A stretch of 64,000 nt of DNA. Origin: Peronospora farinosa. Its lineage: Eukaryota > Oomycota > Peronosporomycetes > Peronosporales > Peronosporaceae. The notes below the pieces were generated by a model. The model ran no database searches. It was not told the origin of the DNA and saw nothing but the letters and a program-made list of their open reading frames with translations. Both the position numbers and the translations under genes were made by a program. The stretch spans positions 62,001-126,000 of the forward strand of contig CANTFK010000705.1 in assembly GCA_947646735.1 (NCBI GenBank), read 5' to 3'. Shown here one piece after another: positions 1 through 64,000 of this stretch; the stretch's first letter is position 1; every line of letters starts with the position of its first letter.

Positions 1-266
1 CATAATATTGATAATGGCCCATGTTGTCTTCTTCAACGAAGACGAAAGGGGGAGGACTTTTTGGCTTTTCTTCATATTCCACCTTGACCTCAATAGCAGA
101 GCTCCTCCCCGGGCTCTGCAGGTCCTCCGATCCTTCTTCCTTCTTGATCACTGGCGATCCGGTTTTCAGTGACTTGGTTGTACCTTGGTCTACCTTGTCC
201 GTTGTCTTATCTTCTTTGTGGGACTCAGGGTGAAATCCCTGGTTCGAATCCGGTCACGCGTACCAT
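1..266 (-). pseudogene. Family B element: gag leader remnant and primer-binding site
   Basis: Read on the minus strand, this is the stretch directly inside the 5' LTR of a family B Gypsy element running left out of the window. It aligns by eye with the leader region of the family A elements (19953-20327 and 33453-33080): shared wording includes the segment after the PBS ending in GGGATTTCACC and the block around CAGTGA. Unlike family A, the leader frame here is closed by early stops, so it is not coding now. The rest of the element lies off the left edge. The separation of this half from the pol half at 2312-6676 is explained by an inversion (see findings). Confidence 0.6.
248..265 (-). other. 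Primer-binding site, family B
   Basis: On the minus strand the LTR ends in CACCACA, followed by one A and then TGGTACGCGTGACCGGAT, the complement of a tRNA 3' end finishing in ACCA. The tRNA-like match continues for about another 10 nt and includes a TTCGAATCC T-arm signature (241-251), longer than the usual 18-nt PBS. The tRNA identity was not determined. Confidence 0.65.
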
Positions 267-1634
267 TGTGGTGGAGTGGATTCTCAAACAACGTAGGAGA
301 ACCACAAACACACACAGCGCCGGACTGCCGACTTACGGAGGGGGTACCCCGGTACCGTGACGTGTTAACCTTGGGTCTCAACTTGTGTACCCGTCGGCTT
401 GGCTGGTCTTGCTCCTCGGTTGACGCGGAAGACTTAAAGACTTGGTCTTTGTATAAGACTTGGACTTGGTGGTCCCCTAGTGGATATGATTCACTCGGGA
501 CCGGGTTTCTTGTGCTCTATCAACTGAGTCGAGAGCAATGCACCTGGTAATATGTACCCCTTTGGTGTCTGACTGTTCTTGGTCCTTGTACCCCTTTGTG
601 TTCTTCCCCGTAGGGAAACCGCTTCCTGTAGCGGGTCGTAGAGTCTTGACACTTACCTGACACCTCAGGCCAACTATCCTGAGGTTCAACTTGCGTAGCT
701 TTAGCCGTCTAGCAACTGCTGACGTCGGGGGGCCAAAGGTTATCCCGCCCGGAATAGGTGAGGTGACGGAGAAGCTTGGAAGGGGCGCTTAAAGCTGCCA
801 CGTGTAATGCAAATTCGAGTGTGTTTATTTATCTTATTCTCTGTATGCTTTTTTTTTTGCCTAAACCTAACACTTTGCGCTAGATGACACCACGTGACAA
901 CTTGTGAAAGAACAACTGGCTCTTTAGGACGAGTGACTTGTACCAGCTCTGCACTTTAGAGACGACTTGTACCTTCAATAACCTGGGGTCCATCAGTCAC
1001 CTGGGGTCCACCTGTCGCCTGGGGTCCACCGGTCACCTGGGTCCACCTGTCGCCTAGGGTCCACCTGTCGCCTGGAATCCACCTGTCGCCTGGGGTCCAC
1101 CTATCGCCTGGGGTCCACCTATCGCCTGGGGTCCATCAGTCACCTGGGTCCACCTGTCGCCTGGGTCCACCGGTAACCTGGGGTCCACCTGTCGCCTAGG
1201 GTCCACCTGTCGCCTGGAATCCACCTGTCGCCTGGGGTCCACCTATCGCTTGGGGTCCACCTATCGCCTGGGGTCCATCAGTCACCTGGGGTCCACCTGT
1301 CGCCTGGGGTCCACCTGTAGCCTGGGGTCCACCTGTCGCCTGGAATCCACCTGTCTCCTGGGGTCCACCTGTCGCCTGGGGTCCACCTGTCGCCTGGGGT
1401 CCACCTTTCGCCTGGGGTCAACCGGTCACCTGGGGTAAAACTAGGCTGCCCTAGCAGCACTGGTTCTTTGGGATGAAGTGTAGAGCAACATGGTACCTTC
1501 ACCGAACTCAGGACATTGGACCAGCTCGAGGCCCTGGTCACTCCCTGTCACTCATTCAAGAGAGTGACCAAGATCTTTCACTCCAGTTATTATAATTTCG
1601 ACGAAGGGCCCCCATTTATCTGGCACTTTCCACA
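267..1634 (-). repeat. LTR of family B (left copy, 5' LTR of a minus-strand half-element)
   Basis: On the minus strand it starts TGTGGAAAGTG and ends CACTCCACCACA, imperfect inverted termini of the TG...CA type. A second copy in the opposite orientation lies at 6677-7928 and shares the ends, the CTTGGACTTGGTGG segment and an internal minisatellite. The right flank is AAAG (CTTT on the minus strand), which matches the CTTT after the other copy. About 1368 bp, longer than the partner because of extra minisatellite units. Confidence 0.85.
985..1437. repeat. Minisatellite inside LTR-B (unit about 18 bp)
   Basis: Roughly 25 tandem copies of a unit close to GGGTCCACCTGTCGCCTG, with variants such as CTATCGCCT and CAGTCACCT. 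The same array in inverse orientation occurs in the other LTR-B copy at about 6875-7212 with fewer units. Open frames across the array are by-products of the 18-bp period, which is a multiple of three. Confidence 0.9.
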
Positions 1635-2316
1635 AAAGGGAAATTCTTCGGCCCCGAAGATACTCTTAGATGCATTAGCATATAGCTTATTAGTGCGCAT
1701 GCACTCGAGCACAGCTCGTAAATGAACAATTTGGTTCTCAGTATCCGACCGCCCATGTTCAGCGGGACTATGGACACATATGTCATCAAAGTACGTCTGT
1801 GCATAATTTCGATGGGGTCGAAACAATTTCGTCAACAAACGGTTAAACGTAGCCGGAGCATTCGATAGCCCCTGGGGCATCACCAACCACTCCCAAAGCA
1901 TACCGCTTGGAGTACTAACAGCAGTAAGCGGAATATCGCTAGCTCGCATAAACAATTGGTAATAACCATCGACTAAGTGGAGCGCACTGTACATGGTACA
2001 TTCGACCGTATTGTTCTGAAGAACATCCTTTCTAGAAATTGGCGTCTGTGCAGGTATAGTGGCTGCATTAGTCTTATTATAAGCATGAACGATACGCCAC
2101 TTACCATTCGGTTTCTTGACACAGAAAGTGGGTGTCGAGTGCGGAGATTTGCTCTCGCGCACCATGCCCGCCGCGTATTTTGCACGAAAGAACTCGTCAA
2201 TGTCGTCACACTGTACTTTGGGTAAAGGCCACTGCCGTGTTACGCAGTATTTAGTTCCAGGAACCAAGTCAATCTCATGACGTACACCTCTATCAGGAGG
2301 TAGGGAAAATTTAATG
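1635..2316 (-). pseudogene. Family C reverse transcriptase, 5' part (interrupted by family B)
   Basis: The minus strand encodes the N-terminal two thirds of a Ty3/Gypsy reverse transcriptase: the [13 protein letters not shown] segment, the KPNGKWRIVHAYN and PISRKDVL blocks, the LVDGYYQL motif, the MPQGLSNAPATF block and the YFDDICVH catalytic box. Reading stops at EEFPF, exactly at the LTR-B edge. The continuation, beginning VGCFIGKRGF, is at 7929 on the + strand. The family is close to element D but distinct. The upstream end joins family B pol sequence at about 2312-2324, an inversion breakpoint. Confidence 0.85.
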
Positions 2317-4238
2317 CAAGGCACCAGGTCTCACGGCACGAAGGTCGAAGGCCCTGGACCGGCTCCTTTCCTGGCCAGCCCATGCGTTTCTACACATGAA
2401 GCGTGAATGGAACCAGAGTGCGGACCGTCGGCCCTGCATCAGCAACAAGGTGTCACTAAGATACCTGGGGAAGAGTGGAAGGACCTCGAAGAGATTAATC
2501 GTCTGCCTGAACTCTTGGTACCCAAGAATCCCAGCTCAGCAATGCGAATTACAGCTGTCACGAGGTCTCGGGTCCGGTCCAGGATGCCGACAGAGGTTGT
2601 GCAAGAAGAGGTGGTGCAACGGATACGGATTGAGCGAATATCGGCTGCCCAAGACGAAGAAATGTGAGTACGCGATTTAAAGATCTACTTACGGGGTGAG
2701 TGGAGCAGTTTGCCCTCAGAAGTGGCGTTGGCGTGTGGCAAGATCGAGATGAATTACGCTCTGGATGATGACGGGCTTCTGTTGTATTTCCCTGGTCAGG
2801 GGACAGCCGACGAGGATCGCGATGGGTGGATTCGGCTAGTGATACCCGAAAGCCTACAACAAGATTTTCTACACCATTATCCCAAGAGTCTAGAGGGGGG
2901 ACACGAGAGAATCGGCCGTACGTACCAGTGAATACGCAAACATTTTCATTGGAGAGGGCTATTTCGAAGCGTACAACGCTTCGTTGGTACTTGTGTCGAC
3001 TGTGAGACCGGAAAAGGTGGACGCACCTTACGAGGGAAGGCCCCAGGAAATATTTAGGCCACCTACCCATTTCAGGTCATCGCGATGGATCATATCCCAT
3101 CGTTGCCCAAGTCATTTAAGGGAAAAACGGAGCTGTTGATATGGGTGGACTTGTTTACTGAGTATGTAATTGCTAAAGCCAGCTCGTCGAGGTCGGTCCA
3201 AACCGTGGCAGAAGAGTACGAAGAATGTGTATTTCGAAGGTTTGGAGCCAGTGAGGCGATCCGACACGACAGAGAACCAAGTTACATGTCAGATTTCTTT
3301 CGCGCTTTCAACCGGATGCTTGGACAAAAGCAGCGGGCCACCATGTCCTACCGGCCGCAGGCCAATGGAACTGCGGAAAGGATGGTACAGACGATCACCC
3401 GATCTATCAAGATGTATGTGTCGGAGGTGGACCAGAAGGATTGGGATGTATATGCGGAACGGCTCACATTTGCGTTGAAAAAGACACAGGACCGGGTTCG
3501 AAAAAAGACTCGGTTCTATCTAGTGCACGGTTGGGACGCACGAAGCACGTTGGAGGCCACTATACCGTTGGGTAGTACCAGAAGGCGATACTGTGACCCC
3601 CGCCGGTGGCGATATAGCGTACAGCAACAGTATCGCCTGGCAAGGGAACAAGTCAACGAATTATTGCGATTAGCAATGCAAAGTCGAACCAAGATCCACG
3701 ATGAAGAGGCGGATAGCAAGATTGAGGCAGAGTCCCAAGTGTGGTTGTACTTAGACCGGGTCAAGGAAGGCTATGTCCAAAAATTGGCGCACGTATGGCA
3801 TGGGCCCTTCAGAGTACGGGAAATGGGGGTGACCATGAAGCTCGCCTGGATATCAGTGGAACAGATTATCGCATATGCCTATTGGTACACCTTTTGAAGT
3901 TGAAACTATTCCGGCAATATCCCGACAGACCGAAAACGGTGCTGGTGGTGGACGAAACGGATCGGGTGGATTTTGACGAAGCCCTGTTACCAGAAGATAG
4001 TTGGGCTGCAGAACTGGAAGACAATGAGTATGAAGTGGAGATAATTCTTGACAAGCGCATGGAAAGTAAAACTCGGTATGGTCGTATTCAATGTGAATAC
4101 CTGGTGCATTGGAATGCATACTCCAATCCGTCGTGGGTAGACGAGGTGGACCTCAATTGCGGTGGACTACTTGAGGACTATGAACGCAAGCAAGTCACTC
4201 GGAATCGCTTTGAGGTGATGCAGAGACATAAAGAGTAG
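2317..4238 (+). pseudogene. Family B pol remnant: archaeal-type RNase H tail, integrase, chromodomain
   Basis: Degenerate + strand pol homologous to family A pol. The order is: RNase H end with the HMKREWNQSAD box; integrase zinc-binding region with HHYPKS...GGH and a CVDC pair; integrase core with WVDLFTEYV, RHDREPSYM and GTAERMVQ supplying the D,D,E residues; an HGPFRV module; and a C-terminal chromodomain (YEVEIILDKR...YLVHWN...SWVDEVDLN). Several stops and frame changes (near 2666, 2931, 3057 and 3895) inactivate it. The longest open part is 3085-3897. The frame closes at 4238, and the antisense ORF region follows. Confidence 0.85.
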
Positions 4239-4479
4239 AGGGGACAGTTCATCTTGGGAAGGCCAAGATGATGCAAGAAGGAGGTGGTATTTCTTGTATG
4301 CACAGAAATTGGTCCAGTTATGTATTCAAGAATTGCAGATGAGAAAAAAGAGAGAAGTATTACTAACCTGTAGAGGACATCAAGGGATCACCTAAGATAT
4401 GGCATCAAGGAGGAAGATCGAGAATGTGCTAGAAATTTTGAGGTGAAATGGCATTATCAGCTAATGATGGATACGCTCA

Positions 4480-6600
4480 AAGCTAGTGATGACCCTCAGT
4501 CGCTGTCGGACGGAGAAAACTTACCATGGAGACGGGAAACCCCAAAGGCGGGATGCTCGTGGATGTTCTTGTGGTAAGAGATGCGCCAAGGTTCGGCATC
4601 ATCCACTACCTTCAACACCTCCAGCAGCTCCGGTTGAGAACTCCCCTGGTTGACACTTGGGTTCCAGAAAGACAGTTGACGTGTGGGGGTTACTGGCTGG
4701 GAGAAGGGGTCCAGCAGGATGTCCAAGTCACAGTGACCTGCTACCATCCCTTGCAGGACCTTCTTCAGCACTCCCATCCAAGCCTGTGTCGCCTAAGCCC
4801 GTCGTTTATTCCTGGCGTTATAAATTCGAGAATTGTACGCACTGCTGGCACGAAGAGCTATGGAAAAAGGAAGACGGTGCCGGTTCTCCCACAGACTCTG
4901 GCACGATGCGTCTACGTAGGCATCGTGGAGCTCCACCAGTCCAACAAATCAGCCATTCACGGCGAATGAGAGAGAATATTCAGACACCGTCAGCTGCTCC
5001 CATGGACGCGATCCATTAACTGCCGGAGCTGAGATTCCGTTAAGAGACCATTAGTCTCACCCAGGCGTACCCTGGATTCTTTGTACGAAGAGGGGACCGG
5101 GACATCCACGAGGCCGGAAGGGCCACGCAGGACCAGAGGTCCTTCACGCTTAATTGCGTAATCGCAAGGGGACCCACCATATAGACGGACCATGGAGCAA
5201 CGTCTTCGGTTTTAAACACAGTTGGCTGTGCGTATCCAGGAATGGATAGGCCCCAGGCGTTGGGACACAGCAAGACCCTTGGACGCTAGCACCTCGTGAT
5301 CATCAGAGCCGATACTTTCGGTATCGGACTCGGAATGACCAAAAAGCTTAATGAACAGGTCGGAATGAAGCGTATGTGTTTTTTTCCGGGTTGGAGGAAG
5401 CAGCAGGTGACGCCTGTACTTTAGAAGAAGGCTTGGACCTTGTTTTCACTGTGGATTGAAAAGAGGCTTGGACGTTGGTTTCCCAGTGGACCTCGCCGGT
5501 TTTGGAAGAGAACTCGGACTTTGGTTTCCCAGTGGGCCCCGCTTGAACTTCGTTGATTTGGGGAGATGAACGGACTTAGGTGGCTCCACGGACGTCGAAG
5601 AAGGGCCGGATGTAGTTTTACGGATAAGTCTACCACCTCTGGAGCGGGTTTCCCCACAGAAGTCACCGGGCTACCACGACGACGAGAGGCACGTGACCGA
5701 GCCATCGCCGCTAGTAGAGACTCATCGCTGCTACTGGACTTGTCTTCAGGGGAACTTGGGGCACGGGTAGTCCGACGCTTCTTCGATGTGGAAGGGGCTG
5801 GAACTTCAGCAGCAGGAGACCGAGACCTTTTAACCTTGAAGGTCCTGGGACCTTAGTCTTAGGGGGGCAGGTCTAGCCGCGGCACTCCGAGCTACGGTCA
5901 GCTGCTTCTGGAGCTGGTCCCGTTGGCAGGCGACTTGCTTCAAGAGAGCTTTATAGCGGGCCAGCTCATCTCGAAGTTGTGACACTTGAGATATTTTGGA
6001 CTGAAGGTCGGCCGTGGTGGTATCTAACTTGGCCTCCAGCTCTTCAATCTGGAATGTGAAGTTTGTCACAGTGGCCTCATACTGGCCCCTCCAGTACCGA
6101 ATCGTGGACCGAGACGCTTCAACCTCAAGGCGATAATCCTTCTGGGTGGAGAGCGCATCTCGGTACTCCGCAATAGATAGATGGTCGGTTTCGTGGTCGC
6201 AGACGAGGTTCCGAATTCAAGCCTCGATCCGGCGAAGATCAACTTGTTTTAATCGAATGACCTCGTCCACGCGGCACTGCAAGTCTTGGGACCGGCGATG
6301 CTCAGCCTGATAGGCCTGCGGGAGGGCTCTATGATTGTCAGCGAGGGTCTCTGTGACTTGGGGCCGTTCCATCGCCAGCTTGATCGCTTCCCACGCCCGG
6401 GTGACACTCTCATAATCGAAACGCTCCCCGACGAGGTCTACAGTCGGAATAACCAAGGCAGGGTCAGGTCCAGGCAGAGGAGGGGCAGACCAAGGCCCGG
6501 TTCTGGGGACTCGCCAGAGAAGGAGTTGGAAGAGGTCACTAGTGGAGAAAGGGTTGGTGAGTTGGTGAATACGGACGACCATCAAGCACATGAAAACCTA
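4480..6600 (-). pseudogene. Family B antisense ORF remnant (coiled-coil protein)
   Basis: Downstream of pol, the minus strand holds broken pieces of a protein homologous to the family A antisense ORF. From its N terminus: coiled-coil segments at 6591-6217 and 6069-5830 (leucine and charged heptads, e.g. QIEELEAKLDTTTADLQSK), a Ser/Pro/Arg-rich part (5705-5421), an IPGYAQPTVFKTEDVAPW segment (near 5255-5195, matching IPGYMQSKTFSAAEVAPW of family A) and a C-terminal GHCDLDILLDPF block (near 4745-4707, matching GHCDLDIFLDPF). Stops and frameshifts separate the pieces, so this copy is dead. No known domain was recognised. Confidence 0.75.
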
Positions 6601-6676
6601 CTTATATGTCGAGGAGACATGACAAGGATGCACGGGTTCTTGCTGCAGTTCGGAAGACCAGCGCGCAGGAGACAGC

Positions 6677-7928
6677 TGTGAAGAAGTGCCAGATAAATGG
6701 AGGCCCTTCGTCGAAATTATAATAACTGGCGTGAAAGATCTTGGCCACTCTCTTGAATGAGTGACAGGGAGTGACCAGGGCCTCGAGCTGGTCCAATGTC
6801 CTGAGTTCGGTAAAGGTACCATGTTGCTCTACACTTCATCCCAAAGAACCAGTGCTGCTAGGGCAGCCTAGGTAGACCCCAGTTGACCGGTTGACCCAAA
6901 GTGACCAGTTGACCCCAGGCGACAGGTGGACCCCAGGCGACAGGTGGACCCAGGTGACAGGTGTACCCCACGCGATAGGCGACAGGTGGACCCCAGGAGA
7001 CCGGTGTAGGTGGACCCCAGGTTACCGGTGGACCCAGGCGACAGGTGGACCCAGGTGACTGATGGACCCCAGGCGATAGGTGGACCCCAGGTGATAGGTG
7101 GACCCCAGGCGACAGGTGGATTCCAGGCGACAGGTGGACCCTAGGCGACAGGTGGACCCAGGTGACCGGTGGACCCCAGGCGACAGGTGGACCCCAGGTG
7201 ACCGGTGGACCCCAGGTCATAGAAGGTACAAGTCGTCTTTAAAGTGCAGAGCTGGTACAAGTCCCTCGTCCTAAAGAGCCAGTTGTTCTTTCACAAGTTG
7301 TCACGTGGTGTCATCTAGCGCAAAGTGTTAGGTTTAGGCAAGAAAAGCATACAGAGAATAAGATAAATAAACACACTCGAATTTGCATTACACGTGGCAG
7401 CTTTAAGCGCCCCTTCCAAGCTTCTCCGTCACCTCACCTATTCCGGGCGGGATAACCTTTGGCCCCCCGACGTCAGCAGTTGCTAGACGGCTAAAGCTAC
7501 GCAAGTTGAACCTCAGGATAGTTGGCCTGAGGTGTCAGGTAAGTGTCAAGACTCTACGACCCGCTACAGGAAGCGGTTTCCCTACAGGGAAGAACACAAA
7601 GGGGTACAAGGACCAAGAACAGTCAACCACCAAAGGGGTACATATTACCAGGTGCATTGCTCTCGACTCAGTTGATAGAGCACAAGAAACCCGGTCCCGA
7701 GTGAATCATATCCACTAGGGGACCACCAAGTCCAAGTCTTATACAAAGACCAAGTCTTTAAGTCTTCCGCGTTAACCGAGGAGCAAGACCAGCCAAGCCG
7801 ACGGGTACACAAGTTGAGACCCAAGGTTAACACGTCACGGTACCGGGGTACCCCCTCCGTAAGTCGGCAGTCCGGCGCTGTGTGTTTTTGTGGTTCTCCT
7901 ACGTTGTTTGAGAATCCACTCCACCACA
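6677..7928 (+). repeat. LTR of family B (right copy, 3' LTR)
   Basis: It starts TGTGAAGAAGTGCCAG after a purine-rich stretch (GCAGGAGACAGC) and ends CACTCCACCACA at 7928. It is followed by CTTT, the target-site repeat whose partner (AAAG on +) is at 1635-1638. Inverted relative to LTR 267-1634. It contains the same minisatellite as that copy, in reverse, at about 6875-7212. Confidence 0.85.
6875..7212. repeat. Minisatellite inside right LTR-B
   Basis: About 18 degenerate copies of an 18-bp unit close to CAGGCGACAGGTGGACCC, the reverse complement of the array at 985-1437. The lower copy number accounts for most of the length difference between the two LTR-B copies. Confidence 0.9.
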
Positions 7929-8374
7929 CTTTTGTAGGGTGCTTCATTGGGAAGCGAGGCTTCAGAGCGGATCCCGCTAAGGTGAAGGCCATAGTAGATT
8001 GGCCCGTTTCACAGTCTCAGGAGGACTTGCGTATATGGCTTGGACTTGCTAATTACTTACTCAAGTACAGCGAGAATTACGCTGATATGGATCGGCCATT
8101 ATCCGATTTCCTAAAAAAGGATGTGGAATGGTGTTGGCATGCCGAACACGAGGACTTTGTTCGAGCAGTGAAGGTCAGCCTTCTTCATGCTTATTTTGGC
8201 TTTGCCAGACCCTGACCGACCATTTAGCGTCGTATGTGACGCGTCGCATTTTGTCATTGGCAGTGCTCTGTTACAAACAGATGATGCAGATCGTGAGCGT
8301 TTGATCGCCTTCACATCTCGCCAGCTGAAAGATGCAGAAAAGAACTATCCTTATCATGACAAATAAATACTTGC
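7929..8374 (+). pseudogene. Family C reverse transcriptase end and RNase H start
   Basis: It continues the RT interrupted at 1635, now on the + strand: GCFIGKRGFRADPAKV, then the connection region (LGLANYLLKYSENYADM) and the RNase H start with a DASHFVIG-like box after a frameshift near 8215. The CTTT at 7929-7932 is the target-site duplicate of family B. The frame reaches YHDK, then a TAA, and is cut at CTTGC by element D. It resumes at 16057 with the LEYAI segment. Confidence 0.8.
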
Positions 8375-8715
8375 TGTAACGGGGTTAGAACGTACCGTCA
8401 CTAGCTTACACGCGCGCTTGAGGAAGACTCAAGCCCAAGTATTAGGTATTAAGTAAATTTAACTCTGATTTTTATTTTGGTTATAATTCGTACTAATTAC
8501 GAAGATTTTAGTCGTAATAAATACGACAGTGTTCCCGCGTTTCGGGAACCACAGAATTTCAGGTTAATAGATCATTGGTCCATATTTGGTACTTTAGGCC
8601 CCAATAATGAACCAGTAATAAATTGTCACGCTGTGCCCGCTATTCGGGCCCAGCACCTGTCTACATATTTATTTGTTTATTTGTGTTAACTATGTGTGTA
8701 ATGTAGCCCATTATA
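8375..8715 (-). repeat. LTR of element D (3' LTR)
   Basis: On + it runs TGTAACGGGG to CCCATTATA; the terminal C of the usual TACA end has changed to T. The partner at 15716-16056 ends CATTACA. It holds five perfect hairpins, each with a 5-nt loop (8416-8434, 8487-8503, 8511-8527, 8531-8549, 8635-8649). Confidence 0.92.
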
Positions 8716-8728
8716 TCACCTCCTTCTC
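8716..8728 (-). other. Polypurine tract, element D
   Basis: On the minus strand the purine-rich GAGAAGGAGGTGA directly precedes the 3' LTR, as expected for the plus-strand primer of an LTR element. The start codon of the antisense ORF (8729, + strand) abuts it. Confidence 0.6.
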
Positions 8729-9715
8729 ATGACAGCACTCACCAACCGTAAGTGCTCAACTGTCGAAAACCCATCGCTCACAAACGAACAAGCAATTTTT
8801 GAAGACCCAACACCCAATCCAGCAGCACTCCCAAGCACCATCAGAGGGAGTGCAACAACCAGCATCATGGCGCGACAACTCATACCTTGGCCCCTGTATG
8901 ACTTGTCCGGAGATCACGCTCCGGACTCACTGGACACGATGCGGGACTACTTCCGCCGATTTCGAAAACTGCGCGGGAAAGGTCTTGATGGAATCGAGCA
9001 TGAAGCTCTACAACGTTCTTGGTGTGCCTTCATCCAACGTTGGAATCGAATTCTCGAGGATGGTAGCAGCTTCCAATTATGGCTAGCCAATCGAGAGGAG
9101 CTTCGCGCCGATCACCTCATCGGCGCGCTACGCGAAAGAGTGTGTGAGGATGCTTGGAATGAGGACCGCCTCTGCTTCGTTCATGTCAATGAAGGATGCC
9201 AGTCTTGTGACTCGACTCCACGCCCAGCTCATGACGAATGGCGACGACACATCGCTGAATGTCCGCTCAGCGATCGCGAACGAGGTTGGATTGCAAAGTA
9301 TGAGCGAAGTCTGAGCGAACGGAGAAGCGCAGTTATTCGTGGTGCGCATCGCTGGCAGCACCACTCGCGACAGCGGAGTCAATCTCCGCGGAATCATCAG
9401 CGCAGGGCATCGACACGTTCGCCTGCCCGTCCTGCTGCGCGATTCTCGCCTCGCAATCGTGATAATATGTATTCACGACGACGTTCTCGTTCACAGCATC
9501 GTTCTCTTTCACGACATCGTTTTCGTTCGCGTCATCGTTCTCGTTCTCGACTTCGTGGATCTCCTTACCGCTTTCGTTTGTCACGAGAGCGTTCGCGTGC
9601 TCGCCCGCATTCGACTAGCCCGACTTCGTGGCTTCATACGACCGAACCACATCTGGAACGTCACGAAGGAGCGAGGAACGTGGATCTTATGTATCCTGCT
9701 CGGGAGGGAATCTAA
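8729..9715 (+). CDS. Element D antisense ORF, part 1: Arg/Ser-repeat protein (328 aa)
   Basis: Open frame on the strand opposite gag-pol, beginning 13 bp inside the 3' LTR and lying almost wholly beyond the pol stop, so it is not a shadow of pol. Residues 1-210 are mixed globular sequence with a WPLYDLSGD segment and a possible metal-binding cluster (CQSC, then HDEWRRHIAEC). Residues about 215-310 are rich in RS/SR dipeptides (RRRSRSQHRSLSRHRFRSRH), as in SR proteins that bind RNA or splicing factors. The same frame resumes at 9779 after stops at 9713-9715 and near 9764. These could be nonsense mutations or a small intron. The function is unknown; the SR comparison rests on composition only. 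Confidence 0.6.
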   Translation: MTALTNRKCSTVENPSLTNEQAIFEDPTPNPAALPSTIRGSATTSIMARQLIPWPLYDLSGDHAPDSLDTMRDYFRRFRKLRGKGLDGIEHEALQRSWCAFIQRWNRILEDGSSFQLWLANREELRADHLIGALRERVCEDAWNEDRLCFVHVNEGCQSCDSTPRPAHDEWRRHIAECPLSDRERGWIAKYERSLSERRSAVIRGAHRWQHHSRQRSQSPRNHQRRASTRSPARPAARFSPRNRDNMYSRRRSRSQHRSLSRHRFRSRHRSRSRLRGSPYRFRLSRERSRARPHSTSPTSWLHTTEPHLERHEGARNVDLMYPAREGI

Positions 9716-10685
9716 GCCAACGTACTCGATACCTACGCACGGATGGAACCGCGCGCTTCTCATTAGCCAACTGCAGTAATGGTTGTGGAGGGTCCTCGTG
9801 ACCCACAATGCGTTCTACAATCCAGCGCACCTGTCCCTCCGCGTCAACAAGCGGAGGAGGGCCCTCGCGATGGTAGTGCTGGCGTCCTGGTTGCTCAGGA
9901 CGATGTTGATCAGGTCGTGAATATAGCTGCCGATGCTCGGCTGGAGGCTGAGGCTGCCAGTGAACGTGCTGCCCAGGCGGAGAAGACTTCGAGTGAGACC
10001 CGGCAGTCGAACCGTGAACTGCTCGAGCGGATAAGGATTCTGGAGCGCCAGATGCTTGGTCAGGTTCAGACGGGATCGAGACCCCGCCCCATGTCATCGG
10101 CGCGTCGAGCACGACGGGAAGGCCGTTCGACTTACGAACCCCTGAAGCCGGCGTCGGAGCCAAACCGTGAAGCGTAGCCGGACGATATTCCTTCAGCCGC
10201 CCGACATAGAATGTCGGGTGGAGTCGCAGTGAAGAGGGGACGTCGAGTGTATAAGCGTCGCCGATTGCCTTCAGGACCTTGAATGGGCCGATGAAGCGTG
10301 GCGCGAGTTTACTTGCGCCCAGATTAGTGACCGCAGAATCCCTTAAACCTTCCGTAGATAATAATACACGGTCACCTTTCTCAAACTTGCTCATGTTCTT
10401 TCTGCCATGTTTTTCAGCGTTCTCCTTCTGTTGGTCTACCGCAGATTGTAGTGCGTCGCGTACAATCCGGGTGATGGCTTGACGTTGGAGTATAAATTCC
10501 GACAGAGCCATGTCATCAATTGGTCGCGCCGACTCAATCGGCGCGTAGTTGGCAGTAGGTGAACGCTTACCCGAAGACGGGTCAATCAATGTCTGCGCAG
10601 TCCATCGAGCTAATGGGGACGCCACGTCTGATGGCGTCAAAGTGGCCGTCTTTGCCTTGGATCGGGTTACTGCATTCGCGCTCAA
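9687..10685 (-). pseudogene. Element D integrase C-terminal part: GPF module and chromodomain
   Basis: The minus strand, 332 codons open. It contains a helical stretch (FILQRQAITRIVRDALQSAV), the GPY/F-type module RFIGPFKVLKAIGDAYTLDV, the FYVGRLKEYRP motif, a low-complexity linker, and a C-terminal chromodomain-like fold (WIVERIVGHED...RRYRVRWLRFP). This identifies a chromovirus-type Gypsy integrase. It is out of frame with the integrase core upstream (frameshift near 10685). Confidence 0.85.
9779..10177 (+). CDS. Element D antisense ORF, part 2: coiled-coil segment (132 aa)
   Basis: Same reading frame as 8729-9715, separated by about 60 bp containing two stops. It encodes a long amphipathic helix with heptad spacing (AADARLEAEAASERAAQAEK, then LLERIRILERQML) followed by a basic tail. 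It overlaps pol in antisense, over the Pro/His/Gln-rich linker between the integrase GPF module and the chromodomain. The sense reading is low-complexity there, while the antisense reading is a regular coiled coil. Family C has the same arrangement at 17654-17914. Confidence 0.55.
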   Translation: MVVEGPRDPQCVLQSSAPVPPRQQAEEGPRDGSAGVLVAQDDVDQVVNIAADARLEAEAASERAAQAEKTSSETRQSNRELLERIRILERQMLGQVQTGSRPRPMSSARRARREGRSTYEPLKPASEPNREA

Positions 10686-11317
10686 TATACAGTGAGCTGC
10701 ACTCGATCCTTGTTTATCACCTTTATCCCCCCCAGAGTGGAGCCACTAGGTGTTGTGGGTAGCCCCACGGCCAGGACAGTAGGAACACGAGGGTGACGAG
10801 CCGAATTCACAAAAAATGGCGTCAACCCTGCTGACGCGTGTACGGCGTTGTTGAGGGCGAACTCAGCGAGTGATAAAAATGCACTCCAACTTGTAAATGA
10901 CGTAGCATAACTTCGAAGAACGTCTTCGAGGACCCGATTCACGCGCTCGGTTTGCCCATCCGTTTCCGGATGGGCCGCAGTCGACATCAGCAGTTTTGTC
11001 CCGAGGAGCTCGAACAGCGACGTCCAAATTGCGGACGTAAATCGCGGGTCACGGTCCGAAACAATGTTTTCTGGAAGGCCATGATGACGGAACACCGCGT
11101 CGATGAAGTGCGCCGCGGTCTCTGCCGCGGTGACCTTAGCGTGAACAGGCACATGATGTGTCATCTTGCTGAATCTGTCAACAAAGACCAAGATGCCCGT
11201 TCGAGCTTGGCTATCGGGCGCAAGCCCGAAGATAAAGTCCATCGAAACTGATCTCCAGGCCTCTGCTGCAATTGGCAACGATCGCAAGGGAGCCTGTGAC
11301 GATGGAGATGGCTTCAC
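10682..11317 (-). pseudogene. Element D integrase catalytic core
   Basis: The minus strand encodes the DDE core: SVSMDFIFGL with the LVFVDRFSKM aspartate, IVSDRDPRFTS with the second aspartate, and HPETDGQTERVNR with the glutamate. The reading frame enters from 11314-11763 by a frameshift and leaves by another near 10685. Confidence 0.88.
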
Positions 11318-11763
11318 ACGCTGGCATATTTCGCACGTTCGGATCCAGTTGCGTACCCATTATACATGTGGGGACAGAAGAAGTCTCGAGACACAGCCGC
11401 GAAAGTCTTTTCGCGGCCTAAATGACCGCCAGCAGGAGCATCGTGATACTCGTGAATGATTCTTGCACGCAAATCCATGTCATTGGCAATCACCGTGCGA
11501 GGAGAATCGAATTGGTCGATGCTATACAGAAGCAAATCGCCATCTAAACTGTATCGATGAATATGGTCGCGCTTGGTACGGGATAATGCTCCCAGTGCAG
11601 CATCGCTGGGAGCACGCAGATACTCGATAATGTCTGCATAATCTGAGTCACCCTTGTACGCTGCGACGATCTCATCAAATAAACACGGCTCGGGTGTAAC
11701 CCGAGTTAAGTTCAGCGATACACACATTGCACATTGCACATCGGTCATCATCGTCCTCGTCAT
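11314..11763 (-). pseudogene. Element D integrase N-terminal zinc-binding region
   Basis: It includes a YSLDGDLLLY hairpin segment and the HEYHDAPAGGHLGREKT histidine region of the HHCC zinc domain. The following Cys pair falls at a frame change near 11330. It joins the RNase H frame upstream with an overlap around 11675-11763. Confidence 0.8.
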
Positions 11764-12397
11764 CAGTAGCCTGACGACTCAGAGCAGTCCGAGGATCGTA
11801 GTCGGGACGTCGTGACAAGGCGTCAGCGAGAATATTGATCTTGCCTGGCTTGTAATGCACGACGAAGTTGTACTCAGAGAAGAATGAGAGCCATCGTGCC
11901 ATCCGTTGGGACAGGTGTGGGCTCTTCATCGCTGTGCGCAGCGATGCATGATCGGTGTACAAAGCAAACGTACTTTCACCAAGGAGATGCACGCGAAACT
12001 TGATGAGTGCATAGCGCATCGCTAATAACTCCTTGTCGTGAACCGGATAGTTCTTCTCAGCTGGCTTCATCTGTCGCGACTGATAACTCACGACTCGTTC
12101 ACGGCCCTCATCATCAAATTGCATGAGGGTACAACCGATTGCAAAATCACTGGCGTCGCAAACCACGTGGAACGGCTTGGAATCGTCTGGTAGGACCAGG
12201 ACTGGCGCTGACGCTAGGCTCTTCTTTACTGCTTCGAAGGCTGCTTGGTGCTCGGAACGCCACAACCACGTGGCGTCTTTCTTCAAGAGTGACGACAAAG
12301 ACTGGATAGAACCAGCATAATCCTTCGTATACTTGTGCAAATAATTAACCAAGCCAGCCACAAGCGCAGCTCCGTAGGGCTCTTGGGTGTGGGCCAA
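11675..12397 (-). pseudogene. Element D RNase H (canonical Ty3 type)
   Basis: It encodes the RT-RNase H connection (LVNYLHKYTKDYAG) and a canonical Ty3 RNase H with catalytic residues visible: VVCDASDFAIG, VHDKELLAM and LYTDHASLRT. The HYKPGKINILADALSRRPDY end is typical. There is no second archaeal-type RNase H, in contrast to family A. Confidence 0.88.
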
Positions 12398-12948
12398 GAA
12401 CAGATGGACGACACCTTCTCTGGATCAGCTCGAACTCCCGATTTACTCACATAGCAACCTAACACCGGAATCTCCGGTGCACAAAAGACACACTTCTTGA
12501 GATTCGCGTACAACTTGTTGTCCCGCATAACTTGAAACACTTGCTTCAGGTGTTGAAGGTGAACTTGGACATCGTTGAGGTTGCCCTCAAGGCGAATATG
12601 GACGAAGATATCGTCAAAATAACTTGGGGCAAAGTTCCGAAGAGGTCTCAACACTTGAGACACCATGCGATTGAAAGTGGCCGGAGCGTTCTTCAACCCT
12701 TGTGGCATAACCAGCCACTCCCATAACATGCCACTCGGGGTGCTCACCGCGGTGAGTGGGATATCACTCGGTCGCATCAAAATCTGGTAAAAGCCATCGG
12801 TCAAGTCGATGGCACTGAACATGACACTTCCTGACATGGAATTCAGCACCATGTCCTTCCTGGGAATAGTCATTTGCGCAGGAATAGTGGCATCATTCAA
12901 CTTATTGAACGCATGCACTATCCGCCAGCCTTCCGTAGCCTTCTTCAC
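12283..12948 (-). pseudogene. Element D reverse transcriptase, catalytic part
   Basis: It encodes the fingers-palm of a Gypsy RT: WRIVHAFNKLN, IPRKDMVLN, FSAIDLTDGFYQIL, MPQGLKNAPATFNRM and the YFDDIFVH catalytic box, then LGCYVSKSGVRADPEKV. It is separated by frameshifts from the RT N terminus (12945-13487) and from RNase H. Confidence 0.9.
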
Positions 12949-13487
12949 GCAGAGGGGCTCGAATGTGGTGAGATACTTTCACGCACATGACCCGCTTTGC
13001 GGCGACCTTCGAAGAATGTGTCAATAGCTTCGACTTGATCTCGAGGCAACGGCCACTGCCGTGTCACACAATACTTCGACCCTGGCACGAGATCAATCTC
13101 GTGCCGAACACCGCGGTCCGCAGGAAGTTCAGCCGGGATCTTGTCCGGGAACACGTCTGCATACTCACGAGCAATGTCGTAGACGGGGTTACCAGACTCT
13201 CGCAGGGCCTCCCATGACTGTGATGCAAACCTTTCTTCACGCGCTGACTTCAGCTTAGTGCTTCGAGGACGCGCCATATGCTCCTCGTTTGCCACAGTAA
13301 CCACCTCGTTGGTGATTAGACACACTTGTTCCACAGTGCCTTCCTTAAGGTCACATAGAAATTGCTTCAAAGCAAGCCCTGGAAGGCTTGTAATGGAAGA
13401 CGCATCACGAGGAGGACTCTCGACTTCGATACATTGGCGCCTTTGTGGACTCCCTTCCACGTACACGATAGCGTGGACACATTTCAA
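12945..13487 (-). pseudogene. Element D reverse transcriptase, N-terminal part
   Basis: It contains the [20 protein letters not shown] entry motif, the [11 protein letters not shown] segment and [10 protein letters not shown], typical of the start of Ty3/Gypsy RT. It ends after SPHSSPS, where a frameshift moves the reading to the next ORF. Confidence 0.88.
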
Positions 13488-13489
13488 CG

Positions 13490-14260
13490 CTAAATTGTCG
13501 GTGCTGTTGGCCCCATCGTGCTTCGAGTCACTACTCGAAGCTGGCGAACCGCAGTCAGGTTATTACCATCACCCCCCCCCCCCTCGAGGCACTGGATGTC
13601 TTCATCCACGATGCCGGAAACACTAGACGGGAGAACCCCAAACTCGACCGTAGACACTTGATGCGGGAGCTCCTGCTCGGCCGCCGTAAACCCGTGTGGA
13701 AGCCCCTGCTCGACCACAATATGCCCATGTGGGAACCTCGGTTCGACCACAGTGGGTGATGATGGGAACCCCGGTTCGACCATCATGCTCTCGCGTGGGG
13801 ACTCCTGTACGTCCACGTCACACTCGTTGGCGAGCTCTTGCTCGTCGTCACAATGCCCTTGTGGGAGCCCAGCCTCGACCACAATAGGTGCAGATGGGAA
13901 CCCCGGTTCAACCACTGCATTCACGTGCGGGAACCCCTGTTCAACCGCATTAATGACGCGCGAGAACCCCTGTTCGACCGCGTCGTCCTCGTCGTCCTCT
14001 TCGCTCTGCAGCGAGGAGTCACTGTCACTTGTGTCTCGAAGAGCAGCACAAGCAGTGCAGAGAGGAACATCGCTCGCTCTGTGCACCGCCAACGTCGTGG
14101 AATCACGATCCACGACTGTGACGTTCGGCCAGTCACTTGGAGATACCAAAAGATGGGTAAACACTTCACTGACATCGAACTTGCGTCGACGTCTCACTGA
14201 TCTGGCTAACCAGTCGATCTGGGGCTTATAACGTGCCAGCCTTGCATGCCCAGTATGCAA
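13490..14260 (-). pseudogene. Element D protease-RT linker with internal repeats
   Basis: A 256-codon frame following the protease. After an acidic patch (SEEDDEDDAVEQ) it shows about ten degenerate copies of an 11-16 residue unit around VVEPGFPxxP (variants VEQGFPHVNA, VVEAGLPQGH, VVEQGLPHGF). No enzymatic motif is present. A run of 14 C at about 13568-13583 falls near the end and may mark a real or sequencing frameshift. Confidence 0.65.
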
Positions 14261-14607
14261 TCGAATGCATAATTCATTGCGATCACCAAGAAATCATCAT
14301 TACTGCGAAAGCCATCAAACGTGTACGGCAACGACACCTCGCGCCGCGATACGCGGTGTGGTTTCCCGTCAGCCAACTTGACGACGACTTGGCCAGGTCC
14401 CTCACGGACCTGGATGCTGGGAGGCAGCATCGACAAACAAGATTCACGAAAGAAATTGTTTGTTGCTCCTGAGTCCAGGAGTGCTCGCAGAGGTCGCCGG
14501 GCGCCGGCGACATGTAAGATGACAATAATCAGACGTGAATCACCACTCGTAGTGGTGGCATTTAACCGTGCGCGTAGCGCAGGAGGACTGGAAGGTTGGG
14601 CTGTCAC
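14206..14607 (-). pseudogene. Element D aspartic protease
   Basis: It contains the retropepsin active-site motif LLDSGATNNFF and a downstream DCILGMQGW segment matching the flap/ILG region of Gypsy proteases. It overlaps the linker frame at its C terminus. Confidence 0.85.
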
Positions 14608-14651
14608 CGGGGGACCCGGACCTCCGTTCCAACCAGTAGGGCTCCCTGCGC

Positions 14652-15689
14652 CTACTGGTCCCGACCGTTTTTTGGACGTGCGACCGGTACAGCACCCTCA
14701 TGATGGGCATCCACTACTTGCACCGATATCGGCGCTGGCGCACGGCACTCAGCCGCGCGATGTCCTGGCTTGCGACAACGAAAGGAAACCATTTGCCGCC
14801 CGGTACGAGCGTCACCTCTATGGAAAATGACACATCGCCGGTCATTCGACGTCGAATTCCATAGGTTCTGGACCAGAAGGCCGGGGAACGCTGACGACCG
14901 AGGGTTTGGCATATGCCTTTGTGACCCTAAAGTCTTCACGGAGTGCGATAGCAAATGCCACCTCCAATGTGGCAGGCGCGGCGCGCTCCAGCGATAAGCG
15001 GGTCTGCCCCTCACGCATACCATCCACAAAAACATTCACCTGCGTGTAAATGTCCATGGGGTGCGTGATAATACACGACGCCAGGTGCCTAGCCATCTGC
15101 ACGTAGTCACGCATCGCCATTTTACCCTGTCGCATCGACAGGAATCTTGATCACACCAGTTTCTCCTCTTGCGGTGGCTCGAAAGTAAGACGAAGATCGT
15201 CCTGGATGGTATCCAAGGTGGGGAACGCGTGCTCGTTCGCAACGAGCTTACCAAGGGCCCACTCCTTGGCCTTCCCGGTGAGGCGGACAATAAGAAAGTT
15301 GAACTTCGCCTGGGGTGCCTCAAGAAGTCTCGAGGCGATGGCGATATTAACTTCTCGGAACCACCGGTTCAGCGATAACCGGTCCTTACCTTCTCCAGAG
15401 TAGGAGGAGGTTTCCATCTTCACGGCCTCATTACGTGAAGGTCGCGAGGGAGTTAAGCCTCGCCGGTTGGATTCGGCGAGCTCGCGTGCCATAAAGTCAT
15501 GTCTGGCGAGACTTTGCGCGTCAGGGTCGCTGATTGCATCAGCGACGCGACTAATGCCTCTCCCGATATCGCCGCGAGGTGATTAAGGGCATCCCACTCA
15601 ACACCAGTAAGATGGGGGAAGGTCGCGTGCTCCAGAAATAAATCTGGAGCGTCAAAGTACGACGATTCGCTCATCCCAAACTCGGGCAT
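14652..15689 (-). pseudogene. Element D gag (several frames)
   Basis: Gag pieces in three frames: 15689-15453 (N terminus beginning MPEFGMSESSYFD), 15492-15151 (capsid-like, with [12 protein letters not shown] and [17 protein letters not shown]), 15135-14842 (capsid C-terminal half, GMREGQTRLSLERAAP) and 15035-14652 (FRCRKPGHRAAEC zinc knuckle). The knuckle has Ser where the first Cys of CX2CX4HX4C is expected. Frameshifts near 15460, 15140 and 14850 make the copy defective. Confidence 0.8.
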
Positions 15690-15698
15690 AGGAAGGAC

Positions 15699-15713
15699 TA
15701 CTAAGTGCTACCA
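15699..15713 (-). other. Primer-binding site, element D
   Basis: Two bases inside the 5' LTR (minus strand) lies TGGTAGCACTTAGTA, complementary to a tRNA ending ...GTGCTACCA. The GCTACCA end is reminiscent of initiator-Met tRNAs, but this was not verified. Confidence 0.6.
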
Positions 15714-15715
15714 GG

Positions 15716-16056
15716 TGTAACGGGGCTAGAACGTACCGTCACTAGCTTACACGCGCGCTTGAGGAAGACTCAAGCCCAAGTATTAGGTATTAAGTAAATT
15801 TAGCTCTGATTTTTATTTTGGTTTTAATTCGTACTAATTACGAAGATTTTAGTCGTAATAAATACGACAGTGTTCCCGCGTTTCGGGAACCACAGAATTT
15901 CAGGTTAATAGATCATTGGTCCATATTTGGTACTTTAGGCCCCAATAATGAACCAGTAATAAATTGTCACGCTGTGCCCGCTATTCGGGCCCAGCACCTG
16001 TCTACATATGTATTTGTTTATTTGTGTTAACTATGTGTGTAATGTAGCCCATTACA
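15716..16056 (-). repeat. LTR of element D (5' LTR)
   Basis: 341 bp, TGTAACGGGG to CATTACA on +, followed by the target repeat CTTGC. It carries the same five pentaloop hairpins as the partner LTR (15757-15775, 15828-15844, 15852-15868, 15872-15890, 15976-15990). Confidence 0.93.
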
Positions 16057-17250
16057 CTTGCACTGGAGTATGCTATAGTCAAATTCAGAGTTCATCTGCT
16101 GGGCTCGAAGCCTTTTGTATTCTATACCGATCATGCGTCTTTACGCACTGCCAACTCAGTCGCCTCGTCTCTCGCAAAGAATGACCAGATGGTTGTAATT
16201 CTTTGCTGAATATAATTACGAGGTGAAGTACAAGCCTGGCAAGCAAAATGCTTTGGCTGATGCATTTTCACGCAGTCCTGACTATGAGCTTGCTCATGTT
16301 ACGACGTTGTCGTCTTCGATCACCGGGCCCATTCGTACGGCGTATGCTTAAGATGATCATTGTATAGCGTTGCTACATGCTCTTGGCAGTAATGAGTTTA
16401 AAGACTCGGAAATTCAATTGTCGTCACGATTACGTGCGAGCCTCCATCGATATTCTATCGATCAGGGTATGTTTTACTATTGTACAGATGTGGCGGATCC
16501 TCCGCGTATTGTGGACCCTCACGGCGAGGACCTGAAGTATCTTATCTTCTATGAGGTACATGACACCGCCATCGGCGGTTATATGGGTCGTGAAAAGACC
16601 TATGGGGCAATATGCCAAAGTTATTGGTAGCCCAAATTATATAAATGGGTGAGCACATATGTACGTACGTGTGAAACGTGTCAACGGGTAAAACCCTCGC
16701 CCCATTCGGCAGCGCCGCTGGCTAGTTTGCCTATTCCCACTGGGTGCTGGGAGTCCATTAGTATGGGTTTTGTGTTTGGCCTACCGAAAGATTCGCATTG
16801 CAATACGGGTATAGTGGTCTTTGTTGACAGTTTGAGCAAAATGGCTCACTTAGCGTCTGTGCCAGACTCGATCGATGGTGAAGGTAAAGCGGAGATGTTT
16901 ATCGACCGAGTGTTTCGCCAACATGGCTTATCAGCGGCGATTGTTTCTGACCGTGATCCTCATTTCACGAGTAAGCTTTGGAAGTCCGTCTTCCAGGTGC
17001 TAGGCACCCGTTTGGACATGTCCACAGCGGATCATCCGCAGACCGATGGTCAAACTGAACGCGTAAATCGCATCGCTGAAGATATCCTCCGCAGCGTTTG
17101 TGCTGAAACGCCTGAGCGATGGAGCTCTATGCTCCCTGTAATTGAGTTTGCACTCAAAAACTCCGTGCACGCCTCTACCGGCTACACTCCGTTCTATGTG
17201 AACGGCCTCACACACCCACGCGTTCCGTTAACGATACCCACCGAGTGATT
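16057..17250 (+). pseudogene. Family C RNase H end and integrase
   Basis: It resumes family C pol after element D. The RNase H rest (LEYAIVKFRVHLLG, YTDHASLRT, then broken frames) is followed by the integrase: zinc region with HDTAIGGYMGREKT and a CETCQRV pair, core with VVFVDSLSKMAH, IVSDRDPHFTS and HPQTDGQTERVNR. One stop at 16628 and others near 16200 and 17246 inactivate it. Compared with D, the core is complete. Confidence 0.87.
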
Positions 17251-18060
17251 CATGGCTTGGTGGGGAAGAGGTTGCCGATCGTCTTGCTGATGCCAGCCTT
17301 ATTACTGTTAAGAAATAGGTGAACGCGTTTCTCGCAACACGACTGAATGTCTTATGACATGTGCAAGACGCAAGGCTGATAGAACAAACAGAAGGAATAT
17401 GCGGATGCTAAAGGCAGAAGTTGTATTACTTGCTATGAGGTCGGAGACCAAGTCTTACTTAAATGCTAAGAACCTACCTAACTTTAGTGTCTGCTGTCTA
17501 TAAGAGGAAGTTGCGTCCGCGCTTCATCGGGCCCTTTAGGCATAGCGTATACGCTTAATTTGCCGCGCAAATTGCGTACACATCCTGTGTTCTACGTTGG
17601 CATACTGAAGCCATATCAGGATCCGTCCCAAGTGAATACTAAGGCGCTCGCGCCTAGCTCAACTGCACTGCCGCAGGACGTATCATCTGCTCCAAGAGGT
17701 CAAGCTGACCCTGCACTCGGGTTCGGCTCTCTTCCAGCGACTCAAGACGGGAGTTCATCGACTGCACATCCCCACGGAGATACTTCACCTCTTGAAGTAG
17801 CTCGGCATGAACTTGTGTCGTTAAACCGGCCCCCTCCGGCATTGCTTGATGGGCAGGTAAACCATCAGTTCCACGTGGAACTGATGGCTGCAGAAGCGTC
17901 ACCGCCATGGTCAAAACCAGTATCAGGTGAAGTGGCGGGGATATCGCCAGTCTTTGAAATCATGGAAGTTAGAGGTTCCCCTTCGGCAGGATTGCTCATA
18001 CGCCGTGGACGTTTTAAAATGTCGTGCGCAGGGCCAACCTGTCGGCGATGACGCTTCTCA
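17251..18060 (+). pseudogene. Family C integrase C-terminal region
   Basis: A degenerate + strand continuation. The GPF module is frameshifted (fragment near 17505-17560), then LRTHPVFYVGILKPYQDP is readable from about 17570, followed by a Ser/Pro/Ala-rich linker. A possible chromodomain start (LLDGQVNHQF) is at about 17845. The linker is overprinted on the minus strand by the antisense coiled coil. Confidence 0.7.
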
Positions 18061-18875
18061 CCGGTAGTGGTGAGGGTAGGTGAGTTAGCGACCTCAGCCT
18101 GTCGTGAACCCGCAGCTGCAGGTGTAGCCGAAACATTGTGGTGCTGGGTAGCAGACGCATATTGCGCTTGTTGAGACTTCAACTTTCCTCGGGCCTTCAG
18201 TTTAGCGTAATCGTAACGCATTTTCTGATCGAGACGAACATCTGCCACATCGGCATTTGCTCGTAGGGCCCCCATGCTGCTTAGACGTCGCGCATAATGC
18301 GCCCAGCGGCTAAAAGCCGTGTCATCTTCTTCCTCGGTTTCCCCCGCGAACAGAAGGATGAAGACATCCTTTAGAGGAGGTACTAATACACCGCGCACTT
18401 GCCTGGTGAGGCGTGCCAAGTATTGGCTTTGCGTAGTGATATGGGGTTCCAGATAGCGTTGTCGAAGGGCCGTTCGCGTAGCAACATCCTCGGGTGAAAT
18501 GGCCTCAGACCCAATGGCCCAGCCAGAAAGGGAATTTCCAGATGCCTACTAAAAGCGTTCTTCCTTTTTAGGTGGCTTAAACCTATACTGTCGGTGGTCC
18601 TGAAGCCTCGCCATATTCTTCGTCCGGCGCTTGGCGCCTTCCTCTTGATCGATGGTCTGCTGCTGCTGCTCGTCGAGTGGGTTAGCAACCGTCGCTGTTG
18701 ACGATACGTCAGGCGGGTCACGTAAAGATGTTAGCGCATCTGCAGCACCACGTTCAGGGAACGGATTCGGTGCATGATTAATGTCATCTTCAGGTTAAAT
18801 GGGACCCATCGGGTCCCACAAAGACTGTGCCACTTTCGTAATCAACCGCTTTTTCAAGGTCGCCTTCGATGATGT
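17654..18875 (-). pseudogene. Family C antisense ORF, main part
   Basis: Minus-strand frames continuing from the start at 42822, which is separated by the family A insertion. The pieces are: 18875-18790 (IIEGDLEKAVDYESG, ending in a TGA), 18721-18383 in shifted frames (with a QQQQ-containing DEQ stretch readable in one frame), 18419-17865 (DDTAFSRWAHYARRL, then a Lys/Arg-rich and Ser/Thr/Pro region) and 17914-17654, a coiled coil (VHAELLQEVKYLRGDV, MNSRLESLEESRTRVQG). The last piece overprints the pol linker. The stop lies about 35 nt beyond the codons for FYVGILKPY, close to the position of the antisense stop in element D. Confidence 0.6.
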
Positions 18876-19952
18876 TGTGGTGAAGTGCTAATTTTGTGAT
18901 ATGGAGGTCCCGGAATCCAGTTGGATTCAGAGTATAGGCCGTGGGTCAGGGACAGGGGACCAGAGAGACAGGGGCCTCAAAGGAGAGCGACCGTTGGTGG
19001 AGGACAATCCGCAGGATTCGCCGAAGAAAATCAGTATCAGGGTACCGGTTAACCGGTACCAAAGGGAGTTGATCATGGCCGCTCATTGATCGACCTGGCC
19101 CCTCGTTGGTAGACCCGGGTCCCTCGTCGGTCGACCTGGGTCCCTCGTTGGTCGACCCGGTCCCTCATTGGTAGACCTGGGTCCCTCATTGGTAGATCTG
19201 GTCCCTCGTTGGTCGACCCAGTCCCTCGTTGGTCGACCCGGTCCCTCATCGGTTCAGCGACTCCGGACCAGTTAATACAAGGATCAGACCAGTCGACGCA
19301 AGGAATCAGAGCTTCAGGCAAGGATAGAGTAAAGGAGTTAAAAGGATAGGACTATATTAAATACTACTCAATTTGCGATCTACGTGGCACGACTCCGTCA
19401 CCCAAGAAGGACTTGTTCTAAGTTATTCACTGTTCCGGGAAGGGATATATTTTGGCCCCCCGTCGAAGACAGTTGTGTAGCGAAGTTCAAGGGCGAATAG
19501 AGCTCCAGGATATATTTGGCCTGTGAGCTCGTTCGAGTAGCAACACCCCCCAAGACCCGCTATCGGAAGCGGTCTCCCTCACCTCAAGGTCCGGGAGCAA
19601 CGTAAAGGTCAGGTGGTTAATACCCCTGAAACAGAAGGAAAAGGCCAGGGACGACAAGCGCCCTGAAGAATTTGGCTCTAAGTCCACTCTCGACAAGGTC
19701 GATCGAGTGGCCACCTACCGGCCCACCGAGTGAAGCATATCCACTCGAGGCCCCCCCAGGTCTACCTCCCTCAAGGCAGACATCTACATCGTCACCAAGT
19801 CCTCCGAAGAGTGCAACCCGCCAGCCGACGGGTACACAAGGTGAGAGAAGGTTCATACGCGGCATCGGGGTACCCCCTCCGACAGTCGGCAGTCCGGCAC
19901 AGTGAGTGGTTTGGGGTCTCATCATACAATTTTGAGAACCCACTCCACCACA
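18876..19952 (+). repeat. LTR 1, family A, subtype 1 (5' LTR of E1)
   Basis: 1077 bp from TGTGGTGAAGTG to CACTCCACCACA; the ends are inverted repeats over 12 bp with one mismatch. The 5' part reads GCTAATTTTGTGATATGGAG (subtype 1). It contains a minisatellite at about 19085-19250. Confidence 0.92.
19085..19255. repeat. Minisatellite in LTR 1 (unit about 19-20 bp)
   Basis: About nine copies of a unit near GGTCCCTCATTGGTCGACC with variants GTAGACC and CTCGTCGG. The same unit recurs with different copy number in LTRs 2-5 and explains most of their length differences. Confidence 0.9.
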
Positions 19953-20327
19953 ATGGTGCGCGTGCCCGGATCTTCGGAAGACGCGGGATTTCACCGCGAG
20001 TCCCAAGACGATAACGATGTTCATGTCAAGAAGAAGCACAAGACCGAAGAGTCACTGGAAGACCGATCGCCAGTGACTCAAGAAGAAACAAACAAAGGAT
20101 CGAAGGACCGACCGGGCCTTGGGAGGGGCCCGGTCAACATGGTCGAGGTTGAATTCATTGAAGAAAAACCTAAATACCCTCCCTATGTCCTCGTTGAGGA
20201 CACCTTGGGTCATGACGCCTATCATGATCCAGAGGACCATCAGCCGACGGTGAAAACCGAGAGGCTAAGGTCCCCAAAAAACAACAAAACAAGATCGCGC
20301 AATCCAAGCCGACGAAGTTCCGGATGA
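19953..20327 (+). CDS. E1 leader ORF (about 124 aa) starting within the PBS
   Basis: The ATG at 19953 uses the A after the LTR and the first bases of the PBS, so the first residues (MVRVPGSSED) are written by the primer-binding site. The product is acidic and hydrophilic, with a KKKHKTEESLEDRSPVTQEE stretch and EVEFIEEKPKYPPYVLVED. Its stop TGA overlaps the gag ATG (ATGA, 20324-20327). In E2 the homologous frame has one extra base and runs about 70 nt into gag in another frame. The role is unknown; it may be a short gag N-terminal domain joined by frameshifting. Confidence 0.5.
   Translation: MVRVPGSSEDAGFHRESQDDNDVHVKKKHKTEESLEDRSPVTQEETNKGSKDRPGLGRGPVNMVEVEFIEEKPKYPPYVLVEDTLGHDAYHDPEDHQPTVKTERLRSPKNNKTRSRNPSRRSSG
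19954..19971 (+). other. Primer-binding site, E1
   Basis: TGGTGCGCGTGCCCGGAT, one base after the LTR. It is the same class as the family B PBS with substitutions. It lies inside the ATG-containing start of the leader ORF. Confidence 0.65.
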
Positions 20328-22478
20328 AGGCACCCGGAAACACCAAGTCGATAGGCCCCGAGAGGGAAGGACTGGCGTCAAGGACAGACGCTGATGTCAC
20401 GAGGGCCTACCACCAGCGCAAGCTGAACGCGTTCCTGGAGAGCGACCCCGTCGCGAAGATCCTGGAGATCCGACAGCTGGGTCAACTCACTGGGCCGGTG
20501 TCGACCCTGCCACGGCTGCACTCCGTCACGGACGCAATCACAGCGCTGGTCACCATGCTTCGTGAAGCGAACATGGTCGCAGGTCGGTTCGACCCGGACG
20601 ACCTGCTATCCCTGGGGTTCGACAGAATCACAAAAACGTTAGAGCACATGCACAAGCGTCTGTCGATCCTGGTGGGTACCACACCAGCAACGGAACACCC
20701 ACCTCTGGTGACACCTACACACATGCGGTCCAAGGACAGCCAGATGACGCTTCAAGACATCACGGTGGGTCCCCACATGTACGGAGCCGCCGGCCACCCA
20801 GGGGCGAATCAAGACCCATCTCAACACCGGATGCCAAGCGGCCAGAGGGAAGCAGCACCGTGGTCCCCCGGATCGTCCTCAACTGGGTCGGTCACTAGGA
20901 TGCCCCTAAGCCCTACTGGAGCGGCGCTGCTCCAGGCCCGAGCGCGCAGCGCGAAGCAGGAGCCAAGTGGTCTTGAAACGGTGACGCGTGGCATTAATGA
21001 AAATCATTCCGATTTTCAGCCAATGGAAAATCAGCAAGAGAAAAAATTGGAATTTGCTCTGCCCCGTGACGAAGATGCTGGGGGAGAAGGACCTACCTAC
21101 CCGGTAGGCGATCTGCAGACCCTCTTCGACGCGGCGATGACAAGATTTTTGAATGAACGCCAAGTACCGAGGGCACACCTTAACGGGAATGCAGTAGGAG
21201 GAAGACCAGAGGCGAAAAGGACGACCGCTCACCACGACCAGCATCCAGGCATACAAATGCCAAGAGGCCACACGATGACCGACGTCGATATGGAATCCGT
21301 CGGTTCCTGTGAGTTCGACCCTGACAACATGGATTTGAGGGGACCTCAGTCGATGATGGCGAACGCAGCGCTGGTACAGATGCCAAATATGGTCCCTCGC
21401 ATCAAACTATCGGCGACCTCGGACCTTAAAGAATTTCATGGAAGAGACCAAGACGAAGACAGAGCGCGCAGCTGGGTATCGACGGTCAAGACAGCATTCA
21501 TAAAAGACCAAGCACCAGATGATGAACGATGTCTCGTTTTTGGAGGATTGCTGACTGGACCGGCACAGAATTGGTACCGTCAACTGGGTCGCTCATTCCG
21601 AGGAAACTGGAAGGACTTAATCCAAGAGTTCATGATTCGTTTCTGTGGTACGGGGGTACCGGTCGCCCGCCAGTAAGTACTACCATGCGAAGAAAAGGTC
21701 GGAAGAGACCCCGCTGGATTATCTGTACCGCCTGAATGTGCTTGGACTCAGGGCGAAGATGAAGATTAAGGATGGGTCGCCCAAGATTCAGAAGGATCAC
21801 GTCGATCACTACATTTTGACGGTGGACGACCCAGAGCTAGCAGACAAGTTGACTATGCTGCGTCTGGCGGACGTGGAAGAATTGGAGGAAGTATTGACAG
21901 CATGTCAGCGGACGAAGGCAAGACGAGGCAAGATGCTGTTTGGATCAAACAAGTTTCGTCAGAAGGCACCGGCACTACCCGAGAGGCCGAGAGATCTAAA
22001 TCGCCGCTCCATACATGCAGTACGGACGCCCCTGGAAGACTCGAGCTCTGAAGATTCCAGTCCAGACTCCTCGGAGAATGAGGGAGATCTAAGACGAGTC
22101 TACCTTATGGAGAAGGAAGCGGGGAGGGATCCAAGTGTGAGGTTCTCAAAGAATCTACCGACTAGGGAGGCCGACCAACATCGCCAGGCAGTAGACCAGC
22201 GACCCGGCCCATCATCAGCGACCCCAAACACGAGATGTGCATATTGCGGGTCCAAGAAACATGGAGATCTGAATTGCTGGAAAAGATTGACCTGCGACCG
22301 CTGTGGAAGGAAGGGTCACCCGTCTGACCGCTGCCTGTTTGTATGCCGGGGTTGTGGAGAGATTCACGAGATTGGGAAGTGCCAGATGGAGGAGTTCTAT
22401 AATTTGTTCCGTCAATGGTACAACCCAGCCAAGCATGCAGGGATGTTCCCGGAGAAACTCGAGAAGATGGCAAATTAG
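20324..22478 (+). pseudogene. E1 gag (frameshifted by a 4-bp duplication)
   Basis: Gag begins MKAPGNTKSIGPE at 20324. Residues 1-360 are disordered N-terminal and matrix-like sequence. The capsid-like part (IKLSATSDLKEFHGRDQDED, TGPAQNWYRQLG, LIQEFMIRFCGTG) ends at 21676, where AGTA is duplicated (21672-21679) and shifts the frame. It continues in the frame ending at 22478 with LDYLYRLNVLGLRAKMK. Three zinc knuckles follow: CAYCGSKKHGDLNC, CDRCGRKGHPSDRC and CRGCGEIHEIGKC. E2 lacks the duplication and shows the uninterrupted frame. Gag packages the element RNA. Confidence 0.88.
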
Positions 22479-23049
22479 GACGCTCGCCAGGTTTGAATCT
22501 GGTACGAGCCGAGCGTTCTAATTGTTGCATCTTTGCATATGTGGAGAAACAGCCCAAGGAGGGGACGGGTATTCCAGTTAAGATTGGAAATATATCGAAG
22601 ATTGGAAATTACCCTGTGGTCCATGTTGCTTCTTTGAATGAACCTAATAATTTTGTTCGAGAAAGTTCAGTAATGGAGTTGGACTTATTGCCAGGCGAGT
22701 CTAGGGGGTACTGGAAATACCACGCCCCTACTAAATGGTTCAGGCAAGCGAAAGCCTCTGGAAAGGTCAACAACGACCATGCAAATTTGTTGTTCGATAC
22801 TGGTGCCGAGATATCCATTCTGGATATCGCCTTTGCTCGTAAGGTAGGCTGCCAAATTGATGAAAGTGAACGACAAGAATGTATTGGTATTGGGGAAGCC
22901 GTATACACCACGGAGGGACGCACTCGCATCAAGGTCACTCTGAATGGGAACTTGGTGTACATCTTTAAGGTGAGGGTAGGCCCTATGGTAGGCCAAGATG
23001 CAATTTGGGAATGGACTTCATGGTCCCAGCCGGTATCCGGTTAGACTTG
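22415..23049 (+). pseudogene. E1 protease region, truncated by junction with E2
   Basis: It holds the retropepsin motif LLFDTGAEISILD near 22790-22825 and continues through GNLVYIFKVRVGPMVGQDA and MVPAGIRLDL in a changed frame (one base missing near 23009 relative to 34750). It ends abruptly at the LTR edge 23050. The last 107 bases (from GTGTACATC at about 22957) duplicate the start of the + pol block at 34698. Confidence 0.85.
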
Positions 23050-24125
23050 TGTGGTGGAGTGGGTTCTCAAAATTGTATGATGAGACCCCAAACCACTCAC
23101 TGTGCCGGACTGCCGACTATCGGAGGGGGTACCCCGATGCCGCGTATGAACCTTCTCTCACCTTGTGTACCCGTCGGCTGGCGGGTTGAACTCTTCGGAG
23201 GACTTGGTGACGATGTAGATGTCTGCCTTGAGGGAGGTAGACCTGGGGGGGCCTCGAGTGGATATGCTTCACTCGGTGGGCCGGTAGGTGGCCACTCGAT
23301 CGACCTTGTCGAGAGTGGACTTAGAGCCAAATTCTTCAGGGCGCTTGTCGTCCCTGGCCTTTTCCTTCTGTTTCAGGGGTATTAACCACCTGACCTTTAC
23401 GTTGCTCCCGGACCTTGAGGTGAGGGAGACCGCTTCCGATAGCGGGTCTTGGGGGGTGTTGCTACTCGAACGAGCTCACAGGCCAAATATATCCTGGAGC
23501 TCTATTCGCCCTTGAACTTCGCTACGCAAATGTCTTCGACGGGGGGCAAAATATATCCCTTCCCGGAACAGTGAATAACTTAGAACAAGTCCTTCTTGGG
23601 TGACGGAGTCGTGCCACGTAGATCGCAAATTGAGTAGTATTTAATATAGTCCTATCCTTTTAACTCCTTTACTCTATCCTTGCCTGAAGCTCTGATTCCT
23701 TGCGTCGACTGGTCTGATCCTTGTATTAACTGGTCCGGAGTCGCTGAACCGATGAGGGACCGGGTCGACCAACGAGGGACTGGGTCGACCGACGAGGGAC
23801 CAGGTCTACCAATGAGGGACCCAGGTCTACCAATGAGGGACCGGGTCGACCGATGAGGGACCCAGGTCGACCGACGAGGGACCCGGGTCTACCAACGAGG
23901 GGCCAGATCGATCAATGAGCGGCCATGATCAACTCCCTTTGGTACCGGTTCACCGGTACCCTGATACTGATTTTCTTCGGCGAATCCTGCGGATTGTCCT
24001 CCACCAACGGTCGCTCTCCTTTGAGGCCCCTGTCTCTCTGGTCCCCTGTCCCTGACCCACGGCCTATACTCTGAATCCAACTGGAGTCCGGGACCTCCAT
24101 ATCACAAAATTAGCACTTCACCACA
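23050..24125 (-). repeat. LTR 2, family A, subtype 1 (3' LTR of E2)
   Basis: On minus: TGTGGTGAAGTGCTAATTTT to CACTCCACCACA, 1076 bp. It is nearly identical to LTR 1, with the minisatellite at about 23752-23915 in reverse. The PPT (GCAGGGGGCGGC on minus) directly precedes it at 24126-24137. Confidence 0.92.
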
Positions 24126-24141
24126 GCCGCCCCCTGCACTT

Positions 24142-24165
24142 GCTCAACCGTACAACGGATTGAGC
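24142..24165 (-). other. Hairpin beside the PPT of E2
   Basis: Inverted repeat with a stem of about 10 bp (arms GCTCAATCCGT and ACGGTTGAGC on minus, 3-nt loop, one bulge). The equivalent in E1 is 41602-41625. It is conserved in both copies although single bases differ. Confidence 0.6.
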
Positions 24166-24349
24166 AAGCGTATGTCTTCACTTCCTTCGTCACGTAGGTC
24201 CTTCATTGTCCCCTTTGTTCTCCATTCTCCTATACCCTTAACTCTTGGAAGTTCAAGGCCGCCCCGCAGGCGACCCAAGTCTTCCAACGAGGGGCTGGGC
24301 CGACCATTGAGGGAATCGGTCCACCCTCCAAGAAACTTGCTACCGCCGG

Positions 24350-24838
24350 CTAGTTTTCATGGCTTTGCATTACTTCGAAGCGGTTATGGCTTGTGTTCTT
24401 GCGCTCGAAGTCCCGGAGTAAGGCTCCGCAATTCAGATCCACTTCGTCCACCCACGAGGGGTCAGGGTGTCCCTTCCATTGCACGAGGAATTCTCGTTGT
24501 TGCCTCCCATACCGAGTCTTCTTGCCTGTACGACTCTCTAAAATTTCTTCGACTTCATACTCGCCTTCTTCCAATTCCCGCACCCAGCTGTCTTCTGGTA
24601 GCAGACATTCGTCGAAGTCGACTCGATCTGTTCCATCCACTTTCAGCTCGCTGTTCGGTCGATCGGGGAACTCTCTGACGGGCTTGAGCTTGGAGATGTG
24701 TACGATTGGGAATAGTCTGTATTCTGTACCTCGTAACTCCAGACGTACTGCATGATCTCCGACTAACTCCTGGACTCGGAACGGTCCGTGCCATAGGTGG
24801 GCCAATTTTTTGGCATACCCCTCTTTCACTCGGTCCAA
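24350..24838 (-). pseudogene. E2 integrase C terminus: GPF module and chromodomain
   Basis: It continues pol after a nonsense codon (TAG where E1 has CAG, near 24860). It contains YLDRVKEGYAKKLAHLWHG, HGPFRVQELVGDHAVRLEL, HISKLKPV, and the chromodomain YEVEEILESRTGKKTRYG...FLVQWKGHPDPSWVDEVDLN. It ends at 24350 with a stop. The chromodomain may steer integration to particular chromatin. Confidence 0.9.
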
Positions 24839-24862
24839 GTATAGCCATACCCGGGCCCCTGG

Positions 24863-25924
24863 CTAAACTTCGTGGCCGACTACCCCTTCATTTTGTGCTT
24901 GCACCCGAGCCTGACTAGCCGCCCGTAAATTCTCGTTGACTTGGTCTCTTGCTCGCTGATAGTGACTCTGAATCCGATATCTCCATCTCCGAGGTCCTGA
25001 GTCTCGACGTCGAGTGTTCACCACCGGTAACATAGTCTCAAGAGTGGTCCTAGCATCCCATCCATGTACCAGATAGAACGGTGTTTCCTCACGCACTCTG
25101 TCTTGAGCCGTATTTAACGCGAACGTTAATCGTTCCGCGTATTCATCCCAGTCTCGCTGTCCCACGTCGGCTACGTACATCTTGAGCGATCTTGTTAGAG
25201 TCTGGACCATTCTCTCCGCAGTGCCGTTCGCTTGAGGTCGGTAGGCCATGGTCGCTCTCTGACGTTGACCTACCATACGACTGAACGCTCGGAAGAAGTC
25301 CGACATAAACCCCGGTTCCCGATCGTGACGGATCGTCTCACTGGCACCAAAACGGCGGAAAACGCATTCCTCATATCCCTCAGCCACTGTCTGGGCTGTC
25401 CGTGACGCACTTGCTTTAGCCATCACATAACCTGTGAACAGGTCGATCCAAATCAGTAGTTCCGTGTTTCCTTTATGTGACTTGGGGAGAGATGGTATGT
25501 GGTCCATCGCAATAATTTGGAAGGGGTACGTCGCTTCAACATTCCCCGGAGACCTCCCTTGTAAAGTGGGTCTCCCTTTACCAGTCTCACAATCTATGCA
25601 CTGACCCACATATTTCTGAACACTCCGGAACAGACCCCTCCAATGGCAATATCGTCGGATCCGATGATAAGTACGCCCGATCTCCTGATGGCCGCCTTCC
25701 AAACTCGTATGATAATGATGGAGGACGTCGGCTTGGAGACTCTCAGGTATCACCAATCTGGCAGTTATGTCTCGGTCGTCTCCCTTGATTCTCTGGCCGG
25801 GGCAATACACCAGCAGTCCCTCTTCACTTATCTCGTAATCCTCCGACATTTTGCTGCAGTTTCTGGCCGCTTCCACCGACAAGTCTTTCCAGTCTCCTTG
25901 CAAATATGCCTTCAACTCGCACAC
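24863..25924 (-). pseudogene. E2 integrase zinc domain and core
   Basis: 353 codons open. The zinc-binding part has HHYHTSLEGGHQEIG and CIDCETGKG. The core has LLIWIDLFTGYVMAKA, IRHDREPGFMSDF and QANGTAERMVQTL giving D,D,E. It is separated from the RNase H frame by a TGA (near 25946; E1 has a CGT) and from the GPF module by a TAG. Confidence 0.92.
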
Positions 25925-25948
25925 CCAGCTCTCCTCTTCTTGCGCATC

Positions 25949-28900
25949 TCAAATCCTATCCATCCGGAGTTGTTGTACCACATCTTCTTGCATAACCTCT
26001 CCAGATATTTTGACGGGGATCCGTGATCTCGTCACCGCAGATACCTTGACCGACTGACCTCGGTCTCTAGGGACCAGCACCTCTGGCAGCCGATTGATTG
26101 TTTCTAGACCTGACCACTCTCCTCTCGGTATCGACTCGACCCCTTGCTGCTGATGTAAAGCTGTACTAGCCAACTGGTCTGCGCTCTGATTCCAGTCTCG
26201 TTTCACATGTAGGACTGCCTGGTTGGGCCACGACTGGAGTTTACTCAGCGCCTGGGCCCGCAACGGGGATAAACCTGAAGCTTTGCATTCAATCTCTCCA
26301 CGCATCTGTCTTATAACCAGATTGGAGTCTCCACAAATAATCAAACGCCGTCGCTCCATTGGCTCCAACAGGTCAAAACCCAGTAACATGCCCTCATATT
26401 CAGCTTCATTCACCGTAGACTTATCGAGATATTTCGATGCAGCTGCAACTATAGTCCACGCAGGGAGCCTCCACACAATAGCGCTGCAAGCACCTCCCCC
26501 TTGTTTCACCCGGGCCGACCCATCGAAACTCATCACATACAGTTCTTCATTTAGTTCCACTGTGGGCGTCGGTAGGTCGACCACTTGCCTGGATTGCTTC
26601 TTGGGAGCAATTGACGACAGAATTGAGTCCACATTCTCTCGAGGCGTGATGCTGGCTGCTAACGCCCCCAGTACCTGGTCCTCGCCTTTCTTGCATTTCA
26701 CAATCTCCAAAGTCCACTGTGACAACAGAGCGGCCCAGTTTCCTAAGCGACCTTGCAACCCCGAAGACTTTACTAGCCAGGCTAGTGTAGAATGCCTCGT
26801 CAGAACTTTGAGAGGTCGGGTGACCAACATCGTGAAGCAAGTTTCCAATATCCGTAACAACGCCAGCACTTCCTTTTCCACTGTGCTATAGTTCACCTCG
26901 TTTGACTTGAGGGTTCGGCTCGTAAACATTACCGGCATATACAGGCCGTCGTAATTTTGCACCAACGACGCCGAAATAGCCCAATCACTTGCGTAGACAA
27001 TGATGACCGCCTCTCTAGCTGGGTCGAAATGTCGTAGGATGGGCGCCATAGCAATCTTGTTCTTAAGCATGGCAAACGCTACTTGTACCTTCGACCATTT
27101 TTCTTCGTCGTCTTCCTGGGCCTTCACTTCCTCGTTAGCCTTAAATTTGCACCTCCAAGCGTGAAAACCCACCTCTCTCAGTTCGTAAAGGATCGACGCG
27201 TATATGGCATAATCTTCGATGTACCTGCTGTAGTAATTTAGGCTTCCTAGAAAGGACTGCATAACCTTCAGCGTTGTCGGTAGAGGTAGGTCGACCAAAG
27301 ACTGAAGATCTTTTGGGTGGGCCTCTAGTCTCTCCTTGGAAACTCGATGTCCAAGATACTCGACCTTCCGACATCCCCACGTACTCTTGACGGCACTGAC
27401 CGACAAATCCCAATAGTCACACACGTCTAGCAGCCGCTCCACTTTCTGGCATAATACGTCCCACGATTCGGCCGGAACAAGTATATCGTCAATGTATGAT
27501 CGTCGACCCAATATAGAGAGGCCCGAGTTTGCATCTGGTTCCCCTGTTGCGAACAAATCCTCTGTTTCCTCTGTGGCAGCCCCTGGCGAAATCCGCAAGA
27601 ATACATATAACGCATTATCCAACAACCTTTGATATATCTGAGGCGCATTCTTAAGCCCAAAAGGCATCCGAAGCCATTCAAATAATCCCAGTGGAGTAAC
27701 GAAAGCTGAGATTAATCTCGCCCTTTCGGTCATACTGACGACCCAAAAACCACTCGCCATATCAAGAGAACAGTACCATAAAGCTCCATCCAAGTCTTCC
27801 AGTAATTCGTTAATCAACGGCATCGGGTATACCATGAGCTGGGTAAGATCATTCACCAACCGATAGTCGATACACAATCGAATATCGACCCCATTCTTCT
27901 TTACGATAATTACAATTGGGCTGGCCCACGACGAGGTGGAAGGCTGAATGATCTTTACCGATAACAGTCCTTTGATCAGGTCGGCTAACTTCTCTCTGAA
28001 TTGAGGGGCCACCTTCCGTACGCTTTGCGTGATCGGTCTTGTGTTCCCCACATCGATATCGCATATCGCTCCTCGGGCGGCCGGGGGTAAGGCGTTACCT
28101 TTGCCCATCAGCAGATGTCGTTTCTTCCATATTATTTGTCGCAACCGGTACACCTCTTCGGGAGTGTTCCCATCTGGATCTGGAATCTGTATATCTTCTA
28201 ACGCAATGCCTTCGGATGAGGGGTCCACTTCCGGTACGACCGCCCACCCTGGCCTTATGTCCTCGGCCCAAAGTTCCCCACTCTCGAAAGAACACACCTG
28301 GTCATCTGCCTGTAACAAGTCTACCAGTTTGACTTCCTTCTCATTGGTGGTGGTCACTGTATGTAGGTCTTCTTCAAATACACTCCGCTTTTGGGCGGTC
28401 CCCTCCTGCCAATTCACCCTCTCTTCGCACAGTTGTTCTTCACTGTCGGGTACCGGTTGGTGTGTTATATTCATCATTGGGGTTGGGGCCTGCGGTCGCT
28501 GTAAGATGTGTGACGGAGTCTTATACTCTGGTCTCTCCACTAGTGGCCCCTCTTCCTCTTCCGTTAGGTCGACCTGATGGTCGACTTGGTCAGTAGTAGA
28601 TTCATAAGCCATATTTAGCCATTCCGCATATCTTCGAGAGCCTACCGAGACAAACCCTTGCGTTCTTGGAACTTGCTCCCTAGTCAACCACATACCTACC
28701 TTGGTATCTTCGTGCAATGTTAAGGGGCGAGGGCTGACATTGGTTATCTTCAAAATCGGTCGACGTCCTATCCCTTGTATCATGGTGGTCACCCATCGTT
28801 CGCCTCTCGTGACCCACAATTTCCACTGTTCTGAGGTCGACCTTTTGAGAGGCACTTCCGTACATCCTCCAACGGATATCTGTACATACCGACCCAATTT

Positions 28901-29083
28901 CACATCCGATACTCGCGTATTATACAGTGTCCTTCGCCCAGTCAACTGTACCCTGACCTCATCGGGGAGGCAAAGAGTTCCGTCGGCCAAGTCTAACCGG
29001 ATACCGGCTGGGACCATGAAGTCCATCCCCAAAATTGCATCTTGGCCTACCATAGGGCCTACCCACACCTTAAAGATGTACAC
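25949..29083 (-). CDS. E2 pol: protease end, reverse transcriptase, dual RNase H (1044 aa open)
   Basis: A long intact frame. In order: protease C-terminal part and spacer (1-300); RT with LCIDYRLVNDL, WYCSLDMASGFW, MPFGLKNAPQIYQ and the YIDDIL catalytic box (about 300-590), with an unusual acidic insertion before YIDD; a Ty3-type RNase H whose catalytic Asp positions are lost (VIIVYASDWAIS and LTRHSTLAW); then a second RNase H with the complete set SFDGSARVKQ, NEAEYEGM, ICGDSNLV and WNQSADQLA (about 860-1000). The second domain is of the archaeal/cellular type reported in plant Tat and oomycete elements. The upstream protease start is cut off by LTR 3. Confidence 0.93.
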   Translation of the reverse strand: MYIFKVWVGPMVGQDAILGMDFMVPAGIRLDLADGTLCLPDEVRVQLTGRRTLYNTRVSDVKLGRYVQISVGGCTEVPLKRSTSEQWKLWVTRGERWVTTMIQGIGRRPILKITNVSPRPLTLHEDTKVGMWLTREQVPRTQGFVSVGSRRYAEWLNMAYESTTDQVDHQVDLTEEEEGPLVERPEYKTPSHILQRPQAPTPMMNITHQPVPDSEEQLCEERVNWQEGTAQKRSVFEEDLHTVTTTNEKEVKLVDLLQADDQVCSFESGELWAEDIRPGWAVVPEVDPSSEGIALEDIQIPDPDGNTPEEVYRLRQIIWKKRHLLMGKGNALPPAARGAICDIDVGNTRPITQSVRKVAPQFREKLADLIKGLLSVKIIQPSTSSWASPIVIIVKKNGVDIRLCIDYRLVNDLTQLMVYPMPLINELLEDLDGALWYCSLDMASGFWVVSMTERARLISAFVTPLGLFEWLRMPFGLKNAPQIYQRLLDNALYVFLRISPGAATEETEDLFATGEPDANSGLSILGRRSYIDDILVPAESWDVLCQKVERLLDVCDYWDLSVSAVKSTWGCRKVEYLGHRVSKERLEAHPKDLQSLVDLPLPTTLKVMQSFLGSLNYYSRYIEDYAIYASILYELREVGFHAWRCKFKANEEVKAQEDDEEKWSKVQVAFAMLKNKIAMAPILRHFDPAREAVIIVYASDWAISASLVQNYDGLYMPVMFTSRTLKSNEVNYSTVEKEVLALLRILETCFTMLVTRPLKVLTRHSTLAWLVKSSGLQGRLGNWAALLSQWTLEIVKCKKGEDQVLGALAASITPRENVDSILSSIAPKKQSRQVVDLPTPTVELNEELYVMSFDGSARVKQGGGACSAIVWRLPAWTIVAAASKYLDKSTVNEAEYEGMLLGFDLLEPMERRRLIICGDSNLVIRQMRGEIECKASGLSPLRAQALSKLQSWPNQAVLHVKRDWNQSADQLASTALHQQQGVESIPRGEWSGLETINRLPEVLVPRDRGQSVKVSAVTRSRIPVKISGEVMQEDVVQQLRMDRI

Positions 29084-30445
29084 TGTGGTGAAGTGGTTTC
29101 CTAAATTTTGAAGGACCCAGGTTCTAGTTGGATTGAAGGGACAAAGGGCCGTGGACTAGGGAGAAGGGACCACGCACTCGAGAGAAGGGACCGGATATAA
29201 TGGGAACCTCGGAGTGAAGCGACCGTTGGCTGAAAATTTGAAAGACAAACAAAGGAGAGGTCATTACCAGGGTACTGTTTAGCCGGTACCGAAGGGATTC
29301 GACCATGCCCCTCATTGGTCGACCCGGTCCCTCATTGGTCGGATCAGGTCCCTCATCGGTCGACCTCGGTCCCTCATCGGTCGACCTGGGTCCCTCATCG
29401 GTCGACCCGGTCCCTCATTGGTAGACCTGGGTCCCTCATCGGTAGACCCGGTACCTCGTCGGTAGACCTGGGTCCCTCATTGGTCGAACAGGTTCCTCAT
29501 CGATAGACCTGGGTCCCTCATTGGTCAACCAGGTCCCTCATCGGTAGACCTGGGTCCCTCATTGGTCGATCAGGTCCCTCATTGGGGTAGACCTGGGTCC
29601 CTCATTGGTCGACCTCGACCCCTCGGGGTTCAGCCACTCCGTACCAGTTAATACAAGGATCAGACCAGTCGACGCAAGGAATCAGAGCTTCAGGCAAGGA
29701 TAGAGTAAAGGAGGTAAAAGGATAGGACTATATTAAATACTACTCAATTTGCGATCTACTTGGCAAGTCTTCGTCGCGCTGTAAAGGAACTCTAGTCTGG
29801 CCACACCCCTGTTCCGAAAAAGGGATATTTTTCCCCCCCCCCCTAAAAAAAGAGGGGGGGGCCCCAAAAAAAAAGCGAACCCCCACGTGGCACGACTCCG
29901 TCACCCAAGAAGAACTTGCTCTAAGCTACTCACTGTTCCGGGAAGGGATGAATTTTGGCCCCCCGTCGAAGACAGTTGTGTAGCGAAGTTCAAGTGCGAA
30001 TAGAGCTCTAGGATATATTTGGCCTGTGAGCTCGTTCGAGTAGCAACACCCCCCAAGACCCGCTATCGGAAGCGGTCTCCCTCACCTCAAGGTCGGGGAG
30101 CAACGTAAAGGTCAGGTGGTTAATACCCCTGAACAGAAGGAAAAGGCCAGGGACGACAAGTGCCCCTGAAGAATTTGGCTCTAAGTCCACTCTCGACAAG
30201 GTCGATCGAGTGGCCACCTACCGGCCCACCGAGTGAAGCATATCCCCCCCAGGTCTACCTGCCTCAAGGCAGACATCTACATCTTCACCAAGTCCTCCGA
30301 AGAGTGCAACCCGCCAGCCGACGGGTACACAAGGTGAGAGAAGGTTCATACGCGGCATCGGGGTACCCCCTCCGACAGTCGGCAGTCCGGCACAGTGAGT
30401 GGTTTGGGGTCTCATCATACAATTTTGAGAACCCACTCCACCACA
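29084..30445 (+). repeat. LTR 3, family A subtype 2, solo LTR inserted in E2
   Basis: 1362 bp, TGTGGTGAAGTGGTTTCC to CACTCCACCACA, antisense to E2. It is flanked by a 4-bp duplication ACAC (29080-29083 and 30446-30449) and splits the E2 protease between GNLV and YIFKV, just after the active site. No internal retroelement sequence accompanies it, so it is a solo LTR. The minisatellite is at about 29308-29628. A corrupted homopolymer-rich stretch lies at 29757-29885. Confidence 0.88.
29308..29630. repeat. Minisatellite in LTR 3 (about 16-17 units)
   Basis: Tandem units near GGTCCCTCATTGGTCGACC, the largest array among the family A LTRs together with LTR 4. Variants alternate between GTCGACC and GTAGACC. 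Confidence 0.9.
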
Positions 30446-33400
30446 ACACCAAGTTCCCATTCAGAGTGACCTTGATGCGAGTGCGTCCCTCCGTGGTGTC
30501 TACGGCTTCCCCAATACCAATACATTCTTGTCGTTCACTTTCATCAATTTGGCAGCCTACCTTACGAGCAAAGGCGATATCCAGAATGGATATCTCGGCC
30601 CCAGTATCGAACAACAAATTCGCATGGTCGTTGTTGACCTTTCCAGAGGCTTTCGCTTGGCTGAACCATTTAGTAGGGGCGTGGTATTTCCAGTACCCCC
30701 TAGACTCGCCTGGCAATAAGTCCAACTCCATTACTGAACTTTCTCGAACAAAATTATTAGGCTCATTCAAAGAAGCAACATGGACCACCGGGAAATTTCC
30801 AATCTTCGATATATTTCCAATCTTAACTGGAATACCCGTTCCCTCCTTGGGCTGTTTCTCCACATATGCAAAGATGCAACAATTAGAACGCTCGGCTCGT
30901 ACCAGATTCAAACCTGGCGAGCGTCCTAATTTGCCATCTTCTCGAGTTTCTCCGTGAACATCCCTGCATGCTTGGCTGGGTTGTACCATTGACGGAACAA
31001 ATTATAGAACTCCTCCATCTGGCACTTACCGATCTCGTGAATCTCTCCACAACCCCGGCATACAAACAGGCAGCGGTCAGACGGGTGACCTTTCCTTCCA
31101 CAGCGGTCGCAGGTCAATCTTTTCCAGCAATTCAGATCTCCATGTTTCTTGGACCCGCAATATGCAAATCTCGTGTTAGGGGTCGCTGATGACGGGCCGG
31201 GTCGCTGGTCTACCGCCTGGCGATGTTGGTCGGCCTCCCTAGTCGGTAGATTCTTTGAGAACCTCACACTTGGATCCCTCCCCGCTTCCTTCTCCATAAG
31301 GTAGACTCGTCTTAGATCTCCCTCATTCTCCGAGGAGTCTGGACTGGAATCTTCAGAGCTCGAGTCTTCCAGGGGCGTCCGTACTGCATGTATGGAGCGG
31401 CGATTTAGATCTCTCGGCCTCTCGGGTAGTGCCGGTGCCTTCTGACGAAACTTGTTTGATCCAAACAGCATCTTGCCTCGTCTTGCCTTCGTCCGCTGAC
31501 ATGCTGTCAATACTTCCTCCAATTCTTCCACGTCCGCCAGACGCAGCATAGTCAACTTGTCTGCTAGCTCTGGGTCGTCCACCGTCAAAATGTAGTGATC
31601 GACGTGATCCTTCTGAATCTTGGGCGACCCATCCTTAATCTTCATCTTCGCCCTGAGTCCAAGCACATTCAGGCGGTACAGATAATCCAGCGGGGTCTCT
31701 TCCGATCTTTTCTTCGCATGGTAGTACTGGCGGGCGACCGGCACCCCCGTACCACAGAAACGAATCATGAACTCTTGGATTAAGTCCTTCCAGTTTCCTC
31801 GGACTGAGCGACCCAGTTGACGGTACCAATTCTGCGCCGGTCCAGTCAGCAATCCTCCAAAAACGAGACATCGTTCATCATCTGGTGCTTGGTCTCTTAT
31901 AAATGCTGTCTTGACCGTTGATACCCATCTGCGCGCTCTGTCTTCGTCTTGGTCTCTTCCATGAAATTCTTTAAGATCCGAGGTCGCCGAGAGTTTGATG
32001 CGAGGGACCATATTTGGCATCTGTCCCAGCGCTGCGTTCGCCATCATCGACTGAGGTCCCCTCAAATCCATGTTGTCAGGGTCGAACTCACAGGAACCGA
32101 CGGATTCCATATCGACGTCGGTCATCGTGTGGCCTCTTGGCATTTGTATGCCTGGATGCTGGTCGTGGTTAGCGGTCGTCCTTTGCGCCTCTGGTCTTCC
32201 TCCTGCTACACTCCCGTTAGGGTGTGCCCGCGGTACTTGACGTTCATTCAAAAATCTTGCCATCGCCGCGTCGAAGAGGGTCTGCAGATCGCCTACCGGG
32301 TAGGTAGGTCCTTCCCCCCCCCCAGCATCTTCGTCACGGGGCAGAGCAAATTCCAACTTTTTCTCTTGCTGATTTCCCATTGGCTGAAAATCGGAATGAT
32401 TTTCATTCTTGCCACGCGTCGCCGTTTCAGAGACCACTTGGTTCCTGCTCCGCGCTGCGCGCTCGGGCCTGGAGCAGCGCCGCTCCAGTAGGGCCTAGGG
32501 GCATCCTAGTGACCGACCCAGTTGAGGACGATCCTGGGGACCACGGTGCTGCTTCCCTCTGGCCGCTTGGCATCCGGTGTTGAGATGGGTCTTGATTCGC
32601 CCCTGGGTGGCCGGCGGCTCCGTACATGTGGGGACCCACCGTGATGTCTTGAAGCGTCATCTGGCTGTCGTTGGACCGCTTGTGTGTAGGTGTCACCAGA
32701 GGTGGGTGTTCCGTTGCTGGTGTGGTACCCACCAGGATCGACAGACGCTTGTGCATATGTTCTAACGCTTTTGTGATTCTGTCGAATCCCAGGGATAGCA
32801 GGTCATCCGGGTCGAACCGACCTGCGACCATGTTCGCTTCACGAAGCATGGTGACCAGCGCTGTGATCGCGTCCGTGACGGAGTGCAGCCGTGGCAGGGT
32901 CGACACCGGCCCAGTGAGTTGACCCAGCTGCCGGATCTCCAGGGTCTTCGCGACGGGGTCGCTCTCCAGGAACGCGTTCAGCTTGCGTTGGTGGTAGGCC
33001 CTCGTGACATCAGCGTCTGTCCATGACGCCAGTCCTGCCTTCTCGGGGCCTATCGACTTGGTGTTTCCGGGTGCCTTCATCCGGAACTTCGTCGGCTTGG
33101 ACTGCGCGATCTTGTCTTTGTTGTTTTTTCGGGGACCTTAGCCTCTCGGTTTTCACCGTCGGCTGATGGTCCTCTGGATCATGATAGGCGTCATGACCCA
33201 AGGTGTCCTCAACGAGGACATAGGGAGGGTATTTAGGTTTTTCTTCAATAAATTCAACCTCGACCATGTTGACCGGGCCCCTCCCAAGGTCCGGTCGGTC
33301 CTTCGATCCTTTGTTTGTTTCTTCTTGAGTCACTGGCGATCGGTCTTCCAGTGACTCTTCGGTCTTGTGCTCCTTCTTGACTTGAACATCTTTATCGTCT

Positions 33401-33453
33401 TGGGACTCGCGGTGAAATCCCGCGTCTTCCGAAGATCCGGGCACGCGCACCAT
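30446..33453 (-). pseudogene. E2 leader ORF, gag and protease start
   Basis: The minus strand: PBS next to LTR 4, leader frame 33453-33010, gag from the ATG at 33080. Gag runs as 33080-32427 and 32437-30926; a frame change near 32430 separates them. The capsid region is intact here, without the AGTA duplication of E1 gag. Of the three zinc knuckles the first reads FAYCGSKKHGDLNC, so its first Cys is lost (Phe). The protease FDTGAEISILD is in the frame 30989-30446, which ends at GNLV where LTR 3 was inserted. Confidence 0.88.
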
Positions 33454-34697
33454 TGTGGTGGAGTGGGTTCTCAAAATTGTATGATGAGACCCCAAACCAC
33501 TCACTGTGCCGGACTGCCGACTGTCGGAGGGGGTACCCCGATGCCGCGTATGAACCTTCTCTCACCTTGTGTACCCGTCGGCTGGCGGGTTGCACTCTTC
33601 GGAGGACTTGGTGACGATGTAGATGTCTGCCTTGAGGGAGGTAGACCTGGGGGGCCTCGAGTGGATATGCTTCACTTGGTGGGCCGGTAGGTGGCCACTC
33701 GATCGACCTTGTCGAGAGTGGACTTAGAGCCAAATTCTTCAGGGGCACTTGTCGTCCCTGGCCTTTTCCTTCTGTTTCAGGGGTATTAACCACCTGACCT
33801 TTACGTTGCTCCCCGACCTTGAGGTGAGGGAGACCGCTTCCGATAGCGGGTCTTGGGGGGGGGGTGTTGCTACTCGAACGAGCTCACAGGCCAAATATAT
33901 CCTGGAGCTCTATTCGCACTTGAACTTCGCTACACAACTGTCTTCGACGGGGGGCCAAAATATATCCCTTCCCGGAACAGTGAGTAACTTAGAACAAGTC
34001 CTTCTTGGGTGACGGAGTCGTGCCACGTAGATCGCAAATTGAGTAGTATTTAATATAGTCCTATCCTTTTACCTCCTTTACTCTATCCTTGCCTGAAGCT
34101 CTGATTCCTTGCGTCGACTGGTCTGATCCTTGTATTAACTGGTCAGGAGTGGCTAAACCCCGAGGGGCCGAGGTCGACCAATGAGGGACCTGATCGACCA
34201 ATGAGGGACCTGATCGACCAATGAGGGACCCAGGTCTACCGATGAGGGACCTGGTTGACCAATGAGGGACCCAGGTCTATCGATGAGGAACCTGTTCGAC
34301 CAATGAGGGACCCAGGTCTACCGACGAGGTACCGGGTCTACCGATGAGGGACCCAGGTCTACCAATGAGGGACCGGGTCGACCAATGAGGGACCCAGGTC
34401 GACCGATGAGGGACCGGGTCGACCGATGAGGGACCTGTCCGACCAATGATGGACCGGGTCGACCAATGAGGGGCATGGTCGAATCCCTTCGGTACCGGCT
34501 AAACAGTACCCTGGTAATGACCTCTCCTTTGTTTGTCTTTCAAATTTTCAGCCAACGGTCGCTTCACTCCGAGGTTCCCATTATATCCGGTCCCTTCTCT
34601 CGAGTGCGTGGTCCCTTCTCCCTAGTCCACGGCCCTTTGTCCCTTCAATCCAACTAGAACCTGGGTCCTTCAAAATTTAGGAAACCACTTCACCACA
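33454..34697 (-). repeat. LTR 4, family A subtype 2 (5' LTR of E2)
   Basis: 1244 bp; on minus TGTGGTGAAGTGGTTTCC to CACTCCACCACA. The inner end is followed by A and the PBS (TGGTGCGCG). The outer end abuts GTGTACATC of the + pol block, the same junction that LTR 3 makes with the minus pol block. It contains a minisatellite of about 16 units at 34165-34475. Confidence 0.9.
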
Positions 34698-36626
34698 GTG
34701 TACATCTTTAAGGTGTGGGTAGGCCCTATGGTAGGCCAAGATGCAATTTTGGGGATGGACTTCATGGTCCCAGCCGGTATCCGGTTAGACTTGGCCGACG
34801 GAACTCTTTGCCTCCCCGATGAGGTCAGGGTACAGTTGACTGGGCGAAGGACACTGTATAATACGCGAGTATCGGATGTGAAATTGGGTCGGTATGTACA
34901 GATATCCGTTGGAGGATGTACGGAAGTGCCTCTCAAAAGGTCGACCTCAGAACAGTGGAAATTGTGGGTCACGAGAGGCGAACGATGGGTGACCACCATG
35001 ATACAAGGGATAGGACCTCGACCGATTTTGAAGATAACCAATGTCAGCCCTCGCCCCTTAACATTGCATGAAGATACCAAGGTAGGTATGTGGTTGACTA
35101 GGGAGCAAGTTCCAAGAACGCAAGGGTTTGTCTCGGTAGGCTCTCGAAGATATGCGGAATGGCTAAATCTGGCTTATGAATCTACCACTGACCAAGTCGA
35201 CCATCAGGTCGACCTAACGGAAGAGGAAGAGGGGCCACTAGTGGAGAGACCAGAGTATAAGACTCCGTCACACATCTTACAGCGACCGCAGGCCCCAACC
35301 CCAATGATGAATATAACACACCAACCGGTACCCGACAGTGAAGAACAACTGTGCGAAGAGAGGGTGAATTGGCAGGAGGGGACCGCCCAAAAGCGGAGTG
35401 TATTTGAAGAAGACCTACATACAGTGACCACCACCAATGAGAAGGAAGTCAAACCGGTAGACTTGTTACAGGCAGATGACCAGGTGTGTTCTTTCGAGAG
35501 TGGAGAACTTTGGGCCGAGGACATAAGGCCAGGGTGGGCGGTCGTACCGGAAGTGGACCCCTCATCCGAAGGCATTGCGTTAGAAGATATACAGATTCCA
35601 GATCCAGATGGGAACACTCCCGAAGAGGTGGACCGTTTGCGACAAATAATATGGAAGAAACGACATCTGCTGATGGGCAAAGGTAACGCCTTACCCCCGG
35701 CCGCCCGAGGAGCGATATGCGATATCGATGTAGGGAACGCAAGACCGATCGCGCAACGCGTACGAAAGGTGGCCCCTCAATTCAGAGAGAAGCTAGCCGA
35801 CCTGATCAAGGGACTGTTATCAGCAAAGATCATTCAGCCTTCCACCTCGCCATGGGCCAGCCCAATTGTAATTATCGTGAAGAAGAATGGGGTCGATATT
35901 CGATTGTGTATCGACTATCGGTTGGTGAATGATCTTACCCAGCTCATGGTATACCCGATGCCGTTGATTAACGAATTACTGGAAGACTTGGATGGAGCTT
36001 TATGGTACTGTTCTCTTGATATGGCGAGTGGTTTTTGGGTCGTCAGTATGACCGAAAGGGCGAGATTAATCTCAGCTTTCGTTACTCCACTGGGATTATT
36101 TGAATGGCTTCGGATGCCTTTTGGGCTTAAGAATGCGCCTCAGATATATCAAAGGTTGTTGGATAATGCGTTATATGTATTCTTGCGGATTTCGCCAGGG
36201 GCTGCCACAGAGGAAACAGAGGATTTGTTCGCAACAGGGGAACCAGATGCAAACTCGGGCCTCTCTGTATTGGGTCGACGATCATACATTGACGATATAC
36301 TTGTTCCGGCCGAATCGTGGGACGTATTATGCCAGAAAGTGGAGCGGCTGCTAGACGTGTGTGACTATTGGAATTTGTCGGTCAGTGCCGTCAAGAGTAC
36401 GTGGGGATGTCGGAAGGTCGAGTATCTTGGACATCGAGTTTCCAAAGGGGGACTAGAGGCCCACCCAAAAGATCTTCAGTCTTTGGTCGACCTACCTCTA
36501 CCGACAACACTGAAGGCTATGCAGTCCTTTCTAGGAAGCCTAAATTACTACAGCAGGTACATCGAAGATTATGCCATATACGCGTCGATCCTTTACGAAC
36601 TGAGAGAGGTGGATTTTCACGCTTGA
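34698..36626 (+). pseudogene. E1-type pol: protease end, reverse transcriptase
   Basis: 642 codons, nearly identical to E2 29083-27150: spacer, RT with SLDMASGFW, MPFGLKNAPQIYQ and YIDDILVPAESW. It ends at a TGA at 36624-36626 where E2 has TGG (Trp, in FHAWRCKF). The first base is the LTR 4 junction. Confidence 0.92.
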
Positions 36627-39430
36627 AGGTGCAAATTTAAGGCTAACGAGGAAGTGGCGGCCCAGGAAGACGACGAAGAAAAATGGTCGAAGGTACAAGT
36701 AGCGTTTGCCATGCTCAAGAACAAGATTGCTACGGCGCCCATCCTACGACATTTCGACCCGGCTAGAGAGGCGGTCATCATTGTCTACGCAAGTGATTGG
36801 GCTATCTCGGCGTCGTTGGTGCAAAATTACGACGGCATGTATATGCCGGTAATGTTTACGAGCCGAACCCTCAAGTCAAACGAGGTGAACTATAGCACAG
36901 TGGAAAAGGAAGTGTTGGCGTTGTTACGGATATTGGAAACTTGCTTCACGATGTTGGTCACCCGACCTCTCAAAGTTCTGACGAGGCATTCTACACTAGC
37001 CTGGCTAGTAAAGTCTTCGGGGTTGCAAGGTCGCTTAGGAAACTGGGCCGCTCTCTTGTCCTAGTGAACTTTGGAGATTGTGAAATGCAAGAAAGGCGAA
37101 GACCAGGTACTGGGGGCGTTAGCTGCCAGCATTACGCCTCGAGAGAGTGTGGACTCAATTCTGTCGTCAATTGCTCCCAAGAAGCAATCCAGGCAAGTGG
37201 CCGACCTACCGACGCCCACAGTGAAACCAAACGAAGAACTGTATGTGATGAGTTTCGATGGGTCGGCGCGGGTGAAGCAAGGAGGAGGCGCCTGCAGCGC
37301 TATTGTGTGGAGACTCCCTGCATGGACTATAGTCGCCGCTGCATCGAATATCTCGACAAGTCTACAGTGAATGAGGCTGAATATGAGGGCATGTTACTGG
37401 GTTTTGACCTGTTGGAGCCAATGGAGCGACGGCGTTTGATTATTTGTGGAGACTCCAATCTGGTTATAAGACAGATGCGTGGAGAGATTGAATGCAAAGC
37501 TTCAGGTTTATCCCCGTTGCGGGCCCAGGCGCTGAGTAAACTTCAGTCGTGGCCCAACCAGGCAGTCCTACATGTGAAACGAGACTGGAATCAGAGCGCA
37601 GACCAGTTGGCTAGTACAGCTTTACATCAGCAGCAAGGGGTCGAGTCGATACCAAGAGGAGAGTGGTCAGGTCTAGAAACAACCAATCGGCTGCCAGAGG
37701 TGCTGGTCCCTAGAGACCGAGGTCAGTCGGTCAAGGTATCTGCGGTGACGAGATCACGGCTCCCCGTCAAAATATCGGGAGAGGTTATGCAAGAAGATGT
37801 GGTACAACAACTCCGGATGGATAGAATACGTGATGCGCAAGAAGAGGAGAGCTGGGTGTGCGAGTTGAAGGCATATTTGCAAGGAGACTGGAAAGACTTG
37901 TCGGTGGAAGCGGCCAGAAACTGCAGCAAAATGTCGGAGGATTACGAGATAAGTGAAGAGGGACTGATGGTGTACTGCCCCGGCCAGAGAATCAAGGGAG
38001 ACGACCGAGACATAACTGCCAGATTGGTGATACCTGAGAGTCTCCAAGCCGACGTCCTCCATCATTATCATACGAGTTTGGAAGGCGGCCATCAGGAGAT
38101 CGGGCGTACTTATCATCGGATCCGACGATATTGCCATTGGAGGGGTCTGTTCCGGAGTGTTCAGAAATATGTGGGTCAGTGCATAGATTGTGAGACTGGT
38201 AAAGGGAGACCCACTTTACAAGGGAGGTCTCCGGGGAATGTTGAAGCGACGTACCCCTTCCAAATTATCGCGATGGACCACATACCATCTCTCCCCAAGT
38301 CACATAAAGGAAACACGGAACTACTGATTTGGATCGACCTGTTCACAGGTTATGTGATGGCTAAAGCGAGTGCGTCACGGACAGCCCAGACAGTGGCTGA
38401 GGGATATGAAGAATGCGTTTTCCGCCGTTTTGGTGCCAGTGAGACGATCCGTCACGATCGGGAACCGGGGTTTATGTCGGACTTCTTCCGAGCGTTCAGT
38501 CGTATGGTAGGTCAACGTCAGAGAGCGACCATGGCCTACCGACCTCAAGCGAACGGCACTGCGGAGAGAATGGTCCAGACTCTAACAAGATCGCTCAAGA
38601 TGTACGTAGCCGACGTGGGACAGCGAGACTGGGATGAATACGCGGAACGATTAACGTTCGCGTTAAATACGGCTCAAGACAGAGTGCGTGAGGAAACACC
38701 GTTCTATCTGGTACATGGATGGGATGCTAGGACCACTCTTGAGACTATGTTACCGGTGGTGAACACTCGACGTCGAGAATCAGGACCTCGGAGATGGAGA
38801 TATCGGATTCAGAGTCACTATCAGCGAGCAAGAGACCAAGTCAACGAGAATTTACGGGCGGCTAGTCAGGCTCGGGTGCAAGCACAAAATGAAGGGGTAG
38901 TCGGCCACGAAATTCAGCCAGGGACCCGGGTATGGCTATACTTGGACCGAGTGAAGGAGGGGTATGCCAAAAAATTGGCCCACCTATGGCACGGACCGTT
39001 CCGAGTCCAGGAGTTAGTCGGAGATCATGCGGTACGTCTGGAGTTACGAGGTACAGAATACAGACTATTCCCAATCGTACACATCTCCAAGCTCAAGCCC
39101 GTCAGAGAGTTCCCCGATCGACCGAACAGCGAGCTGAAAGTGGATGGAACAGATCGAGTCGACTTCGATGAATGTCTGCTACCAGAAGACAGCTGGGTGC
39201 GGGAATTGGAAGAGGGCGAGTATGAAGTCGAAGAAATTTTAGAGAGTCGTACAGGCAAGAAGACTCGGTATGGGAGGCAACAACGAGAATTCCTCGTGCA
39301 ATGGAAGGGACACTCTGACCCCTCGTGGGTGGACGAAGGGGATCTGAATTGCGGAGCCTTACTCCGGGACTTCGAGCGCAAGAACACAAGCCATAACCGC
39401 TTCGAAGTAATGCAAAGCCATGAAAACTAG
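36627..39430 (+). pseudogene. E1-type pol: tether RNase H, archaeal-type RNase H, integrase, chromodomain
   Basis: After the stop at 36626 the same frame continues through the degenerate RNase H (VYASDWAIS, LTRHSTLAW) to stops at 37063-37069 (TAG, TGA; E2 reads through). The second RNase H begins SFDGSARVKQ, loses one A near 37349 (frameshift), then continues in the long frame to 39430: NEAEYEGM, CGDSNLV, WNQSADQL, the integrase zinc and DDE core, HGPFRV module and chromodomain ending at 39430. The lesions differ from those in E2. Confidence 0.92.
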
Positions 39431-39620
39431 CCGGCGGTAGCAAGTTTCGTGGAGGGTGGACCGATTCCCTCAATGGTCGGCCCAGCCCCTCGTTGGAAGA
39501 CTTGGGTCGCCTGCGGGGCGGCCTTGAATTTCCAAGAGTTAAGGGTATAGGAGAATGGAGAACAAAGGACGGCGATTACCAAGATCAATCAGAACAGAAG
39601 AAGGTTCATGTCCAAGGGAA
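39431..39620. other. Spacer between pol and antisense ORF in E1
   Basis: No coding signal. It contains two minisatellite-like units (CCCTCAATGGTCGGCCC, CCCCTCGTTGGAAG) and the left breakpoint (ACAAAGG, 39562-39568) of the deletion seen in E2. Confidence 0.6.
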
Positions 39621-39623
39621 GAC

Positions 39624-41598
39624 CTAAACGGATGGCACAAACTTGCCTTTGAGGCGTGGAACTAAAGCGCCAGGATGGGGCACAGAAGACAAACGATACT
39701 GGGTGAGCCACGGCCACGCGGAATCCGACACCCGAAGGGCCTCAAGCAGGTCGACCGGGTCCGACCCCTCTTCACGACCAGGGAACCAATAAACCACACG
39801 GCGGGTTCGAGGAAGATAACGGAAGAAGGGATCCAGGAAGATGTCGAGATCGCAGTGGCCCCTGCTCATCCCAATGAAGATAAGGTCGACCACCTCCCGC
39901 CAAGCTCGAGTTGCCCGACTCCGACGCTTCTTCCGCGCGTTGTAGTAGGACGCGAGGAAAGAGTTCGCTCGCGCTTGGTCCTTGGAGATCCACAAGCAGT
40001 GGGTCGCCTCCCAAAGAGCTTGACTATGCTCTTCGTCAAACTGGATGTAGGCCGCTGCCAACTGGGCGAACCAGCCAACAGGTCGGAAGGACACGGGCTG
40101 CATGGGAACACGAGCTTCCACCCAAGGTTCCGCCGCTAGCAATCTCTGGATCATTGGAGGGTTCATCAACGACCTCTTCCATTTGGGGGGCCGGTCGAGG
40201 GTTTCCGTCCGGAGGGCCAAACCAACCCCAAGGTAGATCCAGCTGGTCGACCAAGTCTGTGGAAGACATTGTAACAATGCACCACGAATTGACCAGGTCG
40301 ACCGGCCAAGGTGCCACTTCCGCAGCGGAAAAGGTCTTCGACTGCATGTATCCGGGGATCATGGCGTCTCTGGGAAGCAGGCTGGAGTCGGCCAGAAGGG
40401 GCGAAGTGTTGTCCGCGACAGGAGGCGCACTCTTGTTTTTCTCCGCAGACGACTCGGTCTCCGAGTCCGATGTCCCGAACATCGCCCGTTCCAACGAGAG
40501 GCCGGTAGCCGAGGTGGTCCTCAATGGAGGAGTGGACGTCGACGGAAGACGTACAGGGTTCGCGCTGGCAGGGCGCCGACTAGCAGAACGAGACTTGGCC
40601 AGAGCCGCCCGAAGGGTCTCGCTGTCGTCGCTGAGGTCGTCGTCCGAAGACTCAAGCACGACAGGGGAACGACCACTAGAGACCGCCGACGGTGGTATCG
40701 TAGAGGCGTCGGGCTTCGGAAGCTTGGAGGTTTTGGCGGGTACCCGGGGTGACGGCCGCCGGGACCGTTTACCAAGAGCTTTCGCCGGCCGCGAAGGGGA
40801 ACATGCGGCCGGGGGCGAAGCTGCCGAAGGAGTAGCTGGTCCTAGAGGTGGCCCGTCAGAGAAGTCGACATGGTCGAGCTCTGCGGCGAGAAGCGAGTAC
40901 CGGCTTCGGATGTGGTCGACCTTCCATCGCAGACGGTCCACCAGTGCAGTCTCGCGCTGGAGAGCTTCGCGAAGTTGGGCCACCAGCCGGGACTTGTCGC
41001 GCAGTGCCTCCTCCAACCGCTCACAACGAGTGGCCAACAAGGCGGCCGAAGGGGGAAGGACACCTAGCCGACCCTCGCAGTCTTCGATGCGGCGGGAATG
41101 GGCGTCCGCGAGAGCTTGCAATTCCCGCAGAGCTGCCCGTACGTTAACGGGTACGGAAGACGGACGGTCAACCATGGGGGTCGGCGTGACAGGAGCATCT
41201 GCTGTCTCGACAGGAGGCAAAGCGGTGGAAACAGGAGAGCTGTGAACGACAACAATTTCAGCAGCACTCAACTGCGAACACACCGGCCCGGGAAGGTCGG
41301 CCAAGGACGCCTCTCTACATGGAGAGGCAACCGAAGGCGCGACGGCGATTGAAGTCGGCTCCTCAGATGGTGGGTCAGCGGACGGTGGGTCAGCAGATGA
41401 GGGGTTAGAACCAGGGGTGATTGAAGGCGCTGGGGCGACCGAGGTCGGCTCTTCAGTCGGTGGATCAGCGGACGGTGGGTCAGCAGACGGTGGATCAGAA
41501 CCAGGGGAAGACATGGCTGGACAGACACGAGTTAGAGGTGGAGGAGCTACAAAGGGGACAATGAAGGACCTACGTGACGAAGGAAGTGAAGACATGCG
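39624..41598 (-). CDS. Family A antisense ORF: Pro/Ser-rich coiled-coil protein (frameshifted)
   Basis: The frame 41853-40036 stays open for 605 codons. The likely start inside the element is the Met at 41598 (MSSLPSSRRS), since upstream codons lie in the LTR. The N-terminal part is a Pro/Ser/Ala/Asp repeat (units like SADPPSEEPTSIA). A coiled coil follows (CERLEEALRDKSRLVAQLRE ... ETALVDRLRWKVDH), then an acidic, Ser-rich region and IPGYMQSKTFSAAEVAPW. Near 40200 the reading passes to the frame 40277-39624, which holds FAQLAAAYIQFDEEHSQALW, a basic NARKKRRSRATRAW stretch and GHCDLDIFLDPF. The last blocks match family B (4480-5260) at the protein level. It lies outside pol, so it is not a pol shadow. 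No known domain was recognised. Confidence 0.7.
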
Positions 41599-41601
41599 CG
41601 T

Positions 41602-41641
41602 GCTCAATCCGTTGCACGGTTGAGCAAGTGCAGGGGGCGGC
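41602..41641 (+). other. Hairpin and polypurine tract before 3' LTR of E1
   Basis: 41602-41625 forms a hairpin (arms GCTCAATCCGT and ACGGTTGAGC). The purine-rich GCAGGGGGCGGC (41630-41641) directly precedes the LTR and is the expected plus-strand primer. Confidence 0.65.
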
Positions 41642-42781
41642 TGTGGTGAAGTGCTAATTTTGTGATATGAAGGTCCCGGACTCCAGTTGGATTCAGAGTA
41701 TAGGCCGTGGGTCAGGGACAGGGGACCAGAGAGACAGGGGCCTCGAAGGGGAGCGACCGTTGGTGGAGGACAATCCGCAGGATCCGCCGAAGAAAAATCA
41801 GTATCATGGTACCGGTTAACCGGTACCAAAGGGAGTTGATCATGGCCGCTCATTGATCGACCTGGCCCCTCGTTGGTAGACCCGGGTCCCTCATTGGTCG
41901 ACCCGGTCCCTCATCGGTCGACCTGGGTCCCTCATTGGTAGACCTGGGTCCCTCATTGGTAGACCCGGTCCCTCGTTGGTCGACCCGGTCCCTCATCGGT
42001 CGACCTCGGCCCCTCTTTGGTCGACCCGGTCCCTCATTGGTAGACCTGGGTCCCTCATCAGTCGACCTCGACCCCTCGGGGTTCAGCCACTCCGTACCAG
42101 TTAATACAAGGATCAGACTAGTCGACGCAAGGAATCAGAGCTTCAGGCAAGGATAGAGTAAAGGAGGTAAAAGGATAGGACTATATTAAATACTACTCAA
42201 TTTGCGATCTACGTGGCACGACTCCGTCACCCAAGAAGGACTTGTTCTAAGTTACTCACTGTTCCGGGAAGGGATATATTTTGGCCCCCCGTCGAAGACA
42301 GTTGTGTAGCGAAGTTCAAGGGCGAATAGAGCTCCAGGATATATTTGGCCTGTGAGCTCGTTCAAGTAGCAACACCCCCCAAGACCCGCTATCGGAAGCG
42401 GTCTCCCTCACCTCAAGGTCCGGGAGCAACGTAAAGGTCAGGTGGTTAATACCCCTGAAACAGAAGGAAAAGGCCAGGGACGACAAGCGCCCCTGAAGAA
42501 TTTGGCTCTAAGTCCACTCTCGACAAGGTCGATCGAGTGGCCACCTACCGGCCCACCAAGTGAAGCATATCCACTCGAGGCCCCCCAGGTCTACCTCCCT
42601 CAAGGCAGACATCTACATCGTCACCAAGTCCTCCGAAGAGTGCAACCCGCCAGCCGACGGGTACACAAGGTGAGAGAAGGTTCATACGCGGCATCGGGGT
42701 ACCCCCTCCGACAGTCGGCAGTCCGGCACAGTGAGTGGTTTGGGGTCTCATCATACAATTTTGAGAACCCACTCCACCACA
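41642..42781 (+). repeat. LTR 5, family A subtype 1 (3' LTR of E1)
   Basis: 1140 bp, TGTGGTGAAGTGCTAATTTT to CACTCCACCACA. It is nearly identical to LTR 1 except for minisatellite length (array about 41857-42080). It is followed by the target repeat ATGT. Confidence 0.93.
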
Positions 42782-42822
42782 ATGTCCCGTAGAGTCTGTG
42801 ACTCATTGCCAGGAGGCGTCAT
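42782..42822 (-). pseudogene. Family C antisense ORF, first 13 codons
   Basis: The minus strand starts ATG at 42822 and reads MTPPGNESQTLRD, then is cut by the family A insertion. Removal of the insert plus one copy of ATGT continues the frame at 18871 with IIEGDLEKAVDYESG. This confirms both the insertion and the antisense ORF. Confidence 0.75.
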
Positions 42823-42882
42823 GTTATAGGCCGTGAACACACCGTAAGGTTTAAACGTTCTCTAAAGCACTACCTCAAAGAG

Positions 42883-42904
42883 GAAAGATGTTGAATGAAA
42901 TTCT
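42883..42904 (-). promoter_or_regulatory. Possible oomycete initiator (Inr) upstream of antisense ORF of family C
   Basis: On the minus strand TTTCATTCAACATCTTTCC lies about 65-80 bp before the antisense ATG at 42822. It resembles the oomycete Inr consensus (TCATTYYNCAWTTT) at most positions. It is a single motif match without transcript evidence. Confidence 0.4.
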
Positions 42905-42918
42905 ATGGGAACGTCAGT

Positions 42919-42929
42919 CTGGTGGGGGG
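42919..42929 (+). other. Polypurine tract of family C
   Basis: GGTGGGGGGAG immediately before TGTAACGGGG at 42930, consistent with the 3' end of the + strand family C element. Confidence 0.6.
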
Positions 42930-45165
42930 AGTGTAACGGGGTTACACGACGGTTCGAACATTATGCCGAAATTACATCACAATTGAAAGGTTTTTATATT
43001 GTATATCATGCATTCATAATAACGACCATTTTAAAGGGAAAAATCATATCTGATTGATATCATAAGGTATTAATTATACCTTATACTTCGGTATCGGTTC
43101 CATAACTGATACATTATAACTAAGTAAAGTACACCGATTATTGGATAATTCCATATCCAGATACAAGCGATGGCATATTATAATTACTATAATTGTAATT
43201 GATCTAGTGTAGGGTACTTAGAGTAGGAGTACTCACAAAATAAGAATGCGTAAATAAAATCAGTTCTCATTTTGAGTCGTAAAGATAAAGCCTGTATTGG
43301 CTTGTTTCTCTTGTGCACTTCGTGCGTTGGTTTGTTGAGACTCTAAGCTCTTAGCTTATTCTTGCACTCAGGGCGTTGGTTCTCTAAACCTCAAGCTATT
43401 GCTTGTAGGCTAGAAGTACCTCCTACTTCCGTAGAACGGGTAGACCTTCGTGGTCGCTTACTTAGTTCCGTAGAACTTAGTGGCTTTTAATCGTGAATTT
43501 ATTTAATTCTCTAGAACTAAAAATGCTTTTAGCCTAAAAAGTCTTTTTTAAGTAAAGAGCTGTGTAGCTTCGCTACACGTTTGACTTGGTTGGCATTTTG
43601 TCATCTTTGATCATGCCGCTAGTGAACTATATGCAGAGAACTTCAACTGGTGCGTGACCTATGCGCGCATAAAGTCTCTCACTTAGCTGTTAAAATGCAG
43701 CAATTTTTGACTAATATAATTCATCCACCAGTTTTTCCATTGCCACCACTTAATCGTATTCTGGCGTGTATTGTGCATATTGATCTCATCGTAATTATCT
43801 GAAACTGTCGGCTGTTGTTGATCTGGGAAATTGACAGAAGATTTTTGTTCATACTTGGTACATATAGCGCGCTCTGATTGTAATTTTGCGCTCGAAACCA
43901 CTGGGCAAAATTTCAGTTCTATCAATTGTTCCGTAAACTCTTAATTGCAGCCTATTTTCCATCCGCGACTGACACTCGCCTTTATCACGCTCAGGGAGAT
44001 CCATAAACTTGAACTTGTCATGATTGGTATGATGCTTCGCCCACGGTCAATTGCCCGCATTTCAAGCATGCCCTCGCTCGTCGAAACTCCACACTTTATT
44101 GAAACAGCAAACGCCACTCAATCGCAGTCGTAGTTGTTGTTGTAATTCTACCACTGGACCTGACTATCTCCGCGTCTACGAGCATTCCCACCGCGTCGAA
44201 CTCTTTGTTTTCTTCCTTCTGCTTGGTCCAGCACTATTTTACCGTGTGCCTCAATTTTCAGATAAGGTACATTGGCGATTTTTTTATACGGGCACCTCAA
44301 AAGAAGCTGCCACGTGCTTTGCTGGCACACACCTTCAAGCACGCGAGGCGAGTAATCGGTCAAACCGTCTAACCTCCGTGCGCGGTGGTGGGGTGCTTGG
44401 TCGACCGCTTAAGCAGTCGTACCAACATTTGACGTTCGCCGAAGCGAACCGCGCGAAGAACTTTCAACGAAAGCTTCACTTACGACACGCAGAAGATTAT
44501 AAGCTTCATGAGCACAGTGAGCTAAGTTAAACAAATTTAAGACTGACTTATATTCGATAGGAAATAACTTAAATAAAATTTAACTACTGACTGGTTATTA
44601 TGTAAAGATCGGATAAGCGTTTCTTCACAAGCACATCCCTACGTGCGAGCTAAAATATACTTTTTAATCATCGCTGATAACGTCCGTCTGTGAAGCCATC
44701 ATGACGCCTAGTCCCAGCTACGCGTCATCCTCGTCGAATGTGGATCCAACATTTACGAGAGTGGGTCCCATTCATAAAAACAAATGATTTAAAAAAAAAC
44801 AAAAAAATCAATCTAATGGGTCAACGTTATCTGTTAATGCAATTGATGATGTTGGATACATGTTATAGGGCTGACCAGGATTAGTGTTATTGGCAAAGGT
44901 ATGACACCGATAATTTTTTTTTGAAAAGTACTCTCGTACGTCCAGCTCTAATATAATCAAACCGTTACAACGTGCAATATCACTACTCATTATAAGATCA
45001 ATACCTGTTTCTCGTGAAGTTTTGTTATCTTTATATTTTTTAATGTTTGATTCCAACATTGTTGTGATTCACCCAAGTATGAGGTCTGAGGTACTACGTA
45101 TTCATTTACACCTCCCCGTTAAGTATCATATACTCAACGAACCGTGTAACTTTTAGCCCGTTACA
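42930..45165. repeat. Tail-to-tail LTR region of families C (+) and F (-)
   Basis: It begins TGTAACGGGG and ends CCCGTTACA, with a polypurine tract outside each end (42919-42929 on +; 45166-45180 on minus, AAAGAGGGGGATAG). Both ends read inward resemble each other (TGTAACGGG...GTTACACG...GGTTCG), so two 3' LTRs of one family probably face each other with their far ends lost or unrecognised. The left part (43036-43578) is a dense hairpin array. The middle 43600-45050 holds no recognised gene; short frames at 43683-43925 (-) and 44051-44530 (+) match nothing known to me. Confidence 0.5.
43036..43578. other. Array of short perfect hairpins
   Basis: At least twelve small inverted repeats follow each other, with stems of 4-9 bp and loops of 3-6 nt, among them 43046-43060, 43062-43084 (9-bp stem, TAATT loop), 43091-43112, 43137-43149, 43221-43234, 43288-43303, 43315-43325, 43344-43358, 43392-43405, 43413-43429, 43443-43455, 43464-43477 and 43562-43578. 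The same style, with fixed 5-nt loops, is found in the LTR of element D. Confidence 0.7.
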
Positions 45166-45222
45166 CTATCCCCCTCTTTACGAATTTTTTTTACTTTTTG
45201 TAAAAGATAGAATACAAAGACG

Positions 45223-46170
45223 ATGCCGCCGAAACGTGAAAAGGATGATGGATCGCTTGCAAAGGCGCCCATGCAGAGCAACACAAAGCGCACGCGCCGC
45301 GATTCTCTCGCAGCCGTCGATAAGTGTCTCTGTCTCTGTGACAACGCCGACATCTTATGTCAGCTTGTCAGCAGAGAACACTGGTCCACCTCACTATGGT
45401 GCGGATGAAGTCTTGTCTCTCATTGCTGACTACAATGAGAGTACGCCATTGCCATCTCATTAAAGTTGTGATAAGCACAGTGCTTTGATGGGGCATATGT
45501 CCCCATCATTTGAGGCACCCAACCTTCAGGAAGCTTCCATACTTCCTGAAAGCGAGGGTCATGCCTCGTCGTCTGCACCAACGAGCGCAGCGACCACAAC
45601 TGAGCGCGCTGCTTCGAAAGGAACAGCCGCGACTCAACATCAGGTCGGCGATCTTAAAATCGACCGCCTCTGTAAACCCTATGTCTGACGTCTTGACAAA
45701 TCATAATGGAGAGTCAGACTCAGGCGAGGGTGAGCTAAAGCCTCCTTCGACTTCACAGTCGGCCACAATATCTCGCCGTCGCGAGGGCGGCTACGTGAGT
45801 GGTGTATTGCCACGAATGCCACCACCATCCGAGTGGTCACGCTCGAGTGGTATTAGTGAGACGCTTTTCAAAGCGTGTCACTATTGACGCTAATAAAAAA
45901 ATTGTCTTTCCATCATGGAAACGGAAGGGCAAAGCACGCGGTCGTGCTTTCCCTATCCCCTTCGTGCCGCGTTCGAATGAAACAACCGACGAATACGAGG
46001 CAGAGTTCCTGCGCCGTGATACACCGCATGTAGATGCAGTAGAACAGCGGTTGCAGCGAATCACCTTCGCTATGACGCGTGCGAGGAAAATATTGGGTGG
46101 TAACATACCCCCAGCTCCTTCTCGATACGCTGCCTCTGCTAGTCCATCAGGCCTAGCAGAGCGAATGTAG
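45223..46170 (+). pseudogene. Element F antisense ORF remnant
   Basis: Starts ATG at 45223 (MPPKREKDDGSLAKAP), about 57 bp inside the LTR edge, opposite to pol. Frames shift several times: 45485-45688 (Ser/Ala/Thr-rich), 45689-45887 (with GYVSGVLPRMPPPSEW) and 45799-46170 (TTDEYEAEFLRRDTPHVDAV, then QRLQRITFAMTRARKILGG, a helical segment). A further short helical frame (LSQAEIAALKRLL) lies near 46425-46470 over the pol linker. It resembles the antisense ORFs of C and D in position and style; direct similarity was not established. Confidence 0.5.
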
Positions 46171-46371
46171 CTGGTGCTTCTGCTCGTAAGCAGCCATCAG
46201 CCCAGGAAAGTCGACACGCAACGCGTAGATCGGTTTCCAAGAGTCGAAGCTCTTCGGGCATCCCTTCCACTGGACAAGGATCTGAACCTTTTGCTTCACA
46301 TGGCGGTGGGCCAACAACCTTCCGACAAATAAGCGCTTGTTCCCACCCACATCCACCAACACAGGTGTCAA
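46153..46371 (-). pseudogene. Element F chromodomain
   Basis: The minus strand reads KRLFVGRLLAHRHVKQK and QILVQWKGCPKSFDSWKP, a chromodomain-type sequence ending the integrase. It is separated by a frame change from the GPF module at 46595-47530. Confidence 0.7.
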
Positions 46372-46594
46372 ACCCGATAGAAACGGCGATTACGCCTGAC
46401 TAGTCGCAGCTGGTTATCCTGTTGTCGTTCTGTCGCAGGCGGAGATCGCTGCGCTGAAGAGGCTGCTGATCCCTCAAGTCAAGTCTTGCGACTGACTTAG
46501 AATCTAAGAGAGGTAAGGACAAAGACTGTCAGAATTATGATCGCTCAAAATTTTTTTTGGACATTTTAGAGCGACTGATGATGAGAGACCCGCG

Positions 46595-47820
46595 TCAAAC
46601 GCGGAGTCCTCCTCGATCACCGAGTCCTCTGTCGTCTCCCTCGTGTACGGAAAAGCCTTTCGGCTTCCCCGTCGCGTGATCGTCAACGACGCTCGACTCA
46701 CAGTCGCCAGCACCATTAATCTCGTTCGACTGATGCGGATATGTGATCTTTTCTGGATCAACATACCGTTTCAGACGACCCACGTAAAATACGGGGTGCG
46801 TCTTCATATACGGTGGGAGAGTGAGCCTATAATTTAGGTCTCCAACTTCTTCAACCACTGTAAAGGGCCCAATGAATTGGGGCAATAGCTTTGTAGTAAC
46901 ACCAGGTAGTACATACATTGCATGTTTAGGTAGGGTAGCAGTACTTAATAGCACTTTGTCCCCCACACTAAAGTGTTCATTATTTTTGCGACCATGCTGG
47001 TCTGCATATTGTTTTTGCTTGTCCTGTGCGCTTGCCATCGCGTCACGGACTTTACGTGTGATGGCTAATCGCTCATACACGAAGCGCTGAGCTTTGCTCA
47101 CGCTTGTAGCATCCAGATCGCCTATGACACCCCCAAGAGGTCGGTCATGGGTCGACGCTGTTGATAACACTATAGTGTCATTGTCAAGGAGCACTGGCAT
47201 TTCGTGCCTTGCCTCCTCTGTGACACCTATAGGCGACGTTACCACTGCTAAACTAGCAGTGTCACTAGGGCAAACTTGGCCCTTTTTTGCATTCGCACCG
47301 AGAGAAGTGAGGGGCCCTCCCCCACTAAGACTCGGGCTGCGCACAAACGAAACTGGCGTCCGAGGATGGCGCAGTCCGTTAATAGAGAACGGTGTTTCAC
47401 CCGTACTGGCGTAAACACTGTTATTCATAGCTAACTCCAAGAATGGCAATTGCTTGCTAGATTCTTTGGGAGTCGCTATTGTACGCAACACATCCGCCAC
47501 GACTCGATTGGCCCGTTCCGTTCTGGCCATCGGTCTGGGGATGATCAGCGGTGGACATGTGGAGCTTGCTACCTAGCAGCTCAAGCACATGACGCCAAAA
47601 ACCCGACGTAAAACGCGGATCCCGGTCCGATACTATAGACTCGGGCATCCCGTGTAGTCTATTCATATGATCCAGAAACAAGAGGGCAGCCTCTTTTCCT
47701 GAGATCTTAGGGCTACATGGTGCCAAATGCACCATCTTGCTCAGTCTGTCTACAAAGACGACGAGCCCCATCCTGCCTTTATGGTCAGGCGGTAAGCCAA
47801 AGATGAAGTCCAAACTGACC
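46595..47820 (-). pseudogene. Element F integrase
   Basis: Core in 47813-47457 (MDFIFGLPPD, LVVFVDRLSKMVH, SIVSDRDPRFTSGF, HPQTDGQ; a frame change follows) and 47530-46595 (RANRVVADVLRTI, a long Ser/Gly/Thr-rich insertion, LPQFIGPFTVVEEVG, HPVFYVGRLKRYVDPE). It is the same order as in D and C. Confidence 0.85.
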
Positions 47821-47939
47821 GACTTCCAACATTCAGTTGGAATCGGCAGTGGCTTCAGTGGTGCACTGTTCGATAAATGCAGGCTTAATGCGCTGACACT
47901 CGTCGCAAGAGTAAAGATAGCTGGCCACCCACCGATGTA

Positions 47940-48800
47940 ATGGGGCCTCCAAAATTCCTTTTACACTCTTAATTGAGACCGGTGCCTCTACAAGAGATTG
48001 CTTTACTGATGTGAGCGCATCTACTTTCTACTTAGATTTAAGTCCATTCTGTATCCTTTTTTATAAGGTCAGAAAATGGCTTATTTCGATCTGTATAAAT
48101 CTTGCTGTTTTTATGCAAATAATTAGCGAGCCCAAGGAATTAAAGCAGATCCTTCACGTGTCGTGGGATTGGCCATTCCTTTACAGCCTTTACCTTTTCT
48201 GGGTTTGCTCGTACACGGTGTGTACCAACAATGCAGTCCAGTACAGGTATCCAGGGGGCCCTATTACGCACGTTTGCAAGTTAACGTATAATTGGGCGTC
48301 ACCCAGAGTCTGCAACAGAGCGTCTAAATGACGCTTGTGCGACTCTATTGCGCTCAGACCGTCCTCCGTCCTCCGTCCTACTATGCACGAATACATAGTC
48401 AAATTAATGGGGCGCGTAGGCACGGTGATGACGCATCACGTGAGCCACCACTCGGTTGAATGTTGCCGGAGCATTTTTCAACCCTTGTGTCATCACAAGC
48501 CACTCCCACATCATACCGCTTAGGGATGCTTACTGCTGTTTTGGCATCAGTATCTCTCATGAGAACCTGATAGTAGCCATCCTTCAGATCCAACGCGGAA
48601 AAGATAGTTGACTTTCCCATGGAATTCAACAAAACATCTTTCCGCGGGATCGACAATTGCGCCGTAATGTTGACCAGGTTCGGCTTGTTATAAGCATGAA
48701 CCACGCGCCATCCACCTATTGCTTAACGCACACAGAAGGTCGGGCTGCAGTGAGGCGATTTGCTTTCACGTAAATGTCCCGCCTTGGCTCGCTTGTCAAA
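47940..48800 (-). pseudogene. Element F reverse transcriptase fragments
   Basis: 48704-48399 has MVHAYNKPNLV, IPRKDVLLN, FSALDLKDGYYQVL; 48423-48190 has DAQLYVNLQTCVIG and a degraded continuation. The RNase H that should follow is absent. 47940-48190 is AT-rich and uninterpretable apart from a short ANYLHK-like piece. Confidence 0.75.
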
Positions 48801-48840
48801 GAACTATTAGTTCAATTCACAGTGCGCCATAGCACCAAAT

Positions 48841-49579
48841 TTACAAGAACACTAATTAGATGACCAATTACAAAGATACCATTGTTACCGTCCTGGAGGC
48901 CTGGAAGGAAACAACATCTAAGAAAAGTTGTGCCTTAAATAATTACTAGTCGGTCTTTGCGGATCTTATATACCTTCAATCAGAAGTATGGTACCGGCAA
49001 AGCACTGTAAGACAGTTGTTTCGAATCACAAGAAGTCGACAGAATCTCACTTGCATACATCTTGTTCTTATTAAACATCCTTGCAGGGGCCAACTGCTTT
49101 GACAGAATTGAAATGCGTTAGAGAGAACCCTTCCATGCAATAACGAGGTTAGCGATAATAAGCTCATGAATTTTACGATCTTTCATCATTGCTGTTTGAT
49201 CGATAGAAGAGCCACCGTGTAATCCTTTTGTCTTGCCTGTCATTAACTGTGAAGAAAGCTAAATAATAAGTCAACGTGCGCAATTTAGGTTTAATTCAGA
49301 TTATTTTAGGTTTTATTCAAGCATGAAATACATTAAAATTAAAATCTAGATCACGGAATAAAAAACCTATTTTTTGTTTAGAAAAAATTTCTACCCTAGT
49401 AGTTCTGTTAGCGACTCCCTTTTGATTATATAACAGAAGGGAGGGGATAGCTAATATTTGGCTCATTTCTATAAATACCGTGTTTTTTCTGGTGAGAACG
49501 GGTCAATAGATTTATGAATTGTATATATCATTTGCTTTCACTATTCAAGCCGCTTTTTACTTGTAATCCAGTATCGTAA
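48841..49579. other. Intergenic region upstream of the DnaJ gene
   Basis: AT-rich, with many stops in all frames and no repeat or gene recognised. It probably contains the promoter of the DnaJ gene near its right end, but no convincing core motif was identified. Confidence 0.5.
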
Positions 49580-50599
49580 ATGTCTCGCCACAATAACAGC
49601 AAACTCAGAGACGAAGCGACGACCACGAAGCGTCGACGTGTAGACAACAAGAAAGTTGCAGCAGATCAAGCGAAACTAATGAAAGAAAATCCTCCTGATA
49701 TTATTGACCTCACGATTGAAGATGACACGCAAGACAATTTGGATCAATTATCCCACAATCCAATGGAGATTCCGGCGCATTTGGAATCAGATGATTATTT
49801 TCAGATTCTAAGTCTGTCGCGTTCTGCATCCGAATCAGATGTTAAACGTGCATACAGGAAATTAGCAGTACAATGGCATCCCGATAAAAACCGCTTGAAC
49901 CCACGGGCCGAAGAGGTATTTAAGAAAATTAGCGAAGCCTACGAAGTACTGCGTGATCTGGAGAAACGTAAACATTATGAAAAATACAACAAAGCAGGAG
50001 GTCAGAGAGCACAAGCGACTCAGACGACGGAAGGGTTTGGGTTCAATACTAGTCGTGCTACTAATGAGTTCTCGACACGACGTGCACGAGACATTTTTGA
50101 TGCATTTTTTGGAGCTGAAGACCCATTTGCAGCATTTTATGGAGGTGGTCAACAACATCGTGGGTCGAGAAGAGTTAGAAATGACCCATTTGCGTCTATG
50201 GGCTTTGGTGGGATGGGAGTGGGCATGACTATGCCAGGATTTGGACAAATGGGTGGAATGTCGATGATGGACCAATTCTTTAGCAACGGATTCGAGGGGA
50301 TGAATGGAACAAGTGCTGGAGTATTTTCTTCAAGTACGACCTCATCGTCTTCAATGTTTACGGATCAAAATGGTAACGTCATTCAGCAAAAGACGACGAC
50401 GACTAAAGGATCGGATGGTCGGATGGAGACTGTCACGGAGGAGTTTCGGAATGGCAAGCTGGTAAACTCATCGTCGTCGGCTACTAGTCGATTGGTAGAT
50501 AATGGAAGGATGCAGGTTGATGGGAGCTCGAACGCTATCAAGAGAAGCTATCAACGTCGTCGTTCGAGCAACTCGCGTCCAAAGTATTACGGGATTTAA
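49580..50599 (+). CDS. DnaJ (Hsp40) domain protein, 339 aa
   Basis: Type B-like J protein. J domain at about residues 72-140 with the HPD motif at 100-102 (KLAVQWHPDKN), which stimulates Hsp70 ATPase. After it comes a Gly/Phe/Met-rich region (about 205-250, GFGGMGVGMTMPGFGQMGG), a Ser/Thr-rich stretch, and a KTTTTKGSDGRMETVTEEFR segment like that in DNAJB6/MLF-type proteins. There is no Cys-rich zinc domain, so it is not type A. The basic N terminus (TKRRRVDNKK) could be a nuclear signal, followed by an acidic DIIDLTIEDD motif that fits a SUMO-interacting motif. A single exon with the start at the first in-frame ATG. It is convergent with the PCH2 gene downstream. Confidence 0.92.
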   Translation: MSRHNNSKLRDEATTTKRRRVDNKKVAADQAKLMKENPPDIIDLTIEDDTQDNLDQLSHNPMEIPAHLESDDYFQILSLSRSASESDVKRAYRKLAVQWHPDKNRLNPRAEEVFKKISEAYEVLRDLEKRKHYEKYNKAGGQRAQATQTTEGFGFNTSRATNEFSTRRARDIFDAFFGAEDPFAAFYGGGQQHRGSRRVRNDPFASMGFGGMGVGMTMPGFGQMGGMSMMDQFFSNGFEGMNGTSAGVFSSSTTSSSSMFTDQNGNVIQQKTTTTKGSDGRMETVTEEFRNGKLVNSSSSATSRLVDNGRMQVDGSSNAIKRSYQRRRSSNSRPKYYGI

Positions 50600-50905
50600 G
50601 ACAAGAAGTTGGGAAGAAAGTAGTATGAATGGAGAACTAAGAAGAAGCTTAGCTAGCGTTCGAACTAATACACTCCAGAGTAAAAGAAACGCGAGACGTC
50701 TATTTTTGTGTAGCTGCTTATCAGCAATTATAGCTGTTATTCAATCCGAAATGATCTACCCCATAGAAAGCTGCTGCTTTTGCTTAGTCTCGCGACTGAT
50801 GGTCTGTATCAAGTAGTAAATGAATTCGGCAACACTCGGATTATGTGTCTAGAAAGCATCAAAAGTCAGAGCGTATTCATGAATACGTAAGACAGCAAGC
50901 ATCTA
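50600..50905. other. Convergent 3' intergenic region (DnaJ / PCH2)
   Basis: 306 bp between two stop codons. Nothing is recognised beyond the two presumed 3' UTRs. Confidence 0.6.
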
Positions 50906-52629
50906 CTACACCTGCACAAAGAAAGCGTGCGCCTGGAATGGGAGTTTGCGCAGTGCACGACCGCTGAATCCTTCGGCCATTTCTGCCGCTTGCAATAACT
51001 GTATTGACAGCTCTAAGTCTTCACTGCCATTTTCTGCTCCTGGTGGGCTTGTCATTTCGTCTACTACCCATTCTCTCATAGATCGTCTTCTCAGTATTTC
51101 TTGATATGTGAACAGAGGCTGCATGCTAGGTCGAAGAATGTTCACACGGCCAAGTTCTTCCACACAGCTTCGCAAAATTTCAAAGCGTGCATGACACGAA
51201 GGAAGTCCAATGTACCTGACAAAAAACAAATTAGTGATAATTACATCTTAAACATGACCAAATTCGTGTGTATGCTCAACATACTGCTTGATGTCTGCTC
51301 TGTCAACAAACGCGACATCAATAGCTTCAGTAATGTTTGATGTCGTGAGAATCAACACATTCGAGTGACGCTTCAACATATCTAACTGCGTTAGCAATGC
51401 GTTGACCACTCGAATAGCATCTGACGGCTCCGATCCGCTCACTGCAGACTTTCGAGCTGCTGTCAGTGACTCCACCTCATCTACAGACACCAATATGTAT
51501 CATTATAAACGCATTGGCAATCAGTTTTGTCCTTGCCCATGCAAGCCCACCTATCATCACGCAAATAAATGATTCCTCGTCCTCCACCAGTTCCTGAATT
51601 TGTCGGAAAAGCTTCATGACAAGTTTTCCGCTTTCAGAAAACCACTTCAGACATCCAAGTCACCACATTTAGTCTTGCATACAGCATGAAAATAGGTGCT
51701 CACACCAGTAACACGTCTTACTTTGCTAAACAAGCTATGTGCGTTAATCTCCAAAAGGACCGCGTTCGGGTATCTACACAATCAATTTCCAGTCCATATG
51801 AAACACACACATCAAGCAAACATAGCTCCTACAATACCAACCAACCTAGACGATAGACGGATGCTGAGTTTCTGGGCCAGAGACTTGCATAAACTCGTTT
51901 TTCCAGTGCCCGGTGGGCCATGCAACAACACCACCCGATTCCACGATATGATATGCGGATTCACTTTCGAATCAGAAAACAGCATTGCTGTCATAGCATA
52001 GTCCAGCACATTTTTCTTCACTGAAGAATCAAAGATAAGCGAATCCCATAACCTATCAAAAGCTACAGCTGGAAGCATTGTTTGCTGACACGTTGTTACG
52101 CTCTCGTCGTCATCTGCAGTCTCCTCCGCAGGTGCTTCCTACAATACAAATAGTACTAAGTTATTATTTTTCCAATCCCATTACATAGCGTAATATCAGC
52201 TACTGTCACTTACATCACTGAGCTTAAACACGTGCACAAATAAATGAGCATTCGAGCGTAGAACTTTCTCTTCATTAAGATCGTCACTCTTCTTGCCATC
52301 AATCTCAGTAATATCAATGCGATTCAGGTGTGCAGAAAGTTGCGAGTTCTCAGCTAATGCAACTGAACCTGCAGCATATTCCAATTTATTCAATTACGTA
52401 GTTTTTACAATATAATTCTATTGCACGAACCTTTAGTAAAGAATGCACATGTTGTACCGAGATAGTCTGCAACTGCTACTCTCACTTGCTCATAGTCAAC
52501 GACACTCTCTTGTTTCATATTAACTTCGACTGCACAAGCAATTGGAATGCAATCAATTAGAAGTTGGTCATCACTAAAGACCGTCACGACAATGAACGTA
52601 CCGTGAACATGACGGACCTCATCGTTCAT
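50906..52629 (-). CDS. PCH2: PCH2/TRIP13 AAA+ ATPase, seven exons, 432 aa
   Basis: Exons read on minus: 52629-52431, 52368-52214, 52138-51846, 51773-51722, 51644-51551, 51480-51285, 51215-50906. The six introns are 62-77 bp, all GT...AG; joined length 1299 nt gives 432 aa plus stop, the usual TRIP13 size. Walker [16 protein letters not shown] and the preceding SWNRVVLLH are in exon 3. Walker B with DEVESLTAA, sensor-1 LTTSNIT and VDRADIKQY are in exon 6. GLSGR-like [12 protein letters not shown] is in exon 7. The enzyme remodels HORMA-domain proteins (Mad2, meiotic HORMADs) in the spindle checkpoint and meiosis. The start at 52629 is the first Met in the exon; a further upstream exon cannot be excluded. 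Confidence 0.93.
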
Positions 52630-53795
52630 CGCTCTTATGTCAAGTATAGAATATTTCTAAAATCAGTATTGCCATGCCCTACACCTTTGTGTACATGTAT
52701 CCATGTCTTAAATGGCTACAGTAGTTATACCTTAGGACGTCAAGCGTCAAGAACTACCCAACGGGGTCGAATGCATAAGCATATATAATTATGTGTTGAT
52801 GAAAAGCATAGTAGAGCCTATACAGCTCGATAAAAGTCGGCTGAAAATGGACTTGGCTGAATGGACGTTGGAAGAAGTGTTTTGTTGTAAAAAAGCTAAT
52901 GCTTTGACTAGATTTACTCAACGGATAAGTGGCAAGACTCATGTTTGAATCGGGCTAAACTCTAGGCTTACAATAGTTGTCAAGCTCAGGGCCAAAATAA
53001 TTGCATGGGACAGACGACGAAATAACGGGCCTCCAATCTCAAAGAGCTAAGCGACATGACACGTATGTTTCGCCCGTCATCGTGCGGTGCAAGGGATGAT
53101 CCAAGCCCGCTGAGCCGAGACCATTGCTGAAGAGCTAGAAAAGATTGGGAGATGAAGGAGCAAAACCAAGATGAGGGAAAACGAAAACAACCGTTTAGAA
53201 GGAGGCTCTTTTGAAACAACGGTAACAATACCCTTTATCTCGGGAGGCTTTGAATCGACCATAAGTGTTTGTGACATCGACATAACTTACAATTGCTAAG
53301 TATATGGGCAATACACGGTAATAAACAAGGTCCATATCTGCAACAGACCCCTTTGGTCGATCTAACGACACTCCTTTTCAGAGATACACGCTTTTTACCT
53401 GACGTGAATATTGGTGTTCGAGCCGCAAGTGCTCACGCAGTAAGTCTTTTGCACTCAAGAGCAACACCATGGGGTGCATCATCCTCTAATTGCTGAACGA
53501 GAGAAACGATTATCGAAATGCAAGTCAAAGCGTGTAAATCGGTGGTCTATTCAATTGCACATGGCATAGCAAGGCAAGCGAATGCAGCGCAATGAGCAGC
53601 GGAAGTGAGCCGCCGTCGGGCTGATCAGTCGTACTGTAGGGAGATTCCTTGTACTTATGATACACTAAGTTGCCACAGCGATTCGTAATCGTTCTTTAGA
53701 CACTAATTTGCCGTAAACATATTGCCATCTTGATCGTCTCGTGGCGAGCGTCGTATTACGCGCGCAACTGTCTATAATTTACAAGAACATTTGTA
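52630..53795. other. Intergenic region upstream of PCH2
   Basis: No gene is confidently recognised. Short frames on both strands (e.g. 53077-53283 minus, 53293-53496 plus) lack known domains. A segment at 53440-53500 reads VQQLEDDAPHGVALECKRLT on minus and could be a decayed or undetected exon. Confidence 0.4.
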
Positions 53796-54445
53796 GTGAT
53801 TTAATCTCAGTATTAGAGAAGAACAGACCGTCTATTTCAAACATTAAGGATTGGTAAGATGTCTGGAGTGCTTCTACCAGGACTTCGTCATTCTTCGCCT
53901 CGCTGGCTCAATCTGCTGGCTCGAGATGTCGGGCGTCACGGGGGACACTCCGAAAAGGGCACGTGGAATCGGGTATCCAGCCCGAGGTGTAAACAGTGGC
54001 TCAATGATCGCAACAAGCGCCGGGCACCACACCGATCAGTCCCGATCGACCGCTGATGCACCTGGACGGGGCCGATCAATTCACGTTCTTGGCAAGTTCA
54101 CTTCGTGGGACCGAGATTCGCGCTCGGCGATCGAATCGGCGGCTTGAAGGCTGACGTAGAATAGCAGGAACTATTAAGGAAAGAGGAAATGATAACCGCG
54201 GTCGTCGATCCTCTCCCCCCGGGGGTAACAGGGTTGGTGCTCCCCTTACGGTTAGCACGCTGCGCTTGCCCCCCATAGCGCACGCAGCAGAGGGAAAACC
54301 TCCCCCCTCTTATCCTGGGCCTCCCGTTGGAGGGACTTCCCGCCCTGGTCGGAGGGGGCCGGTTGACCGGCTCTTTGAAGGTCTTCGTCTCTTGGCCGTT
54401 GTTGCTCGAAGGCGCGAATTGGGAAGTGGTTTAATCTCAGTATTA
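53796..54445. mobile_element. 610-bp GC-rich insert flanked by 20-bp direct repeats
   Basis: GTGATTTAATCTCAGTATTA (53796-53815) and GTGGTTTAATCTCAGTATTA (54426-54445) flank a segment clearly more GC-rich than its surroundings. A target duplication of this length suits target-primed retrotransposition (LINE/SINE-like). There is no poly(A) tail, RT domain or LTR; frames of about 100 aa (53851-54147, 54266-54574) are unrecognised. Confidence 0.55.
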
Positions 54446-55472
54446 ATATATGATTACAACCTTTTCAGCTCAAGTTTTTTTGCCGCCTCAGTAACTCAGG
54501 ACCCGTATCTCTTCTTTAAATGGTCGAATTTTTCAGACGAGACAAACGAGCTTACGGGCAACGCTTACCTATAAATTATAGCCTTTTTAACGAAAACGGA
54601 GGCGCCTGAAAAGCGCATTTCCTTGCCTCCACGTTTGTAGTTTACGCAAGGCAATTGATTTGCTGCAAGAGCTTCGAGGTAAATGCTCAGAAAAAAAACT
54701 GCCATTCTTTCGCGAACACTAGTCTGTTCGTCTCGACGAGTTCCAAATTAATACAACGGCGCCAGTAATACCGTCGGAGACTTAGACACTATGTGTTGTA
54801 TGGTTTACGACTCGTCTCCTTGGCAAACGTGCAATGCCAGGCAGGCAAGCTTTTTAATCACTTATTATCGTATGCACTCCATCACTCGCATCTGATATAT
54901 GACAAGTAAAAAGACGAGCAATCTACTGGCACCGCAGCCCATCAGTGAATCTTAGCTGGTAGCAGCGTATCAGGCGCAGATGGCTCATAGACCTTCGTAA
55001 AACCGCTTCATTCAACTTCACGGCAGACAAGTCAAGCAGAAGAGTCGGTGGCTGGTGCCAACTGCCCTTACTGATATCACCACCGAACCTTACTTCAAAT
55101 CCTCGCTAAAATGACCAATCGTAGTCTTACCCTTGCAAAGTCGCTACTATTGTACACGGGGCTTGTGAGATTCGGAACCAAGAAGAGTGCGTGAGTGAAA
55201 CACTGCGTTGTGAGTGCCAGAAAGCAAAAAGAGCGAGGGGAAGGAAGAGCAAGCGAACGAGCGAGCAAGCGAACGAGCGAGCAAGCGTCAGTACAATATC
55301 TATATTTACTCGTTGTTTAAACCGACGCGACACTTTTTGTGATAGTGTCTCTTCGTGTCACTACTTCCCATACGACCATCACTCTTGCTTTCCGCACTGT
55401 GACGAGTCGACAGAAAAAGAGAAACGACTTGTCCGCACTCTACATACAAACGTTAAGTCAAGTGCATGTACC
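54446..55472. other. Intergenic region / 5' region of the kinase gene
   Basis: No coding gene is recognised. Near 55007-55025 the sequence CTTCATTCAACTTC resembles an oomycete Inr. The in-frame stretch 55191-55472 is open but Arg/Lys/Glu-rich and repetitive (CGAGCGAGCAAG repeats at 55255-55285), and looks like 5' UTR. Confidence 0.45.
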
Positions 55473-58019
55473 ATGGCGCACATGTTAGAAGCACGTATGA
55501 TGTCGCGCAACCCATCAGCTTCAAGTCTTACAGCAGCAGCACGAAGTGCCAGTCGTCGCAAGTCGTCCATGAGTGGGCCGTCTTCGAATGGAAGCACCGT
55601 GTCCAGTACGCCACGTAGTCGACGGCCATCTCTGTTACGCGATATGTCCAATAACAGCGTTTCCAATGCCATTGCAAGCTTTGACATGGCAACACCAAAA
55701 AATGGCAGCAGACGAGGCAAGTCACAACCCAAGGGTGACACTTTGTCTACCCCCAACCTCATTGACCTCAAGACCATTACGGCCGAAGAGATTGAATGGG
55801 AAGGATATTTGTATAAACAACGTAAGATTGTCAAGAGCTGGACACCACGTTACATTACGTTACAAAATGGTACTGTCTCAGTTTACAAGTCCAAGAATCA
55901 TGCATTAGCCAAAGTCCAATATCGTGGTCGATGGGTGATTAAACAAATTGTAAGCTCTTTACCAACTGCAGGTTTTGGAGGCTCGAAATTGAAACCAGAA
56001 GAATTGGGATTTCGATTTCTAGCGACGAATGGAAATTTGATCGATTTTATTGCTGCGTCAGCAGTAGAGAAAGCCATGTGGATGCATGTAATGCAATTAA
56101 GTTTACAAAATACGACGGTGAAAGAACCATCGCCAGTGCATCAAGAACGACTACGTGGGGATATGTCTCCTTCGCCTACAACTCGTTCAGCAGACGATGT
56201 CGTGTCGCGGGAATCATCGATTACGATGCATCTTGCTGAAAAGTTTTTAGCTGATTTAGTGCATCTAATGACGGGAACATCGGCTGAGAATGTTATTGAT
56301 CTCTTGCCGTTATTCTTGCGGCAATTGAGTAAAGATGTCGAGCTGTTGTTTGATCTTGAGACGTGTGAAACGACGCAGCCGTCGTGCGTCTTCAAAGGCA
56401 TTTACCATGGACGTGAAGGATTTGTCCACTTTGCTTCGTTGTATGTGAGTAAATACTTGCTCGCAACGAATGTGGACGAGAAAGCTGCTCACAGAGCGGA
56501 CGATGATGATCACCATGCATTTGCGTACTCAGGTTATCGTCTTATCAATACGGTATCTGGATCAACGACTGAAGGGAAATTTGGACTGCAGATCACATTT
56601 ACGCCGGCGCGACGGATCTCTCGCGTGGTTCTTTCGTTCCGTCAGCGTAGTTCGTCTCGGCCAAGAGCTCGTCGAGTTACAACGAACCCGATGGCAATTG
56701 CAGAGCATCCAGCGTGCTTTCATCAGTACTGTCTCACGAAACGCTCGCTGGCTTTATCGTTTTCGGACTTTAATGTGGTTGGCGTATTGGGACAAGGTGG
56801 CTTTGGTACTGTTGTGCTTGTGCAGCGTCACCTTAATCCGGATGAATACTTTGCCATTAAGATTATTGACAAACAGTCTGGAGCTGAAAGTGCGCTAAAG
56901 GAACGACGCATATTGTCGGGTGTCCGTCATCCGTTCTTGACGTGTTTGCGCTTTGCTTTCCAGACGCAAACAAAATTGTATCTTGGCATGGATTACTACA
57001 AGGGAGGAAACCTGTATTTGCATATGCATTCCTCCAAAATGGACCCGAACTTGTCGACAAGTAGTGGTCGACGCTTCCCGGTGGAGCGCGCTCGCTTCTA
57101 CGCTGCTCAACTTGCGATAGCGCTTTCGTACTTGCACGCGCATGGCATTATCTACCGTGATCTGAAACCGGACAATATCATGCTCGACAAGACGGGTAAC
57201 ATTCGTCTCGTGGATTTCGGTATCTCAAAGCAGCTACGCCTCGAAGGAGAACCAGGGAGTCACAGCTACTCTCAGGCAGGAACACTGGCTGGATCGCCTG
57301 CGTACATAGCTCCTGAACAATTGCTTTCTCAGAAGCCGCAATATGGTATGGAAGCAGATTGGTGGAGTTATGGTGTGCTATTGTACGAAATGCTGACAGG
57401 CAGCACTCCGTTTTTCGACGCAAACATTTCGCAAATGTACAAGAAAATTCAGACTGCTGATGTCAAGTACGAAAGATATCCACCGATCGATGACGATGCT
57501 ATTGATTTGCTACAGAAGCTGTTGGTTCGTAATCCTGCGGATCGCGTTGATATACATGGTGTGCGTTCACACCCGTTCTTTGCATCGATCAATTGGGAAC
57601 AGTTAGAGTTGAAGGAAGTCGAACCGCCTTTTATCCCGCCGACTGAAGAGTTGATGCAGAATGTGCATGAACACTTTCGCAATATGAATGTAAACGAAAC
57701 GATTGGCGACGCCCCTAAGGCTATAAACGGAAAGAAGGCGTCTACCGTCGCGAACGCCAACGATGAGTCGCACTTTGATGAGTTTAGCTTTGCGTACGAC
57801 AAGACCCGCGATACGTTCGACGATCTGTCCATGGCAGACGAAGGATGGTTGATGCGACAGCTACAAGAAGGCGCAGCAATGCGCGGGCGATTGAATGCCA
57901 GTGATACCGATCCCGTTCCGGATGACATGGGCAGCGAATACGAAATCGCACATCCGATAATGAACGGTCAGGACAGCAGTGAAAGCGACGAGGCGGAGAT
58001 TGAAGCTACTAGCATTTGA
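55473..58019 (+). CDS. PH-domain AGC-type protein kinase, 848 aa
   Basis: Start chosen at 55473 (ACCATGG context, MAHMLEARMMSRNPS); the frame is open upstream to 55191 but that part looks non-coding. A Ser-rich N terminus precedes a PH domain (about 107-210: IEWEGYLYKQRKIVKSWTPR). A region at about 250-390 has an NTF2/SnoaL-like appearance (LAEKFLADLVHLM, FKGIYHGREGFVHFASLY). The kinase domain is about 430-700: GQGGFGTV loop, AIKII lysine, YRDLKPDN catalytic loop, VDFGISK, GSPAYIAPEQ and ADWWSYGVLLYEM, closest to AGC kinases. The tail has EVEPPFIPP and a hydrophobic-motif-like FDEFSFAYD (about 769). It probably binds phosphoinositides or protein partners through PH. Single exon. Convergent with RBR. 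Confidence 0.93.
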   Translation: MAHMLEARMMSRNPSASSLTAAARSASRRKSSMSGPSSNGSTVSSTPRSRRPSLLRDMSNNSVSNAIASFDMATPKNGSRRGKSQPKGDTLSTPNLIDLKTITAEEIEWEGYLYKQRKIVKSWTPRYITLQNGTVSVYKSKNHALAKVQYRGRWVIKQIVSSLPTAGFGGSKLKPEELGFRFLATNGNLIDFIAASAVEKAMWMHVMQLSLQNTTVKEPSPVHQERLRGDMSPSPTTRSADDVVSRESSITMHLAEKFLADLVHLMTGTSAENVIDLLPLFLRQLSKDVELLFDLETCETTQPSCVFKGIYHGREGFVHFASLYVSKYLLATNVDEKAAHRADDDDHHAFAYSGYRLINTVSGSTTEGKFGLQITFTPARRISRVVLSFRQRSSSRPRARRVTTNPMAIAEHPACFHQYCLTKRSLALSFSDFNVVGVLGQGGFGTVVLVQRHLNPDEYFAIKIIDKQSGAESALKERRILSGVRHPFLTCLRFAFQTQTKLYLGMDYYKGGNLYLHMHSSKMDPNLSTSSGRRFPVERARFYAAQLAIALSYLHAHGIIYRDLKPDNIMLDKTGNIRLVDFGISKQLRLEGEPGSHSYSQAGTLAGSPAYIAPEQLLSQKPQYGMEADWWSYGVLLYEMLTGSTPFFDANISQMYKKIQTADVKYERYPPIDDDAIDLLQKLLVRNPADRVDIHGVRSHPFFASINWEQLELKEVEPPFIPPTEELMQNVHEHFRNMNVNETIGDAPKAINGKKASTVANANDESHFDEFSFAYDKTRDTFDDLSMADEGWLMRQLQEGAAMRGRLNASDTDPVPDDMGSEYEIAHPIMNGQDSSESDEAEIEATSI

Positions 58020-58341
58020 GCGTGGCGTGATCGCTCCAAGCAGCTTGGGGAACATACATGTAATAATCACGGTGCTGGAACAATATTGCGTGAACAAGTT
58101 GAGCAGTCCGGCACCACAGAGAAGCGGCAAAGGGTTACAGAAGCACACTAGATAACGAAAATATTTGTCCCAAATCAACAACGCGTAACGAGTTGCTGCG
58201 AGAAATTGGTGAGTCTTTGGTCGATACTCGATTACGAGGGCTAAGCTACAAACAAAAGAAATGAAAGTGTTTTGTGAGTATATTGCAGGCATATTATTAT
58301 GCACATTCTACAGAGGATACAACTACATTAGGAAACTGCTA
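58020..58341. other. Convergent 3' intergenic region (kinase / RBR)
   Basis: 322 bp between stop codons. No feature recognised; presumed 3' UTRs. Confidence 0.6.
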
Positions 58342-61300
58342 TTACGACACTGTCTTGTGTCTCTTACGAACTGGAGTGACATCTGAACTGGTGCTCGTGT
58401 CTTCTGGTTCATTATCGCTATCCATTACAAGGTTCGGCGCACGGGTCCGCCGCAGGTTAGCAGGTGCTGTGTTCACTGCACGGTTGATCAAAGCTAGGTC
58501 CTGGAAATGAATAAGCAAAAACAAGCGTTGTAAACACCAATTGAGCATTGAAAAGAAAAAGGTGAGGACATACCCGTGCAGGACTCTCGCCAATCGCGTA
58601 AAGAGCGTGGGAGCGCGGCGTCAACTGCGAGCGCCGATCCAAGCGTACTTGTTGCAACGGAGACATGAACACGTTCGTGGACTTGACGCGCTTTGGTGAT
58701 GTTTGATTCATTGATACAGGCAGTGTTTGCACTTCAGCCGAGGTGAACATCTGCAGTGCTGAAACAGCCGGTGACGACACAAAAGGCGATGATCGCGCGC
58801 CATGACGAATGGGACGAGGTGGTGTGCTGAGAAGTACGCTACTTCTGTCACTGATTGGGTTGGAAGAGTTACTATGCCCTTGAAAAATTTTCTGAACGGC
58901 TTCTGACGCTGCTTGGGCAATACTTTCAGCATCAGAAGTAGACGCCGCTAAGCCCATTGCACCGTTGCTAGATGTAAACCCTGGCGTGAGCACCTGGAGG
59001 GTCCCTGACGCCTCAGCAACAACAGCATCCGCCGCAGCCATTTGCGACTCTTGGTACTGAAATTGCAGAATAAAGACCTTCATCGGCGTGATGTAGCACC
59101 GATTGTAGAACTTGATAATATCACCACGCGAATTCTCGTTCTCTAGTATGATGCCGTGCGTCACACCTTCCGTGCTTGCACTTGTGCCAGTTGGAATTCG
59201 CTGATTAAGCTGTTTGTAGCACGCCAACAAGCGCTTGAAGGACATGGTCGCCACCGCCTTCGAAACAGTAGGGCCCCGTGACACTTTGCACACAGCATAA
59301 ATATTGCACAACACTATCAGGTCCAGGTGACGGTCTCTCAGGAGGCACTGGTGCGACACGATGCACTCCTTCACAGCAGTCCAGATTTGGTTTTGATCCG
59401 TCGAATCCAAGCCCAATATATTGCCGAGTTGGTAAACCCTGGAAGCTGCGCGTGAAAGCACCATTCGGTAAAAGAGGCGAAGCACAGGCGCATGACTAAC
59501 TGCTCCGATGGTAGAAGTACTAACTTGCCCGTTTAAACGATCCGTCAAGCTCACAGGTGCAGGACCAGAGGCGGAATGATGTCGAGCTCCAGAAAGAAGC
59601 TGATACAGCGCGGAGTCTGATTTCCACACGAGAGAGTCTAGAATTCGGTTTTTTACATCGCCCATGTGCTTCTTCAAGGCAGAAGGGAGATTCGGTGCGT
59701 ACTTGACGAAGCTTTCGCTTGTAGTGACAAAATGAAAAGCATTCACGTGCAAATGCTGGAGCAGGAACGGGTACGAAATTGTGATGAGCGAGTGCGCTTT
59801 GAGCACCACCTCAGCGCTACATGCAAATAGCGCTGCGAGAAACACTTTGTTGTTTAGCAGCTTGGAGAAGTCTTTGTTGCGTAGTCGCTTGCGCTCTGAC
59901 ATCAGCAATGGCTCTAGCACTCGATAAAAGAGAACAACAGTCAAATTTTTCGTCCGTTTGAGACTGTCATCCACGCCAGATGAGAAAGATGCGTTCTGTG
60001 AATTACCACTTTCATTTGCATCGTCATCGTGGTCATCATCGATGGCCATCGCCGTTGTTGAGCGCATGCTCCCTAACGTAACTCGGCCTGTATTTCGAGC
60101 TGCAAGCAGTAACTCAGATTGTTCGTGCAAAACGTGCGTGATGCGCTCTGTTGGGTCCATTGCACAGTCGGAGAAGAATTGACGCAGCTGTAGCGTTACG
60201 GGCGTCAACATTGTGCTTGACAAAGTTTCACGCACCCAGTTGTTTGTCTCTACTGCCGAAGTGACTGGCGTACGCATAAAGTTAGGCGATGGGCGAGGAC
60301 TTGCACCTGCCGGAAAGAACCGCATTTCTCCGGGTGAACCTTGCCATTGCCACGAATGCATCAACGGCGAGTTTTTTCCTCGACCATGTTGTTGGCGATG
60401 TCGAGGTGGTGTCATCATTTCTCTCGTTACTGGAGTAGAACTACTGTCTCGTCGCCGAGCCATTATATTGCGTCGCACAGGGGATGACATGATATGTGTA
60501 GTACTTCGGCTAGTTTTCAACGTGCCACTCGACGTTGTATTCGAATTGGAGTCACCAGTCTCATTATCTGTTCGTACAGCTAGATTTGGTCCCATAATAA
60601 CACGTCGAACGTGAGCATTTAGATAAAAACGCTCATCCAGCTTGCCACAGCCATCAAGATAGTCTTCCTTGTATTTCTCCGACAACCGTGCCACGTTTGC
60701 TTCAAGCACAGCGTCAGCAAAAAGTGTTCTACTCAACATCGTATGTTCCCCTGGTTCCTTCTGCAAAACACCCTCCTCTCTCAATTGTTGAAGTACAAGT
60801 TTCAAATGTTCAGAAGCACGTAAGACGTCCATCGGATCAACTTTCGGTGCTGCACACAGAGCTTCCAAAATCTGTGCACTCTTTTTCGCGCTCGTTTCAG
60901 GTATAACCGGTGTCACTTTTTCATTTCCTAAAGCTCCCATTGCACTCAACGCTGCAGCCACCTCTGCCTCTACTGTCACATGTGACACTTGAGAATTGAC
61001 AATGACCAAATGCAGCGTTGCTAGCAGTAAATGGTAAAGTTGTCCTAGTCCGGCATAATGATCCCCTAATCTTTGTTTTGCCAGTAGAAACAATAACCAG
61101 CCTCCTTCAAATAATGTGTGATGACGTGTACGTCTCTTGAGATCCTTATTTTGTTCTTGATTAGCTACGAAATGTTCCGGTTCCGGATCAATCGATAATT
61201 GGGATTGATTACTTGTCTCCAAGGTCGAAAAAGACTCTTGAATGACACAATATTTCTCAAATAATAGAGTAGCAATTGTAAATTCTTCTTTAAGTAACGT

Positions 61301-61693
61301 CGTAGCTGTTAAGAGGTCTGGATCCAGTAGTAAACGGTTAAAAAGACTTGTAAAATAAAGTAGAAACTCCTGCAATCCGACACCTGCCTCAGCTAATAAT
61401 TGGACCAAATGCCATTGCAATATCATCTCGTTATTTCTCCCATCTTGTTCCTTTTCCTGATGAATTTCTTGTGTCATTCCGGTGGCTACAACTGCCACTA
61501 AAGCCCAAATTTTATCCGGTTCATTCTCTTCACTACGTGCATTGCTCTCATTTGTATTAATGCATGGAGCTGATGGTAGAATTTGATTATATAAATTCTG
61601 GGAGTGATGTAATAATTTTGCATCGTTGCGGATATGTGCGAACGCCCCCGACGTCGACGTCGACGTGAAGAATCGAGAAAGCGTTCCCGCCAT
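58342..61693 (-). CDS. RBR: Retinoblastoma-related protein, two exons, 1092 aa
   Basis: Exon 1 61693-58574 (1040 codons), intron 58573-58501 (73 bp, GTATGT...CAG), exon 2 58500-58342 (DLALINRAVNT to the stop); the phase is exact. N-terminal RB region about 1-350 (ILQWHLVQLLAEAGVGLQEF, DPMDVLRASEHLKLVL). A linker rich in Ser/Arg follows. Pocket A begins near 494 (TPVTLQLRQFF, MDPTERITHVL, ACSAEVVLKAH), pocket B near 728 (VLRLFYRMVLSRAASRVYQL, DLIVLCNIYAVCKV, IIKFYNRCYI). The C-terminal tail has several S/T-P sites (TSPKR, MSPLQQ, LTPRS, ESPAR) suited to CDK control. It acts as a nuclear repressor of E2F-driven cell-cycle genes. Without splicing, exon 1 would read on to 58457. Confidence 0.93.
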
Positions 61694-61842
61694 TTTCAAA
61701 GACTTGGAAATGGATTTCTAACGAATTGAGACTTTTCATTCCGGACGAAAAGAGTTTAGAAAACAAAATTGGTCATACCTTTTTTAAATGGGGTTTTATA
61801 AGTTCTTAGGGTATGCTAAAGAAGGACAGACACTTGAGCAAC

Positions 61843-62631
61843 TTATCTTGAGTTTCCAAGTTGCTGAATAAACGATCGTCGCTCTGCGAGGTAGAATTGC
61901 AAATCTTCATTAAGTCGTTGTGTCTTGGTCGACGAATCGTTATCGGTGAGAGTAGAGATGGTCTCTTCAACATTTTGGATCTGCTGCCGGATATGATACA
62001 GCAAGTTAAGCGCATCAATACGGTCTTTCAATGACATTCCCACATAGATCGCAGACGGCTCTGATTGAATTGGTGTCGTTGAAATACCGGACGTTAGGTT
62101 TGTTAGTGGTGACCGTCGTAGATCCGACCTGGTTGGACTTACTGGTTGTAGAAACGTATTGATAGGGCTAGAACTATTGACCACAGCAGCAGCAGGGACC
62201 GGCTTGTCCGTTGTTACCCGTTGGCGCTTGTGGTTATTCGACAGTGGATTCGATGCAGATACCAAGTGTTCCTCATGGTTTTCATTGTCTGTGTTTTCTG
62301 ACAGACCTTTTGTCGTCTTATTGCCACTGATTTTGACTGATTTGTAACGTGTTGGAACTTCACCGTTTAGTTTTTTCTGAGCAATGAGCTCCAACATTAA
62401 ATTTTTGGGTCGGTTTTTGTAGTAGCGTACACCGAGGTACGAACAGATTTTACGAAGTTCTCGATAAGTAATTTTCGAGGTATCTCGACCTTGAATGGCA
62501 CTAGCATAGCTTACAGTTTGTGCCCCTCCATTCTCAAGCTGCTCGCGTTGAAGAATTTCCACGTCGTCTAACGATAGAGTCTCAGTAAACGACCACTCTG
62601 ACGCGAACTCATCTCCTGTTGATCTCCCCAT
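61843..62631 (-). CDS. Uncharacterised protein with SAP-like segment and C-terminal coiled coil, 262 aa
   Basis: Start taken at 62631 (MGRSTGDEFASEW); the frame is open to 62763 but upstream codons look non-coding. Residues about 60-95 (ITYRELRKICSYLGVRYYKN then LMLELIAQKKL) resemble a SAP-like helix-turn-helix seen in many oomycete proteins. The middle is Ser/Asn/Thr-rich with a basic NNHKRQRVTTDK stretch. The C terminus (about 205-262, DRIDALNLLYHIRQQIQNVE ... LNEDLQFYLAERR) should form a coiled coil. It could be nuclear; no function is assigned. It lies 149 bp upstream of RBR on the same strand. Confidence 0.75.
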   Translation of the reverse strand: MGRSTGDEFASEWSFTETLSLDDVEILQREQLENGGAQTVSYASAIQGRDTSKITYRELRKICSYLGVRYYKNRPKNLMLELIAQKKLNGEVPTRYKSVKISGNKTTKGLSENTDNENHEEHLVSASNPLSNNHKRQRVTTDKPVPAAAVVNSSSPINTFLQPVSPTRSDLRRSPLTNLTSGISTTPIQSEPSAIYVGMSLKDRIDALNLLYHIRQQIQNVEETISTLTDNDSSTKTQRLNEDLQFYLAERRSFIQQLGNSR

Positions 62632-63192
62632 TTTTAAAATGGTAGAACAAAGGTAGAAGGGAATCGTAAAGTTGCGCTTAAGTAAGTTACAACTGTAGAT
62701 TGTGGTAGAATAAACGAATGCTATCTGATTCTGCATAGTTTTCATGACTTTGACGGTGACCAACCAATTCTGTTGAGAATGTTATGTTACTCCCTGAGTT
62801 GGTTGTCAACCACAAGCAGCTCAACTTAATTTTTTACGCCTATCGCAAAAAAAGACTACGATAGAGAGGAAGCTTGGACCACATTATAAAACTATCTTAG
62901 TGTTGTTAAAGGGGTGAACGTATAAGAGGACACACCGTTCACGGTCTTTCATCATAAGATCTCGTATAAGTTAACCATAAAGCTCATCCCATTTTTCCTT
63001 GACAACCAGTCGATCTATCCACTTATTGGCTCCTATCGTGCTCCGTACCCCCAATCACGATCCGTCATACTACCCACGCAGCGCATAATAAAATACTTGG
63101 ATACCTAACTAAATACAAAAGTCGTTGACATTCTGAATTTCACCTCATACCCCACAAGTCTTTTGAACTCGATCCAATTCGCCTTTTTTGCC
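62632..63192. other. Divergent intergenic region
   Basis: 561 bp between two divergent start codons; it should hold both promoters. No clear core element was picked out. Confidence 0.5.
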
Positions 63193-64000
63193 ATGACATG
63201 GCTCGGTGCATTGGTCGGAAGGCAACCACGTCGTGTAAGTGACCGCTTTGCATTGCCCAAGCCAACGTGGAAGCAAAGGGTGCAGCACTACGCACCAATT
63301 TTCCGCTGGCTTCCAAATTACAGCATCAAACGCGACCTGAAATTCGATCTGGTAGCTGGAATCACTGTAGCTATGATGCTTATTCCTCAAGAGGTGTCAC
63401 TTTCCACTATCATGCACGTACCAGCTCATCATGGACTCTACACAGCGGCTACATCTCCATTGGTGTACGCCATCTTCGGCTCCAGTACGGTACTGTCAGT
63501 GGCCAGTGGCTCTGAAGTGTCACTTCTAGTAGGCTCGACCCTTGAAAACATTGAAGACCAGGATGAACGCACAGCCACCGGTATCCTTATGGCCTTTCTT
63601 AGTGGCTGTATTTTGCTGTTGGTCCGAATCTTAAACCTTAGTCAGATTGCCGATTTCTTCTCCCGTCCAGTAATGGGCGGCTTTATCTCGGCCGGTGGGC
63701 TGCTCATTATGCTCTCGCAAGTCCCTAATGCTCTTGGTATTAAGGTCAAGTCGTCAGAGTATCCGCCTATGAAAGTGAACGAGGTGTTTAAAAACATCGA
63801 TAACATCAACTTCAATGCCTTCGCAGTCGCTACACTGTCTTGTCTCTACTTGATCGGTATCAAGATGATCAAAAGGCACTTCTTTCCGTCCCCCGTGCTC
63901 ATGCAGCTTTTTGAAAGTGATACGCCACGGACAATGGAACACGGCAAAGTTGAAGAGGAAGAACGTTTCGTGCCGCCTGTGACCAATCCAGGTCATGGAT
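63193..64000 (+). CDS. SulP/SLC26 anion (sulfate) transporter, N-terminal part
   Basis: Open from ATG 63193 to the window end (269 codons). The cytosolic N terminus (KRVQHYAPIFRWLPNYSIKR style, YAPIFRWLPNY) is followed by membrane segments: DLVAGITVAMMLIPQEV (SulP entry helix), HHGLYTAATSPLVYAIFGSS (PxxGLYT-type signature with GSS), GILMAFLSGCILLLVRIL, MGGFISAGGLLIMLSQV and FAVATLSCLYLIGIK. Family members carry sulfate and other anions across membranes. The STAS domain expected at the C terminus is beyond the window. Confidence 0.9.
   Translation, partial: MTWLGALVGRQPRRVSDRFALPKPTWKQRVQHYAPIFRWLPNYSIKRDLKFDLVAGITVAMMLIPQEVSLSTIMHVPAHHGLYTAATSPLVYAIFGSSTVLSVASGSEVSLLVGSTLENIEDQDERTATGILMAFLSGCILLLVRILNLSQIADFFSRPVMGGFISAGGLLIMLSQVPNALGIKVKSSEYPPMKVNEVFKNIDNINFNAFAVATLSCLYLIGIKMIKRHFFPSPVLMQLFESDTPRTMEHGKVEEEERFVPPVTNPGHG

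What the first reader, a model, noticed from the sequence alone, without database searches (positions are those of the whole stretch)
39624..41598. Antisense protein gene conserved between Gypsy subfamilies A and B
Opposite to gag-pol and wholly downstream of it, E1 carries an ORF for a Pro/Ser-rich coiled-coil protein. Family B has a decayed homologue at 4480-6600. Shared blocks in the same order (IPGY-Q...EVAPW; YNAR-KRR-ATxAW; GHCDLDI-LDPF) show protein-level conservation despite much divergence, so the antisense frame was probably selected. Antisense ORFs are known in some plant Tat-type Gypsy elements (e.g. Grande, Retand); I know of no described oomycete counterpart.
Basis: partly seen in the sequence, partly recalled or inferred. 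Interest (0 to 1): 0.88.

Follow-up and report, generated by a model that had tools for sequence, protein, structure and literature searches.

The report
Backward gene in oomycete Gypsy retrotransposons
A group of jumping genes in a downy-mildew genome carries a third gene that reads backwards relative to its other genes and has been kept by natural selection; a similar arrangement is known in plant jumping genes, but no match to a known protein family was found.

Summary
The finding holds and is larger than reported. E1 (LTRs 18876-19952 and 41642-42781, 97.8% identical) is a Ty3/Gypsy element with two RNase-H-like domains and a chromodomain, the 'Chronos' layout. Between pol and the 3' LTR lies an antisense gene: frameshifted in this copy, free of stops and frameshifts in 6 of 30 fetched copies. 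The protein (P/S-rich start, coiled coil, S/R linker, W-rich C-terminal domain) occurs in five families compared (A-E, 34-59% identity in the C domain) and in Phytophthora and Peronospora. Of 164 aORF-domain hits, 85 have a listed pol end nearby, all 85 tail-to-tail; 79 have none listed. The antisense frame is under purifying selection (A1-A2 dN/dS 0.33; C domain 0.22; pol end 0.24), and shuffle tests exclude the overlapping sense frame as the cause. Constraint is weak in singletons and strong in lineage-defining changes, so selection acts on transposing lineages. 28 of 72 family-A pol ends have no listed aORF; whether these were mobilised without it is unresolved. A second, unrelated antisense ORF sits in another Gypsy lineage. 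Searches of open-licence papers found no oomycete counterpart. Function (nuclear/RNP accessory factor) is inferred; transcription is untested.

The parts
18876..19952 (+). E1 5' LTR (TGTGGTG...CACCACA), preceded by ATGT, followed by a TGG... primer-binding-site-like sequence at 19954
20324..22478 (+). E1 gag-like ORFs
   Evidence: the E2 counterpart hits Retrotrans_gag below the cut-off
34698..36626 (+). E1 pol, reverse transcriptase part
   Evidence: RVT_1 1.1e-20
36941..39430 (+). E1 pol end: RVT_3 (second RNase-H-like domain), integrase H2C2, rve and SH3 (both just under cut-off), chromodomain
39624..41595 (-). antisense gene (aORF); in-frame ATGs at 41595 and 41514, stop at 39624-39626; broken by one frameshift near 40.2 kb in this copy
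   Evidence: open relatives
40866..41140 (-). coiled-coil segment of the antisense protein
   Evidence: boundaries read by eye
39627..40360 (-). conserved W-rich C-terminal domain (IPGY..APW, basic RK[KQ]RR[SA][RK], GHCDLDI.LDP)
   Evidence: start read by eye
41642..42781 (+). E1 3' LTR, preceded by a polypurine tract at about 41630-41641, followed by ATGT
23050..24380 (-). 3' end of E2 (opposite strand): lacks the stretch that corresponds to E1 39562-41548, i.e. the antisense gene; junction at a 7-nt repeat
4517..6507 (-). decayed family B antisense gene, tail-to-tail with the family B integrase ORFs at 3085-4238 (+)
8729..9715 (+). unrelated SR-rich antisense ORF of another Gypsy lineage ('G'), overlapping tail-to-tail with its pol (9687-13487, -)

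Best explanation
Chronos-type Gypsy elements of this oomycete carry a third, antisense protein gene between pol and the 3' LTR. SHOWN: position inside the LTRs and convergent with pol; conservation of the antisense reading frame across families and species; purifying selection at the level of transposing lineages; existence of copies that lack the gene. INFERRED: an antisense transcript from a promoter in or just inside the 3' LTR is translated into a 630-930 aa protein that self-associates through its coiled coil and uses its W-rich/basic C-terminal domain to bind element nucleic acid or a nuclear partner. It works as an accessory factor (expression, nuclear entry or escape from silencing), possibly in trans, as proposed for the antisense protein of maize Grande.
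For: Selection: A1 vs A2 dN/dS 0.334 over the gene, 0.224 in the C domain, 0.243 for the pol end in the same copies; the four frames that do not share third positions give 1.12-1.31. Between families, dS is finite in 6 of 21 pairs, with dN/dS 0.16-0.35; only A-A2 (0.16) and C-C30 (0.19) have dS below 1. N/S relative to a simple neutral expectation: singletons 0.76, shared 0.43, fixed 0.18; pol 0.60, 0.34, 0 N of 4; control frame +1: 1.05, 1.14, 3.70. Frame: keeping the antisense protein predicts the similarity in the wobble-sharing sense frame (z -0.20, -0.63, -0.69 in the 3 pairs run), whereas keeping the sense peptide does not predict the antisense similarity (z 5.1-9.7 in 21 of 21 pairs). 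Layout: 85 of 164 aORF hits have a listed pol end within 1.5 kb, 85 of 85 convergent, gaps 188-354 bp. Open copies: 6 of 30 family A loci without stop or frameshift over 656 codons; 15 family C loci with stop-free frames of 905-973 aa. Other species. Basic motif in 14 of 19 proteins; 18 of 19 have no 19-residue hydropathy peak over 1.6.
Against: No transcript data. A search for an oomycete Inr-like promoter gave nothing above chance (shuffle p 0.8 and 0.9). The model of the C-terminal ORF is poor (mean pLDDT 50) and the full-length job never finished, so no fold supports nucleic-acid binding. The basic motif is absent in 5 of 19. The wobble-sharing sense frame is also below 1 (0.417; 0.93/0.54/0.22 for singletons/shared/fixed), as expected from shared third positions. 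In A vs B one other sense frame reached z 2.36. The fixed A1-A2 class rests on 30 sites, almost all in the N part. 28 of 72 A-type pol ends have no listed aORF, so the gene may be dispensable, regulatory or even inhibitory.
Confidence: 0.55

Rival explanations
1. The conserved thing is a sense-strand ORF (444 aa at 39911-41245, +) or sense RNA, and the antisense frame is a shadow of it.
For: The opposite frame that shares third positions has dN/dS 0.417, and a 397-codon stretch of it is open in many close A1 copies.
Against: It has 3-6 stops in the four A2 copies, whose antisense frame has 0-1. Its similarity between families equals what antisense conservation alone yields in the 3 pairs run, and the reverse is not true in 21 of 21 pairs. 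The relatives found in other species are proteins of the antisense frame.
Confidence: 0.02
2. The antisense region works mainly as RNA: a convergent transcript that makes dsRNA and limits copy number, with the protein secondary.
For: Convergent layout with pol in all 85 pairs seen; the review PMC7264820 names this option for plant elements (passages).
Against: Codon-level selection; linker tandem repeats whose periods are multiples of three (18/36/108 bp in L069; 30/45/75/105/150 bp in L070).
Confidence: 0.1
3. The antisense gene is an anti-silencing or host-factor-hijacking protein (a subtype of the best explanation) rather than a replication cofactor.
For: Composition and basic motif; the C domain diverges faster (36-39% identity between A, B and C) than the pol end (about 66% between A and C).
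Against: No direct data.
Confidence: 0.2
4. An env-like gene, a captured host gene, or a separate mobile element inserted backwards.
For: Env-like genes of LTR elements sit between pol and 3' LTR.
Against: Antisense in 85 of 85 near pairs; hydropathy maxima 0.72-1.86, one of 19 above 1.6; Pfam matches shown are mostly coiled-coil types, the one strong hit being a GRF zinc finger in a single gene model; no homology to the element's gag. A cellular relative was not searched for separately.
Confidence: 0.08

Closest known systems
Chronos Ty3/Gypsy elements of oomycetes (Ustyantsev et al. 2017, PMC5348765; seen: abstract, section 5, search passages)
   Same: Two RNase-H domains and a chromodomain at the end of pol; the host is a Peronosporaceae by its proteins.
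   Different: 'antisense' occurs 0 times in the held main text, nor in the group's 2023 paper PMC10508981 (passages); supplements were not seen. RT phylogeny was not run here.
Plant Tat/Retand antisense ORFs with TRP28 (Vicient 2025, PMC11963269; seen: abstract, passages)
   Same: Antisense gene between pol and 3' LTR, tandem repeats in that region, a second RNase H in Tat pol (per PMC5348765), proposed DNA-related role.
   Different: No PF04195 found; chromodomain present; unrelated host. The resemblance looks convergent.
Maize Grande GENE23 (Gomez-Orte 2013; known only through the passages of PMC7264820)
   Same: Antisense gene in the 3' internal region.
   Different: There a transcript, an own promoter and nuclear location are reported; none shown here.
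Boty of Botrytis (Zhao 2011; known only through the passages of PMC7264820)
   Same: Antisense ORF outside plants.
   Different: Sequence not compared here.
HTLV-1 HBZ (through passages of PMC11963269 and PMC7264820)
   Same: Antisense protein of an LTR retroelement.
   Different: No bZIP family among the Pfam matches shown (one weak homeobox-zipper hit, E 0.023, in one relative); promoter unknown here.

Membership tests
Chronos (oomycete Ty3/Gypsy) | original RNase H followed by a second RNase-H domain in pol | tested here: met
   RT_RNaseH 2.3e-20 and RVT_3 8.6e-12 in E2 pol; RVT_3 2.4e-9 in E1 pol; both in L069
Chronos (oomycete Ty3/Gypsy) | the second RNase H is of the archaeal-like type | not tested
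   only the Pfam match RVT_3 was seen; no tree or active-site comparison
Chronos (oomycete Ty3/Gypsy) | chromodomain at the end of pol after integrase | tested here: met
   PF00385 2.5e-6 in E1 pol, 4.4e-9 in L070; 1.4e-4, below cut-off, in L069
Chronos (oomycete Ty3/Gypsy) | place in the RT tree | not tested
   no named Chronos reference sequences were fetched
Chronos (oomycete Ty3/Gypsy) | host in Peronosporales/Pythiales | tested here: met
Retand-type TRP28 antisense gene | antisense between pol and 3' LTR | tested here: met
Retand-type TRP28 antisense gene | Transposase_28 domain PF04195 | tested here: not met
   0 matches in the genome at E <= 10, without a positive control; absent from the full lists and from the 25 of 54 families shown
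env-like third ORF | sense orientation and transmembrane segment | tested here: not met
   85 of 85 near pairs antisense; hydropathy over 1.6 in 1 of 19
functional antisense accessory gene | own antisense transcript | not testable with these tools
   no RNA data on hand

The most novel reading that the evidence does not exclude
Antisense 'third genes' arose independently at least twice in oomycete Gypsy elements (the Chronos aORF and the unrelated G protein) and again in plant Tat elements, so retroelements repeatedly evolve a protein gene on the other strand. In Chronos it makes a trans-acting factor that aORF-less copies exploit. (Probability lowered from 0.4, because E2 is not flanked by a target-site duplication and it is open whether aORF-less copies were mobilised as such.)
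Probability: 0.35. Interest if true: 0.8.

Novelty: new variant of a known kind. Interest (0 to 1): 0.62.

Why it matters
Oomycete Chronos and plant Tat elements were already described as having converged on a second RNase H (PMC5348765). A selected antisense gene in the same place adds a further parallel and suggests a shared need in the life cycle of these elements. It gives a defined, conserved protein family and a set of copies with and without the gene for asking what antisense genes of LTR elements do, a question still open in plants (PMC7264820, PMC11963269). It also tells annotators that these 'hypothetical proteins' of Phytophthora and Peronospora are probably transposon genes.

Tried and rejected
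Sense-ORF explanation: rejected. Homology to plant TRP28: none found. Homology to gag or to the G antisense protein: none. Solved relatives: the best 60 of 118 matches all lie at profile positions 26-435 of 767, the coiled-coil part. Oomycete Inr promoter (consensus recalled, not from a call): not above chance. Structure of the 217-aa C-terminal ORF: too poor to use, so no fold search was run; the full-length job (P0002) was unfinished at the last poll. The idea that E2 is a plain nested insertion that moved without the gene: not supported, because its flanks CTTG and GTGT do not match. Other copies with the E2 junction: none in the 81 loci held, but these were fetched by aORF matches, so they could hardly show it.

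Full report
WHAT IS THERE. E1 is one LTR element: LTRs 18876-19952 and 41642-42781, both TGTGGTG...CACCACA, 97.8% identical (1054 of 1078 aligned bases), flanked by ATGT on both sides, with a polypurine tract directly before the 3' LTR. Its middle holds opposite-strand element material, E2. E1 pol has RVT_1, RVT_3 (a second RNase-H-like domain), integrase H2C2 and a chromodomain over cut-off, rve and SH3 just under; E2 pol also shows the original RT_RNaseH. This is the architecture named Chronos by Ustyantsev et al. 2017 (PMC5348765; abstract, section 5 and search passages seen). Whether the second RNase H is archaeal-like and where the RT falls in a tree were not tested.

Between the pol stop (39430) and the 3' LTR lies a minus-strand gene of about 1.9-2.0 kb. 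In this copy it is split over two frames; L041, a natural open copy, matches both parts. In-frame ATGs are at 41595 and 41514; the annotated Peronospora effusa protein P0016 (629 aa) begins at the position of the second (comparison by eye).

HOW COMMON. A DNA search of the genome listed 44 matches (40 of 163 candidates scored). Protein searches with the two parts gave 153 and 99 matches (capped). Of 30 loci fetched with the N-terminal part (L039-L068, the window copy L039 included), 6 show neither stop nor frameshift over the 656 codons compared with L041, itself one of the 6. 15 of 30 have a stop-to-stop frame of at least 600 aa, but this count includes frameshifted copies such as the window's own. 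Far relatives at 36-44% identity have frames of up to 973 aa. One of them, family C (L069), has its antisense gene on + at 1106-3910 and pol on - ending at 4094. Family C has 15 listed loci with stop-free frames of 905-973 aa, 13 of them at 100% (rounded) in the C domain. C-domain identities among families A, B, C, D (L080) and E (L081) are 34-59%; C with its relative C30 (L079) 74%; A with A2 90%.

LAYOUT. I merged the aORF hits that reach about the 3' end (164) and the pol-end hits that do so (180), typed by hand; rows whose match stops short of the end were left out. 85 of 164 aORF hits have a listed pol end within 1.5 kb downstream on the other strand (gaps 188-354 bp); 0 have one on the same strand; 79 have none listed; 95 of 180 pol ends have no listed aORF. 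The lists are capped at about 150 rows, so 'none listed' is not absence: L070 is in that group yet has its pol about 264 bp away.

SELECTION. NG86 on natural copies, 22 A1 against 4 A2 (4 of 30, L053, L061, L063 and L064, were left out as recombinant, truncated or badly aligned): antisense frame dN/dS 0.334 (N part 0.375, C domain 0.224), pol end 0.243. Other frames 1.12-1.31, except the opposite frame that shares third positions, 0.417. Within A1 the value is 0.479 (pol 0.362), within A2 0.573 (pol 0.351), as expected when copies decay after insertion. Split by frequency: singletons 222 N / 120 S (0.76 of neutral), shared 62/60 (0.43), fixed A1-A2 9/21 (0.18; 29 of these 30 sites are in the N part); pol 65/40, 10/11, 0/4. 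The opposite frame gives 0.93, 0.54, 0.22 and frame +1 gives 1.05, 1.14, 3.70. Selection therefore acts mainly on the transposing lineages. Between families dS is saturated in 15 of 21 pairs; the other 6 give 0.16-0.35. C-C30 (0.19) looks recombinant.

WHICH STRAND. In A-C (374 codons), A-B (165) and C-B (169), shuffling synonymous codons while keeping the antisense protein reproduces the similarity in the wobble-sharing sense frame (z -0.20, -0.63, -0.69); another sense frame reached z 2.36 in A-B. In the reverse test, keeping the opposite-frame peptide leaves the antisense similarity unexplained in 21 of 21 family pairs (z 5.1-9.7). The sense ORF carries 3-6 stops in the four A2 copies.

THE PROTEIN. 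P/S-rich start, coiled coil, S/R-rich linker with tandem repeats whose periods are multiples of three, and a C-terminal domain with invariant P, W, S, F and H positions in 16 aligned proteins. A basic RK[KQ]RR[SA][RK] motif is present in 14 of 19 proteins; 18 of 19 lack a hydropathy peak over 1.6 (the threshold is recalled). Of 54 Pfam families matched at E <= 1 by 16 relatives, the 25 shown are mostly coiled-coil types; a GRF zinc finger in one gene model is the one strong hit and GAGA_bind (5e-5) in one relative the next. The PDB matches shown (60 of 118) lie in the coiled-coil part. The structure model of the C-terminal ORF is poor (pLDDT 50). Relatives: 14 hits with the C-family domain and 8 with a Phytophthora one (the query among them; 6 shared), named from Phytophthora fragariaefolia, capsici, rubi, megakarya, fragariae and Peronospora matthiolae, effusa, plus unnamed contigs. 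Whether these lie antisense to pol in those species was not seen.

COPIES WITHOUT IT. Of 72 family-A-type pol ends examined (4 more, lower in the list, were left out), 44 have an aORF piece downstream, all 44 on the opposite strand; 28 have none listed, including pol ends in frames of 1761 aa (C28) and 1396 aa (C183) at 99% (rows of the A group and 11 rows were entered). E2 in this window is one: it lacks the counterpart of E1 39562-41548, with a junction at a 7-nt repeat. E2 has no matching flanks (CTTG/GTGT), so it is not shown that it moved without the gene; it may have lost it later.

A SECOND ANTISENSE PROTEIN. The Gypsy element at about 8.4-16 kb has an SR-rich antisense ORF (8729-9715, +) overlapping the pol tail. 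140 matches in the genome; 16 pairs picked by eye, not a full count, all overlap tail-to-tail by 23 bases. Over 9 copies, 4 of them with stops in the part printed, its first 200 codons give dN/dS 0.47, but the wobble-sharing sense frame gives 0.52, so the strand is not settled there; in the last part this frame gives 0.76 and two other frames 0.47 and 0.56. 18 database relatives, the named ones from Phytophthora and Peronospora. It is not homologous to the Chronos protein by profile comparison.

LITERATURE. Searches (0 papers; 46 papers, 15 listed; 5; 1) showed no title or abstract about antisense ORFs of oomycete elements; apart from the papers named here I saw listings only. PMC3522703 and PMC3804510, on Phytophthora small RNAs, were not opened. 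'antisense' occurs 0 times in the main texts of PMC5348765 and PMC10508981, and in PMC12477816 (Ectocarpus, passages) the word concerned small RNAs. Only open-licence PMC papers are held. For plants, PMC11963269 (abstract, passages) and PMC7264820 (passages) describe antisense ORFs of unknown role; the latter also mentions Boty of Botrytis.

VERDICT. A real, selected antisense gene in a known oomycete clade, not described for it in the papers searched; same kind as plant antisense ORFs, different protein. Mechanism inferred, transcription untested.

Noticed in passing
window 8729-9715 (+), pol 9687-13487 (-): Another Gypsy lineage, no chromodomain seen in its pol end, has an unrelated SR-rich antisense ORF with 18 database relatives, the named ones in Phytophthora and Peronospora.
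   Followed up: partly
window 17865-18419 (-), pol ORF 17560-18051 (+): A third antisense ORF overlapping a pol end; 150 matches listed in the genome, many in 443-aa open frames. Relation to pol in other copies not tested.
   Followed up: no
window 23050-34697 and 29084-30445: E2 (LTRs 23050-24125 and 33454-34697, opposite strand) is not flanked by a matching duplication (CTTG/GTGT). Inside E2 an LTR at 29084-30445, opposite to E2's own strand, has ACAC on both sides, and the right border of E2 in E1 (34697/34698) falls at the same pol site: an older inverted LTR shared by both, then recombination, rather than a plain nested insertion (read by eye).
   Followed up: partly
P0006 (586 aa, 1.9 kb contig): RT/RNase H and the aORF C domain fused in one same-strand ORF, suggesting an inverted rearrangement or an assembly chimera.
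   Followed up: no
L079 (C30:8195-8953) against L069: The last part of the C domain is identical in protein to family C while the first part is diverged: possible recombination between families.
   Followed up: no
P0015: A UniRef name calls this Phytophthora fragariae relative 'Autophagy-related protein 16'; probably a label drawn from its coiled coil.
   Followed up: no
window 19051-19259, 29301-29591, 41797-42087: Minisatellite of about 20-41 bp periodicity inside the LTRs, length-variable between copies.
   Followed up: no
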